From the NCBI GenBank assembly GCA_014898415.1, contig RCTD01000001.1, positions 1,922,001 through 1,986,000 of the forward strand: 64,000 bases of DNA, in the 5' to 3' direction. Within the stretch, counting starts at the first letter, position 1. Each line of letters begins with the position of its first letter. The notes beneath the pieces were generated by a model that saw only the letters and a list, made by a program, of their open reading frames with translations, did no database searches and had not been told where the DNA came from. The translations under genes and the position numbers were made by a program. The DNA is from Stromatinia cepivora (Eukaryota > Ascomycota > Leotiomycetes > Helotiales > Sclerotiniaceae). Below, piece by piece: positions 1 to 64,000 of the stretch.

Positions 1-2
1 TT

Positions 3-1550
3 ATTATTAAAAAGCCTGATCATATATTAATCGAATCAAAATCTTATAAAGAAGCAATTAATTCATTGGATAAAGAATATTGGCTAAAAGCTATAGATTA
101 TGAAATAAATACCCTTGAATTAAATAAAACCTGGGATATTATTAATAATCCTAATAATAATAAAACTCTTAAAATTAGATGGGTTTATAAAATAAAGGAT
201 TTAGATGATTTTATTGAATTCAAAGCTAGATTCGTCGTTAAAGGTTTTGAGTAATTATATGGCCTAGATTATATTGATACTTATACATCAATGGTTAAAT
301 TAATGGTCTGGAAATTATTATTTGTATTAACCCTTCAAAATGATTGACTAATTCATAAAATCGATATGGTATTAGCTTTTGCTCAGGGTGATATCGATAT
401 ATCTCTAATATTAAAACCTTTTGAAGGTTTTAATGAATTAAATAATAAAGCTTTAAAATTAAATAAAGCATTATATGGTTTAAAACAATCGGCCCGAATT
501 TGGTATTATATTTTAAAAACCGTTTTAAACAAATTAGATTTTTATAATCTAATTATTGAAGAATATATTTTTATTAATAAAAATAAAAATATTATTCTTA
601 ATATATATATCGATGATATAGTTATTATAGCTTTAAATCAAAAGGTTATTAATGAATTTATTAATAATCTTAAAAAGTATTTCGATTTAAAAGATCTAGG
701 GCTTATAAAAGATTATCTAGGTATTCAAATCGAAAGAAATACAAATAATTTAAAACTATATCAATCAGAATATACCAAAAAGGTATTAACTAGATTTGGA
801 ATGCTAGAATCATATCCTGTTTTTATTTCAATGGATCCAAAAATAAAATTTTATTATAATAAAGAAAAAGCTAATAATAATGATATAAAATTATATCAAG
901 AAATTATTGATTCTTTATTATATTTGTCATTTAGAACTAGATTAGATATAACTTTTCACGTCAATAGATTAGCCAGTTTTTCGTTTAATTCTAGCCCTAT
1001 ACATATTCAAGCCGTTAAAAGAATATTAAGATATTTAAAGGGCATTATTAATAAAGGGATTAATTATAAACGCAATAATAATTTTTATATTAAAGGTTAT
1101 TATGATTCAGATTATGGAGGTGAAATTAATATGTATAAATCAACTAGTGGATATGTATTTATATTAGTCGAAGGACCTATTAGTTGGAAATCTAAGTTAC
1201 AATCGATTGTAGTCCAATCAACTTCAAAAACTGAATTTATAATTATTAATATAGCAGCTAAAGAGGCTATATATATTAAAAAGCTATTAATAGAATTTAA
1301 TCTGTATAAACAAGATAAATTTCCATTATATACAGATAACCAAGCTGTATTAGCTCTTGCTAAAAACCTTATTTTTTATGAAAGAAGTAAGTATATTGTA
1401 ATACGGTTTTATTATATTAGAGATATTATAAATTCAGGCGATTTAGATCTGATTTATATATCAACTAATGATCAAAAAGCCGATGGCCTTATTAAGCTAT
1501 TAGTTCGAATTAAATTAATCGAATTTTTAAAACAGATTAATTTATATTGA
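3..1550 (+). pseudogene. Copia pol pseudogene (reverse transcriptase + RNase H)
   Basis: One frame runs from the left edge to a TGA at 1548-1550, broken by in-frame TAA (252-254) and TGA (345-347). Copia signatures are visible in order: the RT entry segment with 'KEYWLKAID' and 'TWDII', the palm motif 'AFAQGD', 'KALYGLKQSARIWY', the catalytic 'YIDD' box near base 610, 'LGIQIER', and an RNase H region with 'SKTEF' and 'YTDNQAVLALA'. The two stops fall where the family normally has Gln (in 'GFxQxxGxDY') and Trp, as C-to-T and G-to-A changes would produce. Apart from these, the frame is intact, so decay here is light compared with the Tc1 element downstream. Confidence 0.9.
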
Positions 1551-1585
1551 TATTATTAAAATATTTAATATATTTATTAAGGGGG

Positions 1586-1981
1586 TGTATAAGAATTTCT
1601 AATAAGTTTATTAAATCATTTAATAATATTAACCGAATCGATGGTTATATGATCATATGATATATTAATAATATAATTTAATATTATTAAATTTTATTAT
1701 TATATGAAATTTCGATTATATATCATACTAGAATGATTTATAATGGAATAGAATGTGATGGAAGCGTATAGAACTTTCTTATTTCTAAGGTTAAATATTA
1801 TTGGTTACTATTTCATTTCATTATATAAAATGATTCTATAAGATTCGATTTAAATCGATCTTATTTATAATCATAGAATATTATAGAATTTCATAGAATC
1901 TTATCAAATATTATAAATAAGAAGATTTTCTTCAAAGAATTCTTCTGAAAAACAAGCAAAATAAATTCAATATTCAATACA
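1586..1981 (+). repeat. Putative 3' LTR of the Copia element
   Basis: It begins TGTAT immediately after a purine tract ending in GGGGG (1581-1585), which is a plausible polypurine tract. It ends ATACA at 1977-1981, the exact reverse complement, giving the TG...CA ends and 5-bp inverted termini typical of Copia LTRs. The resulting 396-bp length is ordinary. The 5' LTR lies outside the window, so identity of the two LTRs cannot be tested and the right end is inferred only from the terminal inverted repeat. Confidence 0.6.
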
Positions 1982-4900
1982 CTTATATTTTGACTTCAAC
2001 CATTATATATTCGATCACTCTTTTAAGCTATATAACTAAGTCTTCCACTATAATAATAGTGAATAGTATTATTATTATATTATTCATTATTATTAACCTA
2101 TCAACCTCCTCCAAGACTAACTATCTTAGATAATCATAAACTTAATGTAAATATTAATTTAATCAATCAATCTATCAACTCTATTAAAATATTGTGCGGC
2201 AGTCTTTCGATAAACCGCCTTAAGTGAAGCAAACACTGCTATATTACAAAATTAAAACTTATAGGAGATATAAAAGAGAAAACAATATAAAAGAATATTA
2301 TTCTTAAAATAAAATTCAGAATTAGAATATATATATTATTATTTAAAGATAAAGAATATAATCTAATTGCTTCGATAAGAATTCGCTAATCAAATAATTA
2401 TAGAATTTAAATATCTATTATCATTATTAATATATTCAATTATAATTATAATAATACATTTGATTTACATATTTTTATAATCTTGTATATTATATTTATA
2501 AGGACTTTGATAAAGCCTAATATAAATAATATCATTTTAATCTCGAAAAACCGATAAAAAGTACAGAATCTATCCTTGATTGAATTATTACTAATAATAT
2601 CTAAATTAGAAATATTGGCCATTAGGAAATGATTTTGAGTAATAATAAAGGATATATAAAGGATATAGAAATAAATTTTTATATATATACAAAAATAGGA
2701 TTTTGAATATTTACTAATTGAAGTATACTTAGATAAGATATCGAAGCTTAAAATCCCGCTTCTAAATTTAATTTCACAAATTTTTGAAAAAAAACATTTT
2801 TTAAAGCTCAATAAAAATTTTGGAAATCAATTCTTGAAAATATATCAGATCCAAAGTCTCTAACATACAAAAAATATATCCAATTTCAAAGATATCATTC
2901 CATATCCTAAAAACAATAATGGGACTTTCAATATAACCTTAATTTATTTAAATCATATTCAAACCTAATTGAAGAGCATATAAACAAATTCAAAGATAAT
3001 ATAAAGGATTTTGATAGTTTTAATATATATAATAAAAATTTTATATCGATCTATATATACAGAACTTTTATAAAGAGTATTAATATATTTTATAATAAAA
3101 TTCTATAACAATCTACTTTTATTCAATTTTATCAAAGTATCAAGAATATTAGAATTCTATTCTAAAAAATTCAAAATATATATCTAAAATTTATGAATCT
3201 ATTCAAGAGATATAAAAATAGTAATCTCTATTAATATTACAACAAATAGTATTTCAATAATCATCAAGATATATATTTCTATTACAATCTTCCGAATCTT
3301 TATTTCTGCCTTTTAAATAATATACATTGATTTTTAAAAATCGAAATCAGTATAACAATCTTTATTCTATCTACGAATTCAGATGTTTGAACTTTGTCTT
3401 TAGGAAATCGTTCTGTTATATAGATATTCCTTTGATATAATATCAGATAACCTTAATTCAAATCAATATTCGATATAAAGGATTTTTGAATATATATAAA
3501 AAAAGAAAAAATAATACTATAAATAAAACGGAAAATATTAATCGGGAAAAGAAAAAAATGATTAATTAAAATCAGGGATTGAAGATAATAAATATTATTT
3601 AAGAACTTTAATTGGAATTATTTTAATTCGGTAATATATTCTCGAATTTGGAATAGAATTGCTTTATTATAAATACAATTTGAAAGAAAAAGAAGGGGAA
3701 GAAGAAATTATATTTTACATTCTATAACTTATATATTATTTCATATTACCTTACCGGATCTCTTCTGTATAATAAAGCCGATTGTATCTTACAAACTTTG
3801 CTATATCTTAAACCCTAATCAGATAATACAGAATACAATATTTCCAATTTATTAACCAAAATACCCTTGTACAATCCTTCCTCCCAATATATAATTCATA
3901 ACCATATAAAAAATCAATTCGAAATATATCGAATACACTGGATCAAAATCGAAAAATATTATAGCCCTTAATAAAAGCATTATAATCCTGTATTATTATT
4001 TTTGGATTTATTTCTATAATAACGCTTCTCTGGAATCCATAGAAATCTTTATACTATATTCCTTTATATATATTATAATATTCATTAAATCTTTTATAAA
4101 CCCTTTACAATCGCTTTCTTCTCCTTTTCATCTTTCATTAAATTTAAAAAGATACTATTTGATTTGCTTTTTTATATTACTATTCCCCTTAATCATTTAT
4201 GAACTTCTGGCAAAGTATACCTGCAAATTATATACATTATTGGATTCTGGATTATATTTATAATACCCCAGAGATATCCTATCGACCTCCATCTATAAAA
4301 GCTTCCTTTACAGATTTTATATTCTATTGCAAACTTATAAGGACTGATTCCGTTTAAAGATTTACGAAACATAAGTTACCCATCAAGCTCTATACCCTAC
4401 TATGGATTCGAAAGGGCCGGTACCGCTTTGAATTCGTTATTCATATCTTCGACCATCAAATGATTTTCATCATTTCACTGATAATCCTCTATTCCAGATT
4501 CATCGCGAATACCTCAACAACGCTTAGTTACGCATACCTTCGTTTTAAATACTGCCTCCAATTAATATATGATCACCACTCAGTTCCAGTAACTCTATTT
4601 AACTCTCTGATAACAAGATCGAAGGTTTATAAAATACATTATATACAAATGAAAATTATCGTATCCCTAACTCTTAGGAGAAGCAAAGTATCCTAACTAA
4701 ATCATCAATACCAGTTTCTTATTATATCTTATATTAACAAAAATATTTTTATTTAAAGTATAATCATATATATAAATTTTCGGAAAAGTTTAAAAATATA
4801 AAGAAATTATAATATATTTTCACATTATATTGGAAAATATAGATATATATTTTAATTCCCTTATTTTTTTCGAAATTTTATACTTTTTATAGGAAATTAT

Positions 4901-6302
4901 TCGATATAGTATTCGATTTCTAGAAGAATTTTTATAACAAAATTTAAAGCAAGATCAAAAGGCTATAAATATTTTGTCTTTAAATTTCCTATAAATTTTC
5001 TTTGGTTAATAATCATAATATAAATGAAATATATAATACAAATTATATTTAAAATTATATTATAAACTATAATACTTAAAAACTTTAAACTCAATTATCA
5101 GCAGATATTAGTAGAATTTTGGGGATAGAACGATGGTATATAATAGATAGATTAATAGAAAGTCGAGTAGTCTATCCAAAATCGATTGATAAATTATCGA
5201 ATAATTTATTTAATAGAGAAAGATCTATATAAACAGAATATATTTCCTTAATATATAAAGCTTTATATTTAGTTTAAATAATAATTTCAATTATTAATTA
5301 TTTAATTATTTTTCGATTGAAAATAATTATTCAATTTTTTACTTGACTACTTCAAACTTAAAAGTTAACTGGCTTTAGAAAAGATACATTATTGATTTCC
5401 TTTTACAAAATTATAATATAAAATAATATATTAATAAAGATAAATATTCTTAGGATTAAAGTTTAGGGTTGAAGTTTAATCCTATAGGTTTTGGCTATAT
5501 AGCTTTTAAAATATATCAAATTATTGAAAACCAATTCCTTAACTTTGTATATAGAATAATAGTAAATAAAATTTTTATTTATTATTTGATTATACAAATA
5601 AACATTCTTAATATAATTCTATATATAAGTAATACAACGAAAAAACTGTATCTGTTGTTTATACAAAAGATAATCATTTTTGATGCAAATAATATATTGG
5701 GTTTTCATACAGATTACAGGAAATTCATCAAATGATATAGGGGAAGTCGGAATAGGAGATTCCTTTTTGTCTATATCCTTAAAGATTAAAGCAAATTATG
5801 ATTTACAAATTTGGAATTCTTATCAAGATATAAAAACGATTATAAAATTGATAACAAAAATCTTTCGAGAGATAATATCTTATTGATTTAAATTCTTAAA
5901 GAAATCGTATAGAACCTATTATAATTGATATTATTTATTAAATTGATATTAAATAATAAATATATCCTTCTTATCCTCCAAAATCTTGCTGGATAATCTA
6001 TATAATTGCTTTTTCATTATCTCATTATAAATACAAAAAAAGTAATCCTTTCGGAATTCCTTCTTAATTTCATCTTTTAGGTTTTTTTTAACATTTATGA
6101 AATTCTTTTGAAGATCTTTATACTACTTTTGAATCGTTTGTAATATACATTTGATGAATTTAAAATCCTGTTTAATTTAAATATATAACTTTTTGAATTA
6201 TTGTTTAAAATCAACGATATCTGGATTTATAATCAAAAGTGATTTCATTATTTCGATCGAAACTTCCTTGAATATATCTGGATTGTATTGAATGCTTATA
6301 TA
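1982..6302. other. AT-rich, gene-free, probably RIP-degraded block
   Basis: More than 4 kb of highly AT-rich sequence with dense stops in all frames. The longer open frames (for example 2446-2811 minus and 5469-5735 plus) encode Ile/Tyr/Phe/Asn/Lys-rich strings with no recognisable domain, as expected from composition alone. Apart from the decayed frame at 4193-4561 I see no gene. It is best read as degraded transposon sequence. Confidence 0.7.
4193..4561 (-). pseudogene. Decayed coding frame of unknown origin
   Basis: On the minus strand a single frame of about 120 codons keeps protein-like content ('EAVFKTKVCVTKR', 'NDENHLMVEDMNNEFKAV', 'SLNGISPYKFA') although it is broken by TGA, TAG and TAA codons. 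Each stop could derive from Trp or Gln by a G-to-A or C-to-T change. It is locally less AT-rich than its surroundings. The segment with 'LNGISPYKF' faintly recalls the end of retrotransposon integrases, but I cannot assign it. Confidence 0.3.
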
Positions 6303-6329
6303 CAGTACTAGTCAACTTATATTACCCCA
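6303..6329 (+). repeat. Left terminal inverted repeat of the Tc1/mariner element
   Basis: Begins CAGTA directly after TA at 6301-6302 and ends TTATATTACCCCA. The inner 15 bases match the inverted copy at 7655-7669 exactly; mismatches lie in the outer half. Confidence 0.8.
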
Positions 6330-6487
6330 CAATCTAATTTCAGTTTTTTTATATATTCAACATCTATCTTTCAACTTAATTATAAAATCAATCATTAATT
6401 ATTATAATCTAAAATTTGAATATATTGAAGTTTTATATCTATACTATTCCTCCAAAAAAATTCAAATCCTTATCGCCCCACAATTAA

Positions 6488-7561
6488 TCAATATTTTGTA
6501 TACCAGCCCCCTATCATAATACAGACCTCAATTCTATCAAATATACTCACTTCTAATTTATCGAATAATTCTTGATCTAATATATCCCAAACTATTTATA
6601 AATAACTCTCTAACCTTTATCTAGTATATTCCGATTCGCTTTTGTCGACTATGATATCAGGAAATATCTCATATAACCTCACTTTTAAAACCCATCAAAT
6701 ATATTCAATAAAATTGAGATCAGAAAAATAAGGAAGCCAATCCTTTAATATTGGGATCCCTTTCTTTTGAAACCAATCCTGTATTTTATAGATACAATGA
6801 ATAAAAGTATTATCCTATATAAATTCATACCCTGAACTCAATCTTTTAAAAACAAAATCTATTTCAACATTGAAGACTTCAAGATATAAATTGATATTAT
6901 ACCTATATTTCTTATTCTCAAAATCTCTATTCATTATATATAAATTACTTTTCTCAAGATCCCAAAAGCCCTTTCAGACTATAATCTTCATATTCTTATT
7001 CGTATTATATATTTGAATTATTCTAGATTCCCATTTCTGAATAGAAATACAAAAGCATTATTCTCCTTTTTTACTCTGCCCCTATTTTATAAAGTATTTA
7101 TTGCTTTATATAACTAATCCCTATTCCTTTATTATCAATTTCCTATATACTAGATATTATACAAATTGTTTGAATATATATACCTGAATAAATTCCGATC
7201 GCTTTTTATATTTCCAATTGATGATTCTATAGGCCTTCAAAATCTTCTTAATAATAAAAGTACTATATTTAAAACTTACAATTGTTTTTGTTTATATATA
7301 AATTGATTTTAAATATAATTGAATATATCGAATTAGTATACATTCTTCTCTTTTTATATAAAATCTAATTCAAGAAATACAAAATAGATTCATTCCTTCA
7401 TTGTATAATATATCTTGCTATAGAGTATAACAAACAATTTGTACTTCGAAATTAAAATCAATTGCAATACAATAAGTATTAAAGCCATTAAAAGCTTTGC
7501 CAATAATTTTGCCACATAAATATAGAGTAAGATACTTAAAAACTAATTCCCTTTCAATATT
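6488..7561 (-). pseudogene. Tc1/mariner DDE transposase, RIP-inactivated
   Basis: Read on the minus strand in one frame from about 7561 to a TGA at 6488-6490, roughly 357 codons, the normal family length. Visible in order: an N-terminal helix-turn-helix region with 'GKIIGKAFN' and 'IVCYTL'; the linker 'NWKYKKRSEF'; the first catalytic region now reading 'SNK' where SDE is expected (Asp to Asn); 'QKWESRII'; the second catalytic Asp in 'DNTFIH'; 'DWLPYFSDLNFIEYI', the family's DWPxxSPDLNPIE block; and the C-terminal 'GWYTKY'. About a dozen in-frame stops replace mostly Trp or Gln. The nearest relatives appear to be fungal Tc1-type transposases, but no subfamily can be named by eye. Confidence 0.85.
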
Positions 7562-7654
7562 CAAGATTCTGAGAATACATTATAATACTATTAATAAATA
7601 AATAATAAAGAGAGTTGAAATTCAATTCGCGAAATTTACGTGTTTTTAAGGTTT

Positions 7655-7681
7655 TGGGGTAATATAAGTGCACGGTTACTA
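7655..7681 (-). repeat. Right terminal inverted repeat of the Tc1/mariner element
   Basis: Inverted copy of the repeat at 6303-6329, followed by TA at 7682-7683. The outermost base differs from the left copy in the direction expected of a C-to-T mutation read on the minus strand. Confidence 0.8.
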
Positions 7682-7683
7682 TA

Positions 7684-10043
7684 TATAAAAGCTCAAGTAA
7701 GCCTATTATCAAAGATCTCACTTTCAAGAAAAGTATCCTATACATTGAATCTGACAATATTGTTTATATAAATTCTATTGAAGATTCTAATGAATAGATT
7801 ATATCTTATAATCTGATCACGAATAACGTTTAAAGTGATACTTAAAATAATTATTAATTTAAAAAATAAGATAAAAATATCAAAAAATATATATTATCGA
7901 TTATATTTATAATTCTCTAATGAAAGTAATAGTTTATCAATTTATTTTCAAAATTAATATCCTTTTCTAAACGATTAATATAAAAGGTATAAATCAAATA
8001 GATCATTAATTCTATCTTTGATTTCATTTAATTATTAATGGAATAAACAAACCTTCGGAAGATTAATCTTTTGAATCATTCTGGTTTCCAATATATCTTT
8101 ATAGCTTTCATATCTTGATCTTCAAGATCTATTATAAAGAAAAATTTGATAGATATATAATTATCGATAAGAATAATATTATTATAAATCGTATATATCA
8201 GAATATAAAAAATCAGATAAAGAATCGATAAAGGATTTTCCTGGAATAAAAAAATCTTATTGAAATGAATTAATCAAAATTTCGAAAATAGAAAAGAACA
8301 ATATACAATTTGAATTTATTATTAATATTTTTATAATATTATAAATGAATTTTTATAATAAAAAGATCTCTCCCCTCAGATTTTGGATTCTGTATTATCC
8401 AAAGACAGATATTCTTATAACAAAGTGTTTTATATTATTATATTGCCTTACCAAATTCGTTATATTTAATATTAATATAAATCTACAAAATTGATTCCTT
8501 AAAATCGTTAATCTCAATAATATAATCTTCATTTATATTCTCTATTATAATAATATCTATTTCATCGATATCATAATCGTTATTAAAATCACTTTTGTAA
8601 TCTATATCATTATCAAGTTTATCATATTTAGAATCATCGATATCCTTAGTATCGTTTATATTGTTGCAATTGTAATACAATGATTCTCGAGATTGTATAT
8701 CTTTATCGATCTCTATATTATCAAAAGAATCTTCGTCAGCTTTGCCCTTTGATAAATGAACAAACTCTACAGATCGACCATCAGTATAGGATTGAAATAG
8801 TATTATAATGATTATATTATATCGATTATCTTCAATAAAAAAAACAAATTCATTACAAATTCAATACTAAATAAACATTAGAAATAGATCATCAGTCCAA
8901 TTACTAATTTAGTTTTTATTATAATATCCAATCCAAATTTATCTTTTAATATACTATTGATATATTTTATAAGATTAATATAAAAATATAAGAATAAAAT
9001 ATAAAAAAAGATTTTAATATACCTTAATAATCTTATTCGAATTATTTATATTTACAAAGATATCATTAAACCGATAATAAAATATCTTAAAATCCTGTTA
9101 GTATTAATTAACAAACTTTCTCTTCCCCTTCTTTCACTTTTTTATCAAATATATCTTACAAATTCAATAAAGAAATAATATCATTATATCTTTATTACAA
9201 TTTTGTATTAAAATAATTGTTCATCAATAACCGATATCAATATAATTATAATATCTATATATTCTTTAATCTAATGAAATTATAAAAATGAAAGATTTTA
9301 TATACTTAATAAATTTCTGTCTAATATAATAGATATTGGCTTTCGTATTCTTGGTATCAAGTAGCTATAAAAATTGTATATTGTTTAAATCAATCTATAG
9401 AAATTGATAATCTTTTCCATTAAGTATTTTCTTCTTTCTTTTCTTAAATATTTTATTATTATTATTATATCATCTCAAAACATTCTGGAGTATTTTGAAT
9501 ATATCCTTTATTAGAATTTGGATAATAAATATTATAATTGATTGAGATTGGGATTAAATAAAGATAATAGATTTGTATTCGAAGAAGGCTTATAGATTAT
9601 CAAAAACGAACAATAATAAAGAATATTTATGAATTATTGAAAATGAATAAAGGAAAATATAAAGGAAGAAAACGAAATAGGATTTCGAAAATAAAACTGG
9701 AAAGAAATAGAATACAATGAAAGTAGATTTTATAATTGTAAATAATTATAGTAATTGAATGGATATTATAAATATTTATAATACAAACAGTTATCAAGGC
9801 AAAAAGGATAAACAAGAGTTTTTATAATAAAGAAGAGAAAAGATATCAAAATAGGACTTTGGATCAACAATATATTGAAGGATCGTTTTTTGGGATACAG
9901 GTTTCTGGGATGCGGGTTTCTGATATAAAGGGGAAGTTTAGTGTAATTATATACTTTATAAACAGATTTACTGAATAATTGAAGCTGTGTAAAACAGTGA
10001 TAAAACCCGCCAAATACAGTAGCTCAAACCGCCGTACTTAGAC
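7684..10043. other. AT-rich gene-free block continued
   Basis: More AT-rich, stop-dense sequence without a recognisable gene. One minus-strand frame, about 8483-8800, stays open for roughly 100 codons and is conspicuously acidic (Asp/Glu/Asn-rich, with 'GRSVEFVHLSKGKADED' at its start). It matches no family I know and may be a relic of an element's coding region. Other open frames here are compositional. Confidence 0.6.
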
Positions 10044-10281
10044 ATAAAATAAATAAAATAAAATAAAATAAAATAAAATAAAATAAAATAAAATAAAATA
10101 AAATAAAATAAATAAAATAAAATAAAATAAAATAAAATAAAATAAAATAAAATAAAATAAAATAAAATAAAATAAAATAAAATAAAATAAAATAAAATAA
10201 AATAAAATAAAATAAAATAAAATAAAATAAAATAAAATAAAATAAAATAAAATAAAATAAAATAAAATAAAATAAAATAAA
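10044..10281 (+). repeat. (AAAAT)n microsatellite, about 235 bp
   Basis: Nearly pure pentanucleotide AAAAT array of about 47 units, with two one-base-short AAAT units near the left end (around 10050 and 10110). It sits at the boundary between the AT-rich transposon block and normal-composition DNA. The long minus-strand reading frame through it (a Phe-Ile-Leu-Tyr repeat) is an artefact. Confidence 0.97.
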
Positions 10282-11567
10282 ATTATTAGTTATATATAGT
10301 TTTTGAATCAGAGAATGATTATTAATTTTGAATATGAATATGAATAAGTATAAATGTAGATTATAATATAAGAAATAAACAGAAGAGAGATAAATGAATG
10401 AATAAATATTCGAGAGAAAATATAACTTCAATCAAAAGATCTTTGACTAGATATTATTATTGATATGTATACGTATATAAATAAGTAAATAAATATACAA
10501 TTCTTAATGAGATATAATATTGGGATTCTGAAGTCCCAGAACTTATTTATATATTTATTTATTTATTACTTTTAGTTTGATAGATGATGCTGGGGTTTAG
10601 AGATGGTTTGTTGTATGCTGAGGGTTTGAATGATTACGGTTTAGAAATTAGAGCGCGTAATGGGATAGGGTGATTAATGGGTAAACGTCTGCAATGCATC
10701 CATCGCAAATATAGAGGGTTCATAAAGAATACATTCTCGCGGACGTACCGGTGGGAGCTTCCTTTACCTCAGCCTTGGCTACCTATCATTGAATATGGTG
10801 GTCTGATCTCACTAGTGATCTGCTGTTTTCTGAGTGGAGATGCCGTTTTCACATGGCGAGCTTGGGGTTCGCTGTTCATCGTTCGATGAGATGGTAAGTT
10901 AGTCAGAGTTTATTATATGGATGTATTCGAAATGGGGATAGATAATTTCGAAATCTTTTTCTAAAAAGGGGACGGCTCTTGGCTCTAATGCGTGCGATGG
11001 AATAGCTGAGCTTAAAGCATTCTTTTTGAGTTTGGGAAAATGTTTTAGTAATAAAGACTTCCCAATAACTTACAAACAAACGATGCATTTTTGACGGGAT
11101 GGGATGAATCGATAGGAGGAAAAGGATTCATATGGGTGGGCATTACTGGCTTCCTCGACGACGCGCGATCGGTCTATTCTGGCTTTATTCTTGAAAGTTT
11201 ACTTGTCTCTCGAATCTGCTGTTGAATGTACTAATTATTTGAGGGACAGTACAATTTTTCTATCGAGGGAAAATCTAATGTAATGCATATTACTAGCCAA
11301 GAAGGAATCTATAGCTATTGCGACGTTGGGTTCAGTCAAAAATATAGTCTTCATCATGATATGATTCCTCAGAATGCAAGGTGAATATTGATTGGATATC
11401 TATTCTTTGAGAACCTCGCGTTACAACTTTTGCTTTGCCTCATTTATATCTTATTTCAAAAGCTCATTTTCTCCAGTTGTATGAATAAACAATAAATAAA
11501 ATCAAACGAAATAAAGGTCCAAAAATGGAGTAAGCCCTCCCTCCAAAAACAACCTTATAAATTTCAA
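10282..11567. other. Intergenic transition zone, no gene seen
   Basis: Composition returns to normal over this stretch. Short open frames at 10677-10889 and 10903-11088 lack domains, codon bias or splice context. Nothing else is recognised apart from the oligo-T terminator of the adjacent tRNA (minus-strand TTTTT at about 11545-11549). Confidence 0.5.
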
Positions 11568-11648
11568 CGACCCGGGGAAGATTCGAACTCCCAATCTCCA
11601 GAGAATTCAGACCGAAATCTGGCGCCTTAACCATTAGGCCACCGGGCC
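11568..11648 (-). tRNA. tRNA-Arg (anticodon TCG) with an 8-nt intron
   Basis: Folding by eye on the minus strand gives a 7-bp acceptor stem (GGCCCGG with CCGGGTC, one G-U pair), a D-arm GCC...GGC containing TAATGGTTAA, an anticodon stem CCAGA/TCTGG and a T-arm GGGAG-TTCGAAT-CTTCC. The anticodon stem closes only if the eight bases TCTGAATT after position 37 are removed, the canonical place for a nuclear tRNA intron. The anticodon is then TCG, reading CGA. A and B boxes are intact and a T5 run lies about 20 bases downstream. Length 73 + 8 = 81 nt. A 94-residue reading frame covering this tRNA is a shadow. Confidence 0.9.
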
Positions 11649-12106
11649 TCGTATTGCTAGTTGTTCGATGAATTGAATGCTTCGATTGATTATATTTGAT
11701 ATCTCCATTATTGGTGTGGAGGGGATGGATGGAATGTTGTATCTGCATGATGAAATCTGATATGTTGTATTCGGAGTTTCGGGAATAAGCGACCGTTTGG
11801 ACTATGACATACCTACCCAGTAGGTTTGTAATATAATCATATTCTAATCAGTATTGTATCGGTAGAAATTAGAAAAAAAATAGATTTTTGTAAATATCTT
11901 CATTGTAAAAGTAATAAATCTCATTCTATAAGAAATTTCTTTAACCCAAGAGTTAGGTTACCGGATGGGTATTGCACAATGACTATGACAATTTTGGAAC
12001 TAGCGATCAAGCTATTTATCGGTACATGGTTAGAACATAAGACTAAATAACTCCCCGCAAACATTTCCCCTAGATTATCATTTTATATTCTATACATCAC
12101 ATCACC
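11649..12106. other. Upstream region of the AIM3-like gene
   Basis: No gene seen. It presumably holds the promoter and 5' UTR of the gene starting at 12107, which is preceded by ATCACC before the ATG. Confidence 0.5.
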
Positions 12107-14868
12107 ATGTCGGGATTTAAGGATACTTTGAAAAGTGGATGGCATCCAAAAGGTAAAGATGGAAAATCTAAGGAAAGTTGGCGAGGAGATTTTAAGGGAC
12201 TTAATCAAGTAGCTGGATGGTAGGTTTATCCCCTTTCCGAACGAGATGAATGAGTTTGGAACTCAGGATATACTGTATTTCTGGAGCTAACCTTCCATTC
12301 AATAGGGTCGGAAAGGGTAAAGATCCAAGAGAAGAAGCTCTAGAGCATCAATCCAGACCATTATCATCATTAAAAGATCCTTCATCATTCGGTCCACCAC
12401 CAAAAAGTGTCAAATACCATGGAGCTGCGGCTTTACCACCTCCAACGAATCTATCGAGTCAAACAAGATCGGATACAGGAGGATTGGGAGCCCCAATATC
12501 ACAAAATGAAATAAGAGCAAAACAAGAGGCAGAAGAAGAAGAAAGAAGGAGACAAGAAGAAGAAGCGGCAAAACCTAAACCACCACCAATGCCATATCGT
12601 CCGAATACAACGGGATTATCTACAACACATTTACCACCACCTCCTGGAAGAAAAGATGGCACAGATGGTAGAACATCTCCTATGACTTCTATAGCTAGTA
12701 AATCACAACCTCCTGGTCTACCACCTAGATTACCACCACGACAAAATTCTAATCCATCATCATCGGCACCTTCACCTCCTCCTACATATGACGCGGCTAC
12801 ATCGGATGCGGATCCACATAGGGGTGTATTGAATCAGGGGGCATTGACTAGATTAGGAGCAGCAGGAATATCAGTACCTGGATTTGGAATTGGATCTACA
12901 AAATCTAAACCAGCATTACCACCACCTCCTCCAACACGAACTTCAACAAATTCATCACCTCCACCTCCTCCTGCAAGAACCTCTTCACCGCAATTACCCG
13001 CAAGAACTTCATCACCACAATTAAACGAACTTCAGTCTCGATTTTCTCGACTTACATCCTCATCATCATTAACCTCTTCATCCCCCAAACCCTCACCTCC
13101 AACTGAAGGAACAACCTTTGCACAAAAACAAGCTGCCCTAAAAACAGCATCCGCATTCCACAAAGATCCATCATCCATATCCTTATCTGATGCCCGAAGC
13201 GCTGCAAGCACTGCAAATAATTTTAGAGAAAGACATGGAGAACAAGTAAAATCTGGTTGGGCATCTGCGAATAAATTAAATACAAAATATGGAATTGCGG
13301 ATAAAGTTGGATCATATGGAGCCCTTGCGCAAGGAAGAGATGCTTCGCCTGGTAGAAATGATGGGACGGTGGAAAATTCATCGAGTCCGGTTGGAAACGT
13401 ATTAAATGGATTAAATGGACAATCGGTTTTGGGAAAAAAGAAACCTGCTCCTCCACCTCCTCCTAAGAAGAGGTCGGATTTGGGTACTCCTGGAAATGGG
13501 GCACCGCCGCCTATACCTGTGGCGACTAAACCTAAGCCTATGGTGAGTGGTCAACATTCATAGTTATATAATCAATAGTTTTACCCTCTATTTTTGAATG
13601 TTGAGATTTGTTCATGCTTTTTCCCCTAGATGCTGAAGCTTCTGTTTGTTGTTATTAGATAGATTCATAGAAATCCGGGGTGCTTGAGTGATCATCTTAC
13701 TTTTAAAAGTATGGTGGTGTTTTTGTTTCTTCGAGTAGTACCCTTTAAGCCGTAGGGATGTACCCGTTTTCTAGAGAATAAATCCTACTCGGCATCTTTT
13801 TTTCCTCAAAATATGCTTAAACCTTCCATTATCATCCTCCATATCCCCAAACCAAAGCTAACCCCCTCCAGACCTCTCAAGCAGCCGCTCTCCCGCCTCC
13901 CTCAACTTCACAATATACCCCAACCGACCTCCCCCTCTCCCTCCAAACCCTCTGGTTCACCCACAACCCCCCTCTCTTCCCAACCCCCTCCATCACTTCC
14001 CTCCCCGGTACCCGCTCTCACACCACCTCCACCTCCTGGACCTCCATCGGTCCCCGCAAAACCCACACATTCCTCGCTTGTATACGTCACCACGAATCTC
14101 TCTCCACCACTAAAATTAAAATTACCTGGGATGCGGCGAATCCCGCACATAGTGTTCGAGCTGAACAGAAGCATTTTCCTCCTCCGAGGGATTTGAGTAG
14201 AGGGGAGTTGGAGATTTATGCGGAGAGGTATGCGGAGATGGTGGCGCGGTGGGGGGAGGGGAAAATTGGGGAGAAGGTGGGGGATGGTGAGTGTTGGACG
14301 TTGGTTAATGAGGGGTTGGGGGTTATTGCGAAGGGGGAGAGGGATGGAGGGAGAGAAGAGTGTATGAGGTGTCAGGGGTTGGTGCATGGGTATAGGGTTT
14401 TTGAGGTTAGGGATGGAAAGGTGCAAATGGGTGGTGGGGGGGCCAGGGTAGGTGGGTTGGGAAAGGATGTTAAGGAGGCGGGTGTTAGGAGGGGTGATAT
14501 TGTACAGTTTTTCAAGGCGCATTTTAGAGATTCGAAGGGGGGGCAGAAGTGGGCGGGGATGCCGGATCATACGGCTTTGGTTGTTGGGGGTGAGTTTTAT
14601 TTATTTTGTTTACTTTTCTTTTTTTGTTTTTGTTTTTTGGGGGAAGGAAAGAAAGCGGTGTTGATTTTTGAGTCATAAAAGTATGGGCTAATAAATAATA
14701 ATAATAGTCACACAAACCGGTATCCTAGAAGTGGTGGAACAAAATGTCGGAGGCGTGAAGAAGGTGGTGAGGGGTGAGTATAATGTGGGGGAATTGGTGG
14801 GGGGTGAGGTGAGGATTTATAGGGTTGTGGGGGAGAGTTGGTTGGGGGCGTTGGAGTTGGAGTGGTAA
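12107..14868 (+). CDS. AIM3: AIM3/BBC1-type actin-patch protein (735 aa, four exons)
   Basis: Proposed exons: 12107-12219, 12306-13542, 13872-14589, 14729-14868; all junctions keep frame. The N-terminus ('GWHPKGKDGK', 'ESWRGDFKGLNQVAGW') and following 'YHGAAALPPP' resemble the fungal AIM3 family. Residues ~40-450 are proline-rich, with many PPPP/PPxP runs suited to SH3 or profilin binding and an acidic-basic helical EEERRRQEEE segment. Residues ~470-735 match the C-terminal domain shared by yeast Aim3 and Bbc1 ('DGECWTL', 'GDIVQF', 'PDHTALVVG', 'EQNVGG'). Cys591, His683 and Asn695 are spaced like a Cys-His-Asn hydrolase triad; whether the domain is active is unknown. The apparent stop at 13561 is intronic, after a perfect GTGAGT donor. 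The 13872 acceptor is the least certain junction (329-nt intron). In yeast these proteins work at cortical actin patches. Confidence 0.75.
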
Positions 14869-17800
14869 GGGATGGACAGGGCGGATTGGGGTGAGAATGG
14901 GAGGGGTGGAAAGAGAAGACTCAGAGGAGAGTGGATGTAACGGAGCTTTTTAGAGGAGGAATTAGTTGATGGGATTCAGGGGGAGAGGGGTAGGTAAGGT
15001 GGGGAATTGAAGGATGGAAGGATGAGTGGGTGGGTATTTGGCAAGGCGTGGAGGGGGGTAGGACGGAACTGATAGGTTACAATTGCAATAGAGACCGTAT
15101 ATAATAGAAATACAGGTGATTATATGTATATATATTTGAATAGCTTATTAATATCTTATTGTATACTAATAGCCACCCTAGAGTTCATCACAAGCTATAA
15201 TAAGCCCAAGTCTTTTTATTTTCGTAGGTATATAGATACTAGTATACTCGTGGGTTATATTGTTGGTTTGGATATTATTTTTTATATTATATATCATGTT
15301 ATGTCTATCTAATTGTTATTTTATCCTTTTATATTATAGTATTGTATCAAAGTGTCAATGGGTGGATGAAATAAATCGAGGATGAAAGTGATGAAATAAT
15401 ATAAAATTTGATTGAGAAGCTTGGTTGTTTGTATGTATGTATAGGAGAAGAATAAAATGAAAGTTTAGGTGAGGGGGAGGTGGGGGAGAGGTATCATAAG
15501 GAAGTGAGTGGATATACTCTTTCTCTGAAAGATAAGAAGGTTGGGGGAAGGGGATTGAAAGATTGAGGCTCTGGGAGACTGGGGAAAAAGATATTTGGCG
15601 TTTTGTTTTTCCTCTGATGGATGGATGGATAGATAAACAAATGTATGGATTTTAGAAATCGAGGGTAGAGAATGATATGCAGTGCATTGAGTGAATATTA
15701 TATGGTTGGACAGAAGAAGAAAGAGTATGATTCAAAATTGACTCGGGAGATTATAAAAGGGTAGGTATGGAGGGAAGAATAAATCACGATGTAATATTTG
15801 GGCGCGTTGTGCTGAAGGATATATGGGTGAGTGAGTTTGAATCTCTCGTGTTGTGATGAGACGCAAGTATATTAAGATGCTACTGTGGGCTTTGATGTAA
15901 AAGTTACTGGCTGGGATGTGTGGTTATTGTTACCGTTATTGTCCATTTTCATAGAAGAAGATTTCTTTCTGCTGTCGTTGCGTTTTATCACTGATAATTC
16001 TTCTATGACGTCACCGTCGCTTGTTAAACTCGTTAACTCCTGTTCTCGTCCTATACGCACGCCCGTATACTCCGGCTCACATACTCCTAACATGTGCACA
16101 TACTGTATACACAGGAAACTTTTTGAATACTCCTTCCTCTTAGTCTATTCAGCCTGTGAATAGCTCTATCGCAGAATCATGTATTTGTTTGAGAAGAAAA
16201 TTGGTGCTCCGGATGCGTGCTTATGTATTGGTTTCAAGACTCTATTTCTGTATTTACTGCTCTCTGAGGTTGGGAGTGTAACAATTCAGGTAGTTCACTA
16301 CAATACCCCAGGCTTACTATTTTTGGATATCTCCCTCTTTCCTATCTTCTTACATCTTCATCTACAAATCATACAGAGCGTATAAAAGATCCCTTACCTC
16401 AACTCCATTCCTTCTTTCTAAACAATAGGAGATTCATAATTTGTCGGTTATGGGTAACTTATACCAGTATCTCAGACGACTGTCTGGTGAGACAATAAGT
16501 AGTAGTACCGCTGCAATTGTGATTAATCTGCTGAGGATAGAGACATTCATCTTTCCAATATCATCTCTTCAACCGTAATTGTCAAAAAAAAAACTTCAAA
16601 TTCCGAAATATCCTCATTGTTATCCTTCGATCCATAATTGCTGCCACTCTAGATATATTACTGCATCACACAAATCTCATCCGACCAACCCTCCTTCACA
16701 AAGGACCTCACCTCTGAGTCCTGACGCGAGCATATGGATGCTAAGCAAGATATTTTCTATCAGCATCTCTGAACCCCTGAGTGCCTGATGGGGGGCGTTT
16801 TCGAATCGCTTGATTGAAGTAGTTGGGTTATCGGCATCTTTATATAATGGTCCTGGGCTGGAAAATTGACGCTAGTGTCTTTCTCGAGATCGATATCTCA
16901 ACATTGCATGAGGTCAAGATTCACTCCATCCTCCAAATTCGCTTTATCAGAGGATCTGAGGCAGAAAAGTACGCCTCAAGAACCCATCAGCTACCGCTGG
17001 GAGTACACACTTTGACGAAACACAGATACTCCTATGGAAGTACAATGATAACTACAAACACAGAATATGTTCACCACTTTGCAGAATCTCTCTAAGCAGT
17101 AACCCTACTAACACTAGCTGTGAATCAGATGTATATGTATGACAGTAAGTAGACTTGAAGTCTTTATGAAAACCATATAGCGTGCAAATAGACTTTAACA
17201 TTAAGAGTCTATTCTCCAGTTTTGTTGTAGTTACCAAGGATTTAGTCTTGGGTGTATGCCATTTGAGTTTGTCTGAGAGGGAAAGGGGCACGAATACTGG
17301 AGGATACTAATTACTTCAATTTCAAATATATTTCTAGCACGCACCTTTTAAGGCAGATATTATATGACCAGCAGGACTCTCTTGCTGATAAATACATGAA
17401 TACTCCTGATCAAAGTTCGCACGCAGGAACAGGATGCAAGATCTATCATGCTAGAAGACATACAATTCAGAAGTGCCATGGAGCATACCCACAATTGCAC
17501 ATGTTCCTTGGGAAAATCCATCGTTTTGTTCTGGGAAGAAGTTATGATGTGAAGGAATTGGAGAACTAGAACTGAAGTCGAGGTGGTAAAATCATATCAT
17601 AAGTGTATTCAAACCCGCAAGCGCCCAACCCAGTGATTTTCAGACATGCAATAAAACCTTCCAGGGGGGTCGAGGGAGAGGCGGGAAGAGAATCCGTAGG
17701 AAGATATCAGGTTATAAGGGGTGGAGATTTAAAATCTCGAAGTTTGCCATGATTTAGTTTGTCTAAGCAATCTATGGCTTACGGCTTACATGGTTTGCGT

Positions 17801-18079
17801 TGCTGATAAAGCTGATACAGCTGATGAAGCCGACGCAGTTGACGTCCCTAACGTAGACTACACTCACAAACATACAGAGAGAGATTTTCATCCTCCTTAC
17901 TATTGCTTAAATCGAGTTGTTTACATACGTCTTATCGTAGGCTTAGATACTAGCTGCTTAGAGGTACGGTAGTCTCATTGGTAATACTCAATGGTTGATG
18001 GTGTCTGGCATCACATCTGGCTCGCTGGGCGCAGTGGTGGTTGTGAAACCTCCAACCTTTCATCTCTCCATATTCACTA
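14869..18079. other. Intergenic, no gene recognised; G-rich at left
   Basis: The first ~200 bases after the AIM3-like stop remain strikingly G-rich on the plus strand (many GGG/GGGG runs to about 15060). The rest has ordinary composition and only short frames without domains (for example 15885-16163, 16823-17095). A lone copy of the ATGCAACAAAA-type box described for the array at 18080-20370 occurs at 17641-17658. I see nothing else. Confidence 0.5.
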
Positions 18080-20370
18080 TTTATGTAAAAGTTTTGTTGC
18101 ATATCTACAAGAATAATTTCTATATTCGAAAGTACTTTTGAAGTAGAACTTCAAAAACTTCCCTTCTGCTGAGCTATGCAACAAATATTGTTCTGTTCGA
18201 TAGTCTGAAGTTTAAAAAGTACTTTTTGACACACCGTCCCTACCTCCAAAAGTCTTTCTTATTGCCTTTTAGCATTAACTTCAGACATGCAACAAAACAA
18301 ATCAAAAGTCACATGCGTGATTTTCTACCTTTGTATATTAAGTAAGTGCGAGTAAACATATGATTGATGTGGTTCTAAGAATGATGATACCACCGAGAAG
18401 CTTAAAGATGAGGGCTGAGCAGACGTGGAAACTAATCTTTGCCGTATATATCGTCAGATATGAATTCCGACACAGTACAAGCACTTGGAGACAGCGATAG
18501 CTAAGGGAAATGGGGTAAATCCCGACGTGGGCGCAGCGAACAATCACCGGAGCCCATCGACAACCGACTTCAGCTGGAAAGTACTTTTTGAGACCTGTAG
18601 CGAAACTCCTCGGTAGTGTCGCAAAATACCTAGTAGCCCCTAGCAGGTCTTCTGACGCTACCCGGTCAAAGAACGAGCATAAGAGCATCGACTCCTGTAG
18701 TCTAATAAAAACAGCGCAAGCAAGAGCTACTCAGCTGCGCCCCGATCCTGTAATGTAGGGTGTAAGAAATCCCCAGCACCGAATGGATGCAAACGAAAAA
18801 GTACTTCTTCAGATATGCAACAAATCTCTAATGAGAGTTCAGTGCACCGTATTTCAATTTCGAATTTACCCACGTAGAATATCAGTGATATGCTCATGTT
18901 AAGCCAGGAGACGAAGAAACAGTAATAAAAAATGATTGGGTCGATTTTCAAAGCGTCTCAAAAAGTACTTTTCAAGACAAAAGGTTTTTTGTAGATATGC
19001 AACAAAACTTTTTCAGTAGCTATCCAGCTGCCTTAAAACCGAATATCTTCTATTAGGGATCACATAAGGAGCCTATAATTCGCTAGGATGTATATAGGTC
19101 TCTAAAACCATTTCTGCAATAAAAACACATTTGATCGATTTCCGAAACCTTACCAAAAAGTACTTTTCGAGACCAAGAAATTTTTGATCAGATATGCAAC
19201 AAAAGTTTCTAAATATTCTCCCCCTAATATCTTAATTTGGAATCTCTAGAAAGGGTCTATGTGGGGAGCTCGTATCTTGCCACGAGACCAGTAGCTCGTC
19301 TCTGCATCCAATTCTACAGTGAACGCAAAATCGACCAAAATCAAGGCCAACTGAAAAGTACTTTTCAAGACCATGAATTTTTTCAATCAGATATGCAACA
19401 AAACTTGTCAGCATCTAATCAGTTAGCCGACTTAAAATCTAATATCTTCCGCTTGAGAGTATATAAAGAGCTCATATTTCGCTTAAAACCAAACAACTGA
19501 TTTTAAAGTCGACCGAAATCGAGGATATTTAAAAAATACTTTCCAAAACCATGAATTTTTTCAATCAGACGTGCAACAAAACTTTTTGAGTATGTAGATT
19601 ACCTAATATCTCCTGGTCAGGAGTATACATATTCCGCCAAAAGACAAGTAGTTCATCTCTAGACCAGATGCTGTAATAAAAATAGGATCGATCAAAATCG
19701 AGGCTACTTGAAAGGTACTTTTGAAAATGATTTTTTCTTGAAAAATCCAAATTTCAGATGTGCAACAAAAATTTTGGACATTTATTTAGTTCGTTAAAAT
19801 CTAATATCTCCCTGGAGTTTAGATGTACGAGGCCTATATTCTGGCAGGAAATATGCGACATGGTCTCTGTTCTCCATAGCCAAAATACTACTCTGTGGCC
19901 AGGGGGGTTTGGGCCAAATCGAGGTCAGTTGGGGAGTACTTTTCCAATTCTTAGATGTGCAAAACTTTTGGATGCATCCGGTCAAGATAAAACATTGATA
20001 TCTCCCCAAAACTTGCATATCAGAAGCTTACACTCGGCCAGAACGCACGTATGTAGCCTCTGAAGCTGCCCACCTACCCGGGACACAAGAACCTCGACCA
20101 AAACCAGAGGTCCTGCAAAGTACTTTTTGTCAAACCCAGATGTGCAACAAAAGTCTCTCGGCTACCTGGATATATACATTGACTATCCAATATTGGAAAT
20201 GTAGTGACTCTTCATGGAAAACATCTAAGAAGCTCAAATTTAGATAGGAAGTAAGAAACCCGTCTCTGCGGCTGTCCACCTACTTGGCACATAAAATATT
20301 TTGGGCGAAAAAATGACCTCTCAAAAAGTACTTTTTGCCAAATCCAGATGTGCAACAAAACCTTTTAACT
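18080..20370 (+). repeat. Degenerate tandem array, ~190-bp unit, with GTAC palindrome and ATGCAACAAAA box
   Basis: About a dozen copies of a two-part motif recur: a palindrome AAAAGTACTTTT (GTAC centres near 18134, 18220, 18582, 18802, 18965, 19160, 19358, 19538, 19716, 19937, 20121, 20329), then 15-40 bases later AGATATGCAACAAAACTT or AGATGTGCAACAAAA. Most spacings are 164-221 bp, with one gap of about twice that where a copy is degraded. Around 19040-20100 other blocks recur in register: TCGACCAAAATCGAGG some 15-25 bases before the palindrome, and CTAATATCTCC after the box. At 18088-18106 one box is inverted. Units are too diverged for recent amplification. No coding frame spans the array. 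Confidence 0.85.
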
Positions 20371-22599
20371 TTTTGTTGAGTTTTCGTCTGATCACTTTGA
20401 GAGAAAAGTAAGGTACGTTACAATAAGGTTACAACTCTTGGAAGAGTATCAGCAAGGTATGATATTTTCGGACACACATATGGCCTTAACCGTAGGTATG
20501 AGTACGCATCAAATTGTGACTTGGCAGATTGAGTCAGAAAGCTATCATGACGATTGGCTGGACGAGGTTTAGTTGTCTGCTACCAATTCAAAAAGAGATT
20601 GTCTGCTTGAATCTAGGATATCAGTCTCGTAGGTCTACCTGGAGCTGCAAAGATACTTTCACTGGCAGCGAAAGTTTCAGAGCTGTGTACGCCTAGAAGG
20701 CCTTCTCATGTGATTTCTTCAAGTACAATAGTACTTCATCGGATAGATCCATAACATCGAAACAATTGTGCGCGCAGTTTGTGCTGATTACTTCTCGCTT
20801 GAGAATGACAAGCACTCGAAGAGTGCATATTTTTTAATTATTGCGTAATTTCCATTGATATACCGCCAAGAGAGTAGTATCGAACGGAGCATTGAAGGTA
20901 GGATTGCGGATAAAACAGTCACTTTGCTCAGTCAAATACATCGTCATATACTTATATTCCGATGGTAATCCGGATACCTCGGAAAAGTCAAGGTACATCT
21001 CGAATAAGGAATGTCATTTGTTTTCCGCGAAAGAGCCTTGGTTTTGGTACCACAAATGATTCTGGCCGACGGGCAGACGAATAGTATTTTTTCCAAATGA
21101 CTTCCATGCATTCTCGGGGCGGTACGAATGGTCGGGTGTCGAAAGTTGGCGGGCTCTCTTTGGGGTTTCGTGGCGTTTGCTTGAACAAGTGCTGGCGATT
21201 TTGTCTTTTGTTGCATATCTGAAAGTTGGCCGGAATTATTGCAACGGGATGAATCGCTGAGTTGAGCTTGGTACAGTGTCTGAAGTACGACATTCATATA
21301 AAACTTTGTGGTTGAAGAAGGTTAATGTAATTCTAGATCACTGGTGAAACTTGTGCGCTGGCCGCCGGAGAATGCTGAACGTTGTGGTTATTCCGTTAGC
21401 CATGTGGTTACAACATGAGATCAAGTTGTACAGCAGTGCACAGGGTAGTACATCATTGACATATCGCGTTCACGATGAGAAGTTGTGACCTTGGGTAATA
21501 CCGGGTAAAAAATGCAGATGTCGGACTTTCATAGATTTGCTGAAAAATCATGCTTTATATGCCCAGATACATCCTTAGACATTTGGGAATGACAAGAAGA
21601 CTGGACGGAAAATCCATCTTAGGAACTACTCTATATGTAATATATTTACAGAAAGTGCCAAGTCTCGATGGGGCCGTGGAAGGGACGGTTGCATCTGACT
21701 TCGGTTTCTTTCGCGATCGATGTATCACTTCACTGACTTGTTGACAATTGCGTCGATCAGCCTTTGGTTGCTACACAAAATGCATGTTGAACGTGGTGGT
21801 TGATGTACGGAGGTCTATAATAATGAGCTAGACCTGTAGGTAGCCCAGTGCATTATCGTACCAGTATATCGAGATTCGCATCGCAGCACAACGCGCTGTA
21901 TCATGCAACTGTGCTTCGGCATAATATACTTCACTTGTGCATCATTGCCATTCATGTACTCGTATTTCCTGAAAATTTCTCCTCGCTTTTGACAAGATTC
22001 CCGTATCTAGCTGTTTAATTATTTAGCTAATTCGGATCGAAATGCTTTGAGTGCCATCATCAAGTCGTCAGACCTTAGGCCTGGGTGATTTTCGCCCAGA
22101 AACGAAGCCATTGAAATTTGCATCAAGACTTCTTGAGAATGCAAAGACAGACCCGTTGGCCTTTCAATTGTCGATGAATCAGAATAGAAACAAAATGACT
22201 AATCCACAAACGAATCCAAGTTACTCGACTAGATATATTTCATTATCATAGGAGTCGATTATTTATCGTTCGAATGTGAAGTGTTTGTGTGATGTGCTTT
22301 CTTTGTTTGTTGATGAGGCGTTATCTTCTACTCTTTGAGAACGAAATCCTGATAAACGGGTGAAGCGAAATCGGAGTCAGAGCACCAAAAATAAATAATT
22401 TGAGGTTCCCGCAAAGACAGCTCAAAAGACACAGTCCACCAATTCCATGGCTTTATGTATACTATGAATCTGCGAGTGGATTACTATTGATTATTCGGAT
22501 CCGAAACCATTTTGCCCACAATATTGTCTGTCGTGAGGTCTTATATCAACCTCAATTCCAGGTTCCTGAAGACAATACGGTTACTCAAGGACCCAAACG
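20371..22599. other. Intergenic, no gene recognised
   Basis: Ordinary composition with no supported gene. An isolated inverted copy of the array box (CAGATATGCAACAAAAGAC on the minus strand) lies at 21203-21222, about 850 bp beyond the array. Open frames at 20944-21297 (minus) and 22400-22675 (plus) show no domain; the second merely overlaps the sideroflexin start. Confidence 0.5.
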
Positions 22600-23837
22600 A
22601 TGTCTGCCTCTCTCCCAGGCAATCGAGAATTACCTGCTTCTCAGTATGATCTCAGCACATACTGGGGACGGGTAATGCATTCTGCGGCCATTTCAGACCC
22701 TAGGTGAGGAGGAATTTATTGTGTGTTTTCACCAAAAAGGTGCTCACACTTTCTTTCGCAAACACTCTATCAAGGCTATTGTGAAGTATGCAATATTATA
22801 TACTGACTATGTAATAGAACATTATTAGTCAATAGTGCCGGATTGGAGCATGCGAAGAGCCTTATCTCGAGTTATAAACAGGGGAAGATCCATGAGATGA
22901 CTCCGGAGTTATGGAATGCGAAAAAGATTGTCGATTCAACATTACATCCGGGTATGTGAGAATCTGCGAAAGTACCGGATGGAAAGCTCATATTATTAGA
23001 TACTGGTACACCGATTTTCCTCCCATTTCGAATGTCATGTTTCGTTTTATCAAACTTGGTAGTCACAGCAGGAATGCTTACACCAGGATTGGGAGTAAGC
23101 CCTTCTCAGAATTTCAACAATAATAATTCGTTGCTGACATTTGGCAGACGACAGGAACATTGTTATGGCAAATTACAAATCAATCCCTTAATGTGGCTAT
23201 CAACAATGCCAATGCCAACAAATCTACTCCTCTTTCGACCTCAAAAATTGCACAATCATACTTTCTCGCAGTTGGAGCTTCATGCTCTGTTGCACTTGGT
23301 CTCAATGCTCTTGTCCCAAGATTAAAGAAAGTCAGCCCAGGCACGAAGATGATTCTTGGAAGATTGGTACCATTCGCCGCTGTTGCAAGTGCTGGAGCAT
23401 TGAATGTTTTCTTGATGCGAGGAGAAGAGATCAGAAAGGGCATTGATGTCTATCCAGTTCTATCGGAATCGGATAAGGCTAAACTTGCAGCAGAGGGCAA
23501 ATCTGAATCCGAGGTTGCTTCATTAGGCAAGAGCAAGAAAGCAGCCACTATTGCAGTCTCGGAAACGGCTATAAGTCGAGTATTGAACAGCTCCCCAATT
23601 ATGGTTATTCCAGCTTTAATTTTGGTGAGATTACAAAAGAAGCAGTTTCTCATGAGAAACCCCAGACTCACATTACCAATCAACTTGGGTCTCATTCTTG
23701 GCACTAGTTTATTCGCTTTACCTTTAGCTCTAGCAGCCTTCCCTCAACGCCAAAGCGTAGATGCATCAACGTTAGAGGAGGAGTTCTGGGGCAAAGGTGG
23801 AGAAGGTGGAAAGGTGGTTTTCAACAGAGGAATATGA
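22600..23837 (+). CDS. FSF1: Sideroflexin / mitochondrial Fsf1-like transporter (340 aa)
   Basis: Exons 22600-22703, 22818-22951, 23000-23094, 23148-23837, all in frame with GTGAGG, GTATGT and GTAAGC donors. The N-terminus 'LPASQYDLSTYWGRVMHS' and 'TLLVNSAGLEHAKSLI' are sideroflexin signatures, as are 'MTPELWNAKKIVDSTLHP', 'GLGTTGTLLWQ', 'NQSLNVAINNANANKS', 'LNALVPR' and the C-terminal 'LPINLGLILGTSLFALPLA'. Several hydrophobic segments (for example around 'FVLSNLVVTAGML', 'YFLAVGASCSVALGL', 'SSPIMVIPALILV') fit an inner-membrane carrier. Family members transport serine or related amino acids for one-carbon metabolism in animals; the fungal substrate is less settled. Length matches the yeast protein. 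The second acceptor was set at 22817/22818 because it restores the conserved 'RTLLVNSAG'. Confidence 0.93.
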
Positions 23838-25927
23838 AGAATTCTAGAAATGATACCCGGCACATACATGACATAAAGGACTGGACGTTCATATTTCCAA
23901 AGACATGATTCGGCTTTATCAACCACTGTCTTCCAAATGTCCAGCATGCGGCTCGAGTTCTATTTTGACCCAACCAAGAGATCTACTGGTGGAATATAGA
24001 TTAAAGCATAGAGCATGGCATTCATGGCTACGTTTGCAAAGGAATACCAATAGATGAGAGTAAGAATACCATATATATCTCACCTTCATGATGTAACCTT
24101 TGCCACGTGATCACAAACCTAAAATCTACGGGACTACCCCTTGTTCGTCAATCGCGCACGACTAAATGTATCGCAGTGGCTCCACTTGGAACTATATCAC
24201 GAGAAATGAATCTACACGAAAGTTGCGATGATGATCTCTCCATACCTCGCCTATGAAAATTGCCACTTGAGATAAAGACCATTGAGGGGTTGTTTATCAA
24301 GTGGGTGAATGAAGAACAATGGTATGAGATTTTAGTGGCAACTTGCAGAAGTAGAAGGGATTTTTTTGCCAAAACATAACACATGAAAACCATGTCTGGA
24401 TAGTTGTTAGACAAATATGGAGGAGTAAGAAAGAATACTCTAAAACAACTTCTATTAAGGGTTTACGGACTCATTTGATCTTCAGGATTTGATTAATTTA
24501 GTATGTATACTAAAACTTGTTACAGTTGGTTTCTTGGGCTGAGTCCTGGACAGTGGGTTGTTTTCTTTGTGAAGCATGATGACAGGACTTGGATGATTGA
24601 CCATGCTCATGCGTCCATCCATCAACCCACCAATGTAAGAAAAATGGGGTTGGTTGCACTGGTAAAGGATTGGCCAAATTGAATGAATAGGAAGACTTTT
24701 GGATGAATGTGAGGAGGGTCACCGATTCTTCTTTTTGAAGTATTCGAATATGATGTGACTTGATGTGATGAATGGAAGGAATTTCCAGAATGTATGGCTA
24801 GGGGTAAGGTTGGTAAGATGGGTAAGATTATTCGTGGCATGCAGAAAGGCTTGCAGGAAGTACGTACCTAGTATCTTTGAATATATAGCAGTATTATACA
24901 GGGGAAATAGCGAATAGAAACTTCTCATCTTCTCATGATAGTATAACTCTCTTGGGATAAAAGCTTTCGACTCGGGGAATCATAATGAGGGGAATTAGAC
25001 TGACTACTAGGTACTCCTATTCAATGATATCAATGATTTGAAGGACAATATCATTATGGGATTCTGTTTCTCTCCCAAATCGATTCTCCTCAATTATTAT
25101 GAGTGAATTGAAATGAAATGTAGTATATCCATAAACAGACATTTTTCCTTTGATCATTTCATTGGATGATAATATATATATATATATATATATATCTTGC
25201 GTGGTAAAAGAAGAGATTGAAAAGAAAGGGGGGAAAAAAGCCTTGAGCATATCTAACAAGTGGGAAACAAGTTCGAATCATACATACATACATGCGTACA
25301 TACATACTCTACTCTACGGTAGCTTTTAAATCCCAAAATCCGTCAACTTGTAACTTGCCTACCTAGTGATGTGATAGTGGAACAAACCAAAGAATTCACA
25401 ACCCATCAACTCTTAAAATCTACCTACTAGTCAGTCATAAGCGACCTTGGACGACCCTCAAGAAACCCCAGCACCATCAAGTTTCCAGTTTGGAAAAACA
25501 GAAGAGATTCTTATTCCTAATTCTTTCACAGCAACAACTTTATTAAAAGATATTCAACAATATCTTCTTGTATTTGGAAATTCAACACATCGAATCTACC
25601 TAATAAGTCAATATAATCAACTTTCTTTCGAGAAATATCGCGTATTTGACATTTCTAACTCAGCGCGATACGGTCGGAAAGATTAGAAAGAATTACCTTT
25701 GACCTCATCCTCATCCACTTCCAACGTCAACTGTCAACTCCTTCTTCATCATCGCGCAATTATTCCCCATTACGACGATCCAAGGCATACTCTACTACTT
25801 TAGACTCGATGGTCTATTGCCTTTGATCTCGAGAATACATACTAATACTTCGAATACTTCAATAATTCGGACGTGATAAGTCTGAGCCCACCTTAGGGTC
25901 GAAACGATTACTTCTTGCAATTGTGCC
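23838..25927. other. Intergenic and probable 5' region of the LAMMER kinase gene
   Basis: No gene seen. It contains a (TA)n run at about 25170-25195 and a CATACATACATA tract near 25280-25305. Sequence at about 25440-25920 is C/T-rich and probably includes promoter and 5' UTR of the kinase gene; the 79-codon frame at 25447 lacks an ATG start and a domain. Confidence 0.45.
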
Positions 25928-28210
25928 ATGTCGACTCCATCGACTTTACCTCCTCATCATCCCAATTACGGATACTCCCATCATCAGAATTATCAGTCAA
26001 ACAATCCATATCGAGCGAGCAATAGTCTGTTGAACGGTAGTAGTCGTTTGGGCGCCTCATACACCATTCCGACTAACTCGTCGAGTAATAGCACATCTTC
26101 GAGTGCAGCTCCCTCAAAGTCACATCAACTTCCCTCACATCCAGCAAAAACGAAATCTACAACTACAAACTCTCCAAGAAAGTCCGCCGTCATGGTTTCC
26201 TCCTCGTCGCATGTGCCTCCCCCACAAAAGAGACAAAGATCAAAGGAGAGACAACCAGATTGGGATAAGTTCTATGAGAATGGTTTACCTAAAGAGGTAA
26301 TTGTAATTGATAGTTCTGAATCGCCAGAACCATCCTTGGACATTTCTTCACATATTCAAACAAATAATTCTGCAGTGGCAGCGAATAGTCGACATGCGGC
26401 GAAGAAGAGAAAACGCAATGATGCATATGATCCCGTATATCAACTTGATCCCTCGATCGATCCGAGTCCACAATACAAATCAGAATCTGGTTCCACCATA
26501 TCAACCGATCGCACAACATCAGCAATTCATACGACCGCAGCTACGTCCCTTGGCTCCCACTCATCAAATGGGCAAAATGGTTACGAGGCCACGGAAATCA
26601 TAGGACAAAAAAGGAAAAGAACAAACACCAGGTTGCAAATTGCCAATGAAGCCAAGCGGAAAGAACTGGAAGTCAATGGGGACGCATTTAGCAATTACAT
26701 ACCACCCCCTAAACCACCCATAAAATCTCGCGATGTTCCAGTAAGACCTGTTACGGATGTAAGTCTCGATGGTTTCCACAGTTGTGATCGGAAGCTAACA
26801 TACACGAAGAACTCTTATACTAAGAATACCAAAGTCGATGATGAAGATGGTCATTACATTGTTGTTCCGGAAACGAACTTGACCACACAATGTAAGTTTC
26901 CGTGGGACGATCCATTAACCCGCCACAAACTAACACGCAAAACAGACTCGGTCCAGAAATTACTCGGCCAGGGAACTTTTGGAAAAGTCGTGCAAGCTAA
27001 AGATCTTCATAATGACAAACTTGTTGCCATCAAGATCATTCGATCTGTGCAGAAATACCGAGATGCTTCGAAAATCGAATTACGGGTCCTATCAACACTC
27101 AAAGCAAATGATCATGAGAACCGAAACAGATGTATACATCTACGGGATTGCTTTGATTACAGAGGGCACATATGTATAGTCATGGATCTACTGGGACAGA
27201 GTGTTTTCGATTTCTTAAAGGGAAATTCCTTCGTACCATTCCCCAATTCTCAAATTCAGAGCTTTGCACGGCAGTTGTTCACAAGTGTTGCTTGTAAGTA
27301 TCTTGAGCCTTCAACTCGACTCACTAACTAATACTAAATCAGTTCTACACGACTTAAACTTAATTCACACAGATCTCAAACCGGAGAACATCTTATTATG
27401 CAATAGTGCATATCAAGCTTTTACCTACAGCCGCAAGATTCCTTCTTCATCAACTACAGTTAGCCGGCAAGCGGCACAGCGGAAAGTCCTTCTGGATACA
27501 GAAATTCGACTTATTGATTTTGGTTCCGCAACATTTCAGGACGAATATCACTCATCTGTTGTATCTACGCGTCATTACCGGGCTCCGGAGATTATTCTTG
27601 GACTTGGTTGGTCTTTCCCATGCGATATCTGGAGTATTGGATGTATACTTGTCGAGTTCTTCACAGGGGATGCCCTTTTTCAAACACATGATAACCTGGA
27701 GCATTTGGCCATGATGGAAGCGGTATGCGATAAGAGACTAGATAGTCATCTCATTCAGCAAGTCAACACTATGGCAAAACGAAATGGAGGGAATCCAGCT
27801 CAAAAGTAAGGACCCTAGGAACCTTTCTTGGAATATATACTGATGCTATTTCTCAGATATTTCAAGCGCTTAAAACTTGAATACCCAAATGCTGATACCA
27901 CAAGGGCGTCCCGGCGATTTGTAAAGGCTATGAAACCCTTACATGTAAGTTATTCTCAATATTCTTTATAGCGGACTTTACTAACAAATCAAAGGAAATC
28001 ATTAAGGATCAATCGAGGTTTAGCAAAAATTTCCTAGATCTATTGAAAAAGATATTTGTCTATGATCCAAATGAACGTATTACAGCCAAGCAGGCTCTTC
28101 AACATCCATGGTTTAAGGAAGCTGCAACGGCAGACGATGGTACGGAGGCAACAAAAATCAGATTACAAAGGCAGAGCGGAACATATGTGGCACCACAGAG
28201 GCATCACTGA
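25928..28210 (+). CDS. KNS1: LAMMER (CLK/Kns1/Lkh1) dual-specificity protein kinase (710 aa)
   Basis: Exons 25928-27293, 27343-27805, 27857-27944, 27995-28210. Residues 1-~330 are a low-complexity Ser/His/Pro-rich region with basic clusters ('KKRKR', 'GQKRKR') suggesting nuclear targeting. The kinase domain follows: glycine loop 'GQGTFGKV' (from ~347), 'VAIKIIR', catalytic loop 'HTDLKPEN' (Asp466), 'DFG' (Asp514), the activation segment '[14 protein letters not shown]', and 'EHLAMMEAV' (575-), a variant of the diagnostic EHLAMMER box. The C-terminal lobe ends '[12 protein letters not shown]'. LAMMER kinases phosphorylate SR-type splicing factors and control growth and stress responses. The HTDLKPEN and LAMMER boxes make the assignment firm. 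The first intron interrupts just before '[12 protein letters not shown]'. Confidence 0.93.
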
Positions 28211-28662
28211 GCGATTCATGAACTATGACGGCGTAAATGGCATGGGACACGGGATATCTTATTACTCTGCACTACTTGTTTAGTTTTAGCAGCAGATCGC
28301 GGTGGTAATGACTTTTGTATTATTTTACATAAATATTCTGCTTCCGGAAATAATCTGGGCGTCTTGATTACTTTGAGGAAATAGACACAGGATGGAATTC
28401 CAGCGGAGTTAACACAATCAACTTATCATAATGTTAAGAGACTCGTTGGCTTTAAAAAGATTTTCATTTAAATAACTACCTAGTCTAGTCCATGGGTATT
28501 GGAATCCTATGAGTTTGATATTGAATGCCATAAGACGACGTTTCGGCTACCGTAGAATTTTACAAACCATGTCATAATTTTTATAAGTGTACGAGTATCG
28601 ATGGATAACATTTTGTAGGACTGCGACAAGAAAAAATGAAGTAAACATTTTCTTCGGGCTTA
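28211..28662. other. Intergenic between the kinase and tRNase Z genes
   Basis: Head-to-tail spacer of about 450 bases serving as 3' region of the kinase gene and 5' region of the tRNase Z gene. No further feature seen. Confidence 0.5.
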
Positions 28663-31503
28663 ATGCAGAAACTCTCATCAATTACAAGACTGAAGCTCAA
28701 ATCTAGATTTCAGAATCTTAGAAACTCACTACGCAAAGCAATAAAAGCTTTCCCAAGGAAAGAGGGGTATACTTTTCCTCCACATCCAGCAAGATTATCT
28801 CCTTTACCTACTCGATATATTTTGGAAAATAAGGATAATCTACTAGTCTCTCCGGAATCATCTCGCAAGCTTACAGAATTTGAGAATAGAAAGCGATTTC
28901 TTATTCTCAGAGAAAACCAGGAGAATGTGTATCACAGCGTAAAATACAGGAGACCAACGAACGACAGAAGGGCAAGACATCACAGACCAGGAGATCTAGT
29001 CAAGATGCGCAATTATATTCAATTCCTTACAACGCCCACGGTGGATACGCCTGGGACCACATTGCTTCTGCACTTCGATAATAAAAGATACTTGATTGGG
29101 AATATTGCGGAGGGAACTCAAAGAGCATGTGTGCAGGGCAAGATTGGGTTGATGAAGGTTGGGGAGGTTTTTATGACTGGAAAAGTGGATTGGGCTTCGA
29201 CTGGAGGAATGTTGGGCATGATTCTGACATTGGCAGATGCGACGAGCACTTCGAGAGAGGCACAGTTTCAACATGAGAACGCGAAGATGCAGAAGAAGGG
29301 AGCACTTGCCACGAAACCAGAGAAGGCCTTTTTGAATATCCATGGAGGGGAAAATCTGACTCATCTACTTGCGACAGCTAGAAGATTTGTGTTCAGAAAT
29401 GGTATGCCATTATACACAAATGAGTATCGCCCGGATAGAGAGCAGAGAACGAATTGGAATCCTTCGTGGAGTGATGATAATATCAAGGTTTGGGCTATGG
29501 CAATTAAGTCGGAAGGAAATGCAAAGCGCCGTGGAAAAAGAAGCCATGATGAATTTTCAGATGATTCTCCGGATGGTTCTCTTGCTGAAAAAGGCCAGGA
29601 TCTTATACTTAAGGAAGTCCGAGAACTTCAAGCTGAAGAGGATAATAAACATCAAATACGAAAGTCTGTCGTATCTTCTATGTTCGATTCGGATTGGAAA
29701 TTAGACACTCTTCATTCTATGAAACTCAAGGATGTTAAAATGCCTGCTGCCATTTTTATTAGGGATTCAAATGGTAAGATACAGAAATATCAAGGACCTA
29801 AGCCCGGAGGAAATCAGGAAGTTCCCGATATTGAAGTCCTTACACGAAAACCTTGGCCAGGAGCACTCGTGGAATCTTTACCTCCGACTAAACCTTCCAC
29901 CAGTTCAGTCTCATACATCATCAAGAATTATCCTCAGCGTGGAAAGTTTAATGCCAAAGAAGCCGAGCGATTGAATGTCAAACGAGGTGCTGATTATCGA
30001 ATTTTGGTATCAGGAAGAAGTGTGATTGCGACTGATGGTACCACTGTCACTCCAGAACAAGTCTTGGGAGAAAGTAAAGAAGGTACCGGTGTTGCAATTC
30101 TAGAAGTACCTGATGTCTCTTACATTAGAGGACTACTCGCTCGTGAAGAATGGAAATCAGAAGAGGTCATGGCTGGTGTTGAATTAGTGATATGGATTTT
30201 GGGTCCTGGTGTTTTAGCAGACCCCAGTATACAAAAGTTCATGGAAGAGCACAAGAAATTCACACATATTGTCTCGTCGCAAGATAATTCTCCAAATTAT
30301 CTTGCGTTTAGCTCGGCCGCAGCTCAGGCTATTCGTTTGCATCTTCTCGATTCAAAACGTTTCCCAATTCCTTCGTTCAGCAATGTATCCGAGCCACCAT
30401 CTCAGCCCGTACCATATTTAAAGGCAAAATTAGGGAAAACTATGCTACTCGAACCAAAATTCGAGATTCAAGATGACAAGTGCATTCCTTATCTTGATAC
30501 TGAACAGGTGGTAAAGGAAGCAGATCTTGAAGTTCTTGCTTTGGCAAATGAAGCTAGAAAAGAGATCATGAGCCCAGAGTATCAAGCAAAGCTTGATGAA
30601 GTTCAAAAAGACATACCATGCAAGGATGCAGAAGTTATTACTCTTGGAACTGGTTCGGCTTTACCTTCGAAATATCGAAATGTTTCAGCTACTTTACTCC
30701 GTATTCCTGAATATGGCAATTACCTATTCGATGCTGGTGAGAATACACTTGGTCAAATGAAGAGAGTATTTGGCAAAGATTTACCAGGTGTACTTTCCAA
30801 TCTCAAAGCAATCTGGATCAGTCATCTTCACGCTGATCATCATCTTGGTACTGCTTCAGTTATCAAAGCATGGCATGAAGAGACATCTAAACATGAAGCA
30901 ACGAGAAACAATAAACTCGCCATAGCATCGGATCACGGTATGATTCATTGGTTGACGGAATACTCCGAAGTCGAGTATTATGGATTTGAAAGACTTGAGC
31001 TTATTGAGATGACTCCAGCGGTCAATAACCTCCACGAAGAATTCACACCAGCACAAACCGAAGCATTTGGTCTCTCATCTATCCAAGCTTGTCAGGTGAG
31101 CCATTGTCATGGCGCTTTGGCAGTTGCATTCAACTTCCCAAATGGATTCAAGGTTGCTTATTCGGGTGATTGTCGACCTTCACAAGACTTTGTTAGAATT
31201 GGCCAAGGTGCAACATTGTTGATTCACGAGGCTACATTCGATGATGAACTTCAAGGTGATGCTATTGCCAAGAAACATTCCACCACCTCAGAAGCGATGA
31301 ATATTGGAAAGGGTATGGGAGCAAGACGTATTTTACTTACTCACTTCTCTCAAAGGTATCAAAAGATACCAGTTATGGATAGTGAAGTTACAGATCAAGT
31401 TGCTATTGTCGCATTTGATTACATGAAAGTTAAGATATCTGATTTTTCGAATATAGCGGCATTTAGACCGGCGTTATTAAAGCTTTATGAAGAGAAAGAA
31501 TAG
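28663..31503 (+). CDS. TRZ1: Long-form tRNase Z (RNase Z, Trz1/ELAC2), 946 aa
   Basis: Single uninterrupted exon. The endonuclease removes 3' trailers from precursor tRNAs. It has the two-half architecture of long-form tRNase Z: an N-terminal beta-lactamase-like half that has lost metal ligands ('TPTVDTPGTTLLLHFD', 'NIAEGTQRA', a probable exosite near 'TSREAQ') and a C-terminal catalytic half with 'ITLGTGSALPSKYRNVSA', 'FDAGE' and the metal-binding 'HLHADHH' at 721-727. Further ligands lie in 'SGDCRP', 'HEATFDD' and 'LTHFSQRY'. The first 35 residues are rich in Lys/Arg and Ser with no acidic residue before Glu34, like a mitochondrial presequence. Met115 begins the conserved domain ('MRNYIQFLTTP') and could start a shorter form. 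Length fits the fungal family. Confidence 0.95.
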   Translation: MQKLSSITRLKLKSRFQNLRNSLRKAIKAFPRKEGYTFPPHPARLSPLPTRYILENKDNLLVSPESSRKLTEFENRKRFLILRENQENVYHSVKYRRPTNDRRARHHRPGDLVKMRNYIQFLTTPTVDTPGTTLLLHFDNKRYLIGNIAEGTQRACVQGKIGLMKVGEVFMTGKVDWASTGGMLGMILTLADATSTSREAQFQHENAKMQKKGALATKPEKAFLNIHGGENLTHLLATARRFVFRNGMPLYTNEYRPDREQRTNWNPSWSDDNIKVWAMAIKSEGNAKRRGKRSHDEFSDDSPDGSLAEKGQDLILKEVRELQAEEDNKHQIRKSVVSSMFDSDWKLDTLHSMKLKDVKMPAAIFIRDSNGKIQKYQGPKPGGNQEVPDIEVLTRKPWPGALVESLPPTKPSTSSVSYIIKNYPQRGKFNAKEAERLNVKRGADYRILVSGRSVIATDGTTVTPEQVLGESKEGTGVAILEVPDVSYIRGLLAREEWKSEEVMAGVELVIWILGPGVLADPSIQKFMEEHKKFTHIVSSQDNSPNYLAFSSAAAQAIRLHLLDSKRFPIPSFSNVSEPPSQPVPYLKAKLGKTMLLEPKFEIQDDKCIPYLDTEQVVKEADLEVLALANEARKEIMSPEYQAKLDEVQKDIPCKDAEVITLGTGSALPSKYRNVSATLLRIPEYGNYLFDAGENTLGQMKRVFGKDLPGVLSNLKAIWISHLHADHHLGTASVIKAWHEETSKHEATRNNKLAIASDHGMIHWLTEYSEVEYYGFERLELIEMTPAVNNLHEEFTPAQTEAFGLSSIQACQVSHCHGALAVAFNFPNGFKVAYSGDCRPSQDFVRIGQGATLLIHEATFDDELQGDAIAKKHSTTSEAMNIGKGMGARRILLTHFSQRYQKIPVMDSEVTDQVAIVAFDYMKVKISDFSNIAAFRPALLKLYEEKE

Positions 31504-31711
31504 TTTAGGATTGGCATTTTTGCGATTTCACGACTACGAAGGACACGGGGAAAAGCATGGTTTAGGGTGGGGCATTATCAATTAAATAAGGTCTTAGACA
31601 GGGCATATAAGGAAAGATGTTTATATTGTAAAGTACTAACAAAGAAAATTCTATATTTTGAGGAGACCAGCTCTTCTCTTCTTTCATTCCCAAAACTACT
31701 TCTACTCCACT

Positions 31712-33169
31712 CTATTTCATGAAATCACTAAATCGAGTTTCCCGATCACAGTGCTTACCCTCAGGGTGAGCAACATGTGAGCTTCGTGAGAAAGGATTTA
31801 CTTGAGGTTCAGGTCGTCGATGACGTGGCGCGGCTTTTTGTTTGGGTTTGTTCTCATAACTCGTAGTACGAGGAGAAGGAGGCGTGGGAGATGCTCGTGG
31901 ATTTTCATAGTAGTTTCCGCGGTAAGCAGGGTGACTGTTCGCTGGTGGATCTGCAAATGGATTTCTGAAGTGAGGTTTATCATCTTTATCTGATTCGGCG
32001 GTGACATTCTCCTCACTTCCAACGAGATGCCGATATGCGCTGGCGCGCTCTTTGGCTCTGTCTTGAGAAATTTTTGAAGCGGTGTATTCGTGGCGGGAAT
32101 AGACTGATGCCTTTTTTCCTTTCACAGGTCTTGATATGTTATGGAAAAATCCATCAGTGTAAATCATGGTGTCGCGAAAGGCAGCATGAACACCTTCTGC
32201 CGAGTGTGCATTTTGAGTAGATGTATTTGCGAGAGACGTTTTCGACATCATATTGGCATAAAAATCCACAATTTCATTCTCCACATCTCCATCTCCTTCT
32301 TTATCTTCTTCAGTAAAATCGTGTCCAAGAAGTGTTTGGGCCTCGCTATTTCTCTCAAAAGGATTATTCATTCCACTTAATTGTTCTCTTATCGCTGCTT
32401 TTCGAAGTGTCTGAAGATGTTTTCGACATCTCCCGATTTCTCTTCCTAAACCTGTCGATTCAAGTATCAAGGCGTCGAAATCTCCATGCCATTCTCCCCA
32501 TGCTCGTACTACATCAACCCAACCCTTCATCTCTCTATTCTTCTTTCTGCGTCCCCAAATCGACGCAAACAAATCACGGATAATATTTCGATCCCCACCA
32601 ATCGTCGCAAGAATACAAGCTTCACAGCCCGAAGCCACACGTTCGTAGCGCGGCTCTGAGGGAGATACTTGATATGCTTGACGATAAAAATCAGGTTGCA
32701 TCCATATACTATTCACCCTTTGCATTCGAACGACAAATTCTCGCACATTGACGGGTAATTCATCAACTGGTATTTCAGAAACAAGTCGCTGAATCCGCGT
32801 CGTACATTCGGCTGTTGCCTCTAGAAATATCTTGCGGATCAGATACGGATTTAACGGTTTATGCACAGGGCATAATATCGCCTTGGTCTCGCCCAATCGT
32901 ATAGAGGAAATGGAGGCCGCGACGCGCGAGATTAGTCCGCTGGATTTGGGGTGTAGGAGGCAGGGGGGAAAGGTTTGCAGGAGGGTTTCTTGGTCGTGGA
33001 ACCAGGGGTCGTTCGGGAGCGTTCCTGGAATGAGGGTTAGGAGTTGGGTGAGCAGATCGAGGGATGTGCTGGTGAATTCGGAGAGTTTGTCGGTTGGAGA
33101 GGGAATGTTGATTTTTCCTGCAGTGGTGGTGCGCGGTTGGGGGAGGAGTGGATCGAGGAATTTTTGCAT
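31712..33169 (-). CDS. Conserved fungal hypothetical protein (485 aa)
   Basis: Uninterrupted ORF with an ATG start and good codon content. I do not recognise a named family. The N-terminal ~290 residues look globular and helical, with a cluster 'GCEACILATIGGDRNIIRDL' and a Trp-rich segment 'MKGWVDVVRAWGEWHGDFD'. Residues ~380-485 are disordered, Ser/Pro/Arg/His-rich ('RNPFADPPANSHPAYRG', 'APRHRRPEP'). It resembles the uncharacterised proteins common in Pezizomycotina with a conserved helical N-terminus and a disordered tail. It converges with tRNase Z, whose stop is only 208 bases away. No catalytic motif is visible. Confidence 0.75.
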   Translation of the reverse strand: MQKFLDPLLPQPRTTTAGKINIPSPTDKLSEFTSTSLDLLTQLLTLIPGTLPNDPWFHDQETLLQTFPPCLLHPKSSGLISRVAASISSIRLGETKAILCPVHKPLNPYLIRKIFLEATAECTTRIQRLVSEIPVDELPVNVREFVVRMQRVNSIWMQPDFYRQAYQVSPSEPRYERVASGCEACILATIGGDRNIIRDLFASIWGRRKKNREMKGWVDVVRAWGEWHGDFDALILESTGLGREIGRCRKHLQTLRKAAIREQLSGMNNPFERNSEAQTLLGHDFTEEDKEGDGDVENEIVDFYANMMSKTSLANTSTQNAHSAEGVHAAFRDTMIYTDGFFHNISRPVKGKKASVYSRHEYTASKISQDRAKERASAYRHLVGSEENVTAESDKDDKPHFRNPFADPPANSHPAYRGNYYENPRASPTPPSPRTTSYENKPKQKAAPRHRRPEPQVNPFSRSSHVAHPEGKHCDRETRFSDFMK

Positions 33170-33744
33170 AGTTGCTCTTGGCTTTCTTGATTTCTGGTTT
33201 GGTTGTTTGGGGGTGGCTTTGGTACTTTTGTTTTCCAGTTTGGTGTGTGTGGATGTGGATGTTTAGACTGGATGTTTGAATTGGATGTTAAAAGTTGGAT
33301 AGTTTCGATCTCTTGAATCTCCTATTACTTTCTGGAATTGAAGATCTCTTTGTATATTCACAATCGCATTGTTTTGAATCCATTCTAGAAGTAAGTGTAT
33401 TTTCTTTGATTTATCTAGCTCTGTACTACATATGTCTCGTTTTGCATTGTTGATTCGCTTTGTTTTGGAGAATAGGGACTTTTATTAGAGTGAGCATTGT
33501 TTTGGTATTTCTTTATACTTTCAAGAGTTCTTTGAGTGGAATAATCACTTTGTATCATTTTCTTTCAGAAAATAGATCCTGAACAATAGAATCAAAGGAT
33601 CGAGATTCCTTTGTTTAAAAATAGAAATCGTGTATTTAATGTTACATATTCCCATCTCTAGATTCTTTTCTTTTCGTTTCTCTTCAGCAATTAGTACCGC
33701 CACAACATCAAAACAATTCCCAACCCCAAACCAAACCGAAGAAA
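33170..33744. promoter_or_regulatory. Divergent intergenic / upstream region
   Basis: Lies between the minus-strand hypothetical gene and the small plus-strand ORF at 33745, so it probably carries promoters for both. T-rich on the plus strand. No specific element identified. Confidence 0.35.
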
Positions 33745-34131
33745 ATGCCCTTCCACATCCCGCAGCTTCGCCTTCCAGGCCGCAGCTCTACCCCGAACAC
33801 AAAATCGAATTCGAATTCGAAGTTCCGCTCTCACACTTTCCCTTTTTCTTTCCGCTCAAACTCAAGCGCAAGCTCAAGCTCAGCCTCAACATCTCCTAAT
33901 ATTTCCCGCTCTACGCAGACTTCATCCTCAACCCCAACTCCCCGCTCGACTCAATCATCCAGCGGAACACAAACCGAACCACAATCACCCTTAAACTCCT
34001 ACACATCCTTTACGAAATTTAATATCAAACCACCGCGTAATAGCGGGATGGCGATGCCGCCTTGGTATGTGGTTGTGGGGAGAGTGGTGGTAGCTTGGTT
34101 TTGGAGGGGGAGGGGGGGTTGGAGTTGGTAG
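33745..34131 (+). CDS. Small Ser/Thr-rich hypothetical protein (128 aa or start of a spliced gene)
   Basis: ATG in a favourable AAGAAA context. The product begins 'MPFHIPQLRLPGRSS' and is then Ser/Thr/Asn-rich and probably disordered until a more conserved-looking 'SFTKFNIKPPRNSGMAMPPW'. A GTATGT donor overlaps the Trp codon at 34065, so the last ~22 residues (Val/Gly/Trp/Arg) may be intronic. No family recognised. It lies just upstream of the splice-signal array and on the same strand, so it may be the 5' exon of the transcript through that array. That link is inference. Confidence 0.4.
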   Translation: MPFHIPQLRLPGRSSTPNTKSNSNSKFRSHTFPFSFRSNSSASSSSASTSPNISRSTQTSSSTPTPRSTQSSSGTQTEPQSPLNSYTSFTKFNIKPPRNSGMAMPPWYVVVGRVVVAWFWRGRGGWSW

Positions 34132-34230
34132 GTGGTTGAGAGGGGGCGAGAATGGATTTCTGGGGAGAGAAAGAAAGATGGAAATGGGGGGAAAGAGAGA
34201 TTGGAGGAAGAAGAGAGAGATATAAATGAG

Positions 34231-35932
34231 GTGAGTTTTTTCCCTAGAGTTTGTGTGCTAATTTCCTTTTTTAGATGAGATGCGATTAAGATCATGATCA
34301 TGATCACGATACGAATAAGATCATTCCCGTCATATCTTTCATTTATTTTTCGTTCTTCTTTTTCTCTTGTTTTTTCTTATAGTCGCTCTTTTTAGATAAA
34401 ATCTTAAAAGGTGATTGGAAAATAGAAAGTAGAAATAGAGAAGAAAAGATAGATGAGAAAATTAATAAAAATAGTTTCTTTTTTATATGTAAGTTTTATT
34501 ATTCCCTGTTTGTTTTCTGCTTTTTATTAATATTTGTTTTTTTTCTTTTATATTTTAGTACAGAGATGTATTGACAGGCCTCTAGATAAGTCATTTTCCC
34601 CTCTTTTCGCTAATTGAGTATAGGGATAGATATAGTTTTCATTTTCATTTTTTATTAATTTTTTTTTGGGAGATAGAAATCAGGTACGTCATTTCTTTCC
34701 CCCCCCCTTTTGCTAATTCGAGTACAGTTTTTTTATATTCATTTCTTTTTCTCTCGGAAGTCCAGGTAAGTTATTTCTCCCCACTCTCCCCCTTTCGCTA
34801 ATTGAGTACACAGGTATTACTATCATTCTTTCCATATGTTTGTCATAAGAGACGAAATTTCAGGTACGTCATTCCCCTTCCCCTATTCGCTAACCGCGCC
34901 AGGTACCATCCCCAACCCCCCCAATCACCTAATCGCGATATATTCTTACAATAACCAAAGAGAACAAGATAGTTAGGTCATCCCCCCCTTTCCTTTCACT
35001 AATGGAGTATATAGGTATACCATACATTTTCATTTCGCGGCAATTTTAGTCGTAAGATTACAATCCTGATAATCGTCGTCCAAAATATACATCAAATCTA
35101 ATCAGGTAAGTCATCCCATTCCCTTTTTTTGTTAATCGTTATATCTGTCGATTCATTTTCATTTTCATCTCCCTTCAATTCTATGTATATTGAGGTATAT
35201 CACAAATCGAAATGAATATCGAGGTAAGTCCTTTCTCTATCCCCTCTCCCCTTTTTAGCTAACTATAGGTATGTTCCGACAAAATTTGGTCCGTTAGATT
35301 CCGAAGGTACAGTGGTGTACTACTCGTTAGAATCTTCTCAAATGTACAGATAAGTTCTTCCCCGCCCCTCTTTTGCTAATCGGTTATAGGTAGATTTTTT
35401 TTCTTCCTTTAGTATTTCCTTCTGCTCTGATACTTATGCGTATGAGAAAAAGTACTAGGTTCTTGGATTAGTAGGTAAGTCCTCCATCCCCCTCCCTTCT
35501 TGGCTAATTGGATATATAGGTAAGTTTATTTTCATTTCTTTACGTATCCTTGTTTCTGGTGCTCTATAATTACTAGAATAGGGAGTCATCTATATATACA
35601 CTGCATTACACAGGCAAGTCATTTCCTTCTCCCTCTTTTCGCTAATTGGTCATCTAGGTAAGTTCCTTTCTATTTCTTCACGCTCCGCGTATTCTGGTAC
35701 CTGCAGTCATCAGAATAGGCATGCATCTACATATACACTATACTATATAGGTATGTCCCCTCCCCGCCCCTCTTCTTTCTTATCAATCGATGTTTCTAGG
35801 TAAGTTCATTCACTTTCTTACCCGCTCCCTCAGATTCGCGTGTTAATACTCGTGGGATACTAGCATAAGTATTACCATACAATATAGGTAAGTCCTTCCC
35901 CCCTCCCACTTTCTCGTTAACCGGTTCTATAG
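34231..35932 (+). repeat. Array of ~13 mini-intron-like modules (5'ss, pyrimidine tract, branch site, 3'ss)
   Basis: Each module reads, in order, AG|GTAAGTC, a C/T tract of 15-25 bases, TTTTCGCTAATTG or CTAAC (branch-like), and TATAG or CAG, in 38-49 nt. Intervals: 34231-34274, 34586-34623, 34684-34727, 34766-34813, 34864-34902, 34977-35014, 35106-~35146 (acceptor lost), 35224-35268, 35350-35389, 35475-35519, 35614-35657 (GC donor), 35751-35799, 35888-35932. In most, the acceptor AG is followed at once by another GTAAGT/GTATGT/GTAGAT, then TTCATTTTC. From 34586 on, donor spacing rises from 82-98 to 137-139 bp. No coding frame is conserved between modules. Degeneration is seen as AT for GT at two donors. 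Splicing direction is plus strand. Confidence 0.85.
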
Positions 35933-36052
35933 GTAGATTCATTTTCTTTTCTTTCTTACTTCTTATTTTTTGATCTCGATCAGAAATCGGAGTTACAATA
36001 ATAAAAAATATTTCAAAACTAAATCATTCAATGTATCTGCTATGTGAATTAA

Positions 36053-36310
36053 ATGTCTACTATTGAATGGATAGAGATTGCTAAATACGATTGTCATAGG
36101 ACGCGGCAATTTTACCAAAAAAAAACCAAAAAATCGATATTAGTATTGGAGCGCTTGTATTCAGCCATCCTTACCCTCAGGGACTTAGGATTTTTCGTGA
36201 CATTTTGTGTCACCATCAATGTGGTTATTCTCATGGATATAAAGGATTACCTCTCTTCCAACCTATTTTCAAGACAAAGAAAAGCTGAGCTACCAGCTCA
36301 GCAAGACTAA
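36053..36310 (+). CDS. Small hypothetical ORF (85 aa), doubtful
   Basis: ATG-initiated frame directly downstream of the splice-signal array. The product has one probable hydrophobic segment ('DLGFFVTFCVTINVVILM') and charged ends. No family, and it could be chance. Its only support is position: it would be the first ATG after the array on the same strand. Confidence 0.2.
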   Translation: MSTIEWIEIAKYDCHRTRQFYQKKTKKSILVLERLYSAILTLRDLGFFVTFCVTINVVILMDIKDYLSSNLFSRQRKAELPAQQD

Positions 36311-37754
36311 TTTCAAGATCCAAACAAGCCTGAAAGCATGCGGTAAAAATCGTCCCTATAACAGAAAAACACCTAACTCATATCACGGAAAGCCTCGATG
36401 TATCTATTAACGAGAAATTAGGGAAGTATCTGCTGCGGATAATAACAGCGATACAGCCCGACAGTAAAAGCCAACGAATGTCCAAAACATGAAATATATT
36501 GACGTATTTTCCAGAAGCATTCTCGGTATTTCCATCTAGATGCGAAGAGCTGGTCATTTATAAAAGGTGAAAAAAAAATCTCAAAAAAAATCAAACGGCC
36601 AATCGAAGAAACCTGACCATGTATAGCTATAACATAGAGAGACGAGATTGTCTGCCCAGAGTAGGGACCATAAAGAAGCGGTGCGTTTGTTAAATTCTGT
36701 GAATGCGAGGATCGACAGGAACAGCTGAACTTCACATCTTATGCGCAAATCCGAGCAGTATCCTTCTTATCAAATGTGCTAGCTACGAAGGAGAAAGCCT
36801 AATTTCAAATATCATAACCCTAATTACATTCGATCAACGCTCAAATCCAACTGGTTTGCTTTATTTCCCCTGGCTAAGGATGTTCTGCTTCTAGCCTTGC
36901 ATAGGTAACTGCTTGGAAGACCTCGGGCTATTTGCTTTTCGAGATGATTATCTAATATCTAATATAAAATCAATATCGCATCACCTCACAATCCAAATGA
37001 TCAAGAACCAACAGTCGGCCGCTAGGCATCATCAATATAATAAAGACATAATATGTCATCAACGGACATTTCGTTAAATTCACATATTCTAATTCTCATA
37101 CTCATTCTCATCTCATCCCATACCTCCTTCCTCATCCCTCAGGCACAAGTTTACCTAAATACCTAGTGCCGATCCCCATCCATCCATATCAATATCTCAA
37201 ATCCTCCCACCCCGAAGCCATTCCCCATATGTTTTGCAACACCAAGGATTATCATACCACATACCAGATCTCCCAATTTCTGTATATTTTATATCCCATA
37301 TCCCATTAAAACCGCATGCAAAATCCGCCACAGAGTTCCGATCAAAATGGCCATCTGACCCGGTGTCATCTGACTAATACATACAACTCCATCTGCGACA
37401 CCTTACTCCACTTAGAAGTAGACCATATCAATAGGTTTTCGAAGCCAAAAATGCCGATCCGTCTCATTCCTTTGACTCCATTTCCTTGCAACTCGTAAGA
37501 ATACCCTTTTCCCTTTTGCCCTAGAACCATAACCATTCCTTTGCCCTAATCAACCACCATGAGAAAAACACCCGTCGATCCAGCCAAATCAACCAACCAC
37601 CTAATCATATTTTTGTTCTCATACCCATACCTATATACAAAACGGACTCCACTATACCCAACCAAATTGACTCAACTCCAACGCAAGATTATGTACTATT
37701 CTCTTCCCTCCTACCCGCATCCCTCAAGCACGATTGATAAATTTAGATATCCAA
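36311..37754. other. Intergenic, 3' side of the Zn2Cys6 gene
   Basis: No gene supported. Short frames at 36418-36735 (minus) and 37559-37897 (plus, C/T-rich) carry no domain. The part next to 37754 is presumably the 3' UTR of the minus-strand regulator. Confidence 0.45.
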
Positions 37755-40700
37755 TCAATGCCCACCCATACCTCCACTCCCATTTACACCACCCATATCC
37801 ATTCTTATCATACTCTGTTCATCAGTTCTCATTTCGAAATCTCCTCCATAAGCATTACTCCCAAACGTATCATCACCATTCATTCTCACATCCATGACCA
37901 TGTCAGGAGGATCCATATTGAACGGGGAATACCATGCATTAGAAACTCCGTTTTCAATGTTCATCATATCGTATACATTTCCCATTGCGCCAATGCCAAA
38001 ATCAGGCCAATTCATCAACGATCCATCTCCATTGTGGCTCGGACCTGGTTTGCTATTGACGTTCATGCTGCCGTTCATGCCGTTACCGTTCATACTGCCA
38101 TTTATGCTATTGTCATTCATACTGTTGCCATGCATACCATTGCTATTCATAGCCGAATGATCCATGCCCGCAAAACTATCAAACCCTGGTTGCCTGTTGA
38201 GCTGTTGCTGAACCATATTGTGTGATTGCTGCGACGGCACGAGTAGTTCGTGATGACTCAAAAATTGTGTAGGTGACATGACATTTTGGTTATAAGAACT
38301 TTGAGCTGCTTGTTGAGGTGGAATTTGTGGGTGCGAGGATGAAGGGGTAGACACCTGCATTCCCAGATGTGCACCTTGCATATTGGGAGGCATTGTTTGT
38401 ATTGAATCCATCTGTGGGGTTCGGGACGGTTGTGATGAAGATTGGTTCCTTTTGGGCTTTTGTCTTGTTAGTTTTGAATTTGGTTGTTGTTTTGGGCACG
38501 GGGAAGGGAGATCTTTGACGTAATTTGCTACAGTCTTCAAGTCGGATTTTTGTTCGAGAACAGCATCATCTCCTTTCTCCTTTTTGACAGCCGCAGCTGG
38601 GTCTTCAAAGTCAGACTGTGATACACCGTGTGGAAATTGATCAAACCAATCGCCGTATTGGGGGAATGTTGAACTTGATGTCCCATTCAGCCCGGCAGTA
38701 TGTCTATCAGCACACTTTTGATAGTGTTTTCTGAGTGTTTCGGACATCCAGTGAAACATACCCCAATACTTCTTCATCATTCCTAAGTATTTCAGAGTAA
38801 TTGTAAGATTTCGCTTACAAGACTCTTCCAAAATAGGATTTCCAGAAAAAGCTCCAAAGACTAGAGTCGTACTGGCTGAGAAGGCACAATAACCAATAAA
38901 AGGGGCAGTAATGGGATAAGATTTCCCATCATTTATAAGTTCGGCGATACGACCGGCTGCTTCCATTGCGTTTGTGCGCATTCTAGCAACAAATTCTTTA
39001 GGGGCGTTAGATAGAGGTCCACAAGGTTCCAGAGGTGTCGCAAAGTGATTGAGGAACAACGTGGTTTGTTGAATGACGGTGTAGAGAAATATGAACTGAT
39101 TTGCTAGTCCCTCGGACTCATGTGCACGAATATTTTCGCTATTATATACCATGTCGTTCGGCATAGCTTCTTCAAAGTCTTTCAATTGTTTGATTAGACT
39201 AAAATATTTCGATTCTGGGTGCCACATGGGATATGGATCTTTGTCGCTAGCACCTTGGTTGAAGTACGTGGCAACATTAGAATACAATGCAATTGATCGA
39301 ATCACGTATGCCGCTACTCCCAAATTTTGTTTGGGATCGGCTTGTTGTGAACCACTAGGCGTGCTGGGACGTGCAATCTCTCCCCGAAGAGTTTCCGTTG
39401 GTCCTGGGATGTCGAGCAGAAACATGTGCTCTTTCACGGGTAATTGGATCTCAAGAGTTTCTTCTTTGATAAAGGTTGGCCTGCCAGTTCCTGAAGATTC
39501 AAAACGGTCCATAAGAAAGCATGCCCACATGGCTCGTCGTCGGATTTCCCTGTCGACAAAGCTTAGTTTCACCGAATTGCCGCTCTCATCAAGCTTTGGC
39601 TTGTGAGGGTCGTAATCGAGGTCTTGATGTAGTTGCAAAGCATATGCCATACGGATTGCTTGCCCTGCTAGGGACCAACTTCTACCACCGTGACAAGTGC
39701 CAAACTCATGGAAACCAAGAATTAACAAGCATGTCAAAATTGTGATATTTGGCCAATCATATCGTTTCAAAACAATATCACGAGCTTCAGATGCCCATTC
39801 TTCCCCTTTCAAGAAAGGTTGCCCAGTATTCAGTTCAACATGATCGGAAAACCGAGCAGCGCAAGCACAAACAGCTAATACCAGGACAGGAGGAAGTGTT
39901 TCGGACCTAGAAGTTTCGTTAGTATTAGAATCGGGATTATTTGGGCCAATACTGACTTTAATTTCATCATGAAGCTTGGCTTGTGCAATAAATGGTACGT
40001 CTGACCATAAACCTTCTCGAAGAAAACCTCAGCCAGGTGCTCTTGAAGCTCTCGTGAAGGCAACTTTTCTGCGCCCTCTTTCAACAGTTTGCTTTCTGCT
40101 TCTTCCTGCGCCAGTAGCGACTTGGATTTCGAAACCGATTTTCCATTTTCCTTTAAAGGCTTAGAGGCCGACTTCGACCATGCATCTAATTCTGATCCGA
40201 ATGCTTCTTCTGCGGGTCGCTTTTTTCCAGCAGAAGTTTTGGATGGTAATGTTCCAGGAATTGGAGGTTTAACATTAGCTCTTATGACTGCTGGTGTTCC
40301 ACTTTGTTCTTCCTTTGGTACAATATTTGTAATGCGCGACTCCATCCGTTTTAGTCTCTTGTCAAGCATTCCCATGTAATCTGTCCGTGGAGCAGCCTTT
40401 TTTGTCGTAACCTTATATACACAAGGGATTTTCGACCTGGTGCAATTTACACACGCGGGTTTTTCTCCTGAGCAACGAATCTTTTTCCTTCGACATGCGG
40501 TACAAGCCAGTGGCAATCGCTTTCTCTCCTTTCCTGCCTTTGTTTTAAGTTCCGTCCATGCAGGTGCTGACTCAATTTTGTCCTTTCTTCTCTCTTCACT
40601 GCCATCTTGAGGGCCTCCTGTATTCATGATGAGATCATCATCGAAAGTCGTGTCGCCTTGGCGAGAAACCCCCGTCATTCGATTGCTTGTGGGACTTGCT

Positions 40701-41044
40701 TCTTCCGATCCTCCACTAAAGCTACCATGTCGCGCTGCCGGTCCAGATATGCTACCATAGTCCTTTCGATGCATAGAAGGTATAGATGATATAGAATCTC
40801 GATGTTCGATGGAAGTCGCGACATTGAATGGATCTGAAGCATTATTCAAATTCATCTCCCCTGGTGTTACTGTCCTCTCTCCAAATCCGTAAGGAAATTC
40901 GAATTCACCAAGGTTGAGCGTTCCTGATACCTCAAGTGGCGGGGTATTTTGTGCCAACATTTGATGGGGTTGTTGATTCGCATTTTGGTAATTAGAGGCA
41001 TGCTGCGCCTGATAATTTGGGTGTGGTTGATTTGAAGACATCAT
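37755..41044 (-). CDS. Zn(II)2Cys6 transcription factor with fungal-specific regulatory domain (1079 aa)
   Basis: Two exons, 41044-39957 and 39906-37755, joined across a 50-nt intron (GTCAGT donor, ACTAAC branch, CTAG acceptor) that restores 'KPSFMMKLK' to 'SETLPPVLVLAVCA'. I start at the ATG at 41044; the frame extends 14 codons further but only from a TTG. The DNA-binding motif 'CTACRRKKIRC' continues to 'PACVNCTRSKIPC', a CX2CX6CX6CX2CX6C cluster (Cys181-208), followed by a basic linker and probable coiled coil ('DKRLKRMESRI'). The large regulatory domain spans ~330-800 ('GRSWSLAGQAIRMAYAL', 'DREIRRRAMWACFLMDRF'). The C-terminus is disordered, Gln-rich, then has a Met-Asn-Gly-Ser repeat. 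The binuclear cluster recalls the Pro1/RosA/NosA group of developmental regulators, but that is from memory and weak. A 2.8-kb upstream spacer suggests complex regulation. Confidence 0.88.
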
Positions 41045-43859
41045 CTCTGTGAAACCTTTCCTGAGATCTTTCCGTTTGCTGTACAATGTCTCACAGAACC
41101 ACTATACATCGACCGTTAAACCCCTAATCCGCCTTACACACCACCACTTCTCATTACTTTGTGAACCCCAACCAACGAGCAGTCAGTGAGTTTACCATGT
41201 ATTCAAGTATCCTTCAATCGCAATGAGTCGAGAAGTCGGGTATTCGGCAGGGTCGGATGACGTCGATGTACAAAAAGTGATGAGATCTGTGGCTGTAAAA
41301 GAGTACGAAATCGCGCCTGCTGATAGAGTTGGTGAATTATGTAAACTGGGTGTAGCTATGGCTTACTCCAAGAACTGAGGAATTGATATTGAAAGCGTCC
41401 AGATAAGATACGTGCAGGGCAGGGCGTAAGTCGCACAATGTTCGCGAAATTTAGTAGGTAGGAAATATCATAATATGTAAAAACTGGAGGCTAGTTATCG
41501 GGTAGTTCTAGGCCGTGCTTCTCCTTCATTGACGCTGCTTTTACATTCTGTTTACTCAGTGAAATCATTTACATTATTCTATTAGAGGAAGGACCCATCA
41601 ATAGGTAGTAGTGCTATGGTATAAAGTACATACTGTATCATGTAGACTATCCAGGTAGGTATAAATTGCAAGTCTTTGGGAAAAGCACAATTCGATTGGT
41701 TATTCCCTGTGAAATACTTTGATTAGTCTTCGTAGCTCTCCAGTCTGATGAGCTCCTTTACCCCAGTTACATAGCAAAAGATGGGAAGTATGTATAGGTA
41801 AGGAGGTATCATGCATTCATTCTTGGACCTGGGTTATTGACTCATGGTGCAGGAGGAGCGCATCGTGGGGTGTCTTCCCTGCAGTAACTGTAACCATCAT
41901 CTCTCATGTCCAAATTATTTCAGCTCACGCACTGTGATCAGACCACAAAAGTATTCAAGGCTTTATCAGGATCCTAGAATACTCGCAAGGTTGAATCTTG
42001 ATGATCCATCAAGGAATACTGGCACTGTCTCGGTGTTTACCGATACCGTACAAACTCACCTACGCCAGAACACACTAAGCCTATTTCAATCCCTAGCTTT
42101 TCCGGGGCCGAAGCAAAAGTGGATCAAAAAATACCATTTCAATTGATTCTTCCAATCAAATTGAAAAACCTTGTTTGAAATAGGCTTAGTGTATTCTGGC
42201 GTAGTATATACGATAATTCTATGCCCCAAATTAAGGCAGCGATGATTTGTCTTGGCCATCATAACTAAAACCAAATAAAGTATTAGTATATGTAGCTAGA
42301 TACTTTTGATGAGCGAAGTCGGGGATTGAATAATCTGGGGTTGGAACGACTTAACATCATGCGAGAGATGCATATAATAAAATATTAGAGATAGGACTGT
42401 GCTCGGAGTTATTCTCCCATCTCAGAATAAATCGCGGGGTCAACGCGGATATTCGCTTGATTGATATACCCCGACTTCCGCGTATTCTTGGTAAGCAATA
42501 ATGTATATCTCGGAGTATTATATGCAGGGAACATTTACTGCCACTTTATCCAGAATGTTATAGTCAAGGTTAAATGATGCACTCACGGGTCAGTGCCGGT
42601 ATCTGACTTTCTTGATTGAGAATATGTGCTCAACTGTGAATATCCAATGGAAAGCTATCAATGACCTTTGTGACATTACAACCCAAGAAAGCTGCTGAGT
42701 CTGGATTTCCTAAAATTTCCTAAACTAACAACATGATCACAAATCATCAGAGCCGACCATGGCTCAATGAGTCTAGAACTAAGGATATTGTTATGTAGGT
42801 TCTTTTCTGCACCTGCCTTTAACACCTCATGGAAGCTCGGCAACCAATACCGGCGCTAAGCCTCGCGGCCGTAAATCAAACATCGAAAATCTATATATAT
42901 AATCACCCATGTATGAGTGGTGCTCCATAAACCACATGTGAAGTGCGGATAATCGTCCAGCAAGGAATTGCCACGAGAAACTCACGAGTCAGTCGAATAC
43001 CGAAACATTCCCGGCACTACAAGCAAGGCTGAAGAACGGATAAGGTGCCAAGGACATTTGGATATTGTATTGCATGGCACGGCGTAGTTAGTAACAACCA
43101 CAACCACCATTTGTTGAAGATGAGCTCGAGATACTCATTGCATTTGTCTCCTGTACTTTTGTGGATATATTTAGAAATCTTCGATAAATGCAACCTTCCC
43201 TTTAGGCAAATATTGACACGTACGGATCAAGCTCCCGCTGCGAGGAGTTCTTGTGATATTGACTTTTACCCTGTAAAGATTCCTTCACCAGATTCTACCT
43301 AAGAAAGGATCTAAGAAATGTAAAGTTAATCAAAAATGGATCTTCATTCGCTAGAACAAAACAGACACAGCATGGAAAACGCCTAGAGTCAGTCTAGTCA
43401 TACCTTGACTACTTCTAGAACTATCGCGAGCCTCCCTTGACAATAGAACTAACTTCAATCTTCAAGAAATCCATTTAAAAATTTAGCAACAACGGATGAA
43501 GAAAAGCACGATGTTAAAATTTCTAGTATAGTACTATGCCATTCAATCTCATTAATGATATATATCATCAATCCACGCTCAATCAGCCCTTAGTTATATA
43601 GGCATCAAACCTCACGATGTCTTATCTTCTCTTATCGTCCCACTTCCACAACCTCGGTAGTTTTCCCCAGATTTCGGTTCTCCGCTTTATGCTTATCCGA
43701 GAAGTACAACATATGTAAAGCATTAAATATCAAATATCATTGTATCACCTCAATCTTCACATTGCTTTTGAATATATCTTTAATTTTGATATTTTGGAAT
43801 TCTTGCATTACAGAATATAGATAAAGAAGAAAGTTTGTTGCAATACCAAAAGTTTAAAG
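41045..43859. other. Long divergent intergenic region
   Basis: Separates the minus-strand Zn2Cys6 gene from the plus-strand SDR gene, so it holds both promoters. Apart from the fold-back element at 42060-42204 I find no gene. Frames at 41844-42146 and 43045-43302 are short, without domains, and the first overlaps the fold-back. A long upstream region is common for fungal regulators. Confidence 0.5.
42060..42204. repeat. Fold-back (MITE-like) inverted repeat, 145 bp
   Basis: Arms 42060-42089 and 42175-42204 are 30-base reverse complements with a single mismatch (CTACGCCAGAA... against ...TTCTGGCGTAG). The 85-base loop contains a second smaller hairpin, TTCAATTGATT/AATCAAATTGAA, at about 42137-42164. 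No obvious target-site duplication flanks it. A miniature inverted-repeat element or a regulatory hairpin are the two readings. Confidence 0.8.
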
Positions 43860-45176
43860 ATGTCAAAGTACGATACAGAACTCAAGGACTTTGGGTCACT
43901 TTTCTCTCTCAAAGGGAAGATTGCGGTTGTTACGGGGGGATCGAGGGGTTTAGGGTTACATGCTGCTTCTGCGTGAGTTATATTTTGTTTCTTGTTGATG
44001 AGAGGTTTCAGTTGGGTTTAAAGCCATAGGAAATCGCCATATCCCCTGGGGATCTTTCCCATCTTTCCATCCCCCGATTCACCCCTCTCCTCCCGCTCAC
44101 CACTAACCCTCACCTCCCCCTAGATTCCTCCAAGCCGGCTGCACCACCGTCTACATAACCTCCCGCAAAGCGTCCGCCTGCGAATTCGCCGTCTCAACCC
44201 TCAATTCCCTCCCCAATCTCTCTCCAGGCGCAAAAGCCATATCCGTTCCAGCCGACATATCCACCATTGAAGGAATCGCCCATCTCGTCTCCGAAGTATC
44301 TAAAACGACAAATCATATCGATATTTTATTCGCAAATGCGGGTGCTTCTTGGGGAGAAAAATTTGATACGCATCCTGATGATGCGTTTGCGAAGGTTATG
44401 AATTTAAATGTTAAGAGTGTCTTTGGGACTGTGAGATTGTATGTTTTTTCCCTTGCAATATGATGCCCTCGGTGATATGCATGCGTTGAGATGGTAGTTT
44501 TGGGAAGGTATTGATGAGCCGAAATATAGATTCGCGCCGCTTCTTCAGAAGACAGCTACTCTCGAAGATCCTTCTCGTGTGATAGTAACAGCGGTACGTG
44601 TTCCAATCTTATATTCTCTATCCCTGATCCCAAATTCCATCTTTATCATCCACCCCCTATCCTCCCCCCTATCCTCTCCACATTTTCCCCCCTACCCTCT
44701 CCACATTTTCCCCCCTATCCCCATCCCAACCCATCTCCTCTCAAACAATTCCAACCCCAACCCCACCACAAACTAACCCCCCTTAGTCCGTCGCAGGCCT
44801 CGCCGTCGCCTCTCCATCCCCCAACTCCGCAATCGGCTACTCCACCTCCAAAGCCGCCGCCATCCACCTCACCCGCAATCTCGCCATCGAACTCGGTCCC
44901 CGCCACATCCTCTGCAATTCCATATCCCCCGGTTTCTTTCCTTCAAAAATGGCCAATACGCTTATGGAAATGAAAGGAGGAGTGCAGAAGCTAGCCAAGG
45001 CGAATCCGAATGGAAGGTTGGGGAGACCGGAGGATATTGCGGGAGCAGTGGTTTATTTGGCTAGTAGGGCGGGTAGTCATGTTAATGGGGCTAATTTGGT
45101 ACTGGATGGTGGGGATGTGTTGAGTAGAGGTGGACCTGCGGGGGAGGAGGAGGAGGGGCAGAAGGCGAAACTTTGA
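43860..45176 (+). CDS. Short-chain dehydrogenase/reductase (293 aa)
   Basis: Exons 43860-43972, 44124-44438, 44530-44593, 44787-45176, all in frame. Classical SDR layout: cofactor loop 'VVTGGSRGLG' (TGxxxGxG), 'NAGASWGEKF' (NNAG-like), 'NLNVKSVFGTV', catalytic 'SVAGLAV' Ser region with 'GYSTSKAA' (YxxxK), 'SPGFFPSKM', and the C-terminal 'GRPEDIAGAVVYLASRAGS' and 'NGANLVLDGG'. Such enzymes are NAD(P)H-dependent oxidoreductases; the substrate cannot be read from sequence. Length is typical apart from an acidic tail ('GPAGEEEEGQK'). Two adjacent exons show strong plus-strand C-richness, switching to G-richness late in exon 4. No obvious pathway partners flank it. Confidence 0.92.
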
Positions 45177-46030
45177 GGCTGGGTGGAGGCTGGCAAGTTG
45201 GTGGTTTGGGGGCTGGTTGGATATAGAATTTCTGTGAGGTGGATGGAGGCAGTACATCTATAAATATGTAAGGATGTGAATGGTGAAACAAAGTCTTGAT
45301 ATTCGGTAGGATAACAACATCGAATTGCAGATAAATTACAAATAACAATAAAACAATCCCGCCTACGAGAACCCTGGAAGAAATGTCCCTCCCTCCTCAT
45401 GCCTTGCTCTACTGGGTATCCATCTTATCAAGTGGCTGGCAATATGCAATAAATCTGAAGAAAAGAACGAGCAAAGGCATAAGAAAAAGAAATATCCCAA
45501 CTGTAAAGAAAACAAAACAAAACAGGATATATAGGTATATATCTATCTCTAAAAGATAGCGGGGATCTCAATATAAGAATTCCAATATACGAGGAAATGC
45601 TAAACGGATTTGAAAATTGGAAAGGATAATGTGGTGGTAGGGTGGTAGAAGGACGTTGTTTATAATTAGAGAAGTCGATGTGACGCATCAGAAAAGCCAG
45701 AGCAGGCGAGTGAGAGGATGAGCAGGTGAGGAGGGATGTTGAATACCGATGGTTTTATCCCGGGAGCAGGGATAGGGATGAGAGATGGGATGTTGGTTTT
45801 GGTGTTGAAATGATGTTGGGATAACGAAGTAATATAATGAGTGGTTATTGTCCGATGTCTCTCGAAAAGAGAAAAATTGGATGAGATGAGATGAGATGAG
45901 AGCGGAGTTATCCAACCCAAACTCATTCTCAGCGAGGGTGGACGAAAAGATCGAGTGGGTGAAAGTCGCAAGTCACTATATAAACTGTCATAGATCAAGC
46001 TGGTTTTTTTATGTCTCGAAGGCTTTCCTC
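45177..46030. other. Convergent intergenic region
   Basis: Between the SDR stop and the stop of the minus-strand APH-type gene; must hold both 3' UTRs. Includes a short GATGA tandem repeat near 45880-45900. Minus-strand frames here (45428-45688, 45666-46034) are domain-free. Confidence 0.5.
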
Positions 46031-47086
46031 TCAAAGTTTCGACGGATTCTCCGGGCCAGTTGTAGCTTTTATGGCAAGATCAGTATCGCCAGCAACACCC
46101 AGAAAGGCATCTAATCTCCGTATCTCATCCACATCACCCTTTCTCCCATCCACCACGACCCGATTTATAGCCCCATCGTCCCATGCAATGCCATGCCAGA
46201 GTAAGACCCCGAAGTTCCTCGTAAGTCTCACTCTTTTCATCAGACTATCGCTTTTTAATTCTGGAATTCGGGTGGTTAGTTCGGTCCAGAAAACCTCTCG
46301 CAGATATGTCGCATCGGGATGGTAATGAAAACCAATAGGTGTAATTTCGCCGAGAATTTCTTCAAGTCCGTAGAAACAGGTTCCGAATGGTAGAGGTTCT
46401 GCTTCTGCCCAGTCGACAAGTCCAATGAGGTGTTGCGTAAGGGGGTTGATTATCATATTGCTTGGGAGTATATCGCCATGACTGAGGACCCATGGAAGAC
46501 TTTCAATATGTTGTATGTTTTTGAGAATTCTGTTTGCCGTGGGTCGGAATCGCGAAGGTAAATTTCTGCATAGTAATTCAAGACGGGATGTCAATGATGA
46601 TCCCACAATACCGAGCGGGAGAGATATAAAATCTTTCCTATGCCATCCTACCGCTAAAAACGTCGCAAGATCTTTACACAGAGTTGCTCGAGCCGTGGTA
46701 CTGTTAGCCAAAGCTGTATTGCTTGCTCGAAAATCTTTATATGAAACACCCGATAATCGATTCATCGAATATACCAACAACCCTGACTTCGGGAGAGTGG
46801 TAACATAAGTAGTTCGAGGGCAAAATATTCCGTAAATTTCTCGTGCAGCATGAGTTATCAGGAGGTTCAATTTATATTGAAGAGGCCGGAATTGAACAAT
46901 GATATCGTCTCCCACGAAAAAGGTCAGCGAGCAATTCCCTTGACATGCAGGCTCCTCGATATTCTTCCCTGGAAAGGCATTTTTAACGAATTCATAACAT
47001 GTAAGTTTATCTTCTTGATCAAGTCCATTGCGGCTGTAAAAGTTATTAACTGGGGTCAATAAATCTGTCGCCTGCTTGACAGACAT
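46031..47086 (-). CDS. APH-family (aminoglycoside/choline kinase-like) phosphotransferase, 351 aa
   Basis: Single exon with ATG start. The kinase-like fold is recognised from 'WVLSHGDILPSNMII' (Brenner motif HGDxxxxN, Asp catalytic) and 'LIGLVDWAEAEPLPFG' (DxD-type metal-binding region). The N-terminal lobe contains 'SLTFFVGDDIIVQFRP' in the position of the ATP-binding lysine strand, where an Arg rather than Lys follows. Fungal genomes hold many such proteins of unknown substrate; they are not evidence of antibiotic resistance. The C-terminus 'RRLDAFLGVAGD' is common in this fungal subgroup. Divergently oriented from the DUF2235 gene. Confidence 0.85.
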   Translation of the reverse strand: MSVKQATDLLTPVNNFYSRNGLDQEDKLTCYEFVKNAFPGKNIEEPACQGNCSLTFFVGDDIIVQFRPLQYKLNLLITHAAREIYGIFCPRTTYVTTLPKSGLLVYSMNRLSGVSYKDFRASNTALANSTTARATLCKDLATFLAVGWHRKDFISLPLGIVGSSLTSRLELLCRNLPSRFRPTANRILKNIQHIESLPWVLSHGDILPSNMIINPLTQHLIGLVDWAEAEPLPFGTCFYGLEEILGEITPIGFHYHPDATYLREVFWTELTTRIPELKSDSLMKRVRLTRNFGVLLWHGIAWDDGAINRVVVDGRKGDVDEIRRLDAFLGVAGDTDLAIKATTGPENPSKL

Positions 47087-48596
47087 ATTGCCTGTTCATG
47101 ATGATACTTCATATATGTGTTCATCGTTGTTTGTCTTATCAAATTGTTTCACCAAGCTGTCTCTGGTCTGTAGAACTCCAAGAAAGCGGCACGGCTAGGC
47201 ACATGAACCCCGCCTTCATCTCACCATATCGGGTGACTTGCAGTAAGATAAGACATGAGAGGCTTTTGCTACAACACACATCATGTGAAGTGATACCATT
47301 TTGATCGATTCCTTGCTTCGAGTCTTCTAAAATATTTCCGATGACTCCGATATATCTGGAGAAATTGAAGTGAGGGGCTGAAAGGGGATACTAGGTGATC
47401 TTTGATGCATCCACTAAGATGCTGTACCTTTTGATGTTGATTTGCAGGAGATACAATAGACACGAGAACTGGTGGAACTAGTGGTTTCTGGTTCACCCCA
47501 CCACACTACACCACAATCTAACCTCAGCTCATCTCAAGAGAACTTTCTCGCATGAAAATTAATATCTCGAGTCAATCAATCCTCAATTCTCAATTCTCAA
47601 TTCTCAACCTCATTGATATTTTATTACATCGGCGCCAAGAGGTTGAGAAGTAATTGATCACCGTACGGCATGACGGTGAAAGAAAAAGTCTCAACGCTCT
47701 GTTCATGTGAAGCCACAATCGGGTCCACAACATAAAAGAAATGGGGTTTTTCATATAATTCATCCAATAAAATATCCTCTGACATGGCAAAATTTAAAAG
47801 ATGGCGTTGACGAATTAAATTCATCAAAATTTTCAATAATCCTTGATGAAATCATTTGTAAGGCTGGCTGGCACGGTGAGATTGGCAGATCATATTTGCC
47901 CATAGAAAGAGGCGGAAAGAGACCAGCACATAACCTTACATAGGTAGAAATTTAACCCAACCTCAACACCACCTAATCACCAAAAAAGTTATTCTTAATA
48001 CTCCATTACATGCTACATTCTTTACCAAAATGATGTCGGAGGCTTAAATAGTTCTTCAAATCGGTGCTGAAAGAGCGGATATTTGTGATGAGTGTCACTG
48101 CAACGTTCTTGAGAGATGGCTGAAAATCAATGGTGATACATTCTGATGCATCCATCAAGCCAATACTGATCGAGAAGACAATACATACGGACGATCAGCC
48201 TCGGGATTAGTGAGGGGAAAGAGAAAAGGGAAAAAGAGAGGCTTGCTCCCTTCTGTTCTGGTTTTGTATATATTCTACGCTTTCAACTCCTCACATCTAG
48301 TTTTTAGGAACTCGAGAGTTTTGATCCGAAGTTATTCTTCATTACGCATTTACGAATTAATTCCGAAAGAGCTTTCAGATCATCATTCCTTGATACCCTT
48401 GATAATTTTTCTATTATATATACCTTCATATATATACCTTTCGAAATCTACAGGTATGAATTCAATCTTCTCTAGTATTTGTCCTTCGGGTTTCATTTCA
48501 CTAAGTACATGACAACAGAATCATTATTTTTGTGGTCCTTCATTTCTGCCGAGAACATTATATTCTCTTCGCCGATATCAAGTTACACAAAACAAG
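47087..48596. other. Divergent intergenic region
   Basis: Between the APH-type gene (minus) and the DUF2235 gene (plus). Holds a CAATTCT tandem run (about 47580-47607, roughly four units) and AT-rich stretches with ATATA blocks near 48410-48440. No gene supported. Confidence 0.5.
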
Positions 48597-50643
48597 ATGG
48601 ATGAATTTGAAGGTCAAAAACATGTTCATCCTAAACGTATAATTCTATGTTGTGATGGAACATGGATGGATAGGTAAGATCTTATAGTTCTCCTTCACTC
48701 AAGTCACATGATCAAACCTACTGACTATCAATATTAGTGATGATGGGTTTAACAAACCAACACTTATCCCTTACAAACCAACCGGTACATTGCAGGTGAG
48801 TTACACATGCATTACTCTCCCTAACCCTGAACTCTCATTACAATAAAACATATTTCTCCTTGATCAAATTTCAGGTTGGGGTTATTTGGTCGGAACGTTA
48901 TCGTATCATACTCCCTTCACCGCCATCTCCACTTTCTAGCCAATCAAGCGAAATTCATCCACTAATTTTACCTTCTTCATAGACTCCAAGTAATGTGACT
49001 CGTCTTTCAAGAGCTCTAAGAAGATATGGTCGAGATGGTACTCATCAAATCATTTATTATCATTCCGGTGTTGGTACCGGAAGTACTATGATGGATACCC
49101 TCAGTGGAGGTATGCTTGGCACTGGTATCTCTGAGGTAATAATTGCTTTACCCCGAGCTTTGATATGTACTGACATACACCAAGAACATTCGTGAAGTTT
49201 ACAGTTTCATTGCTGCCAATTATACTCCCGGCGATGAAATTATTCTTATCGGTTTCTCTCGTGGAGCCTTCACTGCTAGAAGTGTTGCAGGGATGATCTC
49301 TGATATCGGGCTACTCACCCGTCATGGCATGACCAACTTCTATGCTGTGTTCAAAGACCAGGAAAATTTCAGGAATCCCGATTACTATGATATATTTCCG
49401 GATATTCCCTTTTCAAACAAACCAAAAGACAGCGGTGAATACAAGAAGAGATTAGAAGAAGAAGGTTTAACCCGAGTTAATGATCCGAATGGATCTAGAA
49501 TTCGAGTTCATGCAGTTGCTGTGTGGGATACTGTTGGTTCTTTGGGTATTCCAAATATTGCTCTACTTGCAAAACTTGGACTTCCACATTCAACTAAGGA
49601 ATATAAATTTCACGATACGAATCTTTCCGGCTACATCAGACATGCTTTCCAAGCTTTGGCGCTCGATGAAAATCGAAGACCTTTTAGTCCTGCCGTATGG
49701 GAGATTAGGGATTTTGATGATGAACCTACTGATCTACGACAAGTCTGGTTCCCTGGAAGTCATGCAAATGTCGGAGGAGGGTATGATGACCAGGAAGTTG
49801 CAAACATTACTTTGGCCTGGATGATGGATCAGCTTGCTTCTATTGGGATTGCTTTTCATGATGATGCTATCGATACAATCTTTCAAAAGAGTGTTCATTA
49901 CTACGAAACTCTGCCACCTCCATCCACTTCTATCTTTAGGTTCTCAAGGCCAATCAATGAATGGGCCACGCCAGCCGTATACGAAAAACATCACCCAGTT
50001 CGTCCATGGGCTCTGGGTAAGATTTATAGCTCAAATACCGGAATTGTAAGTATAATCATTTCTGGTCGTATCCCAAAACGGTCCACATCCTTCGTCAAAT
50101 AACAGGGAGACTGACATTTAATAGTGGACCCTCGCAGGTAAAGAGACCAGAACTCCTGGTCTTTACCAACGTTTAGATCCAAATACAGGTATCTCAATTG
50201 GGATACCAATGACACATACCAATGAGCGTATTCACTCAAGTGTACGAATTCGACTTGATCTCGGGGGACTTGGTGAAGACGACATGACAAAGTATAAATG
50301 CCCAGCGCTACTCAAGAAAGGACCATGGCGTCTTGATCAAATTCGAATTAAAGTCACCGATCCTATCCCGCCAACTGCCACATGGGGTCCAACAGCTCCA
50401 GCGGCACTAGACGATGAACGTACCAGCGACTTGAGATGGGTATGGGAATACGATGGACCGGAAAAGAATGCACCAATCATCCAAACTCTTATCGAAGAAA
50501 ATCTCGGCCCATATGAAAGAAAATTACTACTGTTGAATAAAGGTAAGGGCATGTTTCACAAGGTTATTGATGAGGCGAGTGCAGATGATCGTAGGGCTAT
50601 AATGTCAGCCGAAATTGATGCAAGACGTGAAAGTGATGCATGA
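48597..50643 (+). CDS. DUF2235 alpha/beta-hydrolase (T6SS phospholipase-like domain), 555 aa
   Basis: Exons 48597-48673, 48738-48795, 48983-49135, 49185-50045, 50125-50643. The product opens with 'RIILCCDGTWMDSDDG', the DUF2235 hallmark, then 'TPSNVTRLSRALRRYG', 'IIYYHSGVGTGS' and the nucleophile elbow 'LIGFSRGAFTARSVAG' (GxSxG). 'VWDTVGSLG' and 'WFPGSHANVGGGY' supply the likely acid and histidine regions. A C-terminal ~150 residues ('LAGKETRTPGLYQRLDP', 'HSSVRIRLDLGG') is typical of fungal members. The same domain occurs in bacterial type VI phospholipase effectors; the fungal substrates are unknown. The second intron (48796-48982) is long and looks bipartite. Confidence 0.92.
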
Positions 50644-51037
50644 AGTAATATTCATAAGCGTTTGATTTATTAGGGGCTAGTTTCCGTCTGATGATCTATC
50701 TAATTTGAAGTTTGAGGGGATGCGTTGAAGTTACTTTTCATTTTCATGGTTGCTTTCCAAGTATTAATAATTTCTCGATTACACTCTTTTTCTAAAAATG
50801 GGGGAATAGGGAGCAGATTGATACCAAAATTTGAATGGCTAGGACTCTTGTGAAGGGCGTTTTTCATTACCTAATTTCCAATAATTTTATCACATCACGT
50901 CATATCAAAACCATCTTTAGATGAAATGATAATGTAGTGAGGAGACGCCATCTCCAAACACAAAATTTTAGTAGACCAACTTGCTGATTATTCAACTTTT
51001 ACAAGGAATAGACCGCGTTAAATATCAAGAATCACTT
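50644..51037. other. Spacer between the DUF2235 and RE-rich genes
   Basis: About 390 bases, same-strand neighbours. It may be 3' UTR plus promoter; alternatively an intron could join the two frames, since no ATG opens the downstream frame until 51038. Confidence 0.4.
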
Positions 51038-52324
51038 ATGCATCGACGACGCAAAAAGAAAAAGAGGAGATCACATCGAACATCCACCAGAGCCATGACG
51101 GAAAAAAATCATATGACAGCCGATGATTTATTACTAGGAGATACGGCTGTAAATGGCGAACATGGAAAAAGAAGAAACCGGATGGGAAGAGATGAGGTGG
51201 TTAGTTATGGGAGTGGACCGGTGGTTATTGGGGAGGAATTGGAACCGGATGAGAAACTGGAGAAGTTACATGGGATCTCCAGTTATAATGGGGAGAGAAG
51301 GAAGTCGAGGCAAAATCGGATTTATGGACAAGGTTTTGGAGAGTTGCCGGTTAGGAGCCGAACGAGAGTTACGGCTGATCCGAGGGATGTGGAATTGGAG
51401 AGGGATATGAAAGAGCTGGAGCGGATGAGGACGGCGGATGTGAATAAAACGAATTCGAGAATTAGGATTGTACCGGCTGGAGATGAAGAGACAGAAAGAA
51501 GAGATAGAGGACCAGGATCACTCCCACGAGTCGAAATCCAACATTCGGAACAAGATGAAATCATCGTATTCGAAGAAGACGAAGTTCCCGATGAACGATC
51601 ACGCTCACATCGTAGATCTAGAATCGGCAATCGTGATCGCCCTAGAAGTTCGACGAGAACAATTGACACGTGGGAAAGGAGTGACGTTGGTGGGAGTACT
51701 GTTTTAACGCCGACCCCGAGGGGAAGAAGTGGTGGTGAAAGGGAAAGGGAAAAAGATTTGAAGATTCCGGGTGTGAGGGAGAGAGAATTGAGTGTGCCGA
51801 GAAGTGTAGATAGCTGGGAGAGAAGCGATGTAGGTGATAGTACGATATTGACGCAGAGGGATAGGGAGAAGAGTGGCACACCTAAAGCGAGGGGTGCCAG
51901 GGCGCGGAGTACGACGAGGACGATTGATACGTGGGAGAGGAGTGAGGTGGGGGAGAGTACGGTTTTGAGTGGACCGGGTGGGAGGACGCCGGGGAATAGA
52001 AGTGGGTTGGGTGCTAGGGACAGGGAGAGGAGTAAGGTTGATAGGGAGAGGGAGAGGGAAAGGAGTAGAGTTGAGAAGGAGGGGGATAGGGAGAGGGATA
52101 GTGGGTATGAAGGTGAAGGGGAAAGGGAAAGGGAGAGAGCTTATGGGGGGAGAGGATATGATGGAGAGGGAGAGAGATGGCATGGGAGAGGTTATGAATA
52201 TAAAGAGAGGGAAAGGGGACATAGTCCTGTGCCGAGTAGGTTGGGAGAAAGTAGGAGGGATAGGAAGATGTGGAGTGAGAGGGGGAGCGGATCGAGTGGG
52301 GCGGGCGTCGGGAATAGATTGTGA
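51038..52324 (+). CDS. Arg/Glu-rich low-complexity protein with a 'TIDTWERSDVG' repeat (428 aa)
   Basis: I start at the ATG at 51038; the open frame continues 19 codons upstream without an ATG. The N-terminus is strongly basic ('HRRRKKKKRRSHR'), suggesting nuclear targeting. Most of the protein is disordered, rich in Arg, Glu, Ser and Gly. A ~20-residue repeat occurs three times, at 51648-51707, 51799-51851 and 51908-51967, with core '(T/S)(I/V)D(T/S)WERS(D/E)VG(G/D/E)STxL'. The C-terminal third is RE/RD/GE repeat, as in SR-like proteins, from purine-rich DNA. No known domain. It could also be a spliced C-terminal extension of the preceding DUF2235 gene. Confidence 0.6.
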   Translation: MHRRRKKKKRRSHRTSTRAMTEKNHMTADDLLLGDTAVNGEHGKRRNRMGRDEVVSYGSGPVVIGEELEPDEKLEKLHGISSYNGERRKSRQNRIYGQGFGELPVRSRTRVTADPRDVELERDMKELERMRTADVNKTNSRIRIVPAGDEETERRDRGPGSLPRVEIQHSEQDEIIVFEEDEVPDERSRSHRRSRIGNRDRPRSSTRTIDTWERSDVGGSTVLTPTPRGRSGGEREREKDLKIPGVRERELSVPRSVDSWERSDVGDSTILTQRDREKSGTPKARGARARSTTRTIDTWERSEVGESTVLSGPGGRTPGNRSGLGARDRERSKVDRERERERSRVEKEGDRERDSGYEGEGERERERAYGGRGYDGEGERWHGRGYEYKERERGHSPVPSRLGESRRDRKMWSERGSGSSGAGVGNRL

Positions 52325-53294
52325 GTTGAGAAAATAGTTGGAAGGTATGAAGCTTGGAAAAATCAAGAATGAGGGAGATTGATTTGAGGGAGAGATGAGG
52401 GATTGAAAATCTAATAGCAGAAAGAAAAAGGAGGAAGAGGAGGAGAGCATTGGAACTAGATTGGATACAATTTTTTTTTTTTTTTTTTTTTTTTTACGAT
52501 TCTTGGAGTTTTTGTTTCACATTTATGTTTCTGGCTTATATTCCCCATGCAGAAAATGAGTCTAGGTCGAGTTGCAGACGAGTTGAGATCAGATTAATGA
52601 GTTATGAAATTGTATGTAGACGGATGGATGGATGCGTGGATAAAATTACGAAAAATGAGGATATGAGGATTCGAGGATTTATGGATTTAAAGATATGATG
52701 GGATTTGATAACATAGGATAGGATTTGATATGATATAGATATAGAGATGATGATGATGATGTCATGATAATAATTGATATTTTGTAGATGGGTTTATCTA
52801 TCTATCTCTATTTTACTCTATTTTTTATCTGGGTATTTATTCTTGTTCTTTATGGTGTGGTTTTGTGTTTGCGGTGTGTGTTTGTGGTGTGTTAGTGTGA
52901 AATTTGTGTTTTGTGTACATTGTAGGGGGTGAAGAGGATGGGAGATAGATATGAGAGGTTGGTTGGATGTGAGGTTGGATGTATAAGATGCGCATACAGA
53001 AATGAAAATATGTCATACAATATACATTATTGAGAATCGATGAGATAGGACTCAGGATATAGGAAACCTTCAACTTTTGTATTTTGTATTTGGATATTGA
53101 TCTATAGCAAAGATATCTTCGGCGAACTCTATAAACCACGGTGGATTCTCTTCTATTCTTCTATCCGTATGTAATGTTCGCTCTAGTATGCTTGATGCCT
53201 TACATTATATACCCGGCTTTCTATGCTTGATCTGTTCCAGTTTTGTCTTCTTCTTATATTATTAGCGGTGCGTATCGCCCAGTTCATCATTTTC
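52325..53294. other. Convergent intergenic region with simple repeats
   Basis: Lies between the RE-rich ORF stop and the stop of the minus-strand methyltransferase. Contains a long T run (about 52471-52495), GATGATGAT near 52747-52762, and TG-rich tracts near 52855-52920. No gene. Confidence 0.6.
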
Positions 53295-54802
53295 TTAATC
53301 TTTTTCATTTCCATGTGTATGTTTAAGATTCCCATCAATCTCAACCTCAACCTCACTTTTCCTCGCCACCCAAAAACTAGCCGAATAAGTATTTTGAAGC
53401 ATGGAATCCGGGTCTTGGATATACGGCGCACGTAAATCAGTAGATGAAGTAAGAACCGTAAATCCCAATTTAGGAAGCAGAAGAAGGACTTCCGAGTTTG
53501 TGAGTTCGATACTACCGGGATCGGCTATTCCTTGATCTTGGCTTTGATTACTGTCTTGTTTGGAAGAAGTGGGGGTCGAGGAACCAGGTGGATTGTTTTC
53601 GAAATGCCAGAGGAGTGGTCCCATGTTTATGAGTAGGCCGCCGGGTTTGAGACAATTGCGGATAGCTTCTAGATAGCGGATTATGTTTGGAGCTGTGTCG
53701 AGGAAGAAGACGGAGGCTACTGCGTCGTAGGATGAGGTGCGCTCTTCGTGGCCGTATAAGAGGAGGAAATCGGAGGCACTCATGCTCATTTCTCCTGCTT
53801 GTGGATTGGAGTTCAGTGCGTCCCCTGGGTGTATATCTGGGATTTTGACGGATTTGAGATGATTACTTCGAGTTTTGTGGTTGGAGAAGGAATGGACCCA
53901 GGGGAATATAGTATGGTTTTCTTTCTCAGGACAGAAATTGAGAATGTATGCACTAGCTAGAAGTTGATGGTAACTAATCTCGTTGCCTTCGACGTCGAAT
54001 CCTTGCATACAGAGATCGAATACTAGACGGCCGAGACCTGCACCGGGGACGAGGACACGCATGTTGCGTTTCAGAGGTGAGGATCTGGCTCGTTCGTCTT
54101 GGAGAGCTTGCATCACGGGGCCGTAAGATGCGTTGCGTTCCGCGGCTCCTTCGGACGACCAGTCTCGGTACATTTGGCGGAGGGTACTGCGGGCTTTTTC
54201 GAGATCACTTGAGGTGGCTGTACCGCGGAAATCATCTGGTGATTTGGTGGCGGGGTTGAAGTCTGAGGAGGGGTAGGGGAGATTGAAGGATGGGAGGGCG
54301 GCTGTTAAGATGGCTTCTGAGAGTTCGGCATTGTGGTCTATGGCATCGTCGACGGCTATTAAGGTGTCGAGATAGTTGATGGGTGGTGCTGCGAGGAGTT
54401 CCCAGTGGGCTCGGGGTAAGGCGTAGAATGCTTGTCTTCTTAGATGAGTGGTGTTGTAATGAGCTGTCTTTTGGTAGTGACTGGTGTATATGTTAATAAA
54501 GGTGCACATGTGCATGTTCTCATGAGTAAGAGTGCATATATTATATTCATTCACCTTCTATTCTGAAAACACTTGGAAGACCCCCTAACATGACACAACA
54601 GCACTCGCTTGATGTTCCCGTGAATCAAATGATATTACGATTCCAATTGGATCTTCCCTATTTTCAGACTAATAAAAGTTGCCATCAAATAATAAAAATA
54701 TCCTTACTAGAAAGAATCCAAAGCTTGATGAAGAACTCTCTTCTCATCAGGATCATTCTGAGTTTCCTCGTTGCCCTCCCAAGCATTACTAGGATCAGCC
54801 AT
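53295..54802 (-). CDS. N2227-like / carnosine N-methyltransferase-type SAM methyltransferase (426 aa)
   Basis: Two exons: 54802-54708 and 54480-53295. The short first exon begins 'MADPSNAWEGNEETQNDP' and ends 'VLHQALDSFY'; joining across the 227-nt intron (GTAAGG donor, CACCAG acceptor) restores 'DSFYHYQKTAHYNTTHLRR', typical of the family. A longer frame beginning at 54554 is an intron read-through. Downstream are 'YALPRAHWELLAAPP', 'MRVLVPGAGLGRLVFDL' (SAM-binding GxGxG), 'FDVEGNEISYHQLLAS', 'AYILNF', 'YDAVASVFFLDTAPNI' and 'CLKPGGLLINMGPLLWHF'. This order matches CARNMT1 and yeast YNL092W, which methylate imidazole nitrogen of carnosine or histidine peptides. Divergent from poly(A) polymerase. 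Confidence 0.93.
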
Positions 54803-55151
54803 ATTGTATATTTGATCTCCTCATGAACATTTATGTGATAGTATATTTTTGTCAAAAGAGTGAATTTTGAAAATACCAATGAATTCTAAAAGAAGTGAAT
54901 CATAGGAACGGAGTATTCTTATGCACAAGTGGTGGCCGGTGCATGGTAGGATAGGAAGCTTTATTAAGTGAGCCCAAAATAAATATTCGCTTATGCACGA
55001 TTGCAGAGCAATTTATGGTCGCGCCGGCGTTTGTCTATCTTTCTATCTTCTTCAAATAAACAAACATTAATACCAACATTAATTTTAAGCTGTTCATCTC
55101 GACAGCTTTGAACGCCATTCCCAGGGTTTCAGTTTCGGTCTTTTCATTAAG
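54803..55151. promoter_or_regulatory. Compact divergent promoter (methyltransferase / poly(A) polymerase)
   Basis: Only 349 bases separate the two start codons, so both promoters and 5' UTRs must share this stretch. AT-rich at the methyltransferase side. No individual factor site is claimed. Confidence 0.6.
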
Positions 55152-57341
<2,190 letters not shown>

Positions 57342-58360
57342 TGGCTCATTCAGTGCGAAGCCACCATACTCTCTTTCTCTACTATCATTGATGGGATCTA
57401 ATGACAGGCTTGCTTTACACCAGCTCTCGCTCATTGCGACCACCAAACTTAAAACCACACTTTAAAAAATCGGAAAAACGATCAAATTAATCAGCCACTA
57501 ACCTCAGGGCAGTTTACATCGACACGTTCATTCATTTCGTTAAGTAAATCCTGAGTATTACCTACTTTCTTGATCTTCCTTCGGGGTAAACCCGTAATAA
57601 TGAAAATTTACATTCAGGCCTGGGTACAACTGTTGAGGCAAATTGAAAGAGCAGATCCTCTCGAAATAAATCTAGCCCTGGCGTTACCAGAGGCTATATC
57701 TTCATTCTACATCTAGGGTCGAGGGAAAGGGGGGAGTCTATTATGCGAAAATGACATCAAGCATTGCTTGAAAGGTCCAGCGAAAAGAGGGCCATCTCAA
57801 ATGGCATTCTACATATCTATGTATTTTAGCAAAGCAATACAATTTATATTTAGAGACCACGAGTCTCAAATAAGGACAATTCTATGTTTCTATGACCATT
57901 GCGACTCCGTGCTGATGTGTGTGCAATGATGGTCTACTTTGATGGTCCAACAGGTCTGTTCTATTTGTGTTGACTGGATCTAAATATATAAACTTTACTA
58001 TTTAAAAGCATTGATCAACAATTATATTCTATTGCAAGGCTGTAAAGGGTGGTACCGCCTTTTAGACAGTGACGTAGTGCCCATCTGATTAAAAAAGCTA
58101 GGCATTGCAGGTAAGGAATTCTCAAATCCCATCTAGAAGCATCTTGGCAACAAACATATCTTGTACCTTGAACTTTTAACTCATCAATTTTATTTTTTTA
58201 CAATTGAACACTTCTCAGCCCAATTTCAAAGTTTCATCCTAACCCCAGCAGCATCAATAGAATATGACAAACATAAGCACACTCCGCCTGTGCATCAAAA
58301 GGATTGGAACGTCTCCACAACACTCAAACCCATTCAGCCTGACGGCCTCGCATATTAATC
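57342..58360. other. Intergenic region upstream of the App1-like gene
   Basis: No gene seen in about 1 kb. The right-hand part includes an ATG at 58264 that opens a frame ('MTNISTLRLC...') one base out of register with the App1 frame and may belong to that gene's first exon. Confidence 0.45.
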
Positions 58361-61210
58361 GTGGCTCCTCCTTCACTTCGTCGAGCAGGTCATCCTCACC
58401 ATAGGATATCCTTTTTTCGATACCTATTTCCACATCCTCGACAGATTGCACGCGAGCGCTTCACCAATTTCCGATTCGAAACATTACCATTCTGGAAACT
58501 TCGCGCACAATCACGAATATATAATTACATAGTTAGGACTCAGTTAAAACAGAAAAGGAAGAGAGCTGCCGGGAAAACTGCCTTTCAAATTCTTGAAAGG
58601 GCGGGGAGAAGACTTTTGGGTGGCGGTTCTAAAGACAATGCGACGACTTCTCGCAAGTTGAGCCCATCATCCGGTTCGATGTCTAGCTATGTCGCAGATG
58701 GATATGGGGAGGAAAGAAAACGTGGTGGGAAGAGGGAGAAATTAGCAGGATATTGGAAAGCTGCAAATGAACTTCGTCAATCATATCAACAATCGTATTC
58801 GGAGAAATGGGGAGGAAACAATGGAATTGATGATGATCCGCATGGAATACCGGGCTCATTTCCTGATGTAGCTATTATTTCTCATGGAGATGAGCAAATG
58901 ATATTATTTCCTTCATATGCGCGAAGACATACGAAAGAAAAGCCATTCTTCGAAAATGCCAATATGAATCCTAAATTGAACGAACCGGGAGATGCAGAAT
59001 ATTGGGCAAGGGAATGGCAGAAATATGAGGATGATAAGGCTATAGTTGATGTGGATGTTAGAGGATGGCTTTACTCTCCTCATAGAGGACCTATGACGAG
59101 AAAGAACAGATTACTCATTGGACTTGCACGTCAATTGAGTGGGATACCAGCACCGAAATCTGGGAGTCGAGATACCAGCCCGGATACGAATTCAATAAGG
59201 GCGAAACATAGAGAACATGAAGAGAGGCGTGATGAGGAGAAAATTGCCAGAGAAGCAGAACAAATATTGAAAAAAGGAAGAGGCGAGGAGGAGGCAGCCC
59301 TTCGAGGTGACTATAGTGAAAGGCCAAAGCGTGATTCGGATGGTGATAGTATCTATGATGATCGTGGTAGGCGGCGCGCTGGTAGTTCACGAGTGTCACC
59401 AGAGTCATCCCCTGCTCCAGGTAGTCTAACAAAACATACATCGTGGAATCAACCATCCGAAATGACCCATGCGGAAATTTTTACGGCAAATGCGCATTTG
59501 ATGGCACGATTAAGGCCATTCCTTACAAATCCAATGGTCGCTACAGCAATCACGGTTTTCTTTTACGATGAGAAGAATTCTTCTTCGCGAACGATAGAAA
59601 CGAATGAAGCAGGTCATTTCAATATGCGAGCTGCTTTGGATTTTGTTCCTACACATGTTAGAGTACTGGCCTCGGAAAATCTTTCAGCCATTGAAGAAGT
59701 CAAGATTACTGAACCAAAAGGAGTCAGTTTAATCAGTGATGTCGATGATACAATCAAGCATTCTTCAATTGGTGCAGGATCAAGAGAAATTTTCAGAAAT
59801 GTCTTTATTCGTGAATTTGCCGATCTCACAATTGAGGGTGTCAGGGAATGGTACAATACAATGTATGATATGGGTGTAGGGATTCATTATGTATCCAATT
59901 CACCTTGGCAACTATTCCCAGTCTTAGTGAGCTTTTTCAGAAAAGCAGGTCTACCACCTGGATCTTATCATCTTAAACAATACAGCGGGATGCTTCAGGG
60001 TATCTTTGAACCTGTCGCAGAAAGAAAGAAGGGTACCCTTGAGAAGATCATGCGAGATTTTCCAGAAAGGAAATTCATTTTGATTGGAGATAGTGGTGAA
60101 GCAGATTTAGAAGTCTATACCGATGTCGTTCTAGCAAACCCAGGGAAGATTCTCGGAATCTTCATCCGAGATGTCACAACACCAGCTGATATAGGGTTCT
60201 TTGATTCGGCTTTAGGTCCGCTCAGTGGAGAACGACGAAGATTTGAGCCTCAATCTCGAACACAATCCATTGATAGTAGGAGATCATCTACATATAGTAA
60301 ATCAGAGCAATCAGAGAAACGACCATCTATACCTCCTAGAGTTCCCTCGGAAACACAACTTCAGACCAGTAATGGTCCAAACATGGGAACACTCATTGAC
60401 TTTGGAGATGAGCCTGAGAATGACCCAGTACACAAATCACATCGACAAGTGGTGCCTCGATCTATGGCGGATATGGAAATACCAGATGTTCCACGACGAA
60501 AATCCGCCAATGATAGTAAAGCTCCTCCACCTCGACCTTCTAAACCTCTATCACTTCGAGGCGCAAGTACAATCACAGTCGTTCAACCCGAATTATCCGA
60601 ACCTACCAATCGAAACTCTCCTCCACCACCACCAAAACCTCGTCGTTCGGGTGCTATACATGGGAGTGTACATAATCATCCATTAAAGCAAACACAAAGC
60701 AGTACCGAGCTATCTGAAGCATCCAGTGAAGGTTATATATCCAGTGCTCGCAATAAAGTTGCAGAGACCTATAATAATCTTCCAGAAATGAGATCTTACA
60801 TACCAGGAATGGGCGAATCCAGTCCATCATCAAATGGGCCACCACTACCACCCCGTCGCAAATCAACCATCCCCTCCTCAGCCTCCACAGCTAGTACTCC
60901 CACCCGTACAAACACACATAATAGCAGTAGTCCCGAATCATCCGAAGATGAATATTACCGACCTTCCAATGGAGCCCCAGCAAACAAAAAATTAGATCTC
61001 TGGAAACGTCGCTGGAGACGCGCAAAGGATATTCTGGATAGTCAGGATGTAACGCTAAGAGCTTGGAGGACGGGAGGCGATGTATGTATAGAGGCTGTGC
61101 GTATGGTGGAAAAAACTATGCGCGAGATGGGGGTCGAGGGGTATGGTAATGGGAAGGGGAAGACGGGGATGGGGGGTGGAGAGGTCAAGGTTAAGGATTT
61201 GAAACGGTAG
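58361..61210 (+). CDS. APP1: App1-like phosphatidate phosphatase (DUF2183), ~949 aa, 5' end unresolved
   Basis: The frame opens downstream of a TGA at about 58338 and reads 'ISFFRYLFPHPRQIARERF' at once, so the conserved N-terminus is present, but there is no in-frame ATG before it; 58361 is a GTG. A spliced start from the ATG at 58264 to the acceptor CCATAG at 58402 would keep frame but needs a poor GTGCAT donor. The catalytic region shows 'SLISDVDDTIKHSSIG' (DxDxT-type, near residue 460), 'WYNTMYDMGVGIHYVSNSPW', 'GSYHLKQYSGMLQG' and 'KFILIGDSGEADLEVY'. The C-terminal ~300 residues are Pro/Ser-rich with PPxPxRP-like SH3 ligands. Yeast App1 is a Mg-dependent phosphatidate phosphatase at actin patches. 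Confidence 0.9.
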   Translation: MAPPSLRRAGHPHHRISFFRYLFPHPRQIARERFTNFRFETLPFWKLRAQSRIYNYIVRTQLKQKRKRAAGKTAFQILERAGRRLLGGGSKDNATTSRKLSPSSGSMSSYVADGYGEERKRGGKREKLAGYWKAANELRQSYQQSYSEKWGGNNGIDDDPHGIPGSFPDVAIISHGDEQMILFPSYARRHTKEKPFFENANMNPKLNEPGDAEYWAREWQKYEDDKAIVDVDVRGWLYSPHRGPMTRKNRLLIGLARQLSGIPAPKSGSRDTSPDTNSIRAKHREHEERRDEEKIAREAEQILKKGRGEEEAALRGDYSERPKRDSDGDSIYDDRGRRRAGSSRVSPESSPAPGSLTKHTSWNQPSEMTHAEIFTANAHLMARLRPFLTNPMVATAITVFFYDEKNSSSRTIETNEAGHFNMRAALDFVPTHVRVLASENLSAIEEVKITEPKGVSLISDVDDTIKHSSIGAGSREIFRNVFIREFADLTIEGVREWYNTMYDMGVGIHYVSNSPWQLFPVLVSFFRKAGLPPGSYHLKQYSGMLQGIFEPVAERKKGTLEKIMRDFPERKFILIGDSGEADLEVYTDVVLANPGKILGIFIRDVTTPADIGFFDSALGPLSGERRRFEPQSRTQSIDSRRSSTYSKSEQSEKRPSIPPRVPSETQLQTSNGPNMGTLIDFGDEPENDPVHKSHRQVVPRSMADMEIPDVPRRKSANDSKAPPPRPSKPLSLRGASTITVVQPELSEPTNRNSPPPPPKPRRSGAIHGSVHNHPLKQTQSSTELSEASSEGYISSARNKVAETYNNLPEMRSYIPGMGESSPSSNGPPLPPRRKSTIPSSASTASTPTRTNTHNSSSPESSEDEYYRPSNGAPANKKLDLWKRRWRRAKDILDSQDVTLRAWRTGGDVCIEAVRMVEKTMREMGVEGYGNGKGKTGMGGGEVKVKDLKR

Positions 61211-62175
61211 GGTGTTTGTGGGAGGAATGAGGGAGCGTGTTTGTGGGGTAGAGTGATGGGGTATTTTATATTATTGGGTTTTTTTTTTTGGATGGATCGA
61301 GGCATGATGATTATCATACGATTGTATGTGTGCATGCATGCATTGAAATGGAATCGATGCGAATAGATTTTCGAGGGAAGGTGGGAAGAAAAGAGAAATG
61401 ATACGAAGGCATGGAAAGAAGAGAGAAATAAATGAAAGATTATGATTTATACAAGAGAAAGAATGAAAAGAAAATCTCCAACACTCAATATTTTATTTGC
61501 CTTTACCTGCTTTTACTTGCTTCACGTGCTTTCACTTGAAAATACATTACGAAATAATTACTCAATAAATATAATATCCTTTTTCTTTCCATCTTTCCAC
61601 CCTTTCATTCAATAATCCGTATTTTTCGTTGGTTCGATATATGTATAGACGGACAGACAGATAATGAATCTAGACGCTCCCCTAAATAAGGCGACCAGCT
61701 AATATATATATATATATTCCGTATATATAAACTTATCTGAACTTATTTAAACTTAATTTATTGGGGGGTTTACTCGAGTAGATCATCTGATCTCTGATCG
61801 ATCATATGGAGTGGAATTATACGGAGTGGACTATGAGTATATATAAGACGGATTTGGGGATTTTGATGGAGGTTTTGTGTTGTGTTGTGTTGTGTTGTGT
61901 GGTATAATATTTTAGTATGTACTTTGGTAAATGAGCAAAATGAGCAAAATGACAAAATGATATTGAATAAATGTTATAGGAAGAAGTGCTCTTTGATTAA
62001 AGGATTTATGTGTGGATTTATGTATGTATAGATTAGATTGATACGCATACGCATACGCATACACATAAAACAGAATAATGAATTGGTATCTAGTATTTCA
62101 ACTACTCCCTACCTCTCCACCATCCCAATTAATCCCTCTATCACTCCCTCAATCCATCCATCCATCCATCCATCC
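61211..62175. other. Convergent intergenic region with many simple repeats
   Basis: Between the App1-like and Drs1 stops. Contains TATATA near 61699-61716, a TGTGT-type pentamer run (about 61877-61900), ACGCAT repeats (about 62043-62061) and an ATCC tetramer run (about 62152-62177) abutting the Drs1 stop. No gene. Confidence 0.6.
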
Positions 62176-64000
62176 CTATCTCCTCTTCGCACCCCCCGCC
62201 CTCATCGGCTTCATAGCCTTCTTTTTACCCACCCCAGGAGGTTTACCACCCTTAATCTTCTTCTTCCCCTTTTCCTTCGCCAAAACCCCCTTCCCATCTC
62301 TCTCCTGTCTACCCTTTTTCCAAACCCTCCCTTCTAATCTCTCTCCCTTATCATCCAATTTCTTCTTATCCTTATTACTCAACTTTCCCTTTTTCTTTCC
62401 ACCCACCACCCCATTTAGCTCTTCCATTCCCAATTTCTTCGCGGCTAATTTCTCCTTTTCGCTTTCAAACCATGTTCTCTTAGGTCTTCCCTTGATTTCC
62501 GCTTCATGATCCATGAAATTTTGTCCCTTTCTAACCTCCATCTCCGCTTGGGCAAGAATTTTATCTTCTTTTTCTTCCTTTAGAATCTCTTCAATTTCAT
62601 CCGCCATCTCATCAACCTTTCCACTCCAGCTATCTGCCTCGCTAGCTTCGATCACTCGACTGACAACCTTAGCTCCTTGTGTCCGACTAGCTTTCACGGC
62701 TGCTTTGACGACTTTACGATCTGGTTCTGCGGCAATGGTACAAGCGCGTCCGGAACGACCAGCACGAGCTGTACGTCCTACACGATGGAGATAGATGTCA
62801 TGGGATTGAGGAGCTTCGTAATTGATTACTGTGTCAACACCCTTGATATCAAGACCACGAGAGGCGAGATCAGTGGCGAGGAGGAAAGAGGCTTTTCCAT
62901 CACGGAAAGCTTCTACACTTTTGATACGCTAAACATGTTAGTTGATGAAATATTATTGATGGAAAATAAAGACATACCTGTTCTTGACTCATGCTACCGT
63001 GCAATTCAGTAGCTTTGAGACCAGACAATCCAAAGATAATACGTGCTCTATGAGCTTCCTTCTTCTGTCTGAAGAAAACAATGACTCGATCAGTGTAGAC
63101 ATTTGCGCAGAGATATAAAAGATAACCCATGCGTTTACCTTCTCTTCCTGGACGAAGACGAATGAATTCTTGTGTCAAAGTACCAGCAGTTGATTTTTGA
63201 GAGTCGACGAGTAAACGTACAGGTCTATTAAGACCAACACGAATGAGGTTATCAACGGATGAAGACATTGTTGCGGAAAAGAGCATAGTCTGTCTGGACT
63301 TAGGAATGGTTGTTAAAATCTCATTCAACTCATCAGCAAAACCAGCTTCAAGCATTCGATCAGCTTCATCGAGAACGAGAATCTCCAAAGTATCGACAGT
63401 AAAACTTGGGGAATTGCGCATATGATCAATGAAACGACCGGGAGTAGCAATAATGACATCTGGACGAAGACGTAATTCGGCTTCTTGAACCTTCAAACTG
63501 AGACCTCCCACAGCCAAACAGAATTTAATATCAGTATGGCTTGCAAGTTTGGTAGCAACTGCGTGACATTGAATTGCCAATTCACGGGTTGGCATAAGAA
63601 TGGCCACTCTACTGGTTGGTACTTTCTTTGGTCGGTATAGAAGACGTTCAAGGACAGGAACAATAAATGCTGCAGTCTTTCCGGAACCAGTAACAGCTCC
63701 ACCAACAACATCCTTGCCCAGTAATGCAACAGGTATAGTTTTCGATTGAATTGGTGTAGGTTGAGTGAAACCAACTGTAGCAAGACCTCGAAGAATTGGT
63801 CGAGATAGGGACATGCTTTGAAATGTTAAATTGAGTTCGGGCTTAGCACCCTTGACTGGTTTTTCTTCGGGGGCGAAGAATGCCTCTCTTTTAGCAGCTT
63901 CCTCAGGGTCTTCGTCCATATCCTCCTCATCATCGGAAGCCCCAGAAGCGGCATCATCTGGATGAGGTGCTGGTGATGCGACGGAATCGTTATCGGAATC
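62176..64000 (-). CDS. DRS1: DEAD-box RNA helicase Drs1/DDX27-like, 5' partial
   Basis: The gene enters from the right edge, so its N-terminus is missing. Exons: 64000-62978 and 62928-62176, joined across a 49-nt intron (GTATGT donor, CTAAC branch, TTTAG acceptor) that restores '[14 protein letters not shown]'. An acidic N-terminal tract ('[14 protein letters not shown]') precedes the Q motif 'GFTQPTPIQ', motif I '[11 protein letters not shown]', Ia 'PTRELAIQ', 'TPGRFIDH', II 'DEAD', III 'SAT', '[15 protein letters not shown]', '[12 protein letters not shown]' and VI '[13 protein letters not shown]'. The C-terminus is Lys-rich ('[14 protein letters not shown]') with the ending '[11 protein letters not shown]'. 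Drs1 acts in 60S subunit assembly and rRNA processing in the nucleolus. The basic tail and '[17 protein letters not shown]' segment favour Drs1 over other DEAD proteins. Confidence 0.93.

Follow-up and report, generated by a model that had tools for sequence, protein, structure and literature searches.

A tandem array of mini-intron-like modules in intergenic DNA of a Sclerotiniaceae fungus

Described systems of repeated and abutting introns

The origin of introns is an open question, and few recent cases have been caught in the act. In the Rogers model, an intron is gained by tandem duplication of a segment that carries AGGT; ATP2A1, a potato RdRp and 24-bp repeats in Schizosaccharomyces are cases in point (PMC4974935). 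A tandem layout of introns and exons is also found in SNHG14, the host gene of the SNORD115/116 repeats (PMC11608373). Introner-like elements of Pezizomycotina are families of alike, intron-like sequences within one fungal genome (PMC4457414, PMC9860276), with four or more highly similar introns as the threshold for an introner family (PMC9860276). Recursive splice sites, or zero-length exons, place YAG/GTAAGT after a pyrimidine tract and a branch box (PMC5126111), and stwintrons are complex, adjoining fungal introns with abutting splice sites (PMC7138796).

We describe a series of twelve homologous modules (M2-M13), each 38-49 nt long and separated from one another by 11 linkers, at positions 34586-35932 on the plus strand of a 64,000-nt stretch of genomic DNA (the window). 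In titles and the beginnings of abstracts in the open-access literature, we found no report of a comparable series. As in the Rogers-model cases, AG/GT stands at the repeat ends, the units are in tandem, and an intron's worth of signals lies between; the fission-yeast 24-bp repeats likewise occur in several tandem copies (PMC4974935). Homologous tandem units with AGGT boundaries are what we find here: AG precedes the donor in 12/12 modules (by the search expression itself), GTA follows 9/12, and homology of whole units is visible in the 3' part. The array differs from those cases, as far as the cited account goes, in its approximately twelve diverged copies, in being non-coding, in the branch box and pyrimidine tract contained in the module, in the broken state of some copies, and in that its splicing is putative.

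Other likenesses are partial. Like SNHG14, the array would be a non-coding transcript of tandemly repeated intron-exon units (PMC11608373), but SNHG14 introns carry snoRNAs in the account consulted, whereas the modules hold little beyond splice signals in their 38-49 nt and have no Rfam match. Twelve similar modules, taken as putative introns, compare with an introner threshold of four; unlike introner families, which are dispersed over many genes, the array yielded no dispersed copies. The junctions resemble recursive splice sites in form, but only four of them are good, and they lie in a short array rather than in the long intron of the cited description (PMC5126111). In contrast to stwintrons as the cited source presents them, the modules leave the following donor unsplit, since they meet it ahead of its G1, and up to twelve stand in series, with splicing that is presumed (PMC7138796). 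A stwintron of the [D1,2] type, with its internal intron between donor nucleotides 1 and 2, was rejected, since the boundaries here read AG/GT...AG/GT, before G1. On these comparisons, the array would seem to unite two modes of working: a tandem duplication in which an AGGT-bounded segment carries its splice signals along with it, and the arrangement of a tandem non-coding host gene (PMC4974935, PMC11608373).

Such an array may preserve a history in which introns multiplied, and died, through tandem duplication. Its paralogous copies would be a record of both the birth and the death of introns, and twelve related copies ranging from complete to broken, set beside a spacing limit from the same genome, would let the minimal needs of a fungal spliceosome be read.

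A module family at a single locus

The array lies in an intergenic stretch of approximately 4.6 kb. A minus-strand open reading frame (ORF) at 31712-33169 has its start facing the array. Two further minus-strand ORFs, at 37755-39812 and 39875-41086, carry Fungal_trans and Zn_clus domains in a domain search and are taken to be a single zinc-cluster transcription-factor gene. In a protein database search, the product of a neighbouring ORF is 80% identical to a Sclerotinia trifoliorum protein and 71-72% identical to Botrytis/Botryotinia proteins, which places the host in the Sclerotiniaceae. The small plus-strand ORF at 33745-34131 (128 codons, beginning MPFHIPQ) has no homologue at E 0.01 in the same database that gave the neighbouring ORF its 80% relatives, no Pfam match and no coding signal; a possible leader intron lies upstream of it. 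The array, too, has no coding signal. A coding reading was rejected, as stops fall in all three frames in the one splice form considered (M1 and 11 modules removed, M7 kept), and the array is therefore non-coding in that form. At gathering level, the only Rfam match in the window is a tRNA at 11.6 kb, and a search of 33170-37750 up to E 5 gave three weak matches, each under its gathering score and each outside the module array.

Each module reads AG/GTAAGT-C at its donor end, then has a C/T tract and a branch box of the GCTAAT type, and closes with YAG; GTA comes next in most cases. A preliminary description of this DNA had reported plus-strand modules in which a donor is followed by a C/T tract, a CTAAT/CTAAC box and an AG. 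Direct reading together with a motif search bears this out, and the abutting TAG/GTAAGT junctions that it listed at 35519/35520, 35657/35658 and 35799/35800 are all three present. The preliminary description counted approximately 13 modules. Twelve are homologous; the remaining one, here M1 (34231..34274, plus strand), is an intron-like single site (GTGAGT..GCTAAT..TTTTTTAG) found by motif search that stands outside the family and is not matched by our profile R1. Built on sequence only from 10 modules, with M6 and M8 held out, R1 recovers 12/12 modules at 26.4-46.4 bits, including the held-out M6 (28.1 bits) and M8 (26.4 bits); the next best match in the window scores 8.4 bits.

All modules are on the plus strand, and they differ in the state of their signals and in the gap between donor and branch box. 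M2 (34586..34623, 38 nt) has the donor ATAAGT, dead for normal splicing, with GCTAAT, TATAG and a gap of 17 nt. M3 (34684..34727) reads GTACGT, GCTAAT and TACAG with a gap of 22, and is 44 nt long, or 39 if CGAG at 34722 is the acceptor. In M4 (34766..34813, 48 nt), GTAAGT, GCTAAT and CACAG/GTA are combined with a gap of 25, inside the range of the intron-like matches of the genome. The signals of M5 (34864..34902, 39 nt; GTACGT, GCTAAC, CCAG/GTA) are intact, and with a gap of 19 it is too short. M6 (34977..35014, 38 nt) has the donor GTCATC, in which AAGT is missing, followed by ACTAAT and TATAG/GTA; its gap is 15, or 19 when the four missing bases are not counted. M7 (35106..35147, its end placed by alignment) retains GTAAGT and GTTAAT at a gap of 19 and has lost the acceptor AG (TATCTG).

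In the second half of the series, M8 (35224..35268, 45 nt) combines GTAAGT, GCTAAC and TATAG/GTATGT with a gap of 28 and a branch-acceptor distance of only 6. M9 (35350..35389, 40 nt) shares the dead ATAAGT donor and has GCTAAT, TATAG/GTA and a gap of 19. M10 (35475..35519, 45 nt) carries GTAAGT, GCTAAT and TATAG/GTAAGT with a gap of 22; M11 (35614..35657, 44 nt) a GC donor (GCAAGT), GCTAAT and TCTAG/GTAAGT with a gap of 21; M12 (35751..35799, 49 nt) GTATGT, the off-consensus branch box ATCAAT and TCTAG/GTAAGT with a gap of 25; and M13 (35888..35932, 45 nt) GTAAGT, GTTAAC and TATAG/GTA with a gap of 22. Four donor-like sequences abut an acceptor and could be recursive sites: GTATGT after M8 (35269..35274), and GTAAGT after M10 (35520..35525), M11 (35658..35663) and M12 (35800..35805). 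At 35390..35887, the 3' part shows tandem duplication of whole units, with linkers of 85-94 nt and branch boxes 128-141 nt apart. An essential splice position is lesioned in 4/12 modules (M2, M6, M7 and M9), which lack the full set of GT/GC donor, branch box and AG. The set is present in the other 8/12, counting M11 with its GC donor and M12 with its off-consensus box, the two weaknesses besides the four lesions.

The array is not a product of chance, as the preliminary description had argued. YAG/GTAAGT occurs 7 times in 34231-35940 against a mean of 0.03 in 500 dinucleotide shuffles, none of which reached 7; in three further stretches of the same genome (62-100 kb) it is seen 0-1 times per strand. 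Intron-like strings (GTRNGT..CTRAY..YAG, then GTA) number 5, against 0.00 in dinucleotide shuffles. On the plus strand of the window, 13/16 AGG[TC]ANGT sites fall between 34682 and 35886. Neither dinucleotide shuffles nor the minus strand, the reversed sequence or DNA from elsewhere in the genome come near the motif counts of the array.

Modules and linkers are unequally conserved. Among module pairs, 58/66 are alike (z > 3 over shuffles), versus 14/66 linker pairs in a set made up of the 11 linkers between modules and the stretch after M13. Most of the alike linker pairs come from the 3' part, in which entire units of approximately 137 nt can be recognised (z 10.4 for the linkers starting at 35520 and 35658, 4.3 for 35520 and 35800, and 5.2 for 35658 and 35800). 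Within modules, splice-critical positions match the consensus in 139/156 cells versus 155/228 at other positions (Fisher p 1e-6), in a test that is not ascertainment-free, because the modules had been selected visually on their splice motifs and AG is built into the donor search expression. In the flanks, AG before the donor and GTA after the acceptor are kept in 54/60 cells versus 104/204 at other positions, with the AG before 12/12 donors not counting as independent evidence for the same reason. The C/T tracts hold 10 purines in 230 bases (96% pyrimidine), whereas linkers are 43% purine. A CTRAY/TTRAY branch box stands at the proper distance in 11/12 modules, against 2.6 expected in letter shuffles. 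As a set, the linkers fold no better than shuffles (z +0.14 to -2.2), and the 664-nt stretch 35269-35932 gives z 0.16 versus shuffles. Linkers of the 3' half (35269-35887) do share a possible 7-bp hairpin in which two pairs are changed on both sides; with five sequences only, it is not significant alone.

No other location of the family was found in the genome. A DNA search of the 55.7-Mb assembly (48 contigs) with the array returned only its own locus, and a scan of viral contigs found no relatives. The module 3' core, with up to 3 mismatches, has 2 matches genome-wide, both in the array. The pattern AGGTAAGT..CTAAT..AGGTA has 3 (reversed control 3), two in the array and a third without a C/T tract, and GTAAGT..GCTAAT..TAGG has 34 (reversed control 17), one in the array and none of the 33 others with a C/T tract. 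A CTAAY box followed within 3-14 nt by AGGTAAGT occurs 22 times versus 92 in the reversed control, with 2 in the array. Pairs of AGGTAAGT spaced 28-58 nt apart occur at 5 places versus 26, and pairs spaced 75-105 nt apart at 4 places versus 13, with one in the array in each case; outside it, the pairs show no module-like branch box with a C/T tract (80 letters inspected per site for the 75-105 spacing). A dispersed introner was rejected, as DNA and pattern searches of the 55.7 Mb gave no copies beyond the array. The absence of a further copy makes the family look like the product of local amplification and not a dispersed introner family. What the sequence shows is a genuine tandem series of mini-intron-like modules, non-coding and found at a single locus.

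As a separate observation, branch boxes followed by AGGTAAGT are four times rarer in the genome than the reversed pattern, and AGGTAAGT pairs are rarer too, as if both were avoided.

Donor-branch spacing and a proposed duplicated mini-intron

The order of signals in the modules is enriched in the genome: GTAAGT..GCTAAC..TAG has 135 matches versus 73 for the reversed control, and GTAAGT..ACTAAC..CAG has 138 versus 70. This enrichment over reversed patterns indicates that the modules carry the signals of the genome's own introns. When 8-38 nt were allowed between donor and branch hexamer, the gap was at least 23 nt in 95/97 matches to the first pattern and 91/91 to the second, that is in 186/188 distinct intron-like matches, among the matches listed; these are a yardstick and not proven introns, as the reversed controls reach approximately half their number and one match (window position 26892) lies inside an open kinase ORF. 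Gaps of 8-22 make up 15 of the 31 allowed values, yet account for 2/188 matches. Three overlapping second readings per list were omitted, as were six matches to GTAAGT..ACTAAC..CAG, and the gaps of the omitted matches (32-38) leave the minimum unchanged. A motif-supported intron finder called 22 introns versus 6 in reversed DNA; a codon-based finder was set aside as too noisy. The 23-nt lower limit from GTAAGT to the branch hexamer is sharp and is a useful yardstick for gene models.

Gaps in the modules range from 15 to 28. Three of twelve (M4, M8 and M12) are within the range of at least 23; M3, M10 and M13 (gap 22) and M11 (21) are 1-2 nt short of it, and M2, M5, M6, M7 and M9 (15-19) are 4-8 nt short. 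A donor or acceptor is lost in four of these five short modules (M2, M6, M7 and M9) versus none of the seven with gaps of 21-28 (Fisher p 0.01), and the broken modules have smaller gaps (15, 17, 19 and 19) than the remaining eight (19-28; exact Mann-Whitney p 0.008). The test was devised after the data were seen and is fragile: p is 0.024 without M7 and with M6 taken as gap 19, and the Fisher p rises to 0.07 if the branch box of M12 is scored as broken and to 0.24 when the GC donor of M11 is scored in the same way. Small as it is, the test suggests that short spacing is linked to broken sites. In the reading that we prefer, a module retained its splice sites for as long as it was spliceable and lost them once it was not. 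This pattern of decay favours a history of splicing over a repeat that mimics splice sites, one of three suggestions in the preliminary description, though the choice hinges on how one weak branch box is scored.

These observations lead us to an explanation that we hold tentatively and rate at slightly under an even chance: a mini-intron/exon unit duplicated in tandem within a plus-strand non-coding transcript. The ancestral unit would have comprised one mini-intron (~45 nt) and a short non-coding exon (~40-95 nt), bounded by AG/GTA, and would have been duplicated approximately 12 times within the transcription unit. The spliceosome would remove each module that it recognises, the cues being donor, C/T tract, branch box and YAG, and the linkers would be left as exons. 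Linkers would drift apart, since nothing in the exons needs keeping, whereas splice signals in a module would be maintained for as long as it could be spliced; once its C/T tract had shrunk below the spacing need of the spliceosome, its splice sites would be free to decay. We infer transcription, splicing, the exon role of the linkers and selection as the cause of the unequal conservation from the sequence, where the array bears marks of selection for splicing, be it past or present.

Several features are as this duplicated unit would predict. AG before each donor and GTA after 9/12 modules are the expected remains of tandem duplication of an AGGT-bearing segment, and the poverty of linker ends in branch boxes may agree with an exon role. 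A locally amplified introner, also proposed in the preliminary description, fits best of its three suggestions, as local tandem duplication; the searches give it no dispersed copies. Judged by spacing and signals, approximately seven modules (M3, M4, M8 and M10-M13) are perhaps still plausible introns, and five (M2, M5, M6, M7 and M9) are not plausible as introns and are probably dead. Against the duplicated mini-intron, 9/12 modules have a gap of 22 or less, under the minimum of 23, and two of the three inside the range are flawed, M12 by its poor branch box and M8 by its very short branch-acceptor distance. Even the modules counted as live may therefore splice badly, and with most gaps under 23, efficient splicing of most modules today is disfavoured as well.

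Other readings of the array

The shortfall in spacing also fits a doubtful but serious possibility, that the array is a relic: one intron would have been caught up in a minisatellite-like duplication, and the region would now be untranscribed or unspliced, with inherited splice-like signals that go unused. Four of the twelve modules are broken and 9/12 fall under the spacing minimum; the link between spacing and breakage fades once M12 and M11 are scored as broken; and coding potential is absent, the small ORF nearby has no homologue, and no known RNA was matched at the array. A disused repeat accords poorly, however, with modules that are kept far better than linkers within one array, with splice positions better kept than the rest of the module, and with tracts that are 96% pyrimidine.

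Recursive splicing through the array is, in our judgement, unlikely. The acceptor/donor junctions after M8, M10, M11 and M12 would serve as ratchet points, and the array would be removed piecewise in steps of approximately 120-140 nt, so that linkers would not be exons. The ratchet form (Y)nNCAG/GTAAGT, with branch box and tract upstream, is present with TAG for CAG at 35519/20, 35657/58 and 35799/800, and a similar junction with TAG/GTATGT lies at 35268/69; the other eight modules have none. Donors at linker starts have ample room before the branch box that follows, which most donors of the modules themselves lack, and use of the GTATGT at 35269 upstream would account for the survival of the M9 acceptor despite its dead donor. 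The preliminary description held that linkers begin with a donor and usually end in an acceptor and offered a long intron removed stepwise. GTA does follow 9/12 modules, but GTRNGT starts only 4/12 linkers, so that good donors are confined to 35268/35269, 35519/35520, 35657/35658 and 35799/35800. Linkers do end in AG (12/12) and YAG (11/12), but a strong branch box (CTRAY) stands at branch distance in 0/12 (1.4 expected by letter shuffling), with medium boxes in 2/12 (3.9 expected) and weak ones in 6/12 (9.9 expected). Without such boxes, a recursive chain through every AG/GT is not supported, and an array of 1.3 kb is short enough to do without a ratchet. A weaker recursive geometry, in which the linker-start donors at 35269, 35520, 35658 and 35800 join the acceptor of the next module, could still operate.

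A further reading starts from the mini-intron/exon unit and makes the spacing itself the regulator, which we think quite improbable. Each linker would be a cassette exon that takes its acceptor from the preceding module and its donor from the following one, and steric exclusion would prevent neighbouring exons from ever being joined where the module between them is too short (gap <23 in 9/12). The non-coding transcript would then have to combine exons that are not neighbours, or else resort to recursive steps that begin at linker-start donors. If this were true, a fungus would have a series of approximately twelve whose splicing pattern is governed by spacing and not by sequence; recursive or spacing-exclusive use of these junctions would be the first such fungal series known to us.

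We give about as little credence to a role in DNA, in which the array would be a composite protein-binding array upstream of a divergent minus-strand gene and its likeness to introns an accident. The array does lie upstream of the minus-strand ORF at 31712-33169, and CCCCT occurs in 10/12 tracts, above the 4.4 expected in letter shuffles (3/5000 reach 10). This excess could reflect a role at the DNA level, for instance as stress-response CCCCT sites; a C-run followed by a T-run would also give CCCCT. Against such a role, the two conserved halves lie at distances that vary by 13 nt, as is common in introns and uncommon in composite sites; donor, branch box and AG are ordered as in the genome's intron-like matches; and the repeated AG/GT ends are left unexplained.

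Spliceosomal cleavage, by which the AUAAGU donors of M2 and M9 would release 3' ends rather than spliced RNA, is very improbable: an AUAAGU donor halts splicing after the first step in Aspergillus telomerase RNA (PMC4299874, PMC3603654), and AUAAGU precedes GCUAAU in M2 and M9 as it precedes GCUAACU in a telomerase RNA candidate of the same genome (L048), but the gaps of 17 (M2) and 19 (M9) versus 29 in L048 make a cleavage role unlikely, and two G-to-A changes among twelve copies could easily be chance. The window has no match to the ascomycete telomerase RNA family, whose two matches in the genome are on contig C5. They lie in that candidate (L048 1150-1560, minus strand; G000:C5, ~1872.2-1873.0 kb), where two Rfam Telomerase_Asco matches over the cut-off are followed by AUAAGU, 29 nt and GCUAACU, as described for Aspergillus (PMC4299874, PMC3603654). 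L048 1150-1560 is likely the telomerase RNA gene of this fungus.

Two further features of the window deserve mention. Downstream of the transcription-factor gene, at 37340-37429 on the minus strand, is a sub-threshold match to the box C/D snoRNA family snoTBR5 (24.4 bits, gathering 44, E 0.012). At the start of the window, positions 1-11000 form an AT-rich block with a GC content mostly of ~0.21; it contains an RVT_2 (reverse-transcriptase) ORF at 366-1550 and 48 copies of an ATAAA repeat at 10044-10283, and looks like a mutated retrotransposon region.
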